Source of the DNA: Sapria himalayana
Taxonomy: Eukaryota; Streptophyta; Magnoliopsida; Malpighiales; Rafflesiaceae
Direction of reading: 5' to 3'
Length of the DNA: 64,000 nucleotides
Assembly (NCBI GenBank): GCA_029783825.1
Contig: JAREIK010002991.1
Coordinates: 117,001-181,000, forward strand
Position numbers and translations under genes: made by a program. Below the pieces are notes generated by a model. That model was given only the letters and a program-made list of their open reading frames with translations, did no database searches and was not told where the DNA came from. Every line of letters begins with the position of its first letter. Within the stretch, counting starts at the first letter, position 1. This document shows, piece by piece, positions 1 to 64,000 of this stretch.

Positions 1-1040
1 CTTGGTTTAGAGAATGCACTACTACCACGACCTTCGGAAAGATATTTTTTTTTAAATGTGAAGTGTTCATTATGAAAGCTAATCATGATGATAAAATAAA
101 TTGTCTAAAAATGAAACTCATTACAAAAATATCTATGTGAACTTTTAATGTTGATTATCAAAATATTTTCTCTTTAATAATCAAGGTGAGTTTCTTACTA
201 ATACTCATATCACTATCAGAAAGACAAATATTATTTTAATTCATAGAGAGACACATTAAAGAGAGATACATATAGAGCAAAGAAACCACCCAATTTTTGA
301 AACCATACGAAATATTTAGATACAATATATAGAAAGTGAAAGATCTTATACAACAGAAACCAAACCCTAAAAGTATGAATTGCCAAATTTAATGTTATTA
401 TTACCTTGTTTGATTTTCACTTGCATTTTATTAATTATTTATTTTCTTAGAGGAGTTAGGTTTCAATATTTATTTGTTGATTGTATATATAAATAATAAT
501 GAGAGATGATATTATTCAAAATAAAAATCATTATTATTTTTTATGAATAAAATAATTTATAATCATAGAGATATTATATTATCATATGAAAGATATATGT
601 TGGATACACAAAAAAATATCATTTAAGTCCACTCCAACAGTTACACCTACAAAGCTAATTAATGATCTTTTATATGATAGAAAATCTAATTAAATATAAT
701 GACTTATTGCTAAACAATAAATTTTTTGGATAAAACATTTTAATCTAGTTATTTAAAATATTTAATTGATAAAATTATAAATTTTATTAATAAGATTTAA
801 TTCCTTATGATTCTTAATGTATATTAAAAAACTATTAATGAATATGTTAAACATTAAATGTGGTGCATCACGATGAAAAATTTTGAATTATATTTTAAAA
901 TACAAATTATAAAATTATTTACAATATTACAACTTATTAATTTATAAAAAATAATTAAACTTCAATTTTTTTTGTAAATTTATAAGAGAAAGCACTAAAT
1001 TATAATATCAATATATGGAAATAATTTCACCCCTCTTATA
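1..1040. other. AT-rich stretch, nothing recognised
   Basis: I see no open frame of interest, no LTR ends and no RNA gene here. Near 628 there is a short stretch (CCACTCCAACAG) resembling one end of a plant MITE, but no matching inverted partner was found. Confidence 0.5.
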
Positions 1041-1202
1041 GGGAGCTTAGCTGGTTAAGACTCTTGGCAATGTCCAGGAGGTCACGAGTTCAAGTCTTAC
1101 CGATGGGGGGTACTGGGGATATTATTTAGCTGCTAGGTTCTCCGGGGGCCCAAGTGGACATAAGGGTCCACGTAAGTGGACATTGAAGCCCTTGGTTCTC
1201 AA
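1041..1202 (+). mobile_element. tRNA-derived SINE, copy 1
   Basis: The 5' part carries a polymerase III promoter: an A-box-like TAGCTGGTTAAG (1048-1059) and a B-box-like AGTTCAAGTCT (1087-1097), about 28 bp apart as in a tRNA head. The body continues to CCCTTGGTTCTC. A second diverged copy on the same strand at 40584 shares the head, the CCACGTAAGTGG body motif and the CTTGGTT tail, which shows a dispersed family. Transcription would be by Pol III and mobility would depend on LINE proteins; this is family knowledge, not seen here. Here the tail runs into a TA-rich stretch instead of a clean poly(A). No target duplication was recognised. Confidence 0.75.
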
Positions 1203-2799
1203 TATATATTTATATATATGAATATATTTATATGAATATATATATAAAAGTAATGCAACACTATCAATCATAGTTTCTTAATTAAAAATAAGAAATAACA
1301 ATGAGTATCTAAAATGAAGAAAAAAAACTAAAAAAAAAAACTCACAACAAAAGTTGACTAAATATTTGATGATGATATATTAAAATGAGATGATATTGAC
1401 AGAGGCAATGGGATAGAAAAGATTGTATGTCTATATTAAAAAAAAATTTAACTTCAAGTTTTATGAGCATATCTTCTCTTTCCATATTAAATAAAGATGA
1501 AATAATTATATTAATAATTCATCATGAGAAGAGAATGTAATAGTATATCAAAATGTCATTAATGATAAAAATGACTATTTTTTAAAATTTAAATGATTAG
1601 TAGCATTTTTTTATTTGCATTTCAATGTATTCTTAGTATTTTTTTATTATTATTAATCACAAGTATTTATGTATATTCTTTTTTATATATTATTTTTATT
1701 AAATCATTATAAATTAATACATTTAAAATTATAATATATACAATTTACTTTTAATTGAAGTTTTTATTTATATATATATATATAAAACATAAGGCACTCT
1801 CCTAGGTACAACTACTTCGCCTCATACAAGGATAAGGCATGATACCTATGTGTACCTTGCACCTTTTAAAATCATGGACTACACAATTCAAGAATAGCAA
1901 GGCAAGGCAAGGCAAGAATGAGACATTTTATTGACATCAATAAACTTGTGATTATAAATAAAGTTTTTGATTGACACATGCAGTTCATCCTTAAATGAAG
2001 CACTACCCCATTTCTCATAGGCTATTTATTCTGAATCTATCAAAATACATAATAAATCAAATCATTAGACTAAAATATGCTTGATAAATATAAAATCAAA
2101 TATTAAAATAATAAAAAATAATATCTATCTAAATAAGATATACAAAAAAACTATAAATAATATATAACATGAATTAGGATAGCCAACATGTAAGGTATTC
2201 TCATCAATAAAATATAAAAGAAAAAAGAAAAAATAAACAAACAATATAATATCTCCTCTCAAAAGTTGATGCATAAATATCTAAGATATCAAATTTTAAA
2301 AAAAATAAGTTAAAATTTCTTCAAAATATTCATGTAGATTTCTGTAGACTACTATGTCATGAGTACACAAGCTATAATATTAGTCTTGTCTTTAAATAGT
2401 AATCACAAAAAAAAATTATCACAAATAATGGTAATGTTGACAAGAGTAACACACTATCGAAAAAAATAATATAGTGACAATCTGCCATTGTTTTGCTATT
2501 CTAGGATCATGTTGAATATAATTATTAAAATAAACATAAAAAACAATCGCATAGCCTTTGTTTTTTAAATATTAAAAAAAAACAAAAAATAATACATTAT
2601 AGACACTTCACACGTACAAGAAGGAACTGAAGTAAAAGAATAATAAATAATAATTTCAACTAGTTTATATTATATACTATTATTTAAGGAAAACAATAAA
2701 TATTGTATTATTTTTGCTTCTTCCAGATAATAATCACTATTGATTTCTAATAACACATAATGAGAGAGTAATAAATACATAAACCTCAAGTAAACATGC
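1203..2799. other. AT-rich intergenic DNA with small repeats
   Basis: Mostly AT-rich sequence without coding signal. Around 1790-1920 there is a less AT-rich patch with AGGCA-type repeats (three tandem AAGGC near 1903-1917). A related AAGGC-rich patch occurs near 5920-5990, suggesting remnants of one dispersed repeat. Confidence 0.4.
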
Positions 2800-3072
2800 A
2801 TGTTTGGGAGCTCTCACATTTGGATTGTGGTACTAGTGTGGACATACTTGCGCAGACAAAGAAGAGAGCAGTCTCATGACGAGTGGGCATTCTACTTCTC
2901 CCACGTCAATCAGGTGCAACGAGTAAACCCATCTCTGGATAAGAAGTTTCTTCAACATCAGAACTTAATTTCACGTTTCTACATGACCACTAGAGTGGAT
3001 GTCTCCTCGAAGAAGTTTCAACAAACCTCAAAAAGTAAAAAGAATAGAATCATATGCCGCTTGCCTGTTTAG
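2800..3072 (+). other. Unrecognised open stretch of 90 codons
   Basis: A 270-bp patch is less AT-rich than its surroundings and open from ATG to TAG on the + strand. I do not recognise the translated product (charged, no signal peptide or membrane segment visible). It lies just downstream of ATG5 exon 3 on the opposite strand, and the minus strand has an acceptor-like CTAAACAG near 3070, so I tested it as a further ATG5 exon; the translation does not fit. It could be a chance open frame or a fragment of an unidentified gene or transposon. Confidence 0.2.
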
Positions 3073-3287
3073 GCAATAAAGTAGGACAAGAAAAATGCAA
3101 CAATCCCAATATATGAGTAGCAAGTGTAGTTTTTTTATTTCAACACTAGCAGCAAGACCATCATAAATTAAAAAACATTTAAACGTAAGATGTCAATTTG
3201 TTCTCATAATCCCAAACGGAATTGCATTGACTTGGATGAAAGCCAGGGTGGAATGAAAACTGATCAGGTGAGGAATTATGAACCAAC

Positions 3288-3375
3288 CTCTTTCAATGAA
3301 TTAATGAAGCTCCATTAACTGACTCTTCACCTTCGCAAGGGACCAACAAATCACTTGGATACCCTCTAAATGAAC
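3288..3375 (-). pseudogene. ATG5: ATG5 exon 3 with two 1-bp deletions
   Basis: After a strong acceptor (CTTTTTTCAG) the sequence matches the ATG5 segment with the landmarks HFRGYP, LLVPCEGE and WSFINSLKE, followed by the donor GTTGGT. The intact exon should be 90 bp; this one is 88. One T is missing in the CATTTTAGA stretch (HFR) and one A in the codons for VKW, so the three landmarks fall in three different frames. Both losses are in short homopolymers, so an assembly or read error must be considered. If real, the gene cannot make full ATG5. Confidence 0.8.
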
Positions 3376-3511
3376 CTGAAAAAAGATATGAAAGCAACCT
3401 TGGAAAATTAGAAAGTTTGTATTTGGCACAATGACCAGACTAAAGATATCCTAATACCACCACCAACATATTCATAAGTAAGCATACACACTTTAAGAGC
3501 CAGTCATTTAA

Positions 3512-3748
3512 TAACTTTGAAGTTTAATTTATCTTTTTTATTTATTATTTTTTCATTTGTTATTTTTATTATTCGAGAGCACTCAACTTGAAGGCTATCC
3601 CAAATTTTATATATATATATATATAAATTTATGCTGATATTGAACTTTGCTTTCTCAAATTAATAAAATTTTATTTTTTCTCATTTATCATCCCTCTCTC
3701 TTCTCCTTCCTTGGTCCTAACCCTAATCTTACGCGAATTAGCATTGAG
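3512..3748 (+). repeat. 5' LTR of the copia element
   Basis: Homologous to 7077-7321; contains a TATA-rich middle and ends just before a primer-binding-site-like TGTTATCAAA. The left edge is approximate because the terminal TGTT is no longer clear. Confidence 0.5.
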
Positions 3749-6700
3749 CATGTTATCAAATAATAATTTTTGACAAAGTGGAGGGCACAACCAAGTGTGC
3801 AGGTGATGGCGCACCCTCTATCAGTGTTGGCGAAAATAATCATCACAAGTTTACCATGCCAACGATAGCACCATGGGTTTGCGACAACGACGATAGCTAT
3901 GTCATATTGTATCAATAAATAATCACATACAATGATATTTTAGAATTTTTCTTAGTGCTCGAAGATCATAGAAATTCCAAGGATGTATTCAGATGATCAA
4001 GAAGATCCTTCGTGGTTATTTTGACCATAAGATAATATTATATTTTTAGCTATACAAATTTCTATTTTTGAGAATTTACATAAAATTATAATATTTATAA
4101 TTATTATTTCTAAATTGACATTTGTGTGAATGCGTGCAATATTGTGAGAAATTAAAATTAGAATTAGTATATGATCACTATTAATAACCTGATAAAAATT
4201 AATGACGGATATTGATATATATTCTTTTTGTGCTACATCAATAAGGATATAATTTGTAACCCAATAATACATAAATCATTTATTGAAAAACTCACATCGA
4301 ATTAAGATTAATAAGTGGATGATGATTGATGCACAGCTACTAATGCACATATAGCAGTCATTTAGCTCCAACATATCAATGTGTTTGGCTAATGTGATAC
4401 TTATATGAGAGTTTGAGATTTGGCCAATTCAATATAATCTTCATAAATATTTTATTTATATGATAATAAGGTGACTCATTATACAACTTTGACATGACTA
4501 CGGAAGATGACTATTAGTATGAAACATGTGTTGATAGATAAAATGCATTGAAAAGATTCGACGATGAGATTTATAGCATCATTACATGAATTATCAAAAA
4601 GATGATATGTTACTTTGCAGACAAATTCTTAGAGAGAAGATATTTTTTTTTCTCATTGATTTATCAAATAGTGATTTAAGCAACTAAAATTATATCTTGA
4701 TAGAATAAAGTTAGTATTATCAATCATAACACTGCAGTATTTTCATCACACGATATTTAAAGAACTACGAGAAATAGAATATGTATGCTATGAGGTAAAA
4801 AGACAATAAAGATATTTTTTTTGTTGGAGGTTGAGTTGCAAGACGTTACACTCGGGATTACAAAAAATTTTGGAGATTCAAAGATTATACATCAGACTAC
4901 AAGACCTGCTCAATTTGATTCTTCTATAATCGTACCTGCTAGTATGGCTACACTATATTTCCTCGGAATGAGTATGCCAAACTATATTCTTTGGGTGATA
5001 CTAGTTCAGGCACATCTACATACACTACATGTTCTGCACACTACCTCACTCCAAATTTGTTGGTAGTGGAATTGAGAGCAAATCACTAATAATCACACTC
5101 TTTTTATTCCTTTTATTGGGTCTAAAGCCATTGACTTGTCATGGACAAAAATATCATTGTCCAGATCAAGAGCACAATAATATCAATGATGATCATTTCT
5201 TTTTAAAACATATCTTACATGCATCAAAGTTATAATATTATAGTTTATTTTTTGTCAATTACTTTACCAAGAAATAAGATTTTAACATTGTTCCTCTTCT
5301 TCAAGTATTTTTATATAAAAATATCAAACTAGACAGATGACTTTACAATGTATTAAGAAAGATATTTATCTATTATTAATTAATTAATAAATCACTCTCA
5401 ACTAACACATTCTCACTGGACAAGCTAACGATTCTAAAACTAAGAATCACAGTGAGTGCTGCATATTAAGTAAAAATATATCAATTAAAAAATCATACAA
5501 AAACTTTTTATTTGACACATTAAGAAAGTACTAGAAAAGACCTATTTCATATGAATCACATTACATTTAGATATTATGCTGAATGATTATGTATGATAGC
5601 TTTAGATATTTTTTAAACTTTTTTTAATTATTATACTCAATTTACATAGTTGTACACATTTAAATATGTTAGAGTTTTGCCTTTTTTATGAAATTTCATT
5701 AAAAATAAAAAATATGTTTACTGTGTCATTCAGATGTTGAAAGGTGACAGTACATTACAATGCACTTCTTATTGTTTTTTTTATTTCATTGAACAGAATA
5801 AAATAAATGATCAAATATTTAGTGCTGACATTCTTACACTAGATGAAATAGCTGAAAGAAAGAATGATCTGATTGAAAAGGCTATGACGCTCCTACTCAT
5901 AATTATTTGAGACACAAGACACACCGAGGCATAAAAACTTTTTAAAGCCTTAAGGAGTAAGGCATATTTAAGGCATGTGCTTTTTTTGAGAAGCGCAATC
6001 TACATAAAAATATATAAAAATTATATACTTCACTAAGCAATTATCTATAATTGTTATCTAGTAATAAAATACAATCAACTAAATAATATTAAACATAAAA
6101 ATCATATAACAATAATATTTTCAAAATAATATAACAATAATGATCATTCAAAATTATATAATAAAACAATTAAATTTCAATAATCCAACAAATAAATATA
6201 ATTAGTTTGTGTCAAATAATGATAGGGAGAAAATATAATAATTTATGTGGGGTGGAGATTTTAAAAATATGTGTTGGAGACATTTAATATTCTATTTTAA
6301 TGTTTGTGTGATTCACTTTTGTGTGGCATGTATTGCATTAAGTTTTTTTTTTTTGTTAGGAGAGGGGGTATTGCATCAGGTTCACTTTTGAGCGGGGAGT
6401 ATATTCCTAGCATGTCAAAAAATACACCTACTAACTCACCATTTAATCCAGATATAAATTCATATATAAATATTAGTTCATTAGTTGATTTTACTAGATA
6501 TACGAGAATTATGAAAAAAAAAAAATTAGCTAATAATGATTAGGTCATATATTAATGATAATGTTAGTATAATTAATTATTTTTTTATATTTTCCTATAT
6601 ATATTCACATGAATTCAGGGCTTAAGATTTTTATGTTGTAAAGAAAATTCTAAAAAAAAAAGAGAATATGTTTAGAGATCATTAGCATAATCTTATATAA

Positions 6701-7076
6701 ATATATTTAGATTTTAGTTGAACTCTTATGATTAAGAAAGAAGATCCATCACAAATTTTTATTTTTTTTTTACATGTAACCTCAAATTATGAAAGCAAAA
6801 AACAAACAATTATTTCAAGATCTAATTAAGAAAAAAAATACATGACTATGACATTAATTACTTGTTAGCTCCAATGGACTAGTCAATTCTTTGAGAAGAT
6901 TTGTCTATTAGTTCAAAGACTAATTATATTTTAGTGTGATAGTCTGACAATTAAACATATTGTTAACCCATTATTCCATGAGCAGAGAAAATATATTAAG
7001 ATTTATTGACAATTTAAATATTTTTTTCTACTCTGAGCTGGGTATATAAGAAATAAATGACCAAATTGAAGAGAGA

Positions 7077-7166
7077 TGTTAAGGTTTGGTTTATCTTTTT
7101 AAATTATTATTTATTTCATTTGATTTTTTATTGTTTGAGAACTCAACTTGTGAGCTTCCACAAATC

Positions 7167-7211
<45 letters not shown>

Positions 7212-7321
7212 TTATGTAGTATTTTGAATAGTTTTTTTTCAAATTAATAATATTTTATGTTTTCTCATTTCTCTTTCTTTGCTACTCCTTCCCTAAATCC
7301 TAACCCTAACCCTAAAAAAAG
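7077..7321 (+). repeat. Second LTR of the copia element
   Basis: It begins TGTTAAGG after a purine-rich tract and ends with CCTAACCCTAACCCTAA. The dinucleotide run (TA) at about 7172-7208 is an expansion inside it. It is also followed by a primer-binding-site-like TAGTATCAAACAA, so it may be shared by two tandem elements rather than being a simple 3' LTR. Confidence 0.55.
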
Positions 7322-7743
7322 TAGTATCAAACAATAATAATGATAAGATAAAATATAATCAAACTATCAAACAAGCTTCCCTCACTATTCTTAATTAATC
7401 TGAAGTGATATTTAAACAAATAATACAAACAAGTTTCAAGCAACCAAATAAAATATTTTTCTATTATTTCAACTAAAGGGCATACCATTATTAAAGCAAA
7501 ACTGGTCACCATGAGATATTTTCGTATTACTTTCTCATATCGTTTATTGTCTAGACATCTTTTTAATTCGACAAACTTGCTGCATTTTGAATTTATAATC
7601 AACAATAAACTTGCTCTTATCCCATTCTAGCCATATCAACAATAAAATCCAAAAACATCAGTTTAAGCACAAGAAAAATTTAATAGGAAGTTCATGAGAA
7701 CTACTTGAAAATTTAGAAAATCATTGAAATATGATAATCATAC

Positions 7744-7810
7744 CATCAAATTCCATGTTCTATCAGGCTGAAGGGACATATCAATCAACAATGTAACATT
7801 AATATGGTAC
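7744..7810 (-). pseudogene. ATG5: ATG5 exon 2 remnant
   Basis: The 3' half reads QPDRTWNLM, matching the conserved PERPWNLT region of ATG5, and is followed by the donor GTATGA. Counting back 22 codons plus one base gives a Tyr codon, as expected after the split Trp of exon 1, but the middle is diverged and one codon looks displaced. The expected AG before the exon is missing (TTTTTTGG), so splicing in would fail. It lies between exons 1 and 3 on the same strand, which supports the assignment despite the short match. Confidence 0.55.
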
Positions 7811-8883
7811 CAAAAAATTAGTTTTTGAAATTATATAAGGGAGTATAAAAACAAATGTAATTAACAGATGGAGAAAAAAAAGAATTTTTTTAAAAAATTG
7901 TTAAAACAATCAGAATCAACTCATACTTCAGAGGAACGTGAATAATTTTTAATCATGAGTCACAAAATCAAAATAATCCAAAACAAAACAAGGATGCTCA
8001 TTACACATGTCAAATCAACACCCAGGGGAGCATAATTTGTAACATTCTATCATAGCTCATGCTTGCCACTAAATTTTACCAAATAACACATTTGGGGCTC
8101 AAATTTGATCATAACACAAACCATTAGGAGTTAGGACCACCAATTTGCTCTTGTAGTCATTTTGTGAATGAGTAAGGATATAACTCACTTGAGGCAAGGA
8201 AAAGAGCATATAATTTCTTATATCAAGAAATACATTTTTGTCGGATACTCTATTACTCACAATGGGTATGGGCATTACCCACCAAATGACTATATGATCA
8301 TTACATGCATGGACATGATATTCTTTATGAATTAATCATTTTCAATGATTCGATCTAATAGAATTGACATTCAAACACCATGATGAAAGAGTCATTTTAT
8401 GTTTGATTTTTATTTATCATGAAGTGATACACATTTAATGGTACCATTGCCCCTACCAATGCAACTATATCTGATACTACAAGCATAGCTAATTTTGAAA
8501 AGTAATGATACTTTTATTCTTGATATTAGCAAGAAAAGAAATCTTGTTTGTGTCCCATATGATGCGAGATATGAATCTTCCTAGAAAGAAAAAGAATTTG
8601 AAAAATTATTTATCTCAACCTAAAAAAATATACCACAAGGATACATCTTAAGACTTCCCAAAGTCTACTGTCCTAACAGTTACTCTAGTTCAAAGTAATG
8701 ACTTAAACCTTATAATTGTTTTATAATAAGAACATAAAGTACGATCTACACAACATTCATTACCACAAATATTCTTTTATTTTCATTTTAATACTGCATA
8801 TTCTAATTTTTTGTCATCTTTTGATAGTTGCAAGATTTGATATAATTTTTAAGATATTTAATTTATTCAGGATGAAGGAAAAG
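7811..8883. other. ATG5 intron 1 sequence, no feature recognised
   Basis: AT-rich sequence with no clear transposon termini or coding signal on either strand. Confidence 0.4.
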
Positions 8884-9370
8884 TAGAGGTGTCAAACAAA
8901 ACGTGTCGGGCCTGCCCATCCCATTTTTTTCAAGCCCGACGGTGCTTTCATGCCAGGTCATGCACGGCACGGTTACAGTATCACGTCGTGCCTGGCCCGG
9001 CGCGGTTTTGTGGAGTTCAGCACGATACGGGCCCACAGCACGATCAGCCCTAAATTAAAAAAAATTATGATTTCCGAGTGCCCAAACCCCTAATTTAAAA
9101 AAAAAATAGGGTTTCGAGGCCCCCGTAGGCCGTAACCCTAATTTTTTTAAAAAAATATTGATTTCAACACTGTACCGTACCAAAAGGCCACGGCACCGTG
9201 CCGGGCCAAACACGGAACGAGGCCCGATTGGCCTCTGCACTGCATAGCACAATTGTGCCATGGTCAGGCACGACACGAGCCCGGGCACAGAAAATTTCCG
9301 TGTCGGGCCAGCCCAGGCACTGCAAAATAGTGCCGTACCTCTTGATGGGCTGGGCCAGTTGACAACTCTA
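8884..9370. mobile_element. hAT-like MITE, GC-rich family, older copy
   Basis: The left end TAGAGGTGTCAAAC and the right end GTTGACAACTCTA form an imperfect terminal inverted repeat. Flanking octamers AGGAAAAG (8876-8883) and CGGAAAAG (9371-9378) differ at one base and fit the 8-bp target duplication typical of hAT elements. The ends are rich in GGCACGG-like motifs while the centre is AT-rich. It encodes no transposase and would depend on one in trans. Length is 487 bp. Confidence 0.75.
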
Positions 9371-10290
9371 CGGAAAAGTTGATCACATCCAATTGTACTT
9401 GAGATCTCATTACAAGATCCATGAAACAAATTATATTGAATGAACAAAGCAAAATCACATCCAATTGTACTTGAAAACTCATTCTGAAATATTTAGATAA
9501 GCATGCAATTGAATGCAAATGGGTTACATGGTAAACACTTTACATGAAGAAAAAATTGATCAGCCCAAAGTAAAGTTGATAACCATGAAATTTATAAAAA
9601 CTTATGATGTTAATTATTATATTATTTTTGGGGCCAAAATGACTACTATGAGATTGCTATTTTTTATTGTTACTTCCCATATATGAATTATATATCAATT
9701 GGATATGAGAATAGATTCCTCAATGATGATCTCGATGAAGAGGTATTTATACAATAGTCACTACATCATGTTTTATTATTCATAAGAGCACAAGCATGAT
9801 GTGTAGAATATGAAAAATTATTTATAGCATGAAATAATCTCCTATGGAATAGTTTGGCATGTTCTCTTTTGCACTAATCATATTCAACCTTAGATTATAC
9901 AAGTCAAATTATGTATATTTTTACCTACATAGATCATGTCAATAGTTTATTATATTAGTAGTGCAAGTTTATAATATTATGATTATAAAAAATCATCTAT
10001 TGAATATAACTTAACTAAAACTATTCATATCAATTGAATTTTACTTCGATATTTCCTACGTATTAAAATTAAATACTCAAAAAATATCATTTTTTTACTC
10101 AAATGATATATGTTTTAGATATATAGTCTAAATTTTATATGATTGGATATACACTAGTTGACTCACCACTTGATAACAACATAAACTTGTTCACAAGTAT
10201 CGATTCCTCAAGTGATTCTATAAAATACAAAATTATAAAAAATAAAACTATCTAATAGTGATCAATCTAGATACCATCTTTGTTGTTAGT
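9371..10290. other. AT-rich intron sequence
   Basis: A 17-bp phrase (ACATCCAATTGTACTTGA) occurs twice near 9386 and 9456, each followed by a CTCATT-type word, a short local duplication. Nothing else recognised. Confidence 0.4.
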
Positions 10291-10427
10291 TGTTAGTATA
10301 ATTATAATTAGTTAGTTCTTAAGTTCTCATATTCATATAAATACAATTCTGATGATTCTAGTACATGTAAAAAAGATTTCGAGAAATAAAATTTCATTCA
10401 GAGATCTCAGATATAGCCAGGTAAAAA
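10291..10427 (+). repeat. Short copia-type LTR with primer-binding site
   Basis: Begins TGTTAGTATAATTA, carries a TATAAATA box (about 10337) and an AATAAA signal (about 10385), and is followed at once by TGATATCAAA, resembling the copia primer-binding site. The start is approximate. No internal coding region or partner LTR is recognised. Confidence 0.45.
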
Positions 10428-10879
10428 TGATATCAAATATCAGTTGGGCTCCAATAATTATAGAAAAAATGACCTATAATATGATTATTTTTTTGAGACA
10501 ATCTTATCTCCTAAAATAATATGAAACAACCAATTATTTTCAGACCCAACAAAGAGATAAAATATAACAATATAAAATTGGTAACTTATAAGCTTCAATG
10601 GTTCAGTCACTTCTTGAAAGATCTATACTTAACAATTGAGAAAATAAAATATGTTAAAAATGATTATCACTTCATATGTGAGAAAATCTAGGATGATTCA
10701 TTGTTAATAATATTTTAATAATATTTTAACGAAAATTCTCAGAGGATCATAAATTTATTTTTTTCTCTTTCTACTTAAATATTAGCGATACTCAGACATC
10801 AACTTGAAAGAAAATATTGATATTAATTTTAGTTGGTAAGTTTTATTTTTTTTAGTATTATTATATTGTCTGATAGAAC

Positions 10880-11292
10880 TAGAGGTGTAGGTTGTTCCAA
10901 ATCATATATATATTTGTAATTGTATTTTTCATCTTTTAAACACCAAGCACAACCAAAAACATCATTAATTATGCATGAGCCATCCCATAGCATAGCTCGG
11001 GTGATCTTGGGGTAGGATTCTTGACTTGTGTGCTGCAAAACATGCAGCACAATACAACTTCCATGTCAACCTATGTGGACTGATTTCAGCCCGACTTACC
11101 AAACTAGGCTAGCTTAGAATGAACTAGGCTAGTTTGAAATGAACTCAAAATAGTATAGGTTCCTACCATGCCTAGTACAATAATATGTCGGGTTGGGCAT
11201 AGCCCAACCGGCCTAGCATGACCCACTATTACCAAGGAAATCAAAGAGCCAACGGCCCTTGCTGGCCTGGCATGGCCCCTTGAACACCTCTA
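10880..11292. mobile_element. Degraded member of the hAT-like GC-rich MITE family
   Basis: The left TAGAGGTGTAGG and the right GAACACCTCTA are inverted, and the right half (11180-11280) contains GGCC/GGCATGG words typical of the family. No matching 8-bp flanks were found, so the left edge is uncertain. Confidence 0.45.
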
Positions 11293-11545
11293 GCTTGAAG
11301 GGTTCCTTAATGTAATGAAGTTAAGTTTGATTTTTTTAGCTTATTATATTAATTTTTTTGTTTTAGTCAGAATGGAAGCATCCAACATATGAGCTGCTCC
11401 AACTTGAATATGTAGATCTTATTGTGATTTTTAAATTTTAGAATTAATGATAATCAAATCATTTTCCACCTCTCTCCTCTACACTCTTTTCTCATCTCTC
11501 TCTCTCTCCATCTCCTTTTTCTCAAAATCCTAGAAGTGTTAAGCT
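11293..11545 (+). repeat. Possible LTR-like fragment, split by a MITE
   Basis: An AGTTAAGTTTGATTTTTTT start and a CT-rich 3' part with CTCATCTCTC and CAAAATCCTAG recall the two copia LTRs at 3512 and 7077. The MITE at 11546 inserted at its 3' end. The assignment rests on similarity of layout, not on a strong match. Confidence 0.25.
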
Positions 11546-12032
11546 TAGAGGTGTCAAACGGGCCGGCCCAGCACGGCACGGCCCGTTTTTCACGTGCCCA
11601 GCCGTGCTACCGTGCCGTGCCCGGCACGGCACGGTTTTTTAAATTCGGCACGGCACGGCCCGTGGGCACGGCAAGGCCGTGCCGTGCCGGCCCGCTCGGG
11701 CACGGGCGCACGGCAAGGCAGGGCAGGCGGGGCGGGTCTGTTTGGACCCGACCCGCGGTCTTTTTACCGGGGGCGGGGCCCGGTTGGGTCACGAGTCACG
11801 ACTCAGTGAGTCGTGACCATGTGTCGTGACTCGTGAGTCGCGACTCACGACTCACGACGCAGGCACGCGGGCCGGCGTGCCGTGCCGGCCCAGGCACGGC
11901 ACGTGGTTTGTTCGCCCGGGCCCGGCACGGGCCCGGGCACGTTTTTTTATCGTGCCGGGCCGGCCCAGGCACGGTCGAACCGTGTCGTGCCTCGTGCTGG
12001 GCCGGGCCAGCCCGGCCCGTTTGACACCTCTA
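11546..12032. mobile_element. hAT-like MITE, young GC-rich copy
   Basis: Perfect terminal inverted repeats (TAGAGGTGTCAAACGGGCC at the left, its complement at the right) are flanked by an exact 8-bp duplication GTTAAGCT (11538-11545 and 12033-12040). The 487-bp body is extremely GC- and CpG-rich, packed with GGCACGG words, and has a central hairpin zone at 11795-11858. Retained CpG and perfect flanks point to a recent insertion, since methylated CpG normally decays in plant repeats. The long open frames across it are by-products of high GC. There is no transposase. Confidence 0.9.
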
Positions 12033-12040
12033 GTTAAGCT

Positions 12041-13562
12041 TGAATAGTGATTGATTAAATTAAATCTTTGTATTTGTTGTATACGGTGTGTTTTGATAAT
12101 CTATTTATATGATCTAATATTTTTATTTTAATATTTGCTTGTAAGTACATGGAAGAAAATATTAAGAAGTTGAAAATATAGCAGTAATATAATAATGGAG
12201 GTCAGTGAGCAGAAAAAATTTTTAGAGCAGAGTCTTACCTGTCCGATAATCCGACCCGCTCCGATTAATTAAACCGAACAATTTTTAATATAAAATATTT
12301 TGTATTTTATTTTTTTGGGTTATTGTTTTTATGATCTAGAACTTTACATCTTCTCTCTCTCTCTCTGCACTATTTATCGCGACTGTTTCTGTGTTGCACA
12401 TACTGTAAGACTTCTGATTTTAGTTTAATATGTAACGCATAATCATTTTTTGGTGAATATAGCTAGTCATGCTGAGCGACTAGAGAACCACGTTATTTCA
12501 TACATTTCTGTTATGGTTTCTGTTTTGTTTTTATTATCTAATACTTGAATTGTGGATTAGGTATATATCATTTATTATTTTTATTATTTTTTCTTCTTCT
12601 GTATCTTAAAATCACAACTGTTGAAGCGCAATTGCCCAACATTATTGAATATTTCAACATATATGATATATTGTGGCTTTATGTATTTTTTTATATTAAT
12701 GATGTACTTAAGCTTTATGTATTCCTTATTTATGAATGACTAGACCTGAGAGCTTGGCTTGCTTCAAAGTATTGATACTTAAGATTAACATATTTGTAGT
12801 TATCAGTTTATTGGACTCATCAATGTATTGCACTTATCATCAAAAAAATTATATTTGCATAAATACCATAACATGCAAAATAGTTATAGGGCTCTATCTG
12901 TCTACGCCAACTCCTAATTTTTAAATAGCTTTCAGCAAGATTTTTTTGTGCTTCATTTTTGTTTAATAGTTATCGGCAAGATTTTTTGTTTAAATACAAT
13001 TGTTTACACATATAACTCAACCAAATTCCAAATACACTAGAGAATAATATTGTTTTATTCCTAATACACAGAGTAATTATTTTCACTCTTCCCACTTACC
13101 TTTATATTTCACTTTTATTTCTCCATCAAGAGATTTTGAGCAACAATTAAGAAAGGAATAAGAATGACAAATTATAAATGAAATTGAGATATAAAGTATA
13201 AAGTAAGGAGCTGAACAGCAACCACCTTCTAATATTACAAAGTGACTTGTGCCCCCCTTTTTTTGACAAAAAAATTATGTTGGAACATCCACAACATTTC
13301 CAACGCATGAGCATGCGTTATGTTAATTGTCCTAAACCAAGCATCTGCATGATGAGATTAAAATTTTCTATGAAAATGTTGAACAATGTAACAATTGACA
13401 TTTTCAAATACTATAAAAATTCAAGTATTGTATTGATTTACATTTACTGTTGTTTGGATGAGATTTACTGTGAATCATTAAATTTTCATATTCATTTATG
13501 GACCCACCAGCATGTCATATGGGAGCAACAAACATCTATACATAAAATTGTGTTGACAAACA
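12041..13562. other. AT-rich part of ATG5 intron 1
   Basis: Contains a small GC patch at 12236-12285 (CCGATAATCCGACCCGCTCCG), probably a MITE scrap. Short open frames near 12545 and 13247 have no recognisable domains. Confidence 0.4.
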
Positions 13563-13570
13563 CCCACATG

Positions 13571-14218
13571 TAGGGCTGTAACCAAACCAAGCTGCTCGGC
13601 GTTCGGCTCGTTAGAAGCTCGCTTGAACTCGTTTATTAAGTTAAACGAGCCGAGCCCGAAGATCAATTTGAGACTCGTAAGTTAAATGAGCCGAGCCCGA
13701 GCACCCTCAAACTCGGCTCATCAGCTCGTAAACAAGCTCGTGAATAGGCTCGTGAGCAAGCTCGTTAACCAAGCTTGTGAACAAGCTCATGAATCAAGCT
13801 CGTGAACATGAAGAAGTCTTGATGCACGATAAATATTTCCTACATATGAACATGATGAATATTTTAACTCTTGAACTTCATTTTGAGAATAACTTTTTCA
13901 TTTAGTTATATGTTGTCTATTTTAAATGAATATTTTCTTTATTTCTCGAACATCATTCTAAGGCTCATAAGTTAAACGGCTCGTCATCTCATAAAAAGGC
14001 TCGTCAATAGGCTCGTGGATAGTCTTGTGAGCAAGCTCGTTAACCAGGCTCATAAACGAGCTCGTAAATTAAACGAGCCGAGCCCGAGCACCCTCAAACT
14101 CGGCTCGTCGGCTCGTAAACAAGCTTGTGAACAAGCTCGAGCCTATTCCTTTAAAACCAAGCCGAGCCGAGCTTAACCTGCCTAATACTCAGCTCGACTC
14201 GGCTCAGTTACACCCCTA
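13571..14218. mobile_element. hAT-like MITE, GCTCG-repeat family
   Basis: Ends TAGGGCTGTAAC and GTTACACCCCTA are inverted repeats (11 of 12). An exact 8-bp duplication CCCACATG flanks it (13563-13570, 14219-14226). The 648-bp body consists of many direct and inverted copies of GCTCGTGAACAAGCTCG- and GAGCCGAGCCC-like words with an AT-rich centre (about 13810-13970). The left and right arms (13690-13800 and 13990-14130) repeat each other. No coding capacity. Confidence 0.9.
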
Positions 14219-14226
14219 CCCACATG

Positions 14227-14605
14227 AGCTTAATATTAGCAATTGGTATCTGATTCTTAACACAAGAAGTATGGAATTCATCCAACAAGTTTTCCATTAT
14301 CAATGTGTGAAACTTAATGAGGATGCCAATAGTCATAGTTCTTTGGTAAATTGATCTTGCAAGGCTTGGATCGAGTGGGATACAATTGTCACAGTTCGCT
14401 GGTGCTTGTTAATAGAAAGTAACCATTTCTCAATGAACCACTAAATTATAGAATAGAGAAGCATGGCAATTCAATCTCTTCCATACGTAACAACGAGATT
14501 TGTGTAGCTTTTCAATCGTCGAGCGGAAAAGTAAAATAAACAAAAAAGTAACAGTCCTCTAGCAAGTTGCTAAGCTAGGATGCAATAAAAGTCTGCGACA
14601 ATTAC
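14227..14605. other. Start of ATG5 intron 1
   Basis: Lies directly downstream of the exon 1 donor on the minus strand. I looked for exon 2 here and did not find it. Confidence 0.5.
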
Positions 14606-14829
14606 CATTTTAAGGGCAAGCCGTTGTAGTCAAACCAGACAGCGCCCTGTACAGGAGGCAGTGCCGATGACAAATAAAGCTTTATCGAGGGAAGAAGAAG
14701 AGGCAGGTATCCTATGCGAGGCGCTAGGATGTGGACTGGAGGAGGCGGTGGTAGGACCGTCACTTCGGACTCGTGGAGGTGAACTTGAAGAGGAATCGCA
14801 CCTTCCCAGACGTACTTCATCGCTTCCAT
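14606..14829 (-). CDS. ATG5: ATG5 exon 1 (autophagy protein 5, N-terminus)
   Basis: This open exon encodes 74 residues from MEAMKYVWEGAIPLQVHLHE through the proline run PPPPP and APRIGYLPLL to NGLPLK, the hallmark N-terminus of plant ATG5 (ubiquitin-like domain A that contacts ATG16). The start ATG at 14829 gives the usual short leader before KYVWEG. The exon ends AAATG followed by GTAATT, a good donor, splitting the conserved Trp codon after two bases. The region upstream (14830-14950 on +) is less AT-rich and may be the promoter and 5' UTR; a TATATAA-like stretch sits near 14945. No frame damage is visible in this exon, in contrast to the two downstream exons. Confidence 0.9.
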
Positions 14830-15339
14830 TTCTCGCAGCCTAACCTAACCTCGATTTTTTTCGTTCAGAGGACACTAGAGTTCAAATGAAACCGAGTGAT
14901 TTACCCATTAGGGTTCCGAGGCCGACAGATTTTTATTTAAAAAATTATATAACAAAAAATGATTAAATTACTATTTCTCAAAATAGTAAACTTGATATAT
15001 TTAATGAACAATTTTTAATTAGGATATATTAGGATATATATATATACTTGTCCAAGAGGATACGAATAAAAAATAATTACCCTAAATAGTGAGCAAGATT
15101 ATGATAATTAATCTTGAGTATAATTTATTTGAAAATACCAAATATATCCTTCGATGATAAAGTATAAAAAATATCTTAGTTGCAAGCTGTGTTTTATTAA
15201 TTAAGGTCATGATCGTCATTATGATCATGATTGACGTCGAAATACAGAAGTAGACCATAATTTAATAGTAACAAATACCTTCTATCATGGAAGACAAGTG
15301 ACTTGGGATAGTTATTCATTGAGCTCTCAATGGAGCAAG
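14830..15339. other. ATG5 upstream region
   Basis: Sequence 5' of the ATG5 start on the minus strand. The first 110 bases are of mixed composition, as expected for a 5' UTR and proximal promoter; beyond about 14940 it is AT-rich and featureless. Confidence 0.4.
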
Positions 15340-15624
15340 GTGATTTGGGAACTACGCGAGGCATTACGTGATTCATGTGTTTGGCATGGCACAGCCCGAT
15401 TAAGAGAAGTGCCTGGGGCAAACTCGTGTCGGCATGCAGCACAGTTTGAGCCATGCCGAGCTAGATTTCCCAGCATAGGAGGTGTGGCATGGCATGACCC
15501 AGACAAAAAACAAGCCAATTGACCAGTGCCGGGCTATCCATTTTAGGATTAAGTTAGTATGACATTACTCGTGCTAAAAACTATGTAGTACCCCAGCACG
15601 GCCCACTTGGCACCATTAGTTCTG
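15340..15624. mobile_element. Degraded GC-rich hAT-like MITE
   Basis: GGCATGGCA, CAGCACGGCCCACTTGG and similar words match the family of the elements at 8884 and 11546; the right end reads TTGGCACCATTA, a decayed version of TTTGACACCTCTA. The left terminal repeat and target duplication were not recognised. Many CA/TG at former CG positions suggest age. Confidence 0.5.
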
Positions 15625-16559
15625 CATGAATATTATCATTGAACTAGCTTCTCTAGTACTCTCATATTGTCGATACCTTCTAAGTCACCCTTCAATAATT
15701 AGAATAGGCCTTACGCAAAAATTATATATAACAAACATAGTTTTGTCAGCATAAAGGTAACTCAAAAGCTCAATATCATATGTTAATAAACTATAATTAA
15801 TTGTAACACCAACCTCAAACTTGGAAGCCTAGAAACCAGGCAGGGTCTACTGCTAATATACCACTTCATGGCCCACCACCATTTAATATTGTAGTAGTCA
15901 CCACATTACGTTCCTCCATTAATCCTCTTCTTCAAAAGTTTTTCTCCCATCATTAACAAGTTGTGCCATCAACTCATCCTCTTCTTCTAGTTTTGATTTA
16001 TGACATTCTAGTTTTGGTCAATTTTCATTATCTCGTTTAAAATATTTATCATCCTCATAAACTTTATGAAAGTTAAAGTCTCGTGATATTTATGATTGTA
16101 ATAGATATAAATTAGTAAGATTTTCAGTTGTACCATTTATCATAAGTTTTTATTATTAATTCTTGTTTATTTGATTTTATTCAGTATGACCCCTACGGAG
16201 CCTCCTCCTATTCACACAAAAGGAGGATCTTAATATTGTGTATCACTCATTGATGATCATACTCACTATTGATGGCATTATTTAATAAAATATTATTTTG
16301 AATTCTTTGACAAACTATACATTTTGTGTTATTATAAAAACTCAACACTCTACAATTATCATATGTTCGAAGTATGATATTGCCCATTGGTAATGAACAT
16401 ATTTCTAATAAATTTATTGAGTTGCTTATCTCGAATGAAATAATTCATCATACTCAACTTATAAATACTCCATTCCATGAATGACATGATTGTCTTACTG
16501 TGTCGTGCCCATTTGACAACTCTAATTCTATCCATCACTTTGTTATAACATGACTAGAT
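15625..16559. other. AT-rich sequence, possibly the 5' part of a copia element
   Basis: No clear domain. A small MITE-like end (TTTGACAACTCTAA) lies near 16512-16526. The stretch leads into recognisable copia pol and may contain its decayed upstream part. Confidence 0.3.
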
Positions 16560-18503
16560 ATGATCTTATTATTACTAATCATTTTTAGAGGGTTCTGATA
16601 ACTTGTTTTCTCAAGTTTCTAGTACTTTGGAAACCCCTTCTCATATTCTTCCTCATTTTTCCTTGCATTTTATTCATAATGTTTGTTCTAATAATATTAT
16701 AGTTACTAACACTCTAGTCTCCAGAACACCTGAAGCTCCACCTTCTATATGGTCCATCGAGCTTTGTACAATATTGTAGATCCACCTATATGTTGATCCA
16801 TGTGTTTATAAAGCTACACTACAATGTTATCATATTTTGCTTTTCTTTTTATTCCTTATCTTTTATTTGTTTTTTAGCTTCAACTCATTCTTTCTCTAAG
16901 TATTCGTCTAATAAATAGATCATTCTTGACCCACGCCAACTATGAGTTATAAATGAAGAACTTTCTACTTTGTATAAGATAAATACTTAGGATTCGGTTT
17001 CTCTACCTCCTAATAAGAGTATTGTAGTTGTCCCAAAGTATATAATATCAAGATTAAATCTGATAGATCTATCAATCAGTTCAAAGCTAGGTTAGTTATA
17101 AGAAGATATTCACAATAGTATGATATGTATTATGAAGAGACTTTTCCTCTTGTTGCAAATTTGACTACTATTCAAACTCTTATTATTGTAGCTTTTCTAG
17201 TTCAACATTAATGTTTTTTCTCAACTTGTTAAAAATTATTTTTGAATGGGGATCCCCAAGAAAAAGATCACATGGAGCCTCCTCCTAATAGTTATCATGC
17301 TTCTTGCTATATTTATAAGCTAAGGAAAGTATTATATGGTCTAAAACAAGCACCTTGTGCTTGATTTGAGAAAATTTTCATTGTGATATACTATATTAGA
17401 TTTGTTATTAGTAGTTATGATCATACTCTTTTTTTTTCACTCTCCCCCCAATCACCCCTTACAAATCTCATGATAGATGCATGTGATAAACTTCCATACT
17501 AATCAATCATCTTGGTAGTGATTGTGGCCAAGCACATTTAATTTTAGAGTTCTCATGAGATTTGGTGTATTAGTGATAGTTTAAATAGATATACTGATGT
17601 AGGTTGTGTTCTCATTTCTTTATACATTGATAATATGATTATAACAAGTGTTGATATTGATGATACCTCATTTTTGAAGACATGATCAATATATGTTCGA
17701 GATTTTTTTGAGTGAGCAGCATTAGCTAGAATTATTAATAAAAAAACTATTGATACTCCCAATGATGTTAATGCAAATTATTCTTCTTCTAATTGTGTCT
17801 TTGTTATTAGATCATGTTGTACTATTGTTGAGAGCTTGGGTATGTCTTTCTATTACTCATCATGATAGTGTTTATGTTGTTCATGTTAGTTAGTTTATTG
17901 CTTTCCCTACTATAGTTCAATGGGCAATTGTTCTTCATATTTTGAGGTATCTCCAAGATACATTCTTTCTGAGTCTTATGCATTTAGTCATCACTTTTCT
18001 AGAGTTGATTGCATACTTTAATGTCGATTGTGACAATGATCTAATTATCATAACTCATTTAATAAATTTTATATCTTCTTATGTATTTTTCTTATCTATT
18101 AGAAAAAATAATAATAATTTCTCATTTTTATTTTTTCAACAAAAAAAAAATATCATGCTATGATATCTACTACCAAAGAAATTACGATAGCAATTAAATG
18201 ATATCATGCTATGATATCATTTAATAAATAGTAATTACTTCTCCATACTCCTTTGTATTGCGATAGCAATAGTAACATTTAGATTGCTCACAACTCAGTC
18301 TTTCGTGAACGAACCAAGGACATTGAAATTGATTGCCACAAACACATTATTATCTCAAGCATCGCTTTATGCTATGTGTCTTCTTCCATGTAGCCTATAG
18401 ATTTCATTATCAAGACTCATTATGATTTTTGTTTTCATTTTCTAGTTCAGAAACTCTTAATTCTTATTGAAGTCACATTGTGACTAATGAATTCAAGAGA
18501 GAA
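16560..18503 (+). pseudogene. Copia pol remnant (reverse transcriptase and RNase H)
   Basis: The translation shows copia landmarks in order across several frames: IKIKSDRSINQFKARLV (17050-17100), YEETFPLVA, FLNGD (near 17240), YKLRKVLYGLKQAP (17318-17360), then, after an apparent insertion of about 140 bp (roughly 17445-17586), LYIDNMIITS (about 17617-17650, the YVDDMIITG catalytic site with one Asp changed to Asn). Further on come ILRYLQDT and AYFNVDCDND (RNase H, 17937-18040) and AHNSVFHERT-like sequence (18270-18310). Stops and frameshifts are abundant, so no enzyme can be made. Gag and integrase are not recognisable. Confidence 0.8.
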
Positions 18504-18784
18504 TGTTAATATATATATTTTTTGTTAGATATGAATTTGATCTTTGAAGACTCGGTCATTTGGGTGGTTAATCTCTTGAATACATAATCATGAGGAATTT
18601 GAATTATTTTATTTATTCGGCTTTTAAAGTAGATTTGATATGATAATATGTGTTAGTTATGTGTGCAAATACTTAAATGATAAATTATATAGACAAATTA
18701 GATCCGCTTTTAATTTATGTATATTATCATCCTTTCTATCTTATTTATAATGTTTTAATATTCATATTCTAATATCTCTTGGCA
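18504..18784 (+). repeat. Probable 3' LTR of the copia element
   Basis: Directly after a purine-rich tract (CAAGAGAGAA) the sequence begins TGTTAATATATATATT, a common copia LTR start, and runs to TCTCTTGGCA. The right edge is estimated from similar LTRs; no 5' partner was found. Confidence 0.45.
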
Positions 18785-19375
18785 TTAAAAAAATTCTCAC
18801 AACTTATTTAAATATTTTTTTATTTAATCAATGAATATTTTAATGGTGAATTTGTATCTTGGTGCACAAAACACAAAAAATATAAAAAAACAACATTTTC
18901 TTGCAAAAATATTAAAAAAATACATCAAAACATAAAATAATAATATTTTGATGCACTAAAAATCAGAAACCTAATTTTACACATAACTACACGTTAGATG
19001 CTTAAAAAATAAAAAGTAAACTAATAATATCACTTTCAACACTAACATGTTGAGAGTGAGATTCAAATCCTTACCATCAAATCTTTTTTAATCAAAAGTA
19101 GCACTTTACCTTACCATCAAGACTACACGTCAAACTAATTAACTATAGAAAATACTAATATATATATTATATAGAAATATATTCAATGTATTTATTATAA
19201 TAAAATGCAAACATACATAAATATATAAAAATAAACAGATACAAATATAATAAAAAAAACATATATAAATTTATAAACATAAATATATATAAATATGGAC
19301 AAATATATATAATTAAATAAATATATGTATGTGTAAACACACATACACATACACACATACAAATACACACACACA
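18785..19375. other. AT-rich stretch ending in a CA microsatellite
   Basis: No coding signal. From about 19315 there are ACAC/ACAT repeats in which the next MITE inserted. Confidence 0.4.
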
Positions 19376-19869
19376 TAGGTATATCAAAAATCAACACGAA
19401 ATGATTAAACGACGTGATTAACTATTGATTAAACGAGATTGGATGAGATCTAAACGGGTTCGGGTGATAAACGTGTCAACCCGTTTAACAGATTTAATAA
19501 ATGAGTTGTGTTCGGTTGAGACATGCTAACCTATTTATAACCCGTTTACCCATTTAAATAAATAAGAAAATGGTTAAACGGGTGATTTAACGTGTTAAAT
19601 GGGATAAACATGCGATAAACAAGTAAATGGGTCAAATGAATAGTTTATCGTATTAACACAACCCGACTCAACCCAACCCAACCCAACCCATTAAAATTAG
19701 ACGTGTTAAATGAGATGTGTCATATTGCTCATTTATTAAATGGTTTATATTCGTGTTTCGATTTTTTACTCATTTATTAAACGTGTCATATATGAGTTTA
19801 CATATTTTTCATTCGTCATCAATTTAACCCGTAATCATTTAACCCAACCTAACTCGTTTAATACCCCTA
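19376..19869. mobile_element. hAT-like MITE, AAACGGGTT family
   Basis: The 494-bp body is full of AACCCGTTTAA, AAACGGGT and CCAACCCAACC words. The right end reads GTTTAATACCCCTA and the left TAGGTATATCAAA, a weak inverted pair. CACACACA occurs immediately on both sides, formally an 8-bp target duplication, but the site is a CA microsatellite so this evidence is weak. Confidence 0.55.
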
Positions 19870-20173
19870 CACACACACATACAGAAACACATTCACAGAA
19901 ATACCTTTTTATCGAAGATTTATATTTTGTTGTACCAAGCTTTTCATAATTAAAAAAAAAACACCAAATTTAAAATAATTAATTATATTTACAACAAACT
20001 TTTCATAATAATAAAAAATATACCAATTTTTAAAATATAAAGTTTTTGTAACCAAATAAACAACTCTGTCATACTTGTATAATTAAGATAAACATATTAA
20101 AATATTTATATATTAAAAAAATAAAAATACATATACGAGCATACATAAATTTATGTGTGTGTGTATATATATA

Positions 20174-20602
20174 TGTTGGATTTTGGACAACTTGATTATT
20201 GCGTTAGTACCGTAATATATACGATACAACATAGGGACGCATATGTTGTATATATTTAGTCAAATAATATAATGTTAATATAAGGTTTATTGGACCAATT
20301 TAATGATCTAATACAGTTAAGGGTCCAATTGTCTAATTAATACAGTGTGGGGGCATAATCTGTAATTGTGCAGAATCTCGGGTTAATTACTTATTTGTTG
20401 ATGGGTAAATTAGTAATTAACATAAATTAAATAATTGGGATGTGGTCCCTGGTGAAAGTTGCTTATTTCATAAAGAGTTTCTCTATCTTCCTTGGAACAC
20501 ACGCGAAAACCTAAAGTTAAAAACATATAACTGAGGTTTCTCATCTGGCCCTGAAGCAACGAGCCACCAGAAGACATTCGTTCCTCGATTTTAATAAGAA
20601 CA
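20174..20602 (+). repeat. Copia LTR with primer-binding-site remnant
   Basis: It starts TGTTGGATTTTGG and ends AATAAGAACA, inverted TGTT/AACA termini, and is followed by TGGCATCA (20603-20610), a one-base variant of the start of the copia primer-binding site TGGTATCA. This is therefore the 5' LTR of a copia element whose whole body is gone: the next base begins the satellite array. Confidence 0.7.
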
Positions 20603-23600
20603 TGGCATCATAATTAATCTCTATCTTATTATTAATAGTTTATTAATTTAATTTTAGATCATTATTATAATATGTATCAATAAAATTGTTTAAATTGAAT
20701 TTATATGAAATATAATTATTAATATTATTATAACTAAATATTGTATTCATATTTCAAAAAAATTTAAATATTATTATATTTTCAAATGTTAAAACATATG
20801 AAAATGAGAAAAAATTACAAATTATTTTTTTTTATTTTATTGTCTAAATAAAACCTATAAACCATTAAATATCAAAAAACATAAATCGCTAAACTCCTAA
20901 ACGACAAAACCTCTAAATACTTAAACCATTAAACTAGTATGCATTAATAATAAATCATAAGTCTGATTTTAATTTTTATTCATTATAATTTTAAATTTTT
21001 ATTTTAATTATTTATTAGTTTATTTTTATATAAATATTAATTACAAAATAAATTATTAGTGAGACACATCTAATTTAAATTAAACCAGTATACCCTAAAT
21101 AATAAATCTCAAAATTATTTTTTCTATTATAATTTAAAATATTCATTTTAATTATTTATTTGTTTATTTTTATATTAATATTAATTACAAAATAAATTAT
21201 GAGTTAGATAGATACAATTTATATAAATTATTTTTCATCAAAAAAAATATAGATAAACTTTTTAAAAGAAAAAAAAATTTCAAAACAAATAATTATTATT
21301 TGGTAATACATTTTCCTTTGCTATTAAATCATTTTAGGTTTTCATATTATATTTAAAGTAATATGAATCTTATTCATTATAGAATTTTAATTTATTTTTT
21401 GATAATTATTAGAATATCTATCAATAAAAATTATTTATATTGAATTTATATTATATATAATTATTATAATTATTATAAATAAATATTGTATTCACTCTTA
21501 AAAAAATTTAAAATTATTATATTTTAAAAATTTATAACCTTAAAATCAGAGAAAAAATAATTAAAATAAATTTTTTATTATTTCATTTTTAAAATCAAAC
21601 CTATCGACCATTAAATGCATACTTACTTTAATCATTAAGCTCATAAACCCCGGATTCCCTTAATACACAAACCTTTTAACATCTATATACTACTTAATGA
21701 ATAATAAATCTCATTTTTATGTCTATTTATTATAATTTTAAATATAAATTTTAATTATTTATAGCATAATTTTTTACAAAAATTAATTACAAAATAAATT
21801 TCGAGTGAGACAAATATTATATTAATAATTGATTTTTAATAAATAAAATATAAACTTATAAAAAGAAGGAAAATTTTAGAAATTAAATAGTATTATTAGT
21901 AATATATTTTGATTTGATTTTGAATCATTTTGTGTCGTGTAAGTATAAGTTAATTAATATTTATATTTTTAATAATAGTTTATTAATTTAATTTTTGATC
22001 ATTATTATAATATCTATCATTAAAATTGTTTATATTGAATTTATATGATATATAATAAGTAAGATTAATATAATTATACATGGTATTCACATCACAAAAA
22101 ATATTAAAAATTATTTTATTTTCAAAGGTTATAACCTTTGAAAATCAGAAAAAATCTAAAAAAAAAAATTTTTATTTTTATTTTATAAATAAAAATAAAA
22201 ATTTATTAGTTTATTTTATAAATAAAAAATCAGAAAAAATCTAAACCAATAAACCGCTAGATACTAATTAATAATTAGTAAATTTAATATTTATTTCAAC
22301 TAATTATAATTTTAAATATTCATCTTAATTATTTATTAGTTTATTTTTATAGAAATATTTATTACAATATACATTATGAGTGCGACAAATGTAATTTAAA
22401 TAATTTATTTTTAATCAAAAAATATAAATACTCTTATAAAAGAAGTAAAAATTTAAAAATTAAAAATTAAAAATTATAATTCAATAATATATTTTACTTT
22501 ATTTTTGAATCAATTTGGGTATTTTAAATATTTTTTAATTAATCTCTATCTTATTATTAATAGTTTATTAATTTAATTTTTGATCATTATTATAATATCT
22601 ATTAATAAAATTATTTATATTGAATTTATATGATATATAATTATTAATATTATTATAACTAAATATTGAATTCACATTTCAGAAAATTTTAAATATTATT
22701 ATATTTTCAAAGGTTATAACATATGAAAATTAGAAAAATTACAAATTTTTTTTTGTTATTTTATTGTCTAAATAAAACCTATAAACTACTAAATGTCTTA
22801 AAACATAAATTGCTAAACTCTTAAACGACAAAACCTCTAAATACTTAAACCATTAAACTGGTATGCGTTAATAATAAATCATAAGTTTGATTTTAATTTT
22901 TATTCAGTATAATTTTAAATTTTTATTTAAATTATTTATCAGTTTATTTTTATAGAAATATTAATTACAAAAAAATTATTAGTGAGACACATCTTATTTA
23001 AATTAGACCAATATACCCTAAATAATAAATAATAAATCTCAATATTATTTATTTCATGATAATTTATAATATATTGTTTAATTTCTTATTTATTTATTTT
23101 TATATAAATATTAAATACAAAATAAATTATGAGTTAGATAAATATAATTTATATAAATTATTTTTCATCAAAAAAATATAAATAAACTTTTTAAAAAATA
23201 AAAAAATTTCAAAACAAATGATTATCATTTAGTAATTTATTTTCCTTTGCTTTTGAATCATTTTAAGTTTTCATATTATATTTTAAGTAATATGAATCTT
23301 ATTCATTATAGATTTTTTATTTATTTTTTGATAATTATTAGAATATCTATCAATAAAAATTGTTTATATTGAATTTATATTATATATAATTATTATGATT
23401 ATTATAAATAAATATTATATTCACTCTTGAAAAAAATTTAAAAATTATTATATTTTCATAATTTATAACCTTAAAAATCTGAGACAAAATAATTAAAATA
23501 AATTTTTTTTATTTCATTTTTAAAATGAAACCTATCGACCATTAAATTCAAAGGTTATAACCTTCAAAAATGAGAAAAAATGACAAAAATAAATTTTTTG

Positions 23601-26600
23601 TTATTTTATTTTTTAAATAAAAGTAATAAACCTCTAAATGACTAAAAACTAAAATGACTAACTCCTAAACCGCGAAGCCCATAAATAATTAAATTATTAA
23701 ATTAGTATAGTCTAAATAATAAATCATAAATCTCATTTTTATTAGTATTCATCATAATTTTAAATATTCATTTTAATTATTTATCAGTTTATTTTTATAG
23801 ATATATTAATTATAAAATAAATTATTAGTAAGACAGATATAATTTAAATAATTTATCTTTCATCAAAAAAAAATATATGTTTAGAAAAAGAGTCACAATT
23901 TTAAAAATAAAAAATTATTATTTAGTAATATATCTTATTTTGATTTTGAATCATTTTAAATTTTACAATTATATTTTAATTTATATCATTCTTATTAATA
24001 CTAGTTTATTAATTTATTTATTGATCATTATTATAATATATATTAATAAAATTATTAATATTTAGTTTACATTATATATAATTATTGAGATTATTATAAC
24101 TAAATATTATATTCACATTTTAAAAAAATTAAAAATTATTATATTTTGGAAGGTTACAACCTTCGAAAATTAAAAAAAAATCAAAAAAAAAATTAAATTT
24201 TTTGTTTTTTCATTCTTTAAATAAAAAATATAAATCACTAAAGGTCTAACACTTAAATCACTATAATTATTTATTAGTTTATTATTATAATTCTAAATTC
24301 TAAATACTTAAACAGTTAAATCACTATTATAAATCACTAAAGGTTATTTGAATTCATTATAATTCTAAATAATCATTTTAATTATTTATTAGTTTATTAT
24401 TATAAAATTATATAATATAAAATAAATAATAAGTAAGAAAAATATAATTTAAATAATTTATTTTTTATAACAAAAATATAAACTTATAAAAAAAGAAAAA
24501 TATTAAAAAAATTATAATTTAGTAATATATTTTACTTTGATTTTGAATAAATTTATGTTTTGCAAATATATTTTAAATAATATCAATCTTATTAATAATA
24601 GTTTATTAATTTATTTTTTGTTCATTATTATAATATCTAGCAATGTAATTATTTATATTGAATTTAAATGACTAATAATTATAAAGATTATTATAACTAA
24701 ATATTATATTTACATTTGAAAAAAATTTAGAAATTATTATATTTTCAAAGGTTATAACCTTCAAATATTAGAAAAAATAATAAAAATAAATTTTTTATAA
24801 TATCATTGTTTAAATAAAACTTATAAACTACTAAATACCTTAACACTTAAATCTCTAAACTCTTAAACACAAAAGCACCTAAATAATTAAAACAAGAAAC
24901 TCGTAAATCTTAAATATAATTTAAATAATTTATTAAAATATTAATCACAAAATAAATTATGAGTGATACAAATATATTTTAAATAATTTATTTTAAATCA
25001 AAAAAATAGTCTTATAAAAAGAAGCAAAAACTAAAAAACAAATATTATTATTTAGTAATAAATTTTAATTTGATTTTGAATAATTTTAGGTTTTGTAATT
25101 ATATTTTAATTTATATCTATCATATTAATAATAGCATATTAATTCTTTTTTTTTTTGATAATTGATAACATATCTATCAATAAAATTGTTTGTATTTAGT
25201 TTATATTATATATAATTATTTTTAATAAATTTTAAAATTATAATATTTTCAAAGGTTATAACCTTTGAAAATGTAAGAAAATATCAAAAATAATTTTTAT
25301 TTGTTATTTCATTGTTTAAATAAAACATATAACCACTAAATCCCTAAACACTTAAATCAATAACTACTAAATCTTGAAAACCCTAAATAGATAATGCTTT
25401 TAAACATTATACCCTAAATAATAAATAATAAATCTCAATATTATTTTTTTCATTATAATTTAAATTTTCCATTTTATTTATGTATTCATTTATTTTTATA
25501 TAAATATTAATTACAAAATAAATTATGAGTTAGACAAATATAATTTATATAAATTATTTTTCATCAAAAAATATAGATAAACATATAAAAAGAAGAAAAA
25601 ATTTAAGAACAAAAATTTATTATATAGTAATATATTTTACTTTCCTTTTGAATCATTTTAGGGTTTATAATTATATTTTAATTGATATCTATCTTATTAA
25701 TAATATATTATAAATTTATTTTTTGATCATTATTAGAATATTTATCAATATAATTATTTATATTGAATTTATATGATAAATAAATATAATGATTTTTATA
25801 ACTAAATATTGAATTCACTTTTGAAAAAAAATTAAAAATTATTATATTTTCAAAGGTTATAACCTTTGAAAATATCAAAATATAATAAAAATAATTTTTT
25901 TTTATTTTATTTTTTAAATAAAACATGTAAACCACTAAATGCATACACACTTAAATAAATCCTATAACCGTTGAAAATATTTTTTGATCATTATCAGTAA
26001 ACTCCTAAACCCCATAATGCATGAATACATAAATCATTAAATCGCTATATACTATTTAATAATAAGTAAATCTAATTTTTATTTCTATTTATTATAATTT
26101 TAAATATTCATTTTAATTATTAATAGTTTCTTTTTATAGAAATATCTAGTACAAAATAAATTATGACTGCGACAAATATAATTTAAATAATTTATTTTTA
26201 ATCAAAAAAAATAAATATAGCCTTATAAAATAAGAAAAAATTTAAAAATTAAAAATTATTATCCGGTAATATATTTTACTTTAAATTTGAATCAATTTGG
26301 GTTTTATAAATATTTTTTAGTTATTTCTATCTTATTATTAATAGTTTATTAATTTAATTTTTGATAATTATTATAATATTCATCAATAAAATTGTTTATA
26401 TTGAATTTATATGAAATATAATTATTAATATTATTATAACATAAGATTGTATTCACATTTCAAAAGATTTTAAATATTATTATATTTTCAAAGGTTATAA
26501 CCTATGAAAATGAGAAAAAATTACAAATTTTTTTTTGTTATTTTATTGTTTAAATAAAACATATAAACTACTAAATGTCTTAAAACATAAATCGCTAAAC

Positions 26601-29600
26601 TCATAATCGACAAAGCCTCTAAATACTTGAACCATTAAACTTGTATCCATTAATAATAAATCATAAATCTCATTATAATTTTTATTCAGTATAATTTTAA
26701 ATTTTTATTATAATTATTTATATATTTATTCTTATAGAAATATTAATTACAAAATAAATTATAAGTAAGACAGATCTATTTTTAAATTAAACCGGTGTAC
26801 CCTAAATAATAAAGTATACATCTAATTTTTTTATTATAATTTTAAATATTCAAATTTTATTATTATTTGTTTATTTTTATATAAATATTAATTACAAATA
26901 AATTATGAGTTACACAAATATAATTTATATAAATTATTTTTCATTTTAGGTAATATTAATTTATATAAATTAATTTATATAATTTATTTTTCATTTATAT
27001 AATTTATATAAATATTAATTTATATAAATTAATTTATATAATTTATATATAAATATTAATATAGATAAACTTTTTAAAAAAATATAATTTTCAAAACAAA
27101 AAATTAATATATAGTAATATATTTTGCTTTGCTTCTGGATCATTTTAGGTTTTGTATATATATTTTGATTGATATATATCTAATTAATAATAGATTATTA
27201 ATTTATTTTTTGATCATTATTAGAATATTTATCATTAAAATTGTTTATATTAAATTTATATGATATATTAAAATAATGATTATTATAACTAAATTTTGAA
27301 TTAACTTTTGAAAAAAATTTTAAAATTATTATATTTTCAAAGGCTACCTTTGAAAATATCAAAAAATAATAAAAATAAATTTTTTGTTATTTTATTTTTT
27401 AAATAAAACCTATAAACCACGAAATTCACACACAGTTAAATCATTAAACTCCTAGGCCTCGTAATGCCTAAATACATAAACCATTAAAATGATATATGCT
27501 CCTTAATAATTAGTAAATTTAATATTTATTTCAATTTATTATAATTCTAAATATTCATTTTAATTATTTATTAGTTTATTTTTATAGAAATATTTATTGC
27601 AAAATAAATTATAAGTGCGACAAATATAATTTAAATAATTTATTTTTAAGCAAAAAAATATATATACGCTTATAAAAGAAGTAAAAATTTAAAAATTAAA
27701 AATAATTATCTAGTATTATATTTTAAATAAATTTTGAATCAATTTGGGTTTCGTAAATATTTTTTAATTAATTTCTATCCTATTATTAATAGTTTATTAA
27801 TTTGATTTTTGATTATTATTATAATATCTGTCAATAAAATTGTTTATATTGAATTTATATGATATATAATTATTAATATTATTATAACTAAATATTTTAT
27901 TAACATTTCAAAAAATTTTAAATATTATTATATTTTCAAAGGATATAACCTATGAAAATGATAAAAAAGTACAAAATATTTTTTTGTTATTTTATTGTTT
28001 AAATAAATCCTATAAACCACTAAATGCCTAAAAACATAAATCACTAAACATCTAAACAACAAAACCTCTAAATACATAAACCATTAAAATAGTATACATT
28101 AATAATAAATCATAAATATCATTTTAATTAGTATTCAGTATAATTTTAAATTTTTATTTTAATTACTCATCAGTTTATTTTTATAAAAATATTAATTTCA
28201 AAATAAATAATTAGTGATACAGATATAATTTAAATTAGACCAGTATACCCTAAATAATAAATATTAAATCACAATATTATTTATTTCATTATAATTTAAA
28301 ATATTTTTTTAATTAGTTATTTGTTTATTTTATATAAATATTAATTACAAAATAAATTATGAGTTAGATAAATATAATTTATATAAAATATTTTTCATAA
28401 AAAAAATACAGATAAACTTTTTAAAAGAAGAAAAAAATTCAAAATAAAAAATTATTATATAGTAATATATTTTGCTTTGCTGCTCGAACATTTTAGGTTT
28501 TTTAATTATATTTTAATTGATATCTATCTTATTAATAATAGATCATAAATTTATTTATTGATCATTATTAGAATATTTATCAATAAAATTGTTTATATAT
28601 AATTTATATGATATATAAATATAATGATTATTATAACTAATTATTGTATTCACTTTTGAAAAAAATATAAAATTTATTATATTTTCAAAGGTTATAACCT
28701 TTAAAAATATCAAAAAATAATAAAAATAATTTTTTAGTTATTTTTTTTTAATAAAACCTATAAACCACTAAATGCACACACAGTTAAATCATTAAACTCA
28801 TAAATCACCTACTGTCTAAATACATAAACCATTAAACCGCTATAAACTAGTTAATAATTAATAAATATAATTTTTTTTTTCATTTTATTATAATTTTAAA
28901 TATTCATTTTAATTATTTATTAGTTTATTTTTATAGAAATATTTACTACAAAATAAATTATGAGCGCCACAAATATAATTTAAATAATATATATTTAATC
29001 AAAAAGTTATGTACGCTTATAAAATAAATAAAAAATTTAAAATAAAAAATTATTATCCAGTAATATATTGTAGTTTAATTTTGAATCAATTTGCGTTTTG
29101 TAAATATTTTTTAATTAATCTCTATCTTATTATTAATAGTTTATTGATTTAATTTTTGATTATTATTATAATATCTATAAATAAAATTGTTTATATTGAA
29201 TTTATATGATATATAATTATTAATATTATTATAACTAAATATTGTATTCACATTTTAAAAAATTTTAAATATTATTATAATTTCAAAGGTTATTACTTAT
29301 AAAAATGAGAAAAAATTACAAAATATTTTTTAGATATTTTATTGTCTAAAAAAAACCTATAAACCACTAAATACCTTAAAACATAAATCGCTAAAATCTT
29401 AAACGACAAAACCTCAAAATACTTAAACCATTAAACTGGTATGCATTAATAATAAATCATAAATCTCATTTTAATTTTTATTCAGTATAATTTAAATTTT
29501 TATTTTTATTATTTATCAGTTTATTTTTATAAAAATATTAATTACAAAATAAATTATTAGTGAGACATATTTAATAAATTACTAAACTCCTAAACAAATT

Positions 29601-32600
29601 TATTTTATTTTCAAAGGTTATAACCTTTGAAAATCAGAAAAAATCTAAAAACAAATTTTTTTATTTTTATTATATAGATAAAACATATAAGCCACAGAAT
29701 GCCTAAAACCATAAATTACTAAACTCCTAAACAACAAAACTCCTAAATAATCAAACCAATAAACCGATATACCATATTTAATAAATCATAAATCTCATTT
29801 TAATTGTATTCATTATAATATTATATATTCAATTTAATTATTTATTAGTTTATTTTTTATAGAAATATTTATCACAAAATAAATAATGAGTGAGACAAAT
29901 ATAATTTTAATAATTTATTTTTAATCAAAAAAAATAAAAGCTTATAAAAAGAAGTAAAATTTTAAAAACAAAAATGTTATTATTTAGTAAAATTTTTTAC
30001 TTTGATTTTGAATCATTATATACGGGTTTTCCAATTATATTTTAATTAGTATCAATATTATTAATAATAGTTTATTAATTTATTTTTTGATCATTATTAT
30101 AATATCTATCAATAAAATTACTTATATTGAATTTAAACGTATTATAATTTTTACGATTATTATAACTAAATATAATATTTACATTTGAAAAAAATTTAAA
30201 AATTATTATATTTTCAAAGGTTATAACATTTGAAAATGATAAAAAATCACAAAAATAATTTTTTATTATTTTATTATTTAAATAAAACTTATAAACCACT
30301 AAATACCTAAACATTTAAATCTATAGACTCCTAAACCCCAGAACCCCCTAAATACTTAAAGCATTAAACCTAAATAACCTAAATAATAAATGATAAATCT
30401 CATTTTTATTTGTATTCATTATAATTTTAAATATTCATTTTATTTATTTTTTTAGTTTATTTTTATATAAATATTAATTACAAAATAAATAACGAGATAG
30501 ATATAATTTAAAAAAATTATTTTGTATTAAAAAAATATAAGCTCATAAAAATAAATAAAATTTCAAAAATTTAATATTTTATTTAGTAATTTAATTTACA
30601 TTGATTTTGAATTATTTTGTGTTCTGCAAATATATTTTAATTAATATCTATCTAATTAATAATAGTTTATTAATTTATTTTTTGATCATTATAATAAAAT
30701 ATATTATAAATTTTTTTATATTGAATTTACAACAAATATAATTATTAAGATTATTATAACTAAGTATTGTATTCATATTATAGAACTATTAATACTTATT
30801 ATATTTTCAAAGGTTATAACCTTTGAAAATCACGAAAATTCATAAAAATATTTTTTTTATTATTTCAATGATTAAATAAAACCTATAAACACCAAAATGC
30901 GTAAACATATAAATCAATAAACTCCTTAACCTAAAAACCACAAAAAACATAAACAATTAAATAGTTATACCCTAAATCATAAATCATAAATCTCATTTTT
31001 ATTAGTATTCATTATAATTTTAAATATACATTTTAATTATTTATTAGTTTATTTTATAGAAATATAAATTAAAAAATAAATTATTAGTGAAAAGAATATA
31101 ATTTAAATAATTTATTTTTCATAAAAAAATATAAGCTTATAAATGGATACAAAAATTTAAACATTTAAAATTAATATTTAGTAAAATATTTCACATTGAT
31201 TTTGAATCATTTTAGGTATTGCAAATATCTTTTAAACAATATTTATCTTATTAATAATTTTTTATTATTTTTCTATGATCAATATTATAATATATATCAA
31301 TAAAATAGTTTATATTGAATTTATATGATATATAATTATTATGCTTATTATAACCTTAAATAAGAGAAAAAATGATAAAAATAAATTTTTTGTTATTTTA
31401 TTTTTTAAATAAAACATATAATCCACTAAATAACTAAATACTAAAATGACTAAACTCCTAACCCCCGAAGCTGATTAATACTTAAAACATTAAATTAGTA
31501 TATTCTAAATAATAAATCATAAATCTCATTTTTATTAGTATTCATTATAATTTTAATATTCATTTTAATTATTTATCAGTTTATTTTTTAGAAATATTAA
31601 TTATAAAATAAATTATTAGTGAGAAAGATATAATTTAAATAATTTTTTTTTCATAAAAAAAATATATATGCCGATAAAAAGATGCAAAATTTTTTAAAAA
31701 AAAATTATTATTTATTAATATATTTTATTTTAATTTTTAATCATTTTAGATTTTACAATTATATTTTAATTTATATCATTCTTATTAATACTAGTTGATT
31801 AATTTATTTATTGATCATTATTATAATATATATTAATAAAATTATTTATATTTAGTTTACATTATATATAATTATTAAGATTATTATAACTAAATATTAT
31901 ATTTATATTTTAAAAAATATAAAAATTATTATATTTTCAAATGTTACAATCTTCAAAAATTAAAAAAAAATCAAAAAATTAAATTTTTTGTTTTTTCAGT
32001 CTTTAAATAAAAACTATAAATCACTAAAGGTCTAAACACTTAAATCACTAAATTTCTAAACCACAAAATACATAAATACTTAATTTATAAATCTGGTATA
32101 TCCTAATATAATAAATAATAAATATCAATTTTATTTGTATTTATTATAATTTTAAATATTCATTTTAATTATTTATTAGTTTATTATATATTTTTATAAT
32201 TTACAAAATAAATTATGAGTATGACAAATATAATTTAAATAATAATTTTTAATAACAAAAATATAAACTTATAAAAAAAGCAAAATATTAAAAAAATTAT
32301 TATTTAGTAATATATTTTACTTTGATTTTGAATAAATTTAGATTTTGCAAATATATTTTAAATAATATCTATCTTATTAATAATAGTTTATTAATTTATT
32401 TTTTGATCATTATTATAATATCTTGCAATGTAATTATTTATATTGAATTAAATGACTTATAATTATTAAGATTATTATAACTAAATATTATATTTACATT
32501 TGAAAAAAATTTAGAAATTATTATATTTTCAAAGGTTATAAACTTCAAATATTAGAAAAAATAATAAAAATAATTTTTTTGTTATATCATTATTTAAATA

Positions 32601-34993
32601 AAACTTATAATCCACTAAATGCCCAAACACTTCAATCTCTAAACTCCTAAACACAAAAGACCCTAAATACTTAAACATTTAAACTCGAAAACCTTAAATA
32701 TAATTTAAATAATTTTTTAAATTATTAATTACAAAATAGGTTTTGCAATTATATTTTAATTTATATCTATCATATTAATAATAGCATATTATTTTTTTTT
32801 ATAATTAATACCATATCTATAAATAAAATTGTTTAGATTTAGTTTATATTATATATAATTATAATGATTATTATTACTAAATATTGTATTCATATTTTTA
32901 AAAATTTTAAAATTATTATATTTTCAAAGATTATAAACTTTGAAAATGTGAGAAAATATCAAAAATAATTTTTTTGTTATTTCATTATTTAAATACAACC
33001 TATAAACTACTAAATGCCTAAACACTTAAATCAAAAACTCCTAAATATCGAAAACCCTAAATAGAAAATCCTTTTAAACTGTATACCCTAAATAATAAAT
33101 AATAAATCTAAATATTATTTTTTTCATTATAATTTAAAATATTCATTTTAATTATTTATTCATTTATTTTTATATAAATATTAATTACAAAATAAATTAT
33201 AAGTTAAACAAATATATTTTATATAAATTATTTTTCATCAAAAAATATAGTTAATCTTATAAAAATAAGAACAAATTTAAAAAGAAAAATATATTATATA
33301 GTAATATATTTTGATTTCCTTCTGAATCATTTAAGATTTTTTAATTATATTTTAATTGATATCTATCTTATTAATAATATATTATAAATTTATTTTTGAT
33401 CATTATTAGAATATTTATCAATAAAATTATTTATATTGAATTTATATGATAAATAAATATAATAATTTTTATAAATAAATATTCAATTAACTTTTGAAAA
33501 AAATTTTAAAATAATTATATTTTTAAAGGTTATAACCTTTGAAAATATCAAAAAATAATAAAAATAATTTTTTGTTATTTTATTTTTTAAATAAAACCTA
33601 TAAACCACTAAATGCATATCAGTTAAATCAGTAAACTTATAAACCCCGTAATAACTAAATATATAAACCATTAAACCGCTATATACTACTTAATAATTAG
33701 TAAATATAATTTTTATTTCTATTTATTATAATTTTAAATATTCATTTTAATTATTTATTAGTTTATTTTTATAAAAATATTTATTACAAAAAAAATTATG
33801 AGTGCGACAAATATAATATAAATAATTAATTTTTAAACAAAAAATATATATACGCTCATAAAAGAAGTAAAAATTTAAAAATTAAAAATTATTATCCGGT
33901 AATATATTTTACTTTAATTTTGAATCAATTTGGGTGTTGTAAATATTTTTTAATTAATTTCTATCTTATTATTAATAGTTTATTAAATTAATTTTTGATC
34001 ATTATTTTAATATCTATCAATAAAATTGTTTATATTGAATTTATATGATATATGATTATTAAGATTAATATAATTATACATGGTATTCACATTTCAAAAA
34101 ATTTTAAAATTTATTTTATTTTCAAAGGTTATAACCTTTGAAAATCAAAAAAAAAATTATTTTTATTATATAAATAAAACCTATAAACCACTTAATACCT
34201 AAAATCATAAATTGCTAAACTCCTAAATGACAAAACCCCTAAATACATAAACCATTAAACCGGTATACCATTTATAATAATTTATAAATATCATTTTAAT
34301 TTGTATTAATTATAATTTTAAATATTCAGTTTAATTATTTATTAGATTATTTTTATAGAAATATTAATTACAAAATAAATAATGAGCGAGACAAATATAA
34401 TTTTAATAATTTATTTTTAATCAAAAAAAATATATAAGATATAAAAAGAAGTTAAAATTTAAAAACAAAAATTTATTATTTAGTAATATATTTTACTTTG
34501 ATTTTAAATCATTATAGGTTTTGCAATTATATTTTAATTGCTATGAATCTTATTAATAATAGTTTATTAATTTATTTTTTGATCATTATTATAATATCTA
34601 TCAATAAAATTACTTATATTGAATTTAAATTACTTATAATTATTATGATTATTATAGCTAAATATTATATTTACATTTGAAAAAAATTTAGAAATTATTA
34701 TATTTTAAAAGGTTATAACCTTCAAAAATGATAAAAAATCACAAAAATAATTTTTTGTGATTTTATTATTTAAATAAAACTTATAAACCACTAAATGCCT
34801 AAACATTTAAATCTCTAGACTCGTAAATCCCAAAATCTCTAAATACTTAAACCATTAAACATATATAACCTAGATAATAAATAATAAACCTCATTTTTAT
34901 TTGTATTCATTATAATTTTAAAATATTCATTTTAATTATTTTATAATTTATTTTTATAAAAATATTAATTACAAAATAAATAATGAGTGAGAC

Positions 34994-36192
34994 TATGGTG
35001 GATGATGTGAATATATTCAGTAGGCTCCTTACCAAGACTGAGGAGGAGGATTACAGCCTTGACTGTATCACTCACGTTATCTCGGGAGAAGAAAGACTAA
35101 AGCTATGTAGGACTCTCACATTAGAAAAGGTGTGGGAGGTGCTGTTTACTATAAAGTCATATAACATTCAAGGGATGGATTACTTATCCTCATTCTTCTA
35201 TAAGTCATGCTGGGACATAGTTAAATGCGATGTGTAGGATGATTGAGTTAGCTTCTTCAAGAAAGATTAGCTGCCGAAATCATTCTACAAGATCATGATC
35301 TCTATATTCCGCAAGGAGAACCAAATAATTTGGAAGGACTAGAGACCGCTCAGACTATGTAATGTGTCGTATAAGATTAATTCCAAGATGCTAGACACGT
35401 GGATTAAGACAAATCTCCATAAATGCATATCGGAGAATTAGGTTTGCTTTGTGCAGGGGAGGAATATATTTAATAATATTCTTCTGGCATAGGAAATGAC
35501 TCGCCTGATTTTCAATGAAAACAAGAGGTCAACCTGATCATTAAGCTCAATATGGTGAAAGCATATGATAAGGCCAGGGCGGACTGGTCTTAACTGGGTA
35601 GGTATTCACCCAGTTTAGATTCGTCGTGGAGTGGAACAACATGATCGACATGTGCATCTACCATAATTGGTTCTCAATTATGATTAATGGGAAGACATTA
35701 AGTTTCTTTTTGTCCACTTTGAAGGCTCCAGTAGGGTGATCCACTGTCACCAACCCTCTTCGTCCTAATGGTAGAGTACCTCTTGAGGCGCCTTAATGAG
35801 CTCTACGAGAAGTACTCGGGAGTCAATTACCTCTTGGGTAGTAATGTATCAGTCAGCCACTAAGCTTATGTGGACGACACCATTATCTTCACTAATGGCT
35901 CTTGAGCATCGCCATTAGGAAGGCAGGGAAGATGCAGCATAGAACAAGCAGATTTCAGGCCAGACCATTAACTTTTTGAAGGACAGTTTTTACTGTGAGA
36001 AAAAAAATCAAAGTGTAACTTCCCAATCACGTACTTGGGCATTTTCCTTTTCAAGGGGCACAACAAGAGTGTATATTATGATAAATTCTTGACGAAATTC
36101 TATTCTCGAATAAAGGATTAGCTGAACAAGTTGCTTTCGAATGGAAGAAATATATTATTGATCAGGCACGTTCTCGACTCACTCCCTTATAA
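34994..36192 (+). pseudogene. L1-type LINE reverse-transcriptase fragment within the satellite
   Basis: The translation follows plant L1 ORF2: LCRTLTLEKVWEVLF, YLSSFFYKSCWDIV (35160-35225), RPLRLCNVSYKINSKMLDTW (35345-35400), SENVCFVQGRNIFNNILLA with a stop (35430-35490), GDPLSPTLFVLMVEYLLR (35738-35790), AYVDDTIIFTNGS with the catalytic YVDD intact (35868-35905), and TYLGIFLFKGHNKS (36030-36075). Stops and frameshifts are present throughout. Endonuclease, RNase H and poly(A) tail are absent. The left boundary follows GAGTGAGAC of a satellite monomer and the right side resumes at the next bases of the monomer, AATATAATTT. Confidence 0.85.
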
Positions 36193-36212
36193 CCTTATAA
36201 GGGAGTGAGTCG
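36175..36212. repeat. Perfect 18-bp inverted repeat at the LINE/satellite junction
   Basis: CGACTCACTCCCTTATAA (36175-36192) is followed by CC and then its exact reverse complement (36195-36212). The left arm is LINE sequence; the end of the right arm (GAGTGAGTC) also resembles the satellite bases left of the insertion (GAGTGAGAC). Confidence 0.9.
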
Positions 36213-36990
36213 AATATAATTTCATATTTTTTTCATCATCAATAAATTATATAACCTTATAAAAAGAAAAAAAAAATAAAAGTCAAAATTTTATTTAGAA
36301 ATATGTTTTATTTAGATTTTGAATTATTTTAGGTATTATAAATATATTTTAATAAATATTTATTATATTTATAATTATTTATTAATTTTTTTTTCATTGT
36401 TATAATACCAATCAAGAAATAAACTTATATTAAATTAACATGATATATTATTCTTATGATTGTTACGACTAAAATATTTAGTAAAAATATAGAATTCAGA
36501 TTGAAAAAAAATTAATTATTTTATTTCAAAAGTAAATAAAAAAATGTAACAATTATTTAATTTAAATAATTTATTTTAAACTAAAATAAAATAAGAAAAT
36601 GTAACAATTATTTTAATTAAAAAGTAACCTTGGAAATTATTTTATTCAAAATTATTTATATGTTTATTTTTATATAAATATTAATTACAAAATATATTAT
36701 AAGTGACCCAAATATAATTTGAAAAAATTTGATTATGATCAAGAAACTATATAATCTTATAAAAAATTAAAAAAATTTAAATACTTAAAAGTATTATCTA
36801 GCAATATGTTTTCCTAAGATTTTCGATAATTTTATAAATATATTTTAATAAATACTTTTGTTATTTACAAGAGTTTAATAATATATTTTACTGTCTTTAT
36901 TATAATATCATTCAAGAAACTAGTTTATATTGAATTAGCATGATATATTATTACTAAAATTATTATAAGCAAACATAGACAAGTGAGAGA

Positions 36991-39900
36991 ATGTAACATT
37001 AATAAGGATAAGTTAAACATCACTATGCCAACATTGAAAATCTATTTGAGATTTCTAACTTTTTATGCTATAAAATAAGATTTCTCTCCTTGAAATATAT
37101 CATAATCTCAATTTTATTTTAGCTTGATAATTTTTTATTATATTATTTAGTTTATCATGTTAGGATTATATTTTTTATTTTCTATTTATTATCGTGGGTT
37201 TTATTTTTATAATATAACATAACATTTAAACTCAATGCCAAATTAATAAATGCATTAATAAAATATTGGGAACAAAGAAACGTGATACAAAATTATAGCA
37301 TTTATAAATGCTTTAACATGGCATTCAATAAATGTTTGATGAACTACAATTTTAACAAATGAAAAAATAGTTTTTTTTATTTAGAACACGAAATGAAAAA
37401 ATATTAATAACCTAATTCCTCAATACACCAATACTTTTATCACAAAAAAATAAATAAAAACTATAAAATAAAATAAAAAAAAAAACTCATCTTGCTGCCG
37501 CAGCCGTTTCAGCAACCATTTCATTTTTAATTAGATAATTTTAACAAAATAATTAAAATTTGTGATGAAAAGACTTTTTTTTCAAAAACATGCTCGTTGT
37601 GCAAATCCTAGTTAGTCAAGCAGAGTGATCTCGCATATCAACATTAAAATCAAACATACGCACTTACTTTTAACTAAAAGATTGTGTTTACTCTTTTTAG
37701 AAATAACCATCATTATCATTGTGAAAATGCATTCTTAATATTGTCATAGTATATTGTATAAATATTAGTTCTACAAATAATTTAACCATTTATCAAACTT
37801 CTAGTCTTTCATATATATCCAACTCGTGATTATTTTAATTCATCATTTTTATTCAAATTTTAATCTAATTTTTAAAAATTCACCTTGATTTTTTCAATCA
37901 TTTATTTATTTGAGTCATATATAACTTCTTTTTTGAATGCATAAATCGATACGATACTCTATTTTTATTTTACATATATAATTCCTAAAAATATCTCAAT
38001 TATTTTATTTTTAATTTGTATCCTCACGGATTTTATCAAACATCCATCTTGATATGTATTTCTTTATTATTTAATTTATTTTTCTTATTATTTCTTTACT
38101 TTATGCTTGGGAGCACCTTATGAGCATTTTGCTACAATCATCTTATGATTGAGAACACCCCACGAATAGGTCCGAATCAAAGTAGCCTAGCATTTGTAAG
38201 TAACTCTTATTTGTATGTTTTATCTTTTTGATTATAAAATTATTATTATTATTTTTGTATTATGCACTTTATGATTATGTGCATATTAGACATACTCCAC
38301 ATGCATTTGTCATGACAAAAAAAAAACTAAAAATTAATATGCTGAGCTTTGAAGACTTGTGAGAAACTTTATAATGTTTGATAAAAATTCTAGAAAGCTC
38401 TAAAGGCTTCAACCCATCTTCTCATTCTAAAATATTTTATGAATTTCTAATGTAGTATAATTATGACATGTGACATAATTTGAATCATTGATAAATGAGA
38501 GCTTGTGTGTATAATATTGTGAATTTAACTTTTATTAATTTGTAACACACTCGTGATGCACAGTAGGCAAGGAGGGAGGAGGATGTACCTAGCACACAAA
38601 GCTCTCACTTTAGCATATAATATATGAAAAATTAATATCTTAATAATATTATTCTCAAAAATCAAAAAGACTACGTCTAATAAGCTTCGCACTCAATATC
38701 AACAATCCCTAGAAAATAATATTTATTATTGTACAAAGACCTAACTTGCGATACATACAAATTACATAATAACTTGTTAATTTATAAGTCATCTCAAAAT
38801 TATTCTTGTTCAGACATTTTTAATTATTGAATTCTTATGAAATTCAGTATGTTATTATTTATATAATCACAAATAAATCCTAGTGTGGGCAGACTATTAT
38901 TTTCATAGAATATGCTAAGTAAATCCTAGATGCACTATGTCTGTGCACATTAGCGTGCACTTTGCACCACATGCACGCAAAAAATTGCTAAATTGTGTGC
39001 AATAGATTGTTGGTGCAATGTGCAACACCAATCCATTGTTGGTGTCAAAATTTGTGTAGGAGCAAGTTACATTGGTGAAAACGAGGGAGCATCTATATGG
39101 TAACATTATGCATATTGCATACATAAAAAAATTTCTAGCAATAGACATATTATACAAATAAATGATATATCAAAAAAAGTTATGCCAATTATTTTCATAA
39201 AAAATATTCTAATGGAAACTTCTTATTTGCTATTATCATAACCATATATTAGTTCTCACGTAATTACTTCATTGTGATGCTGATAATAGATCATATAAAA
39301 TTTCTCTAAGTAATAAATATTTCACATCCACCAAATAATATAGTTCTAGTGACTAATATTATTATTTTAGATACCGAGTCACAAATTGATCAACTAGTAA
39401 TTATATCATAGATAATTTCTATTTGTTCAATATTTTTTATTTTTTTCCTTGATATGATAATAGTAAATATCAAACTATCAAAAATTATTTAATGTTACAA
39501 CATTAAACTTAATATTTTGTTTCTTTCATGTATTTGTTTTATCCCACATTAAGTTGACAATCTTTTTCATAAAATTATCTTTAAATTTAACTCAGACTCT
39601 AACTAGAGATATCAGACAAGTCAGTTCAAGTCATAGAGCCTATTTTTGTGTGCTTAACAAGGGCATAGTGAGTGGTCAAGATGACTATGAGGTATTCATG
39701 CATGGATTGATGACCCACTGGATAAATTGGTGTCCTCATTGCTATCAGATGGCAATCTAGGTTTGTACGAGAAAAAACTAGGTGCTTTTAGGCTAGCCTG
39801 GGATCACATGTCATACTCGAGTCCGAGATCATAGTTTGCATTACGCAATGCACAACCAGAGCATGACTCAAATGCCATAATAATAATATATTAAAATATA

Positions 39901-40583
39901 TATCTGATATCTTTCATACTTATTGTACTATTTCTCAAATTATATATTAGACATGTAGTGTTGGCACTCCCTTTTTATAAGTTTTCTAAAATATTTTTGT
40001 AAGGATATAATTTTAACCAAAAATTATTAAATCAACCAATTTTTTCTTCTATATGTTCTCATTGTCCTTTCAAATATTATATTACAAAATGAGATTATTT
40101 ATTTTCCCAATCAAAATTTTTGAAAATATATATTTTATTCGTGATCTCTCATCATTATGTATCGAAATAACACTTAAGATGACAAAGTATATCTTTTTAA
40201 TTACTCCAATATTTAAAAAAGATTAAAATATCATTCATCTAAATCTGATAGAGCATTAAAGAATAATAATCACTTTTTTGAGTAAGATTTATATACTTCT
40301 ATGAATCTTTTACTTTTCTTCACATTTCTATAATATCCTATTGATTAAGAGAGATGTTTACTCATCAACTATTTCTAAACTTATTAATTCACATTATGAT
40401 AATACGCATATCATTATCATGCATACTAATAAATATACAACAAATAACTTGAGAAAGATAAAGATTACCTTGGAATGAGAATATTTGAATCTCTCTTTAG
40501 TCCAAATAATCTGGTAGCTCTTAAGTCTATTTACTCTCAACTCAAGATAATCCAAGATTCAAAAAACTTGATACTCATCTCAT
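36991..40583. other. AT-rich intergenic DNA
   Basis: No domain recognised. GTGAGAGAATGTAAC at about 36989 looks like a polypurine tract and LTR start, but no other end was found. Two slightly GC-richer patches (38915-39160, with TGCAC-type repeats, and 39580-39870) contain open frames without recognisable similarity. Confidence 0.4.
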
Positions 40584-40754
40584 AAGGAGCTTAGCTGATT
40601 GGGACTTTTGATAATATTCAGGAGGTCACAAGTTCAAATCTTATTGGTGGGAGGTACTAAGAGATATTTCTTACCTGCTCGATTCTCCGAATACCAATGG
40701 GATGTAGGAGCCCACGTAAGTGGGTCCTAAAGTTCTTGGTTTACAAAAAAAAAT
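40584..40754 (+). mobile_element. tRNA-derived SINE, copy 2
   Basis: Diverged copy of the element at 1041: head GGAGCTTAGCTG, B-box-like AGTTCAAATCT (40631-40641), body motif CCCACGTAAGTGGG and tail CTTGGTTTAC followed by nine A. The oligo(A) end fits LINE-assisted insertion. Confidence 0.75.
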
Positions 40755-41099
40755 AGACTTGACCACCTATAAGTTAGAGTTAATACTAGAAAAATGAGAC
40801 ATACAATATGATCAAATTTAGGTAGAATCTTCCATCAAAACTAGATGATTCGACCATTATTATTCTGATCTTGATATTTCAATTTCTTTTTAAAAAAATA
40901 AAAAAATTGCAGACATTACTCTATTTTACACGTGTTGTTGTTTTTTAACTATTATTTGGTGTCATTTAGTACAACTCATAATGATATTATCAAATAGAAT
41001 TTTTTTAAGACTATCTCACTAACTATAATATTGGACCATAATATAAGACAAAGAAACTAATACTTCAACCTATAAGAATATTTATTATTAGTTGCAATA

Positions 41100-41345
41100 T
41101 AGATTTATTGTATTTTCTTTAAATAAAGATTTCCTACTTCATGAGAGATATATTATATTTCAAATAAAATATGTGATTGACATGTTCTCATGTCAATTAA
41201 TCTTTAAGATTGTGCTCCAGAAAATACTCCTATTGAGTAGAGTATTAATTTTTTATCTGATTTAAACTCTTGAGTTAAATATATTATATATAAGAGAATA
41301 ATAAATAGATTAATTATTTAATTATGAATAAACTAAATATATTTT
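41100..41345 (+). pseudogene. Possible copia pol scrap
   Basis: The translation includes QIKYVIDMFS and, further on, an RIINRLI- and MNKLNI-like segment, resembling the RKYVLDLL and RLVGKLIYLT region after copia reverse transcriptase. The match is short and broken, so this is tentative. Confidence 0.3.
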
Positions 41346-42600
41346 TTTATAATCGATAATATTACTTATTTCTTGGATTTTTCAAATGTTCCTCTTGATT
41401 ATTTAACTATTACTAAAACAAATATAATTTATAGTTAATATAGTTAGTATGAATATTATTTCACGAGCTAAACTTGATTCACAAGTTTCTACTCGACCCA
41501 TGACACAACTTAAGAATAATTTGTAACCTAGAATAAATTTAGCATGGAGCAAGTTGATGATTCAAGTCATCTAATGACAGATGATATTAAGGCACAAAGA
41601 CTAACCTTCCAAACTTAGATTTTCAAAAGTCAAGCCACAAAGACTAATTATGCAACTCATCAAGATTTACTATGATGGATACAAATGAGCAACTCATCAA
41701 AGATTATTGTGTGCTATAGGCCAAGCAATTAGAGTACTATTGTACTTTTAGCATACACTTCAAAAGTTTAAATATTACAAGAATATTCATTATATATTTT
41801 AATTAAAAAAATAATTATACATGATAGAATGTAAGCTTGATCATATAAAAATATTTGAATCCATCAAAAACTTTCATCATAAATTATGTATAATAAACTT
41901 CTTATACTCGATAACCTCTAGAAACTAATAAGAATAAATATCTAAATTATGAACTCCTATGATAAAAACACAAAAATTAAAAAAAATACATGTGATAACC
42001 AAAAAAAATCATTTTTATGAATGTGTTGAATTAACTGGATGATAATTATTTTAGGTCATATGTGATATTCTACAATTTACAAATTGAATCAAGCATCTAG
42101 GTATGAAAATCACATGTGTTTTCATATACATCTTCTCTTTTATATATGATGATGAAAAATATTCTTCATTTCCAAAAATAAATAACTCAATCATTAAAAA
42201 ATTATAAAAATAATATTTTATGCCCTACAGAAAGTTATGGACTTTAACAAGAGATGGAAAATCAATCCTTTAGGTATATCAAAAGTGAAATATGTTTATC
42301 TCTTTCAATATGGCATGTCCTTGCTTTAAATAAAAAAATATTTCAAAAGAAGATCGGAGTACATTGGTACACTCACAATATGAAATGAAGTGTGAAAAAA
42401 ATAAAGAAATATTATGATATGTAATTATAGGACAAATTAATGTTGAGCCATTAAAAAATTACCAAAGAGAAAAAATATTACAGCATAAATTCATACTATT
42501 TTATAATTCTAATAACATAAAAAATAAAAATATATACTCTAAGCCATTTTTTAAGAGAAAAGCTGATTTATTATTTATCAACGCAATAAGAAACAAAATT
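41346..42600. other. AT-rich, nothing recognised
   Basis: I looked on the minus strand for further exons of the SIL1-like gene whose start is at 43786 and found none. Confidence 0.45.
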
Positions 42601-42826
42601 ATTTTATTTTATCAAGAATTCTTTTATCCCACTCACTAAATTTAATGGAGGATTTGTCGAACAACCCTGATTACGTAACTAATCTAGGACTCTCTGGAAC
42701 AAATGCAACCAACACACAGTGAGTAAAGAACCACGCAGCATAACTGAGTCGTAGATGTGATTTAAACAGCACCCAATAAACAGGGACATTTGAAAAGAGG
42801 TTCCCAGGAAGAAGGAAAAAGCAAAC

Positions 42827-43786
42827 CATTAGCATTGTCAACCGGCTCAACTAGTAAAAGAATCTCCTGCATTGCACTGAGATTTTCATCACGAGACAGA
42901 GAAGTATTTTCCAGGTCACGTATTGCCCTCTGCATCAGCTGCACATCCGTAGGTGTTTTCCACTCGTTCAATAATTCCTGCAACAGATATAAGGAGTTGT
43001 TAGGATCGTCGTGCTTTTTAGTAATGGCTAAATTCGCCCCGGAGAGTTTGTTGAGATGAGGAAAAAGCCATGCTGGTATTATACCCCCCTAACGTACGCG
43101 ACCGGGTCAGAATGAACACAAAACGGAACGCGTCAAAGATCAAAATAAAACAATAATAGCAGGCACAAAGGGTTGTTCGAGGAGATGAGCGGCTTTCCCA
43201 GATCAGGGTCCCGGTATCATGTCCAACTTAATTACAACATCGCGATAATTTTTCATTCGATCAGACTAAAACACCGTGACTAAAAAAGCATGGAATTCAA
43301 ACCGTAATTTCTGTTTGACGCTGCTTAAGCCCTCGAGAAGATGGACGCTAGAGATCTCGCGCTGTTTCGTTTAGCTTATCTGGATCTGAGTGCCCTGGTG
43401 AAATGGAAGTAGAATAAAACGCAATCCTGCTTTCTTCCAGAAAAACGAAAATAGAGAAACAGAAATTATGTACAAAATCACGAAAGAGAATTGCCGCTTG
43501 TACCAATTGCCCATTTTAACATTCCATCTAGAAAATAAAAACCGCCGTCCAAAGGGTTCGCATCATTGCCACCCGAATCAGCAAACGGCTCCTCCAAGCG
43601 CAGAAGATCGGATTCATCGTTTGAGCCCGAGCCCGACCAGTATGGTAATTCGAACAAGGAAGTTGCGTTTCCACGCTCTCCATGGGCAGCAACGGCAAAC
43701 GAATCCGTTTGCACCGACAACAAGAACAGCGCCGTCCGGGCCACCAACGCCCCCAGAGATTTGGGCAGCGCACCTCGTCGTCGCAT
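42827..43786 (-). pseudogene. 5' part of an ER Hsp70 nucleotide-exchange factor (SIL1/HspBP1 family), nonsense in exon 2
   Basis: The family releases ADP from BiP-type Hsp70 in the ER lumen. Three exons fit. Exon 1 (43786-43504, 283 bp) starts MRRRGALPK, has a hydrophobic signal-like stretch ALVARTALFLLSV and ends with the hallmark LDGMLKWAIG; its donor is GTACAA. Exon 2 (43394-43303, 92 bp) follows TTTCACCAG, begins HSDPDKLNETARDL and continues into LKQRQTEI; donor GTTTGA. Exon 3 (42977-42827, 151 bp) follows TGTTGCAG, carries WKTPTDVQLMQRAIRDLENT and LLLVEPVDNAN, and ends at GTTTGC. Phases join correctly (1, 0, 1). In exon 2 the codon after ARDL is TAG (43350-43348) where the family has Gln, so translation would stop before the armadillo-type repeats. 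Exon 4 and beyond were not found downstream. I infer a pseudogene or a truncated duplicate. Confidence 0.8.
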
Positions 43787-43829
43787 GCTTTCTTCCCCTG
43801 CTGTATGAACCTTGAAAACATAATTTAGA

Positions 43830-43845
43830 AATATAAAATTTATAG
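43830..43845 (-). promoter_or_regulatory. Possible TATA box of the SIL1-like gene
   Basis: On the minus strand a TATAAATTTTATAT stretch lies about 45-60 bases upstream of the ATG at 43786. A start site about 30 bases downstream would skip the out-of-frame ATG at 43821 and leave a very short leader. Confidence 0.3.
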
Positions 43846-44119
43846 AAGTAAAATTAAAAAAAAAACATAGAGAGAGAAATTAGAAACAAAACTTTAGAGA
43901 GTTAGAAAATTTAGAAAAATAAACTTTAGAGACCGAAACATAATCCTTTCTTAATATCAAACTTGCATGGCGCAAACATAATCTCTATGATAATAATTGC
44001 AGGTGAAAAATATACCAGTGTCAACTGAAGCTCATTCACAAGTTTTACAGATAATACTTCATTGTATAATCATTTCCATGGTAAATATTATATTTTAAAA
44101 TTATAAAAATTTAAATTAT

Positions 44120-44330
44120 GTATTTTATCACCATAATGATGACATGGCATTTTATATAGTATTTTAGATTTTATTTTTAAAAGTTAGTTAAATTTAGTCG
44201 AAGTTGTTAGCTAAAATAGATAGTATTTTGGAGTTATTTTAAAAAAATAATTAGTTAAAATAGATAACATAATATTTTAATATATTTTGAGTGGCTATTT
44301 TAGATAGACTTGTTAGAGATGCTCTTATGG
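44120..44330. mobile_element. MITE end of the GAGCATCTCTAAC type
   Basis: AGCTAAAATAGATAG-like repeats lead to TGTTAGAGATGCTCTTA, the inverted form of a common plant MITE terminus. The opposite end was not found. The AGCTAAAATAG words also occur in the element at 53231. Confidence 0.4.
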
Positions 44331-44808
44331 TGACATTAATTTTTATGGTGAAACTTGCACATACATGATATTCTAATAAAAGATATTCATCTATAATCTA
44401 TATAAATTTCCAGGCCACATTTTTTATAGAGATTAAAATAATCTATAAATCATAGTGTCGTGATCCATGGTCTAATAGATTCCATCAATTTTGCCTTATT
44501 TTTTCATTAGACAACTAATAAGTAAGGTATTGGGGATGCAGTGTTTAGAATTTGCAAATATTTTTATGCTCGAACTCTAGCATCTTGGATTCCACAAGGT
44601 TAGTGGCAGGTATTCTTTAAACTTTCATTGTATATTAAGACTTCAAGTTGAGGAGTTAATATATAGGTAGAATAAATATTTATTATTATTTTTTTGATAC
44701 AGTAACTTGTTTTGTGTTAGTATAAATTTTCACTTCTTTCATTAGTAATTATAGATTTAAACTTAACTTTTATTATATGTAAATTGATAAAATATAGTTT
44801 TTTTTGTT
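44331..44808. other. AT-rich, nothing recognised
   Basis: No coding signal or transposon end seen. Confidence 0.4.
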
Positions 44809-44873
44809 CTCTCACTCTCTCTCTACCTATTTCTCTCTCTCTCTATGTCTATCTCTCACTCTCTCTCTACCTA

Positions 44874-44908
<35 letters not shown>

Positions 44909-44911
44909 TGA
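44809..44911. repeat. CT / GT / TA compound microsatellite
   Basis: A CT-rich run with a duplicated phrase CTCACTCTCTCTCTACCTAT is followed by (GT)n and (TA)n. The 60-codon open frame across it is a by-product. Confidence 0.8.
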
Positions 44912-46220
44912 TTTAAGGTGTCAGAGAAGTATAAAATCAAGTTTATTTCAAATGGTAATGTATTAAAATCAAGTTTTTTTTCTTTTTAAACAAAAAAAAA
45001 GTTGAAATTTTTATGTTTGAACCAAATTTGAATGTATTAAAGCTAGTTCCTTTAAGCACTCACCACTTTTCTATTTGGGAAGGTTCTTGTTATACCTAAG
45101 CAGAGACATACAATTTAAAGACCATGTTTGAGCCACACAATGAGTTGGCAACCTCGGCTTTATTGGTTTTCCACTTGAGCTTTCTTTACGCCTATGTCAA
45201 TACTTTAACTTTACTGTGTCTTATATAGACATCATTTCTTCCTTGCAGCCATACATTACTTTATAGCATCGTTATATTTGTCTCCAAGAATACTGGTCTA
45301 AACTAGTTAGCTGAGTTGTGTTTGTTGGCTAATCCTACAAGGTTGCTAACTTGCTATAGGTAACTAGCAACATAAGATATTTTTAGATAAACTAGATTTA
45401 TGTTCCATAAACAGATGCGATCATATGAATTCGTGGGGAGAACATTTTTGAGTTGCAGGTTAAAAGCAATAATTGCTTACTTAAGCATTACTAAAATTCC
45501 AACTTAATCATGGCACAAGCATTCCCTGCTTGTTCATATTTTTGTGCCTTGTCCATGCAAAGAAGAGAAACAATTTGGATCACTTGTATTTATTGGTGGA
45601 ATATTTGTTATGAACCTACTCTGTATTGTATGTTATCTACTTTGTAGTTTAGTTTACACACCCAAATAAATATTTGGATAGGCGCCACCAATCATAGAAC
45701 ACAACGTAACCTAAGTCTATCAGCCATGGCTCTATCGTTGATAATGATATATTGGGGATGGTATTTTTAGCTTCCATTCGGCTGGATTGTTGTTCCACAT
45801 GGTAGGTGTACATCCATGTGTATCAATTGATTCTTCTTGCAATAGTTTTTTTTTTTGTGTTGATTGCAAATTGTGTTGAATTTGGGTTTCTAGAATTTAT
45901 GGTTCTTATTATGATCATGCATGATCGATTATTTAGTAGCTACAATTCTTTTTTTTTTCCAAATACTTTTTTTCACTATTTTTGAAGAAAGACATGCCCG
46001 TCATAGTATGTTCCTCATATACATTTGTTAATATGCATGCTTGTGTTGCTGCACTTTACATATACATTTAATATATGTGCTAGTGTTGATGGGCCTCCCA
46101 TATACATCAAAGTGGGTCTTATTATTTAGATTTGAAGCAATACGTGTATGTAGTATTATTACACCTCTCAAATTTAGAAGTATAAGACTTGATGGGTTAG
46201 TGGCTTCATGCACATGATAA
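44912..46220. other. Intergenic DNA of moderate AT content
   Basis: Less AT-rich than most of the window but I recognise no exon or element. Confidence 0.35.
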
Positions 46221-46357
46221 ATAATATATATTTATATATTTATATATAAATATATTTAAATACATAAATATGTAAATACATAAATATGTAAATACATAAA
46301 TATGTAAATATATAAATATTTACATATATAAATATATAACTATATAAATATATAAAT
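46221..46357. repeat. 8/16-bp minisatellite left of the gypsy element
   Basis: AAATACATAAATATGT repeats as 16-bp units (two related octamers) grading into ATATAAAT variants. Similar octamers (ATGTATTT, ATAAATAC) recur right of the element at 51345-51470. Confidence 0.7.
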
Positions 46358-46390
46358 ATATTTCATTTTTGGAATAAATAACTAACATAA

Positions 46391-49250
46391 TATACTGTGA
46401 ATATGAGGATATTTTTCTTGATGAATTACCAGTATTGCCCCCGGCACGGGAATGTGGATTTTTGTATTGAGTTACATCCCGGTACATCATCCATTTCTAT
46501 GACTCCACATAGGATGACACCGATTGAATTACAAGTACTAAAGGTCTAGATAAAAGATTTGTTGGACAAGGGTTTAATTAGACCCAATACTTCACCTTGG
46601 GGTGCTTTGGTTTTATTTGCAAAGAAAGATAAAACACTTCGACTGTGCATTGATTATTGATAGTTGAATAGGGTTATGATAAAGAATCGATATCCATTAC
46701 CAAGGATTGATAATTTATTTGATCAGATAAAAGGAGCATGGGTCTTTTCCAAAATAGATATTCGTACTGGATATCATTAGTTGCATGTCAGGGAGGTTGA
46801 TATCTCTAAGACAGCATTTAGAACACAGTATTGGCATTTTGAGTTTACAGTAATGCCTTTCGGATTAACGAATGCCCCAGCAGCATTAATTGATCTTATG
46901 CATAGAATATTTTAGCCATATTTAGATTATTTTATTGTGATTTTTGTAGATGTTATTTTGATTTATTCTTAGTTCGAAGGAGAGCATAAGAATCATTTAC
47001 ATTTTATTCTCCAAAATTTGAGAGAACATAAGTTGTATGTCAAGTTTGGTAAATATGACTTTTGGTTGATAGAAGTAAAATTTTTGGGACTTGAAGTATC
47101 AGCTACAAGTATCTCAGTGGACCCTAAAAATGTCAGGGCGGTCATGAGTTGGGAGAGGCCAAAGTCAGTTTTTGAAATAAGTAGTTTTTAGGGATTGACT
47201 GGGTATTACATAAGGTTTATTGAGAATCTTTCATGGTTAGCTGCTCTAATGACTAGATTGACCAGGAAGGAAGTCATGTATGAGTGGATTGATTAATGTG
47301 AAAAGGAATTCCATGAATTGAAAAGTAAACTTACTTCATCACCTATTCTGATAATTCCAGATAGGATGCAGAAATATACAGTATATTGTGATGCCTCAAA
47401 AGATGGATTGGGATGTGTTGTGATGTAATCTGAAAGAGTGATAGCTTATGGTTAAAGACAGTTAACGAATCATGAGAGAAATTACCACACGTATGATATA
47501 GACTTGGCGGCTATAATCTTTGCTTTAAAAATATGATGATACTATTTATATGCGGAGCAATTTGAGGTATATCCAGATCATAAAAGTATAAAATATATCT
47601 TTACAGAGCAAGATCTTAACATGAGACAACATCGATGGAAGGAGTATCTAAAAGATTATGATTTTACTTTGCATTACCATTTAGGTAAGACAAATGTGGT
47701 GGCTGATGCAATTTGTCGAAGTCATGAGGTGCACCAGCTAGTATAGCTTCGTGGGAATGTGATATGCATGAAACAGTGGGACGATTCAGCTTACAATATA
47801 GCAATCGAAGTCAGAGTATTATCAAGAGTTTAGCAGCTATACTTTCACTATTAAATAAGGTGGTTGAGATACAAAAATAAGATGCAGTTTTATTATCTAT
47901 AAAGAATTGAGTAGAGACTGGTACGTGAGATGAAGGTTGGGCTATTCATTTGGAATGTAGTCTTCGGTTTAGGGGACGGATTGTGGTTCTCCAGATAGTA
48001 TAATTGAGAGAGGATATTCTTAAGGAATTTCATTATTCTCATTTTACAATACATCTAGGTGGAAAAAAGATGTATAATGATCTTCGTCGCTAGTATTACT
48101 GGAATGGGATGAAGAGGCATATTGGGAATTTTGTTCGACGATGCCTCATGTGTCAGTAGATAAAGGCTTAGCATCAAAGGCTAGCAGGATTACTCCCGCC
48201 TTTGGAGATAGCAGAGTGGAAATAGAAACATCTCACGAAAGATTTTGTGACTCACTTGTCAAGGAAATCACGAAAACATGATACTGTGTGGGTAATTGTA
48301 GACAAGCTTATAAAGTCTGCCCATTTTCTAGCAATGCGAATGAATTTTACACGCGAGAAATTATGTAGGTTATACATACGAGATTTTGTTCGATTACATG
48401 GAGTGGTAGTATCGATTGTATCGAATAGGGATCCCCAATTTATAGCTTATTTTTGGAAAAGTTTTTAGAAAGCAATGGGAACATTATTTTGGAAAGTGCC
48501 ATACATGTTTTGAAAGATATGTTGCGAGCATGTTGTCTAGATTTCAAAGGTAGCTGGGAAGAACATCTGCCTTTGGTCGAGTTTGCCTATAACAATAGTT
48601 ATCATTGAAGCATCCAAATGACAACATATGAAGCATTGTATAGAAGACCATGTCGATCTCCAGTTTGTGGGCTGAGGTGGGAGACCGATCCATTACGGGT
48701 CCAGATATGATTAGAGATATCCTAGAGAAAGTAGTTTTGATATGACAACGTCTTATTATAGCACAAAGTTGTTAGAAAAGTTATGCTGATAAAAGAAGAC
48801 GACCCCTAGAATATGAAGTAAGAGATCATGTTTCTTGAAAGTGATGCCAAAAAGGAGAGTAATCAGATTTGGTAAGTGTAAAAAGTTATCACCAAGATAT
48901 ATTGAGCCATTCGAATACTCGAGAATGTGGGTTTGGTTACTCATCGATAGGCATTATCACCATATTTATCTGGTGTCCACAAGATATTTTCACATTTCTA
49001 TGCTTAGAAAATATATTCCTTATCCAACTCATGTAATGGATTGGGGCGAATTAGTTATTGACGCAGATGCATCATTTAAAGAAATGCAGTGCGAATCATT
49101 TATAATCGAGATCAATTTTGCGACGCAAAACTGTGAGACTAGTAAAAGTGATATGACATTATCAAGGAATAGAAGAAGCAACATGGGAACGTGAAGACAC
49201 GATGCGTGTTGCTTATCCTTTTTATTTGAAAATTAAGGTATGTATTTTAG
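46391..49250 (+). pseudogene. Gypsy pol remnant: RT, RNase H, integrase, chromodomain-like tail
   Basis: The translation reads, with many stops, through PARECG and [56 protein letters not shown] (46850-46890) and FVDVILIYS (46938-46970, where the catalytic YADD has lost its second Asp). RNase H follows with YCDASKDGLGCVV and LAAIIFALK. Integrase has the zinc-finger end CLMCQ, DFVTHLSRKSRKHDTVWVIV (48240-48300) and SNRDPQF. The tail has DWGELVIDADASF and, after frameshifts, a WERED-like segment followed by AYP, typical of the C-terminal chromodomain of Tekay elements. Most damage is TAG/TGA in place of CAG/CGA/TGG codons, as expected from methyl-C deamination. Confidence 0.85.
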
Positions 49251-49343
49251 TAATTTAAAAATTATTTAACTTCAGAATATGTTTATAAGTTCAAAGGTGT
49301 AATTGTGAGAATTTTGGGACGAAATTCTTTAAGGAGGAGAGAA

Positions 49344-50216
49344 TGTGAAATCTCGAAAAAAAATTGAATAAATAACTAACATAAATTGATTTCTGAAAAT
49401 AAAGGACAAAATGATAATTTGGTAATAATAAAAAATAATCTAAAAATTTTAGAGCCATTATGATAAAATGCATGTTGTTATTGAATTCGTCTTGGAAAAT
49501 ATCGCTATGGTATCAAATTTCGTTAAATTCTCAGAAAATCAGAGTTTAATATATATTTATTTAATTAAATAATTATTAGAATATTTTAAAAAAATGTTGA
49601 TCAACCGAATGAACGCGCCACGTCATTTGCACGTGGCCGTGCCTGCGCGGGCAGTCCTTCGGCTGTCCAGGTGTCAACCTAAAAGGAAAAAAAAATTATC
49701 ATTATTAATTAATGATATTAAATTAAAAAAAATAAGAGAAAAAAACATCAAGAATCTGGAAAATGGGAGAAAAACTGAAAAAAAATGATCGGCGCCGGAG
49801 AGAGAGACGGCACATAAAAAATATATATATGAATTTTCTTTTAATCATAACGGATTATTCTGGAATCGGAATGAAATAATTCAAGAACTAAAGTTACTCT
49901 ACACGACTAGATCTTCACATTGATATTAAATCTATAAAGTTTTTGTGAAATTTTCCGAAAGATAGTAGTTTTCTCTTATCAGAATTTATTTCTATTTAAT
50001 GACCAGAAGTGATAATATTTTATATTTCAATTCGAATTGTTAGAAATTTTATTGGAAATAATTAATTGGGGAAAAGTTAAGAATTTTAGTAAGTAAAAAT
50101 TAGTACAGAACGAATTAGATTTGGATTGTTAAAATTATGTATGGAACATGGCTTAAATTAGGCATAATTACATTTCATATGCACGAGAATATTCCATTTA
50201 CATTAGTGAGTGCATG

Positions 50217-50266
<50 letters not shown>

Positions 50267-50970
50267 ATGGATGGTATTTAGAGAACTTGAATTGGGAAAC
50301 GTCTAGACTGAGTTGCACGAGATTTTATTTGATATATGGTTATTATAGATTACGAACTCAAATTGGGACAATGTCCGGGCAGAGTTGTGGCGATGCTTAT
50401 TTCTTGGAGTAAATCCAAGAAAATGATATTTTATTCGGATAAATGTCAAATATATTTTTCGGAGGAGGTCCATATTTTTCGGAATAATTCCAAAAAAATA
50501 AATATTTCTATAGATATATATACATATATATAATATGTCACACTTGGCTTCGGCATGTGTGAGGGAGTCGATGAGACTTAGGAATATGTGCATATAAACA
50601 TTTCATCCATTACTGTATTCATATAAATATTGTACTTGAATGAGTGTTGATATATATTCATGACGTTTTACGTGCACTTAGGTACGGAGTAACTCTGAAA
50701 GAGTTTAACCTATTGAGTCTTGCTCACTACGTTGTGGGACCCCTTTTCAGGTACAGGTCCAGTATAGATGACATGCCGACATATGGGATTTCATATGTGA
50801 AAGAAAGTTGGTTCTGGCTTAAATAATATATTATGTGTTTTCTTTCTATCGCTTAGAAAATAAAAAGTAAAACAAAAAAAAATGTATTGTACATTTGAGA
50901 AAATTTATTTTATTGTACATTGTATTGTGAGATGGAATGAATGAGACCCCCTAAGGAATGGGGTGTCACA
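49344..50970 (+). repeat. 3' LTR of the gypsy element
   Basis: Begins TGTGAAATCTCG after the polypurine tract and ends GGGGTGTCACA; TGTGA/TCACA are inverted. Length 1627 bp. It contains a (TA)n expansion (50217-50262), a GC-rich island with CACGTCATTTGCACGTGGC (49618-49638) and a conserved-looking block with GCTCACTACGTTGTGGG near the 3' end (50720-50745). Confidence 0.8.
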
Positions 50971-51345
50971 ATATTTATATATTTATATATTCATAAATTT
51001 ATATATTCATATATTCATATGTTCATATATTCATATATTCATATATTCATATTTTCATATATTCTTATATTCACATATTCACATATTCACATATTCACAT
51101 ATTCACATATTCACATATTCACATATTCACATATTCACATATTCACATATTCACATATTCACATATTCATATATTCACATATTCATATATTCACATATTC
51201 ATATATTCACATATTCATATATTCACATATTCATATATTCACATATTCATATATTCACATATTCATATTTTCACATATTCATATATTCACATATTCATAT
51301 TTTCATATATTCACATATTTACATAATAATATATATACATAAATA
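50971..51345. repeat. 8-bp minisatellite (ATATATTC / ACATATTC)
   Basis: About 45 tandem octamers alternate between ATATATTC and ACATATTC, with a homogeneous ACATATTC core at 51070-51165 and an alternating 16-bp higher-order unit after it. Two long overlapping open frames run through because the 8-bp unit has no stop in those frames; they are not genes. Confidence 0.9.
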
Positions 51346-51466
51346 CATATATTCATATATGTATTTATGTATTTACATATTTATGTATTTACATAATTAT
51401 ATATTTATGTATTTATAGATTTTTATATTTATACATAAATACATAAATACATAAATACATAAATAC
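51346..51466. repeat. 8-bp minisatellite (ATGTATTT / ATAAATAC)
   Basis: Octamers ATGTATTT and ACATATTT, then ATAAATAC copies, follow directly on the previous array; they are related to the 16-bp units left of the gypsy element. Confidence 0.75.
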
Positions 51467-51511
51467 AAGTAAGGCCACTAACTGAAATATAAGTAAGGCC
51501 ACTAACTGAAA
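51467..51511. repeat. 22-bp tandem duplication
   Basis: AAGTAAGGCCACTAACTGAA occurs twice in a row, separated by AT. Confidence 0.85.
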
Positions 51512-51929
51512 AAAGTCCAATTCTTTCGCTCTCGGAAAAGTGGTGAAAGATATGGCCCCCATTGCTTCTTGACCCACTTTGAGCTACTCCCGGGTACTGC
51601 AAGCATCTTTTCCAGGTTCTACTCTCTCATTCCTCATCCGCGGCGGCTTTCCGGGTATGTCTGGTGCTGATCTGGCAGGTGGGCCCCACTCCTAGCTTCT
51701 TTAGTGTCCATGCTAGGGTCTCTACGTGATGCGGCTCATTCTCCTCGGGGGTCATTGACTGGTCTTGAACCAACAGATGTACAAGCGTGGTGGTTAGCCA
51801 CACTACGAGCTGCCCCGTGTACTTCTTGACATCGTTGTGCGCTATACGTGGTAACCGACACAAAAATATGATTTGAGGTGACCCAAAAATTTTAGATAAT
51901 ACATGACAAAATAATATAACATATGACAT
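51512..51929 (-). other. Unrecognised less AT-rich stretch with a 100-codon open frame
   Basis: The minus strand is open from 51929 to 51627 and contains ENEPHHVETLAWTLKKLG. Composition is much less AT-rich than the neighbours, so it is probably the remnant of a gene or transposon. I recognise no family and see no splice signals I trust. Confidence 0.25.
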
Positions 51930-52875
51930 ACATATATAATAAATAACTTAATAAATTATTATTCTGTTAACTATTTTATTTTGCACCTGAACCATACATA
52001 ATGTTTATTTTATTTTATACCTTTTCTGTATTTTAAAATTTTTTAAGATATTATTTTTTTTAATATCTTTAAATTTATTTTTAATCTTTTGTATTTTTTA
52101 TATTCTAGTTTTTTTAATTTTTTAAAACTTATTCTCTGATAATTTTTTTTAATTAGTTTTTTTTTATTTTTAATGCCTCATAATTTTAATGCTTATATTT
52201 TCAATATCTTTTGAATATTTTATTATCTATTTTTCATACTCTTATTCTTTTATTTGATTTTAATTTAATATTATAATTTTAAAATTTTTAAGAAATTTCT
52301 AATTTTTTTTATTTTTTTATTATTTTAATTACGTATCTATTTATTATTCTAACAATAAATTTTTTTTTTTTATTTTTTTTTTGTTTTTTTTTTATTTTCT
52401 ATTATTCTATCTCTATGTAATCTTAAATTGTTCTTAATTTTTATTTTGATATCTAAATCTTTTTAAGTATTAATTACTTAATGCATTGCATATTATTAAA
52501 TATATATAATTTTTTGTTATAGATAGTTCTCAATTATATTATTATTTGATTATTAAAACCATATATAATGTTGTTAGGAGAGATGAAAAAACCAACATTT
52601 ATAAATGTTATTTGGAGAACTTCCAAAATGAAACGTCATTCTAAGATTTTCCAAAAAAAAAAATTATTTAACATTTTTAATCGACACGGCTATGTGCTTT
52701 AAGGCGATCCAAAAAAATTATAAATTTTGTGAAAAAGTCGATGTGTACTGGGCCATGAGACCAGAATTTAAATTGAGTAACACACACACATATATATATA
52801 TATTGTTACACGAATAAATAAGATTATAAAAATTTTAGGGTTAAAAGAAGCATTTAATATTATTTCAAAATTATT
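51930..52875. other. T-rich intergenic DNA
   Basis: Long T runs on the + strand (for example 52355-52390) and no coding signal. Confidence 0.45.
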
Positions 52876-52883
52876 TTGATTAT

Positions 52884-53115
52884 ATATATTTATTTATTCA
52901 TATATTCATATATTTATATATTCATATATTTGTATATTCATATATTCGTATATTCGTATATTCGTATATTCGTATATTCGTATATTCGTATGTTCGTATA
53001 TTCGTATATTCATATATTCGTATATTCATATATTCCTGTATTCGTATATTCGTGTATTCGTATATTCATATATTCGTATATTCATATATTCGTATATTCA
53101 TATATTCATATATTT
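52884..53115. repeat. 8-bp minisatellite (GTATATTC / ATATATTC)
   Basis: Tandem octamers of the same basic unit as 50971-51345 but with G in place of C/A at the first variable base (GTATATTC), giving short peptides of period eight in translation. Confidence 0.85.
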
Positions 53116-53230
53116 ATGATTTGTGATGCGGTAAAATGACCCAATTGACTATCGGAAAATAAGCACAACAACCGCCATGACTGGGAAGCTAGATGGACTA
53201 GAATAATATACTCCAAGCGAGCAACAGAAA

Positions 53231-53510
53231 TCAGCATCTCCAACCACACTTAACAAAATAGATACTCATAATATATTTAAATATTAAATTCATTAATTTA
53301 GCTATCAAGTTTTTAGAATACACTCCAACCATACTCTCTATTTTATACCTAACTTTCAATAATTATAAAAAAGTCAAACATATTTAGTGAGAGAGATAGA
53401 GAGAGAAAAAGAGAGAGAAAATTTAGAGAGTGGGTTGGAAATGATTTTTTTGTGTTTGATTAGCTAAAATAGCTAAAAGTAAATAAATTTAGAGTGAGTT
53501 GGAGATACTC
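53231..53510. mobile_element. MITE with GCATCTCCAAC termini
   Basis: Left end CAGCATCTCCAACCACACT pairs with right end GAGTGAGTTGGAGATACTC as an imperfect inverted repeat around a 280-bp AT-rich, GAGAGA-containing body without coding capacity. The superfamily (PIF/Harbinger is typical for such termini) cannot be fixed without a clear target duplication. Confidence 0.6.
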
Positions 53511-54960
53511 AAAAAAAGGTTACCCAATGGCCAATTCTAATGTCCGAACTCGTGTGAATGTTTATAGAATAAATTTCAAAAAAAAAAATCATCATAATGG
53601 TGAATATTATAAAATATATATATAATTGCAAATTAAAAACGAATTAGGACATATTAGAATATATGCATAATAATATATTAAAAATATGATAACTTATAAC
53701 TTTTTTATGTGCAACTAATATAATTAAGAAAAGATAAAGGATATTATATGCATTCATTCGTGTATGTCTTGATGACTCATTTTTTTATTTTTATTTTTTG
53801 ATATTTTTAAAAACTAAAAACAAGGTCATGTTGGATTATGTGATAAAATATTAGAAAATAATTAATAATTAAAATATTTAAAAATTATAGTGGAGTTTAA
53901 AAATATATCAGAAAAAATGATTAGAATAATATTTTTATTATTATGTCATTAATATTTCAAATTATAGTAACATTATAAATTTACTCTTAGGAATATTTAA
54001 AGAAAAATCATAAAGTGAAGATTTTTAGGTCAGCCATATTTAATTTTTTTTTTATTTAACTAATAGCCCGAGCTAGTTTAGAATCACAAGAATTTTATAT
54101 TTTATATAGATTAGTAGGCTAGAAAGAGAAAATTTTAATTAGACGTCCAAGATTATTGAAACTCAAATCAACTATTATTATTTTTTCTTTTATTACTCTG
54201 AAAAATTCAATCATATTTTGTAAATAATGAAATTGATAAAATTATAATAATTTCATTTGAATAAAAATTATTTTTTAGATTTATAAAAGTATCAGAGTTA
54301 TTTTATTATAATACTAACATGTGTTTTTTCAATATAAATTATTACCTATTTCATTATAATTAGGTGCAATTATAACATGATTGGTATATTTTAACAATAT
54401 AGAGAATATCAATTTTAAGTAAAATACATATAGAAATATAAAAAAAAAATTAAATTATTAGGCAAAAATTCTACTATTATACTACTCAGCTAATTTCTGA
54501 AAAATAGAATTTGTTAATATATATATTTCAGAAATAATATATACATTTCAGGCAGAATATATCATGGAAACCTGATGAAAGGCTGCTCATTTGTGTATGC
54601 AATTTAATATATTATTCTGAGTAAAAAAATTAAATTTCAATTTGAAACAAATATAAAATTAGGCACAATTGAGAATATATTTTTGTACGCCCAAGAATTA
54701 AGTATGATAAGATCCAAAAAATTAGCTTTTACCAAAGTTGAAAATTAATTTTGTCAAGAAAATAAAAAAATTACATCTAGCTTACTGGGTAAAATAAATT
54801 CTGACAAGAAATTAAGCTAAAATTTTAATCAAAGTTTTAAATTTCAATATAAATTTTGATTAAAAAAATTTTAAAAAATATGTTTTAAGGAAACCAAATA
54901 ATATAGTGATTAAATTACATAATTCATGATGGCTTAAAATGTTAAATTAAGAAATTCAAA
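53511..54960. other. AT-rich, nothing recognised
   Basis: No coding signal, LTR or MITE ends found. Confidence 0.45.
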
Positions 54961-54963
54961 ATC

Positions 54964-54964
<1 letters not shown>

Positions 54965-55004
<40 letters not shown>

Positions 55005-55257
55005 CACACACACACTAGTTTGAACATATAATTCAAAATCACAGTTATGAATGGGCCCCACATGCCAGGTCACCAGGATTTGAACTTGAGAGCTCCAGCT
55101 ATATAGTTCCAAATCACCAACATATAATTCAACACGCACGCACGAGCGCACACACTAATTTGAGAAACCTCCAATCCGAGTCAATTACAATTACTCAGGG
55201 CAAGCCTCCTAAATAGTTAAGAACATTAAAGGGGAAAAGCACACACACACACAAACA

Positions 55258-55315
<58 letters not shown>
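54965..55315. repeat. TA and CA microsatellites around a possible SINE scrap
   Basis: (TA)n at about 54968-55003 and 55263-55312 with ACAC runs in between. Between them, on the minus strand, AGTTCAAATCCTGG (about 55073-55086) resembles a Pol III B box, possibly a SINE remnant, but no A box or second copy supports it. Confidence 0.5.
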
Positions 55316-55317
<2 letters not shown>

Positions 55318-55372
55318 GAGAGAAGAGAAGTATTTGGGGGTTAAAATGATAAGAGAAAAGACGGGGGTTCCA

Positions 55373-55594
55373 TCAAGCAGTGAAATTTCCTATTTCGAGG
55401 TCTCTGAGGAACAGTTCTGCTTGGCCGAGGAGCAAATACATGTCAGCTGCAAAATCACGGTGAAGCTCATCGGCCGTCGAGCTGTGCAATTGCTGCCTCA
55501 GCCTCACCAACGCAACGTCCAACCCACACAACTCCCTGGGGGAAACAGCCTCGATGGAACCAAGCAGAAGAAGATTCATGATTGCACCCAGGGC
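55373..55594 (-). CDS. Probable terminal exon of an unidentified gene
   Basis: The minus strand has an acceptor TTATGTTGCAG followed by 73 open codons and TGA. The product begins ALGAIMNLLLLGSIEAV, contains LVRLRQQLHSSTADELHRDF and ends in FLRDLEIGNFTA: leucine-rich and probably helical. Codon use and composition stand out against the AT-rich flanks, which supports a real exon. I do not recognise the family. Upstream exons would lie at higher coordinates, but there a decayed MITE and the long AAG/AAT repeat follow, so the gene may be cut off or have very long introns. Confidence 0.45.
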   Translation of the reverse strand, partial: ALGAIMNLLLLGSIEAVSPRELCGLDVALVRLRQQLHSSTADELHRDFAADMYLLLGQAELFLRDLEIGNFTA

Positions 55595-55759
55595 CTGCAA
55601 CATAACATGAGAATAGCCCCATGTCAGTGTGGCAGAAGAGCTGCATAGACATATCAGCTCGTACTAGAGTTTGATCATGAACACAATAAATATTTCCATG
55701 AAATATAAGATTCAAATTGACATAAAATAAGAATGGTAAGAAAATATATATCTATTTTG

Positions 55760-56050
55760 TGTGGATGTGTCAAGTGGGCCGGCAAGCACCAGCACGGCAT
55801 GAATTGGCCATGCCTGGCCCAGCACAACATGGTCCAAAACCATGCATGAACCCGTGTCAAGCCTGCTGAAGGCTGGGCTCGTGCCGTGCTAGGCCAGAAA
55901 AGTGTTCCCTGTCCCGAAAGCACAGTCAGCAGCACAATCAGGGACCATGCCCCAAAACCCTGGCTGAATTTGGGCACGGTCCGGTTGCACCACGCATGAC
56001 CCACCCCCTTTAATTTAAAAAAATTAATTTTTTATTAAAAAAAATCATGC
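55760..56050. mobile_element. Degraded GC-rich hAT-like MITE (left part)
   Basis: GATGTGTCAAGTGGGCCGGC recalls the family terminus TAGAGGTGTCAAACGGGCC; words such as CCAGCACGGCA and GGGCACGGTCCGG follow, then the AT-rich centre also seen in the copy at 8884. The right half is missing or unrecognisable. Confidence 0.5.
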
Positions 56051-56197
56051 CCCATTTTTTACAATTGGCAGGATTTTATAAAATTACTGCCAAGTGTTAG
56101 GCTCACAACATCCACGTGGGACTGTCTAGGACACGTCGATGCACAATGCATAGTGGTGTAGAACATAACATCGGAGTCAACTTTTTCTATTGTAATT

Positions 56198-56560
56198 AAT
56201 AAAAAAAAAAGAATAAGAAAAACAAGAAAAATAAGAAGAATAAAAAGAATAAAAAAAATATGAATAATTAAAAAGAATTAGAAGAATAAGAAGAAAAATA
56301 AGAATAAAAAAAAATAATAATAATAATAATAGTAAGAAGAATAAGAAAAAAAAAATAAAAAAAAATAATAAAAATAAAAAGATGATTAAAAAAATAAGAA
56401 AAAAAGAAGAATAAGAAAATTACGTAGAATAATAAAAATTCGAAAAATAAGAATAATAATAACAATAACTAGAATATGAAGAATAAGAAGAATAGAAAGA
56501 ATAAGAATAATATTAAGAATAAAAATAATAAGAAAAAATAATTAGAGAATAATAAGAATA
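56198..56560. repeat. AAG/AAT-type simple repeat, left block
   Basis: Irregular mixture of AAGAAT, AATAAG and A-runs; nearly no C on the + strand. The T-rich open frame on the minus strand is a by-product. Confidence 0.9.
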
Positions 56561-56895
56561 ATATTCAAGTAGCTTCTGTCAAGCATCTGCCTGAATATCA
56601 TGCATGCATAGATCCAGAAGATGAAGGTGAATCTCCGACCTCCACTGCTACCACCACCATGATGTATATCTCTGATGAAATGGATGACACAGTTCAAGAG
56701 AAGCACCTTCTCTCCACACACGATGAAATGGATGACATAAGAATAATAGCTTTTTCAATTATGCCCTCCATTGAATTGTGAAAGGAAAAAAACAAAGGAT
56801 CTCCATTGAACGTGTTTCCCTGTCAGCTTATAATTTTTTGTTTAATTGTTTAACTCATGTTATAAATGTTGTATTGAATTAGTTACGTAAGTGGA
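56561..56895 (+). other. Unique island with a coding-like stretch inside the simple repeat
   Basis: From about 56566 to 56781 one + frame is open: it reads QVASVKHLPEYHACIDPEDE, then a Ser/Thr stretch, and two copies of DEMDD (from a duplicated GATGAAATGGATGACA) before a TGA after SIEL. There is no good start codon at the left, so it could be part of an exon or of an element captured in the repeat. No family recognised. Confidence 0.3.
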
Positions 56896-59800
56896 AACCA
56901 AGAAAAAAAAAAAAAAGAATAATAAAATTAAGAATAATAAGAAGAATAAAAAACATATGACGAATAAGAATAATAAAAAAAATAAGAATAATTAGAATAA
57001 TAAAATAAAAAGAATTTAAGAATAAGAAAAATAAGAAGAATAAGGAGAATGAGAAGAATAAGAATAATAAGAATAATAAAAAAGAATGAAAAGAATGAAA
57101 AGAATGAGAATAATGAGAAGATGAATAAAAAATAAAAAGAATAAAAAAAAAAAAAAAGAAGAATAACAAGAAAAAAAATAAGATTTAGAACAATAAGAAT
57201 TATAAGAAATATAAGAAGAATTAGAATAATAAGAAGAATAATAAAAATATGAAAATTAAGAAGAAAATGAAGAATAAGAAAAAAAAATAATAAAAAGAAT
57301 AATAAAAAGAATAAAAGTATTAAAAAGAATAAAAAAAAATAAAGAAAAAAAAAAGAATAAAAAAAATAAAAAAAGAAAAATAAAACTAGGAAGGATAAGA
57401 AGACTAGATTATTAAAAAATATAAGAAGAATAAGAAAAAATAATAATAATAATAAGTAGAATAAAAAGAATAAGAAAAAAAAAGAAAATACGAAGAATAA
57501 GAAAAATAAAAAGAATAAAAATAATAAAATGAATAAGAAAAATATTAATAATGAGAAGAAGAAGAATAATAATAATAATAATAATTATTAGAAGAATAAG
57601 AAGAATAGGAATAATGAGATGTATTTGAAAAATAAGAAAAATAAGAATAATAATAAAAATATTAAAAATAAGAATGATAAAAATATAAGAAATATAAGAA
57701 TAAGAATAATAAGAAGGATAAAAAAAATTAGAAGAATAAAAAGAATAAAAAAATAAGAAGAATAAAAAGAATAAAAAAAATAAGAATAAGAAAAATAAGA
57801 ATAATAAGATGAATAAAATAAATAAAAAGAGTAAGAAGAATAAGAAGAATAAAAAAAATAAAAAGTATTAGAATGATAAGAAGAATAAGAAAAATAAGAA
57901 GAAATGGAACAATAAGAAGAAAAAAAAGAATAAGAAGAATAAGAAAAATAAAAAGAAATGGAACAATAAGAAAAAAAAAAGAATAAGAAAAATAAGAAAA
58001 ATAAGAAGAATAAAAATATTAACAATAATTAGAATAATAATAAGAAAAAGAAGATTAAGATGAATAAAAAGTATAAGAAGAATAAAAGAATTAGAAGAAT
58101 ATAAAGAATAGAAATAAAAAGAATGATAAGAAGAAAAAGCATAAAAAGAAGAATAAAAATAATAAAAAATAAAAGAAGAATAAGATGAATAAGAATAATA
58201 AAAATAAAAATAAAAATAAGAAGAATATGAATAAAAAGAATAAGAAAATAATAATAATAAGAAAAATAAGAAATATATGAAAAATAAGAAGAAAAAAAAA
58301 AGAGAAGAAGAAAAAGAAGTAGCAGAATAATAAGAATAAGAAGATTAATAAGATTAAAAAGAATAATAAGAATAAGAAGAATAAAAAAAATATAAAAGGA
58401 TAATAAGAATAGAATAATACAAAATATGAAGATTAAGAAGAAAATGAAAAATAAAAAGAATAAGAAAAAAAAGAAGAAAAAAAAATAATTAGAATAAGAA
58501 AAATAAATTGAATAAAAAGAATAAGAATACTAAGAAGAATAAAAAAAAATAAATAAATAAAATGAATACGAAGAATAAAAAAAATTAAAAAAGAAAAAGA
58601 AAAAAAAAAACTAAAAAGAATTAAAAGAATAAGAATTTTAAAAAGAATAACAAGAATAATTAAAATAAGAAAAATAAAAAAAATAATTAGAATAAGAAGA
58701 ATAAGAATAATAAAAACAATAAAAAGAATAAGAATATTAAGAATAAGAAGAATAATAAGAAAAAATGAAAAATAAAAAGAATAAGAAAAAAAAGAAGAAA
58801 AAAAGAATAATTAGAATAAGAAAAATAAATAAAATAAAAAGAATAAGAATACTAATAAGAATAAGAAAAATAAATAAATAAAATGAATAAGAAGAATAAA
58901 AAAAATTAAAAAAGAAAAAAAAAACTAAAAAGAAATAAAAAATAAGAATTTTAAAAAGAATAACAAGAATAATTAAAATAAGAAAAATAAAAAAAATAAT
59001 TAGAATAAGAAGAATAAGAATAATAAAAAAGAATAATAATAAGAAAAAAAAGAAAAAAAAGAAGAATAATTAGAATAAGAAAAATAAATAGAATAAAAAG
59101 AATAATAATACTAAGAAGAATAAGAAAAATAAATAAATAAAATGAATAAGAAGAATAAAAAAAATTAAAAAAGAAAAAGAAAAAAAAACTAAAAAGAAAT
59201 AAAAGATTAAGAATTTTAAAAAGAATAACAAGAATAATTAAAATAAGAAAAATAAAAAAAAATAATTAGAATAAGAAGAATAAAAATAATAAAAAGAATA
59301 AAAAGAATAAGAATATTAAGAATAATAAAAATAAGAAAAACAAGAAGAATAATAAGAAAAAAAGGAAAAATAAGAATAATAAGAATAATAAGAATAATGA
59401 AATAAGATGAATAAAAAAAATAAAAAAAAAATAAAAAAATGGAAAGAATAGGAAGAAAAGGAAAAATATAAAGAATAAGAATAATAAGAAAAATAAAAAG
59501 AATAAACATAAACAAAAAAATAAGAAGAATAAAAATATAAAGAAGAATAAGAAGATTAATAAGAATAAGAAGAATTACAAGAATAAGAATAATAATAAGA
59601 TTAAATATTATAAATATAAAGTGAAGAATAAAAATAATAATTAGAATAAGAATACAAATGAGAATATGCAAATAAAAAAAAATAAAAAAAAATAAGAAAA
59701 ATAAGAAAAAAATATAAGAATAAAAATATTGAGAATAATAAGAATAATAAGAAAAAAAAAGAATAAGAAAAATAAACAAGAATAAGAAGAATAAGAAAAA

Positions 59801-62800
59801 TAAAAAGAATATAAAGAATAAAAAGAATAATAAGAATATGAAGAATTAGAAATTTGGGAAGAATAAGAAAAAAAAGAAAAATAAATAGAAATAGAATAAT
59901 AACAAAAAAAAGAAGGATGCAAAGAATTGGAAGAATAAGAAAAATGACAAAAATAAGAAGAATAATAAATAAGAAGAATAAAATAATAAGATGAATAAGA
60001 AAAATAAGTAGAAAAATTAGAATATGAATGATAAGAAAAATAAGAAAAATAATAAGAATAATGGAAAGAATTGGAACAATACAAAGAATAAGAAAAATAA
60101 ACAGAAAAATAAAAATTTGAAGATTAAATTTAAATTAAAGAATAATAATAATTATTATTATATTAATACAAATAAGAATACTAAGAAGAATAAGAAAAAT
60201 AAGAAAATAAAAAAATAAAAAAACTAAAAAGAATAAGATGAATATGACTATTAAAAAATATATAAAGAATAAAAAAAATAAGAAAAATAACAATATTAAA
60301 AATAATTATAAGAATAATAAGAATAAGAAAAATAAATAAAATAATAAGTTTAAGTAGAATAAGAATTTTGAGAAGAATTGGAAGAATAAGAAGAACAATA
60401 AGAATATTAAAAATAAAAAAATATAATAATAAGAACAATAAGAAGAAGAAGAATAATAAAAAAATTAAGAAAAATAATAAAAATTTGAAGAATAAGAAGA
60501 ATAATAAAAGAATAATAAGGAGAATAATAAGAATAAGACGAATAAGAAGAATAAAAATAATAAGAAAAATAATAAGAATAAAAAGTATTAGAAAAATAAG
60601 AATAATAAGAAGAATAAGAATAATAAGAAAAATAAGAATAAAAAAAATATATAAAGAATAAAAAGATAAAAAAAAATAATAAGAATAAAAAAATAAGTAG
60701 AATAAGAAAAATAATAAAAATATGAATAATAAAAAGAAAAAGAAGAATAATAAGAATAATATAAGAATCTAAAGAATAAGAAGAAAAAAAATATCGGAAA
60801 AATTTGAAGATCAAAAAGAATAATAAGAATAATAAGAATAATAAAAATAAAAAAAATAAAAAAATAAGAAAAATAATAAAAAAAGAAGAATTAGAAGAAT
60901 TATAAGAATAAAAAAAAAGACTAAAAATAAGAATTAACAAAAATAAAAAGATTTAAAAAAATAAGAATAATAAGAAAGATATGAAAAATGAGTAAAATAG
61001 AAGTTTAAATAAAATAAGAATGATAATAAGAATAAAAAAATAAGAAGAATATGAATAATAAAAAAAATTGGAAGAATAAGAAGTATAAGAAGAATTAGAA
61101 AAATTAAAAGAATAAGAAGAATAAAAAAAATAAGAAGAAAAATAAGAATAAAAATAATCAGAAAAATTGAAAGAATAAGAAAAATAAGAAAAATAAGAAG
61201 AAAAAGAAGAATAAAAATAATAAGAAAAATTGAAAGAATAAGAAGAATAATAAAAAAAAAAGAATAAATAAGAATAATAATAAGAATAAGAAAAATAAGA
61301 AGAATAATAAGAATAAAAAGAATAAAAAAATAAGAAGAAAAATAAGAATATGAATAATATTAAAAATAAGAAGAAAAAGGATAATAGTAAGAATAAGAAT
61401 AATAAGTAAAATAAGAATTATAAGAAAAATAAGAATAATAAAAAGATTATGAAGAATAAAAAGAATAGGAAGAATAAAAAGAATAGGAAGAATAAGAAGA
61501 ATAATAAAAATATGAAAAATAAGAAAAATAAGAAAATAAAAAGAATAAGAAGAATAAGAAAAAAAAAAGAAAAATAAGAAGAATAAGAATTATAAGAAGT
61601 ATAAGAAGTATAAGAAGAATAAGAAAAATAAAAACAAAAAGAAAAATAACAAAAATAAAAAGGATAAGAAAAAAATGAAAAATAAAAAGAACAATAAGAA
61701 TACGAATAATAAGATGAATAAGATTAATATTATGAATAAGATGAATAAAAAGAATAATAATAATAATAATAATACAAAAAATAAGAAAAATAAAAAAAAT
61801 AAGAAGAATATGAAGAATAAGAAAAATAAGAATAAAAAGAAGAATAAGAATAATATGATGAATAATAAGAATCATAATAATATAAAGACTAAGAAAAAAA
61901 TGAAAATTAAGAAGAATAAAAAAAAATTCAAAGGATAATAAAAATAAAGAATAAGAAGAAAGTAGAAAAATAATAATAATAATAAAAAGATTAAGAAGAA
62001 TTAAAAGAATAAGAATAATGAGATGAATAAGAAGAAAAAGAAGAAAAATAAGAAAACGAAGAATTGATAGAATAAGAATAATAAAAAGAATAAGAAGAAA
62101 ACAAAAATAAGAAGAATACAAAGAATAAATATGAATAATAAGAATAATAAAAATAATAAGAATAAGAAGAAAAACAAAAATATGAAAAATAAGTAGAATT
62201 AGAAGGATAGAAAAATAATAAAAAGATTAACAAGAATAAGAATAATAAGAAAAATTTGAAGTATAAGAAGAAATTTAAAACTAAGAAGAAATAAAAGAAT
62301 AATTAAAATAAAAATTAGGAAAATAAGAATAATAAAAATTAGAAGAATAAGAAGAATAAAAATAAGAAGAATAAGAAAAATAATTAGAATAAGATTGAAA
62401 AGAAGAATAGCAAAAATAAGTATAATAGGAATAATGAGAATAAATGAAAGAATAAGAAGAATAATAAAAATAAAAAAAAAATAATAAGAATAAGACGAAT
62501 AAAAATAATGGGATGAATAAGAAGAATAAAAAAAATAAGGAGAATAAGAAGAATAAGAAGAATAAAATAATAATAATATGAAGAATATGATAAATAAGAA
62601 AAAAAAATGAATAATAAGAATAAGAACAATAATAAAAATAAGACGAATAAGAATAAGAAGACTAAGAATACTCAGAAGAATAAGATAAAAAAGAATAAGA
62701 AGATAAAAAAGAATAAGAAGAATAAGAATAATTAAAAGAATAACAAGAATAATAATAATAATTATAAGAATAATAAAAAGAATAATTAGAATAAGAATAA

Positions 62801-63060
62801 TAAGAAGAATAACAAAATAAAAAAAGAATAAGGAGAATAAAAAAAATAAAATAAAAAGAATAAGAAGAATAATAATAAGAATAATTAGAATAAATAAGAA
62901 TAATTAGAATAAAAAAATAAGAAGAATAATAAGAATAAGAAGAAGAATAAATAAGAATTATAAGAATAAGAATTAGAAAAAGAAGAATTAGAAAAATAAA
63001 AAGAATAAAAAGTATAAGAAAAATAAGAAAATTAAGAAGAATAAAAATAATAAGAAGAAT
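56896..63060. repeat. Long AAG/AAT-type simple repeat, main block
   Basis: More than 6 kb of A-rich, C-poor sequence built from AAGAAT, AATAAG, AATAAT and AAAAAT units. The strand asymmetry gives many open frames rich in Phe, Leu, Ile, Tyr and Ser on the minus strand and Lys/Asn on the plus strand; none is a gene. Inside it, a segment with the phrase AATAACAAGAATAATT recurs near 58645, 58957 and 59223 as part of a larger tandem unit of about 270-310 bp. Confidence 0.9.
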
Positions 63061-63164
63061 TGCTTATAAGAAATATTTTTCTAATACTTATCAATTAACC
63101 GCACCCCCCCCCCCCAATAAATAATTTTCGAAGAAAAATGGGGAACTAATAATATTTTTTCCCC

Positions 63165-64000
63165 CAAAGAAATCAAAAGCCTCTCTATTCTTCACAAATA
63201 CACTTTCTTTGAGAAATTTTCTAAAGGACGACAGTGATTTGAATAGATAAGAGATTTCTGCTCCTCTTTGAAACTCATAGGTTTGATTAAGCTTGGGGCG
63301 AGTGATGACACTCACGTTTTGGTACAACTATTCATAGAAGAGGACTTGCTATGTTTGTGGATGACGGAGACCTGGAATATTTTGGGTTACTCAATGCGAG
63401 TATTCAAATGGGCACCAAATTTTAACATCAAAGAAGAAAACCCTCTTATTCCGGTTTGGTTTCTTCTTCCCCTTTTGCCCATTCATTTATTTAATAAAAC
63501 TTCACTCTTCTTCATCTATAATTTCATCGGAAAATCATTGTTAATGGTTGGAACCACGGCCAATCTCTCGAGACCTAGTGTGGCCATAGTTTGTATTGAA
63601 GTTAATCTTCAATTCCCTATCCCACATAAGAAATGGATTGGCCAAAATATGAAAGTAGGCTTCTGGCAACCTATAATTCCATAAGCGCTTCCTTAGCTAC
63701 TGTAATGAATGAAAGAAAAGGGGACATAAAATGGAAAAATATATAACTATTATTAAGAATCACAAAGAAATACAGAGGAAGAAGATCTGAGTCAGAAAGG
63801 AAGATGAAATGGAAAATCAAGAGGAAACCAATGAGGAAGACATACAAATGGTTGGTCCAGAAGCCTATGCTCTTAAGTTTTACGCCATAGAAACAAACAT
63901 ATACCCTATGCAATCACTTGCACAGAATGTTGATGCTTCGGAAAATGAAAAAAATAAGAACGATGATGGATAAAATTAAAGCGATAGTAATTAGAAATAG
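63165..64000 (+). pseudogene. LINE ORF1 (DUF4283-type) pseudogene, cut by the window end
   Basis: ORF1 of plant L1 LINEs encodes an RNA-binding nucleocapsid-like protein. Translation from about 63195 gives KYTFFEKFSKGRQ and, after two in-frame stops, THVLVQLFIEEDLLCLW, YSMRVFKWAP, PLIPVWFLLPLLPIHLF, IGKSLLMVG, SRPSVAIVCIEV and KVGFWQPI (open 63268-63684), the DUF4283 pattern. After a frameshift a zinc-knuckle remnant follows near 63695-63740, YCNE then stop then KKRGHKMEKY, in which the second and third Cys of CCHC are lost (TGA and TAT). An acidic segment with NQEETNEED follows. Reverse transcriptase, if present, would lie right of the window. Confidence 0.75.

What the first reader, a model, noticed from the sequence alone, without database searches (positions are those of the whole stretch)
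20611..36990. Satellite of about 600 bp with an octamer-phased TAAA tract in each monomer
In many monomers the tract after the palindrome splits into consecutive 8-mers that mostly end in TAAA or AAAA. In the copy at 34172-34267: AAATAAAA, CCTATAAA, CCACTTAA, TACCTAAA, ATCATAAA, TTGCTAAA, CTCCTAAA, TGACAAAA, CCCCTAAA, TACATAAA, CCATTAAA, CCGGTATA, twelve octamers in one register. The copy near 28005 keeps the same register. Several units are close to CCCTAAA-type telomere words but the period is 8, not 7. This may be the relic of a short tandem array from which the satellite grew, or a phased binding or bending site.
Basis: seen in the sequence. Interest (0 to 1): 0.75.

Follow-up and report, generated by a model that had tools for sequence, protein, structure and literature searches.

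The report
Fossil eight-base repeat inside a satellite
Each roughly 600-base unit of a plant satellite carries about twelve in-step eight-base words, most ending in TAAA, which look like the slowly eroding remnant of an old short repeat rather than a working binding or bending signal.

Summary
In the monomer consensus, identity at lags 8, 16 and 24 within the tract is 0.62, 0.64 and 0.65, against 0.21-0.48 at other lags 4-30 (0 of 5000 dinucleotide shuffles reach it), and 23 of 23 tracts tested have best period 8. Elsewhere in the same 2.06-Gb genome 189 of 190 distinct, related tracts agree. Other parts of the monomer show little or no period 8 (mean z -1.6 to 1.1 against 5.5).

Best reading: a short octamer array of about 12 units, caught inside an AT-rich plant satellite before it spread, now decaying at the neutral rate: mean lag-8 identity of copies 0.505, against 0.509 +/- 0.010 simulated with substitution rates measured outside the tract. 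Tract bases are no better conserved than the same bases elsewhere, indels are not rarer, and A-runs are out of helical phase. Homogeneous TAAA-phased octamer arrays lie in the same duplicated block. The ancestral unit is unknown, and decay of one uniform octamer fits poorly (tail probability about 0.015). Low to moderate interest.

The parts
20611..36990 (+). AT-rich satellite array, monomer about 600 bp, interrupted by a LINE-like insertion; left edge about 20611 by self-BLAST, last family match ends 36978
20846..20941 (+). octamer tract
21592..21687 (+). octamer tract (eroded, 2 TAAA words left)
22187..22261 (+). rearranged tract, 75 nt, register lost; dropped from the period test
22770..22865 (+). 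octamer tract
23615..23709 (+). octamer tract
24219..24328 (+). octamer tract with insertion (110 nt)
24812..24907 (+). octamer tract
25318..25411 (+). octamer tract
25916..26049 (+). octamer tract with insertion (134 nt)
26552..26647 (+). octamer tract
27401..27496 (+). octamer tract
28749..28844 (+). octamer tract
29348..29443 (+). octamer tract
29676..29771 (+). octamer tract
30280..30376 (+). octamer tract
30874..30969 (+). octamer tract
31407..31502 (+). octamer tract
32005..32100 (+). octamer tract
32596..32691 (+). octamer tract
32991..33085 (+). octamer tract
33589..33683 (+). octamer tract
34772..34867 (+). octamer tract
34124..34139 (.). 16-bp palindrome AAAGGTTATAACCTTT (one example), about 30-50 bp before the tract; exact in 8 of 22 units that keep these columns, at most one mismatch in 13, at most four in all 22
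34735..34764 (+). example of the A/T-rich hairpin between palindrome and tract (13-bp stem in the centroid fold of this one monomer)
46249..46356 (+). separate octamer array with the same TAAANNNN register; more than 1.3 kb long in the copy of this block on contig C1397
51348..51431 (-). second separate TAAANNNN octamer array

Best explanation
The tract is a fossil octamer array. A short run of about twelve 8-bp units of the form NNNNTAAA (spacer rich in C and T) formed by slippage or unequal exchange in a plant genome that makes many octamer arrays (inferred). It was then caught, beside a palindrome and an A/T hairpin, in a roughly 600-bp sequence that was amplified into a satellite (inferred). 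Since then the unit number has been nearly frozen (shown: 163 of 200 distinct tracts are 95-97 nt long) and the periodicity has been eroding at the satellite's ordinary substitution rate (shown). It has no demonstrated function now.
For: Period 8 in 23 of 23 tested copies and in 189 of 190 distinct, related tracts that do not occur in the window (199 of 200 with the window's own locus counted). Copies' lag 8/16/24 identity 0.505/0.511/0.522 against neutral simulation 0.509/0.517/0.525 (sd 0.010-0.012), starting from the consensus with outside-tract rates. Conservation by base equal inside and outside (A 0.885 v 0.893, C 0.701 v 0.727, T 0.885 v 0.904; same picture). Tract lengths: 163 of 200 at 95-97 nt, 2 at 88 and 0 at 104, so no sign of octamer gain or loss. 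Octamer arrays in the same register at 46249-46356 and 51348-51431, more than 1.3 kb of them in the C1397 copy of the block. By number, period 8 is the commonest short array period in loci L074-L106 plus the window: 8 of 18 arrays with 6 or more units, some being copies of one place; by bases periods 9 and 4 are larger. In those homogeneous arrays variation also piles up in one or two phases, mostly at C/T or G/A sites.
Against: The four spacer positions keep no identity beyond composition (0.41 observed, 0.43 expected), while TAAA is kept in 39 of 40 positions of the ten central consensus octamers against 24 of 40 for the spacers. Simulated decay of a uniform CCCCTAAA array with the measured rates gives so sharp a contrast in only 1.5% of runs at the best time (CCACTAAA 0.7%). 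It needs C and G to mutate 2-3 times faster than measured to reach 8-23% for CCCCTAAA (4-9% for CCACTAAA). So either the starting array was already heterogeneous, or the early mutation pattern differed, or TAAA was once under selection. Among copies, TAAA diverges a little less than expected (0.088 v 0.103; 0.092 v 0.097) and spacers a little more (0.242 v 0.211; 0.235 v 0.212), the direction a binding site would give, though small. Period 8 is slightly raised in the columns just before the tract. No intact progenitor array with C-rich spacers was found; the genome-wide search for octamer arrays got no answer.
Confidence: 0.75

Rival explanations
1. The tract is, or was when the satellite arose, a row of protein binding sites (iteron-like): a TAAA core read every 8 bp with free spacers.
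For: TAAA core near-invariant and spacers near-random in the consensus. Uniform-array decay fits poorly at measured rates. The tract sits next to a palindrome and a hairpin. T of TAAA is 0.92 conserved at 9 sites in the tract against 0.80 at 15 TAAA outside. Among copies TAAA diverges slightly less and spacers slightly more than expected.
Against: The departure is small: TAAA divergence 0.088 against 0.103 expected (23 rows) and 0.092 against 0.097 (184 rows). The A in the middle of AAA is 0.92 conserved in the tract and 0.90 outside. Indels no rarer than in several other parts of the monomer. Periodicity decays at the neutral rate, in the larger set slightly faster at lag 8 (0.513 v 0.523 +/- 0.003).
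Confidence: 0.1
2. Phased A-tract bending or nucleosome-phasing element.
For: AAA occurs at regular spacing.
Against: The spacing is 8, not about 10.5; AAA phase coherence at 10.5 is 0.19, below shuffled 0.33, so small bends would tend to cancel (inferred). Most runs are only three or four A long.
Confidence: 0.03
3. Degenerate interstitial telomeric repeat (CCCTAAA type, or an 8-bp telomere variant such as CCCTAAAA, known from other lineages; recalled).
For: Some words are CCTAAA or CCCTAAA; CCTAAA occurs 25 times in 24 tracts against 7.5 from a first-order model, though that model ignores the octamer phase.
Against: The best period is 8 in 23 of 23 copies. CCCTAAA occurs 6 times and the telobox AAACCCTAA twice in 24 tracts. 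The plant's own telomere repeat could not be checked.
Confidence: 0.07
4. Chance clustering in an A/T-rich sequence.
For: The array is about 87% A+T.
Against: 0 of 5000 dinucleotide shuffles reach the lag-8 value or the harmonic sum; windows not overlapping the tract give mean z of at most 1.05.
Confidence: 0.01

Closest known systems
Plant satellites grown from short tandem repeats of LTR retrotransposons (Lathyrus sativus Ogre 3'UTR repeats; PMC7004042, passages seen)
   Same: A short tandem array embedded in a larger dispersed repeat is linked to a satellite.
   Different: There the short array's own unit becomes the satellite monomer; here the octamer array is only a 96-bp module inside a 600-bp monomer. 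No Ogre/Tat coding domain was seen joined to the array, but only two open frames were searched, so this is not a test.
Octanucleotide micro/minisatellites such as (TAAATACA)n in this same genome block
   Same: 8-bp period, TAAA register, variation concentrated in few phases.
   Different: Those are more homogeneous and vary in length between copies of the block; the satellite tract stays near 12 units, is C-rich in the spacer and highly diverged.
Interstitial telomeric repeats of plants (recalled; review PMC8621592 seen in search listings only)
   Same: Occasional CCCTAAA words.
   Different: Period 8, not 7; few exact telomere words.
Degenerate octamer array in a viral/bacterial contig, IMGVR_UViG_2718218154_000003 (L016)
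   Same: Seven phased TAAA with mixed spacers, several of them C-rich.
   Different: Unrelated genome, single short locus; presumably convergent (inferred).

Membership tests
Satellite DNA | head-to-tail array of related monomers | tested here: met
   33 plus-strand units, 20 near full length, 79.5% mean identity
Satellite DNA | abundant and present at many loci | tested here: met
   40 candidates scored of 3905; 40 full or nearly full-length matches on 39 contigs, the window's own included, 28 at 95-100% and 12 at 89-90%. This gives no copy number
Relic of a short tandem array | excess identity at one lag and its multiples, confined to the tract | tested here: met
   slightly raised z in the two windows just before the tract
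Relic of a short tandem array | periodicity decaying neutrally in descendants | tested here: met
Relic of a short tandem array | recoverable common unit, divergence explained by the mutation spectrum | tested here: inconclusive
   spacers at composition level; joint tail probability 0.015 or 0.007 at measured rates
Phased A-tract bend | A-runs spaced near 10.5 bp | tested here: not met
   coherence 0.19 at 10.5, shuffled 0.33
Interstitial telomeric repeat | 7-bp CCCTAAA period | tested here: not met
   period 8 in 23 of 23; 6 CCCTAAA words in 24 tracts
Protein binding-site array | core clearly more conserved than neutral among present copies | tested here: not met
   a small departure in that direction is reported
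Protein binding-site array | a protein that binds it | not testable with these tools
   needs bench work
LTR-retrotransposon-derived satellite | array located between retrotransposon coding region and LTR | not tested

The most novel reading that the evidence does not exclude
The tract began as a selected row of TAAA binding sites at 8-bp spacing (an origin or chromatin loading site beside a palindrome and hairpin). It helped the sequence become a satellite, after which selection was lost and it now erodes.
Probability: 0.07. Interest if true: 0.6.

Novelty: new member of a known kind. Interest (0 to 1): 0.28.

Why it matters
It gives a worked case of telling a fossil repeat from a functional phased site: the consensus monomer is more periodic than the average copy, and the loss matches the neutral rate. 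It also points to a plant genome region that readily forms octamer arrays, and to a satellite carried inside a large dispersed block, useful for tracing how satellites pick up parts.

Tried and rejected
Chance: rejected by shuffles. Bending: disfavoured by phase. Register protected from indels: not seen; the tract has 0.46 indel events per monomer, other 96-column windows 0.19-1.29, two of which overlap the tract. Octamer gain and loss within the satellite: 2 of 200 tracts at 88 nt and none at 104. A 24-bp super-unit of three octamers: spacer identity at octamer distance 3 is not above permutation (p = 0.34); distances 5 and 6 look higher (0.60, 0.56) but were not tested. Viral collection: 7 exact phased TAAA occur in 73 stretches; 65 have three or fewer spacer kinds, 8 are more mixed; only the matched letters were looked at, plus 300 bases of L016. 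DUF4283 ORF search to place the organism: one 41% match without a name; the species stays unknown. Six answered paper searches showed, in the titles and abstract openings listed, none that describes this satellite or an octamer-phased TAAA tract; passages were read in one paper only (PMC7004042).
Full report
OBSERVATION. An HMM seeded with one monomer and rebuilt three times finds 33 plus-strand units between 20515 and 36978. The first 96 bases of the first match are taken as over-extension; the self-BLAST edge is 20611. Short minus-strand matches, nearly all at the palindrome, were left out. Twenty units are near full length, mean pairwise identity 79.5% (69.9-91.4), in subfamilies that recur along the array, for example 22430, 26219, 27666 and 29013 at 88-91%.

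PERIODICITY. The consensus tract is AAATAAAA CCTATAAA CCACTAAA TGCCTAAA CACTTAAA TCACTAAA CTCCTAAA CCACAAAA CCCCTAAA TACTTAAA CCATTAAA CCGGTATA. Lag 8/16/24 identity is 0.62/0.64/0.65 against 0.21-0.48 at all other lags 4-30. Dinucleotide shuffles give 0.343 +/- 0.049 at lag 8 and none of 5000 reach the observed value (columns 338-433; 0.614/0.625/0.653 for columns 337-432). Per copy, 10 of 33 units were left out (partial, or tract under 80 nt); in the remaining 23 of 23 the best period is 8, mean z 5.55. In a repeat over the whole monomer, tract columns give mean z 5.47. The 96-column windows that do not overlap the tract give -1.62 to 1.05. The two just before it (193-288 and 241-336) are slightly raised, with z > 2 in 4 of 22 and 3 of 22 copies, so a faint extension upstream is possible. 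In loci L074-L104 of the same genome, 311 units give 249 tracts, 200 distinct, 199 with best period 8. One of those loci is the window's own place; 190 distinct tracts do not occur in the window and 189 of them have best period 8. They are relatives and partly copies of one block, so this shows persistence, not independent events.

RELIC OR FUNCTION. Three tests. (a) Conservation by base is the same inside and outside the tract (A 0.885 v 0.893, C 0.701 v 0.727, T 0.885 v 0.904; alike). The stability of TAAA and variability of the spacer among copies is therefore mostly what A/T and C sites do everywhere in this satellite. (b) Evolving the consensus tract with the substitution matrix measured outside it predicts lag 8/16/24 identity of 0.509/0.517/0.525; the 23 copies show 0.505/0.511/0.522. 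With 184 rows lag 8 is slightly lower than predicted (0.513 v 0.523 +/- 0.003), the wrong direction for upkeep. In the same call TAAA positions diverge slightly less than expected (0.088 v 0.103; 184 rows 0.092 v 0.097) and spacers slightly more (0.242 v 0.211; 0.235 v 0.212): small, in the direction of a binding site, and not tested for significance. (c) Indels in the tract (0.46 per monomer) are within the range of other windows (0.19-1.29). So nothing seen here clearly maintains the phase.

AGAINST A SIMPLE RELIC. Among the ten central consensus octamers, TAAA is kept at 39 of 40 positions and the spacer consensus at 24 of 40; spacer identity (0.41) equals what composition gives (0.43). Decay of a uniform CCCCTAAA array at measured rates reproduces this contrast in at most 1.5% of runs after allowing for choice of window (0.7% for CCACTAAA), rising to 8% and 23% (4% and 9%) if C and G mutate two or three times faster than measured. 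The starting array was probably heterogeneous in its spacers, or C mutated faster then, or TAAA was once selected. I cannot separate these.

SOURCE OF OCTAMERS. The same window holds two further arrays with phased TAAA, at 46249-46356 and 51348-51431, built of units such as TAAATACA, TAAATATG and TAAATATA, besides ATATTCAT and TATTCGTA arrays. In the C1397 copy of this block the first one is more than 1.3 kb of (TAAATACA/TAAATATA)n with interruptions. Among short arrays with at least 6 units in loci L074-L106 and the window, period 8 is commonest by number, 8 of 18, some of them copies of one place; by bases periods 9 and 4 are larger. In such arrays variation is also concentrated in one or two phases, mostly C/T or G/A sites. 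Octamer arrays are thus a habit of this genome region, which makes a captured octamer array an ordinary event; direct descent from these particular arrays is not shown, since their spacers differ.

BENDING AND TELOMERES. AAA positions are coherent at period 8 (0.71) and not at 10.5 (0.19, shuffled 0.33). CCCTAAA occurs 6 times in 24 tracts. Neither a bend nor a 7-bp telomere relic is supported.

SETTING. The genome is 2.06 Gb in 18,497 contigs; a 601-base probe finds 40 full or nearly full-length matches on 39 contigs, the window's own included, among 40 candidates scored of 3905. Of the 27 other matches with at least 95% identity, 8 were fetched with flanks; 8 of 8 share the array, the LINE-like insertion (one lacks about 280 bases of it) and the right flank to at least window 38145. 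Two fetched loci at about 90% share only array pieces at the 90% cut used, which would hide more diverged flanks. Collinearity, mostly 93-98% identical, runs from 770 bases left of the window to 46358 in C1397 and from 23285 to 51255 (the end of what was fetched) in C8567; no single copy was followed over the whole span. Large stretches differ: 8563-20219 and 38145-44616 of the window are absent from C1397. The ends of the block were not reached. The palindrome AAAGGTTATAACCTTT is exact in 8 of 22 units that keep these columns, within one mismatch in 13 and within four in all 22. It is followed by an A/T hairpin (fold of one monomer, z -2.78, 1 of 200 shuffles as good).

CONCLUSION. Confirmed observation, ordinary explanation most likely: a nearly frozen, neutrally eroding octamer relic inside a plant satellite monomer.

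Noticed in passing
window -770 to 51255 (C2991 flank L106 plus window; copies C1397, C8567): The satellite sits inside a dispersed repeat block of at least 52 kb with collinear copies on other contigs; two probe matches on contig C11278 lie 49.4 kb apart. Possible giant mobile element or macro-repeat; ends not found.
   Followed up: partly
L102 (C1397 copy, opposite window 46249): A (TAAATACA)n / (TAAATATA)n octamer array of more than 1.3 kb where the window has about 110 bp, so array length differs greatly between copies.
   Followed up: partly
56915-63060: 6-kb nonamer array (AAGAATAAT)n with extreme purine strand bias (GC skew about 0.8 at 58-62 kb).
   Followed up: no
34994-36252: LINE-like insertion in the array (named by eye from the sequence), shared by 8 of 8 fetched near-identical copies, so it predates the spread of the block.
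   Followed up: partly
21079, 23003, 26786, 28235: The same partial unit (model 420 or 421 to 565) follows a full monomer at four places: a rearrangement starting near the tract's end that was probably copied within the array.
   Followed up: partly
L016 8500-8551: A viral/bacterial contig has a degenerate octamer array with phased TAAA and mixed, partly C-rich spacers, much like the satellite tract, presumably convergent.
   Followed up: partly
46973-49191: Fragments that look like a decayed retrotransposon polyprotein (by eye; one weak Pfam match to a Tf2-1-like SH3 domain, below the curated cut-off).
   Followed up: no
63247-63681: Open frame with a DUF4283 domain (Pfam E 3.6e-17), a domain I recall as common in plant LINE-type elements.
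   Followed up: partly
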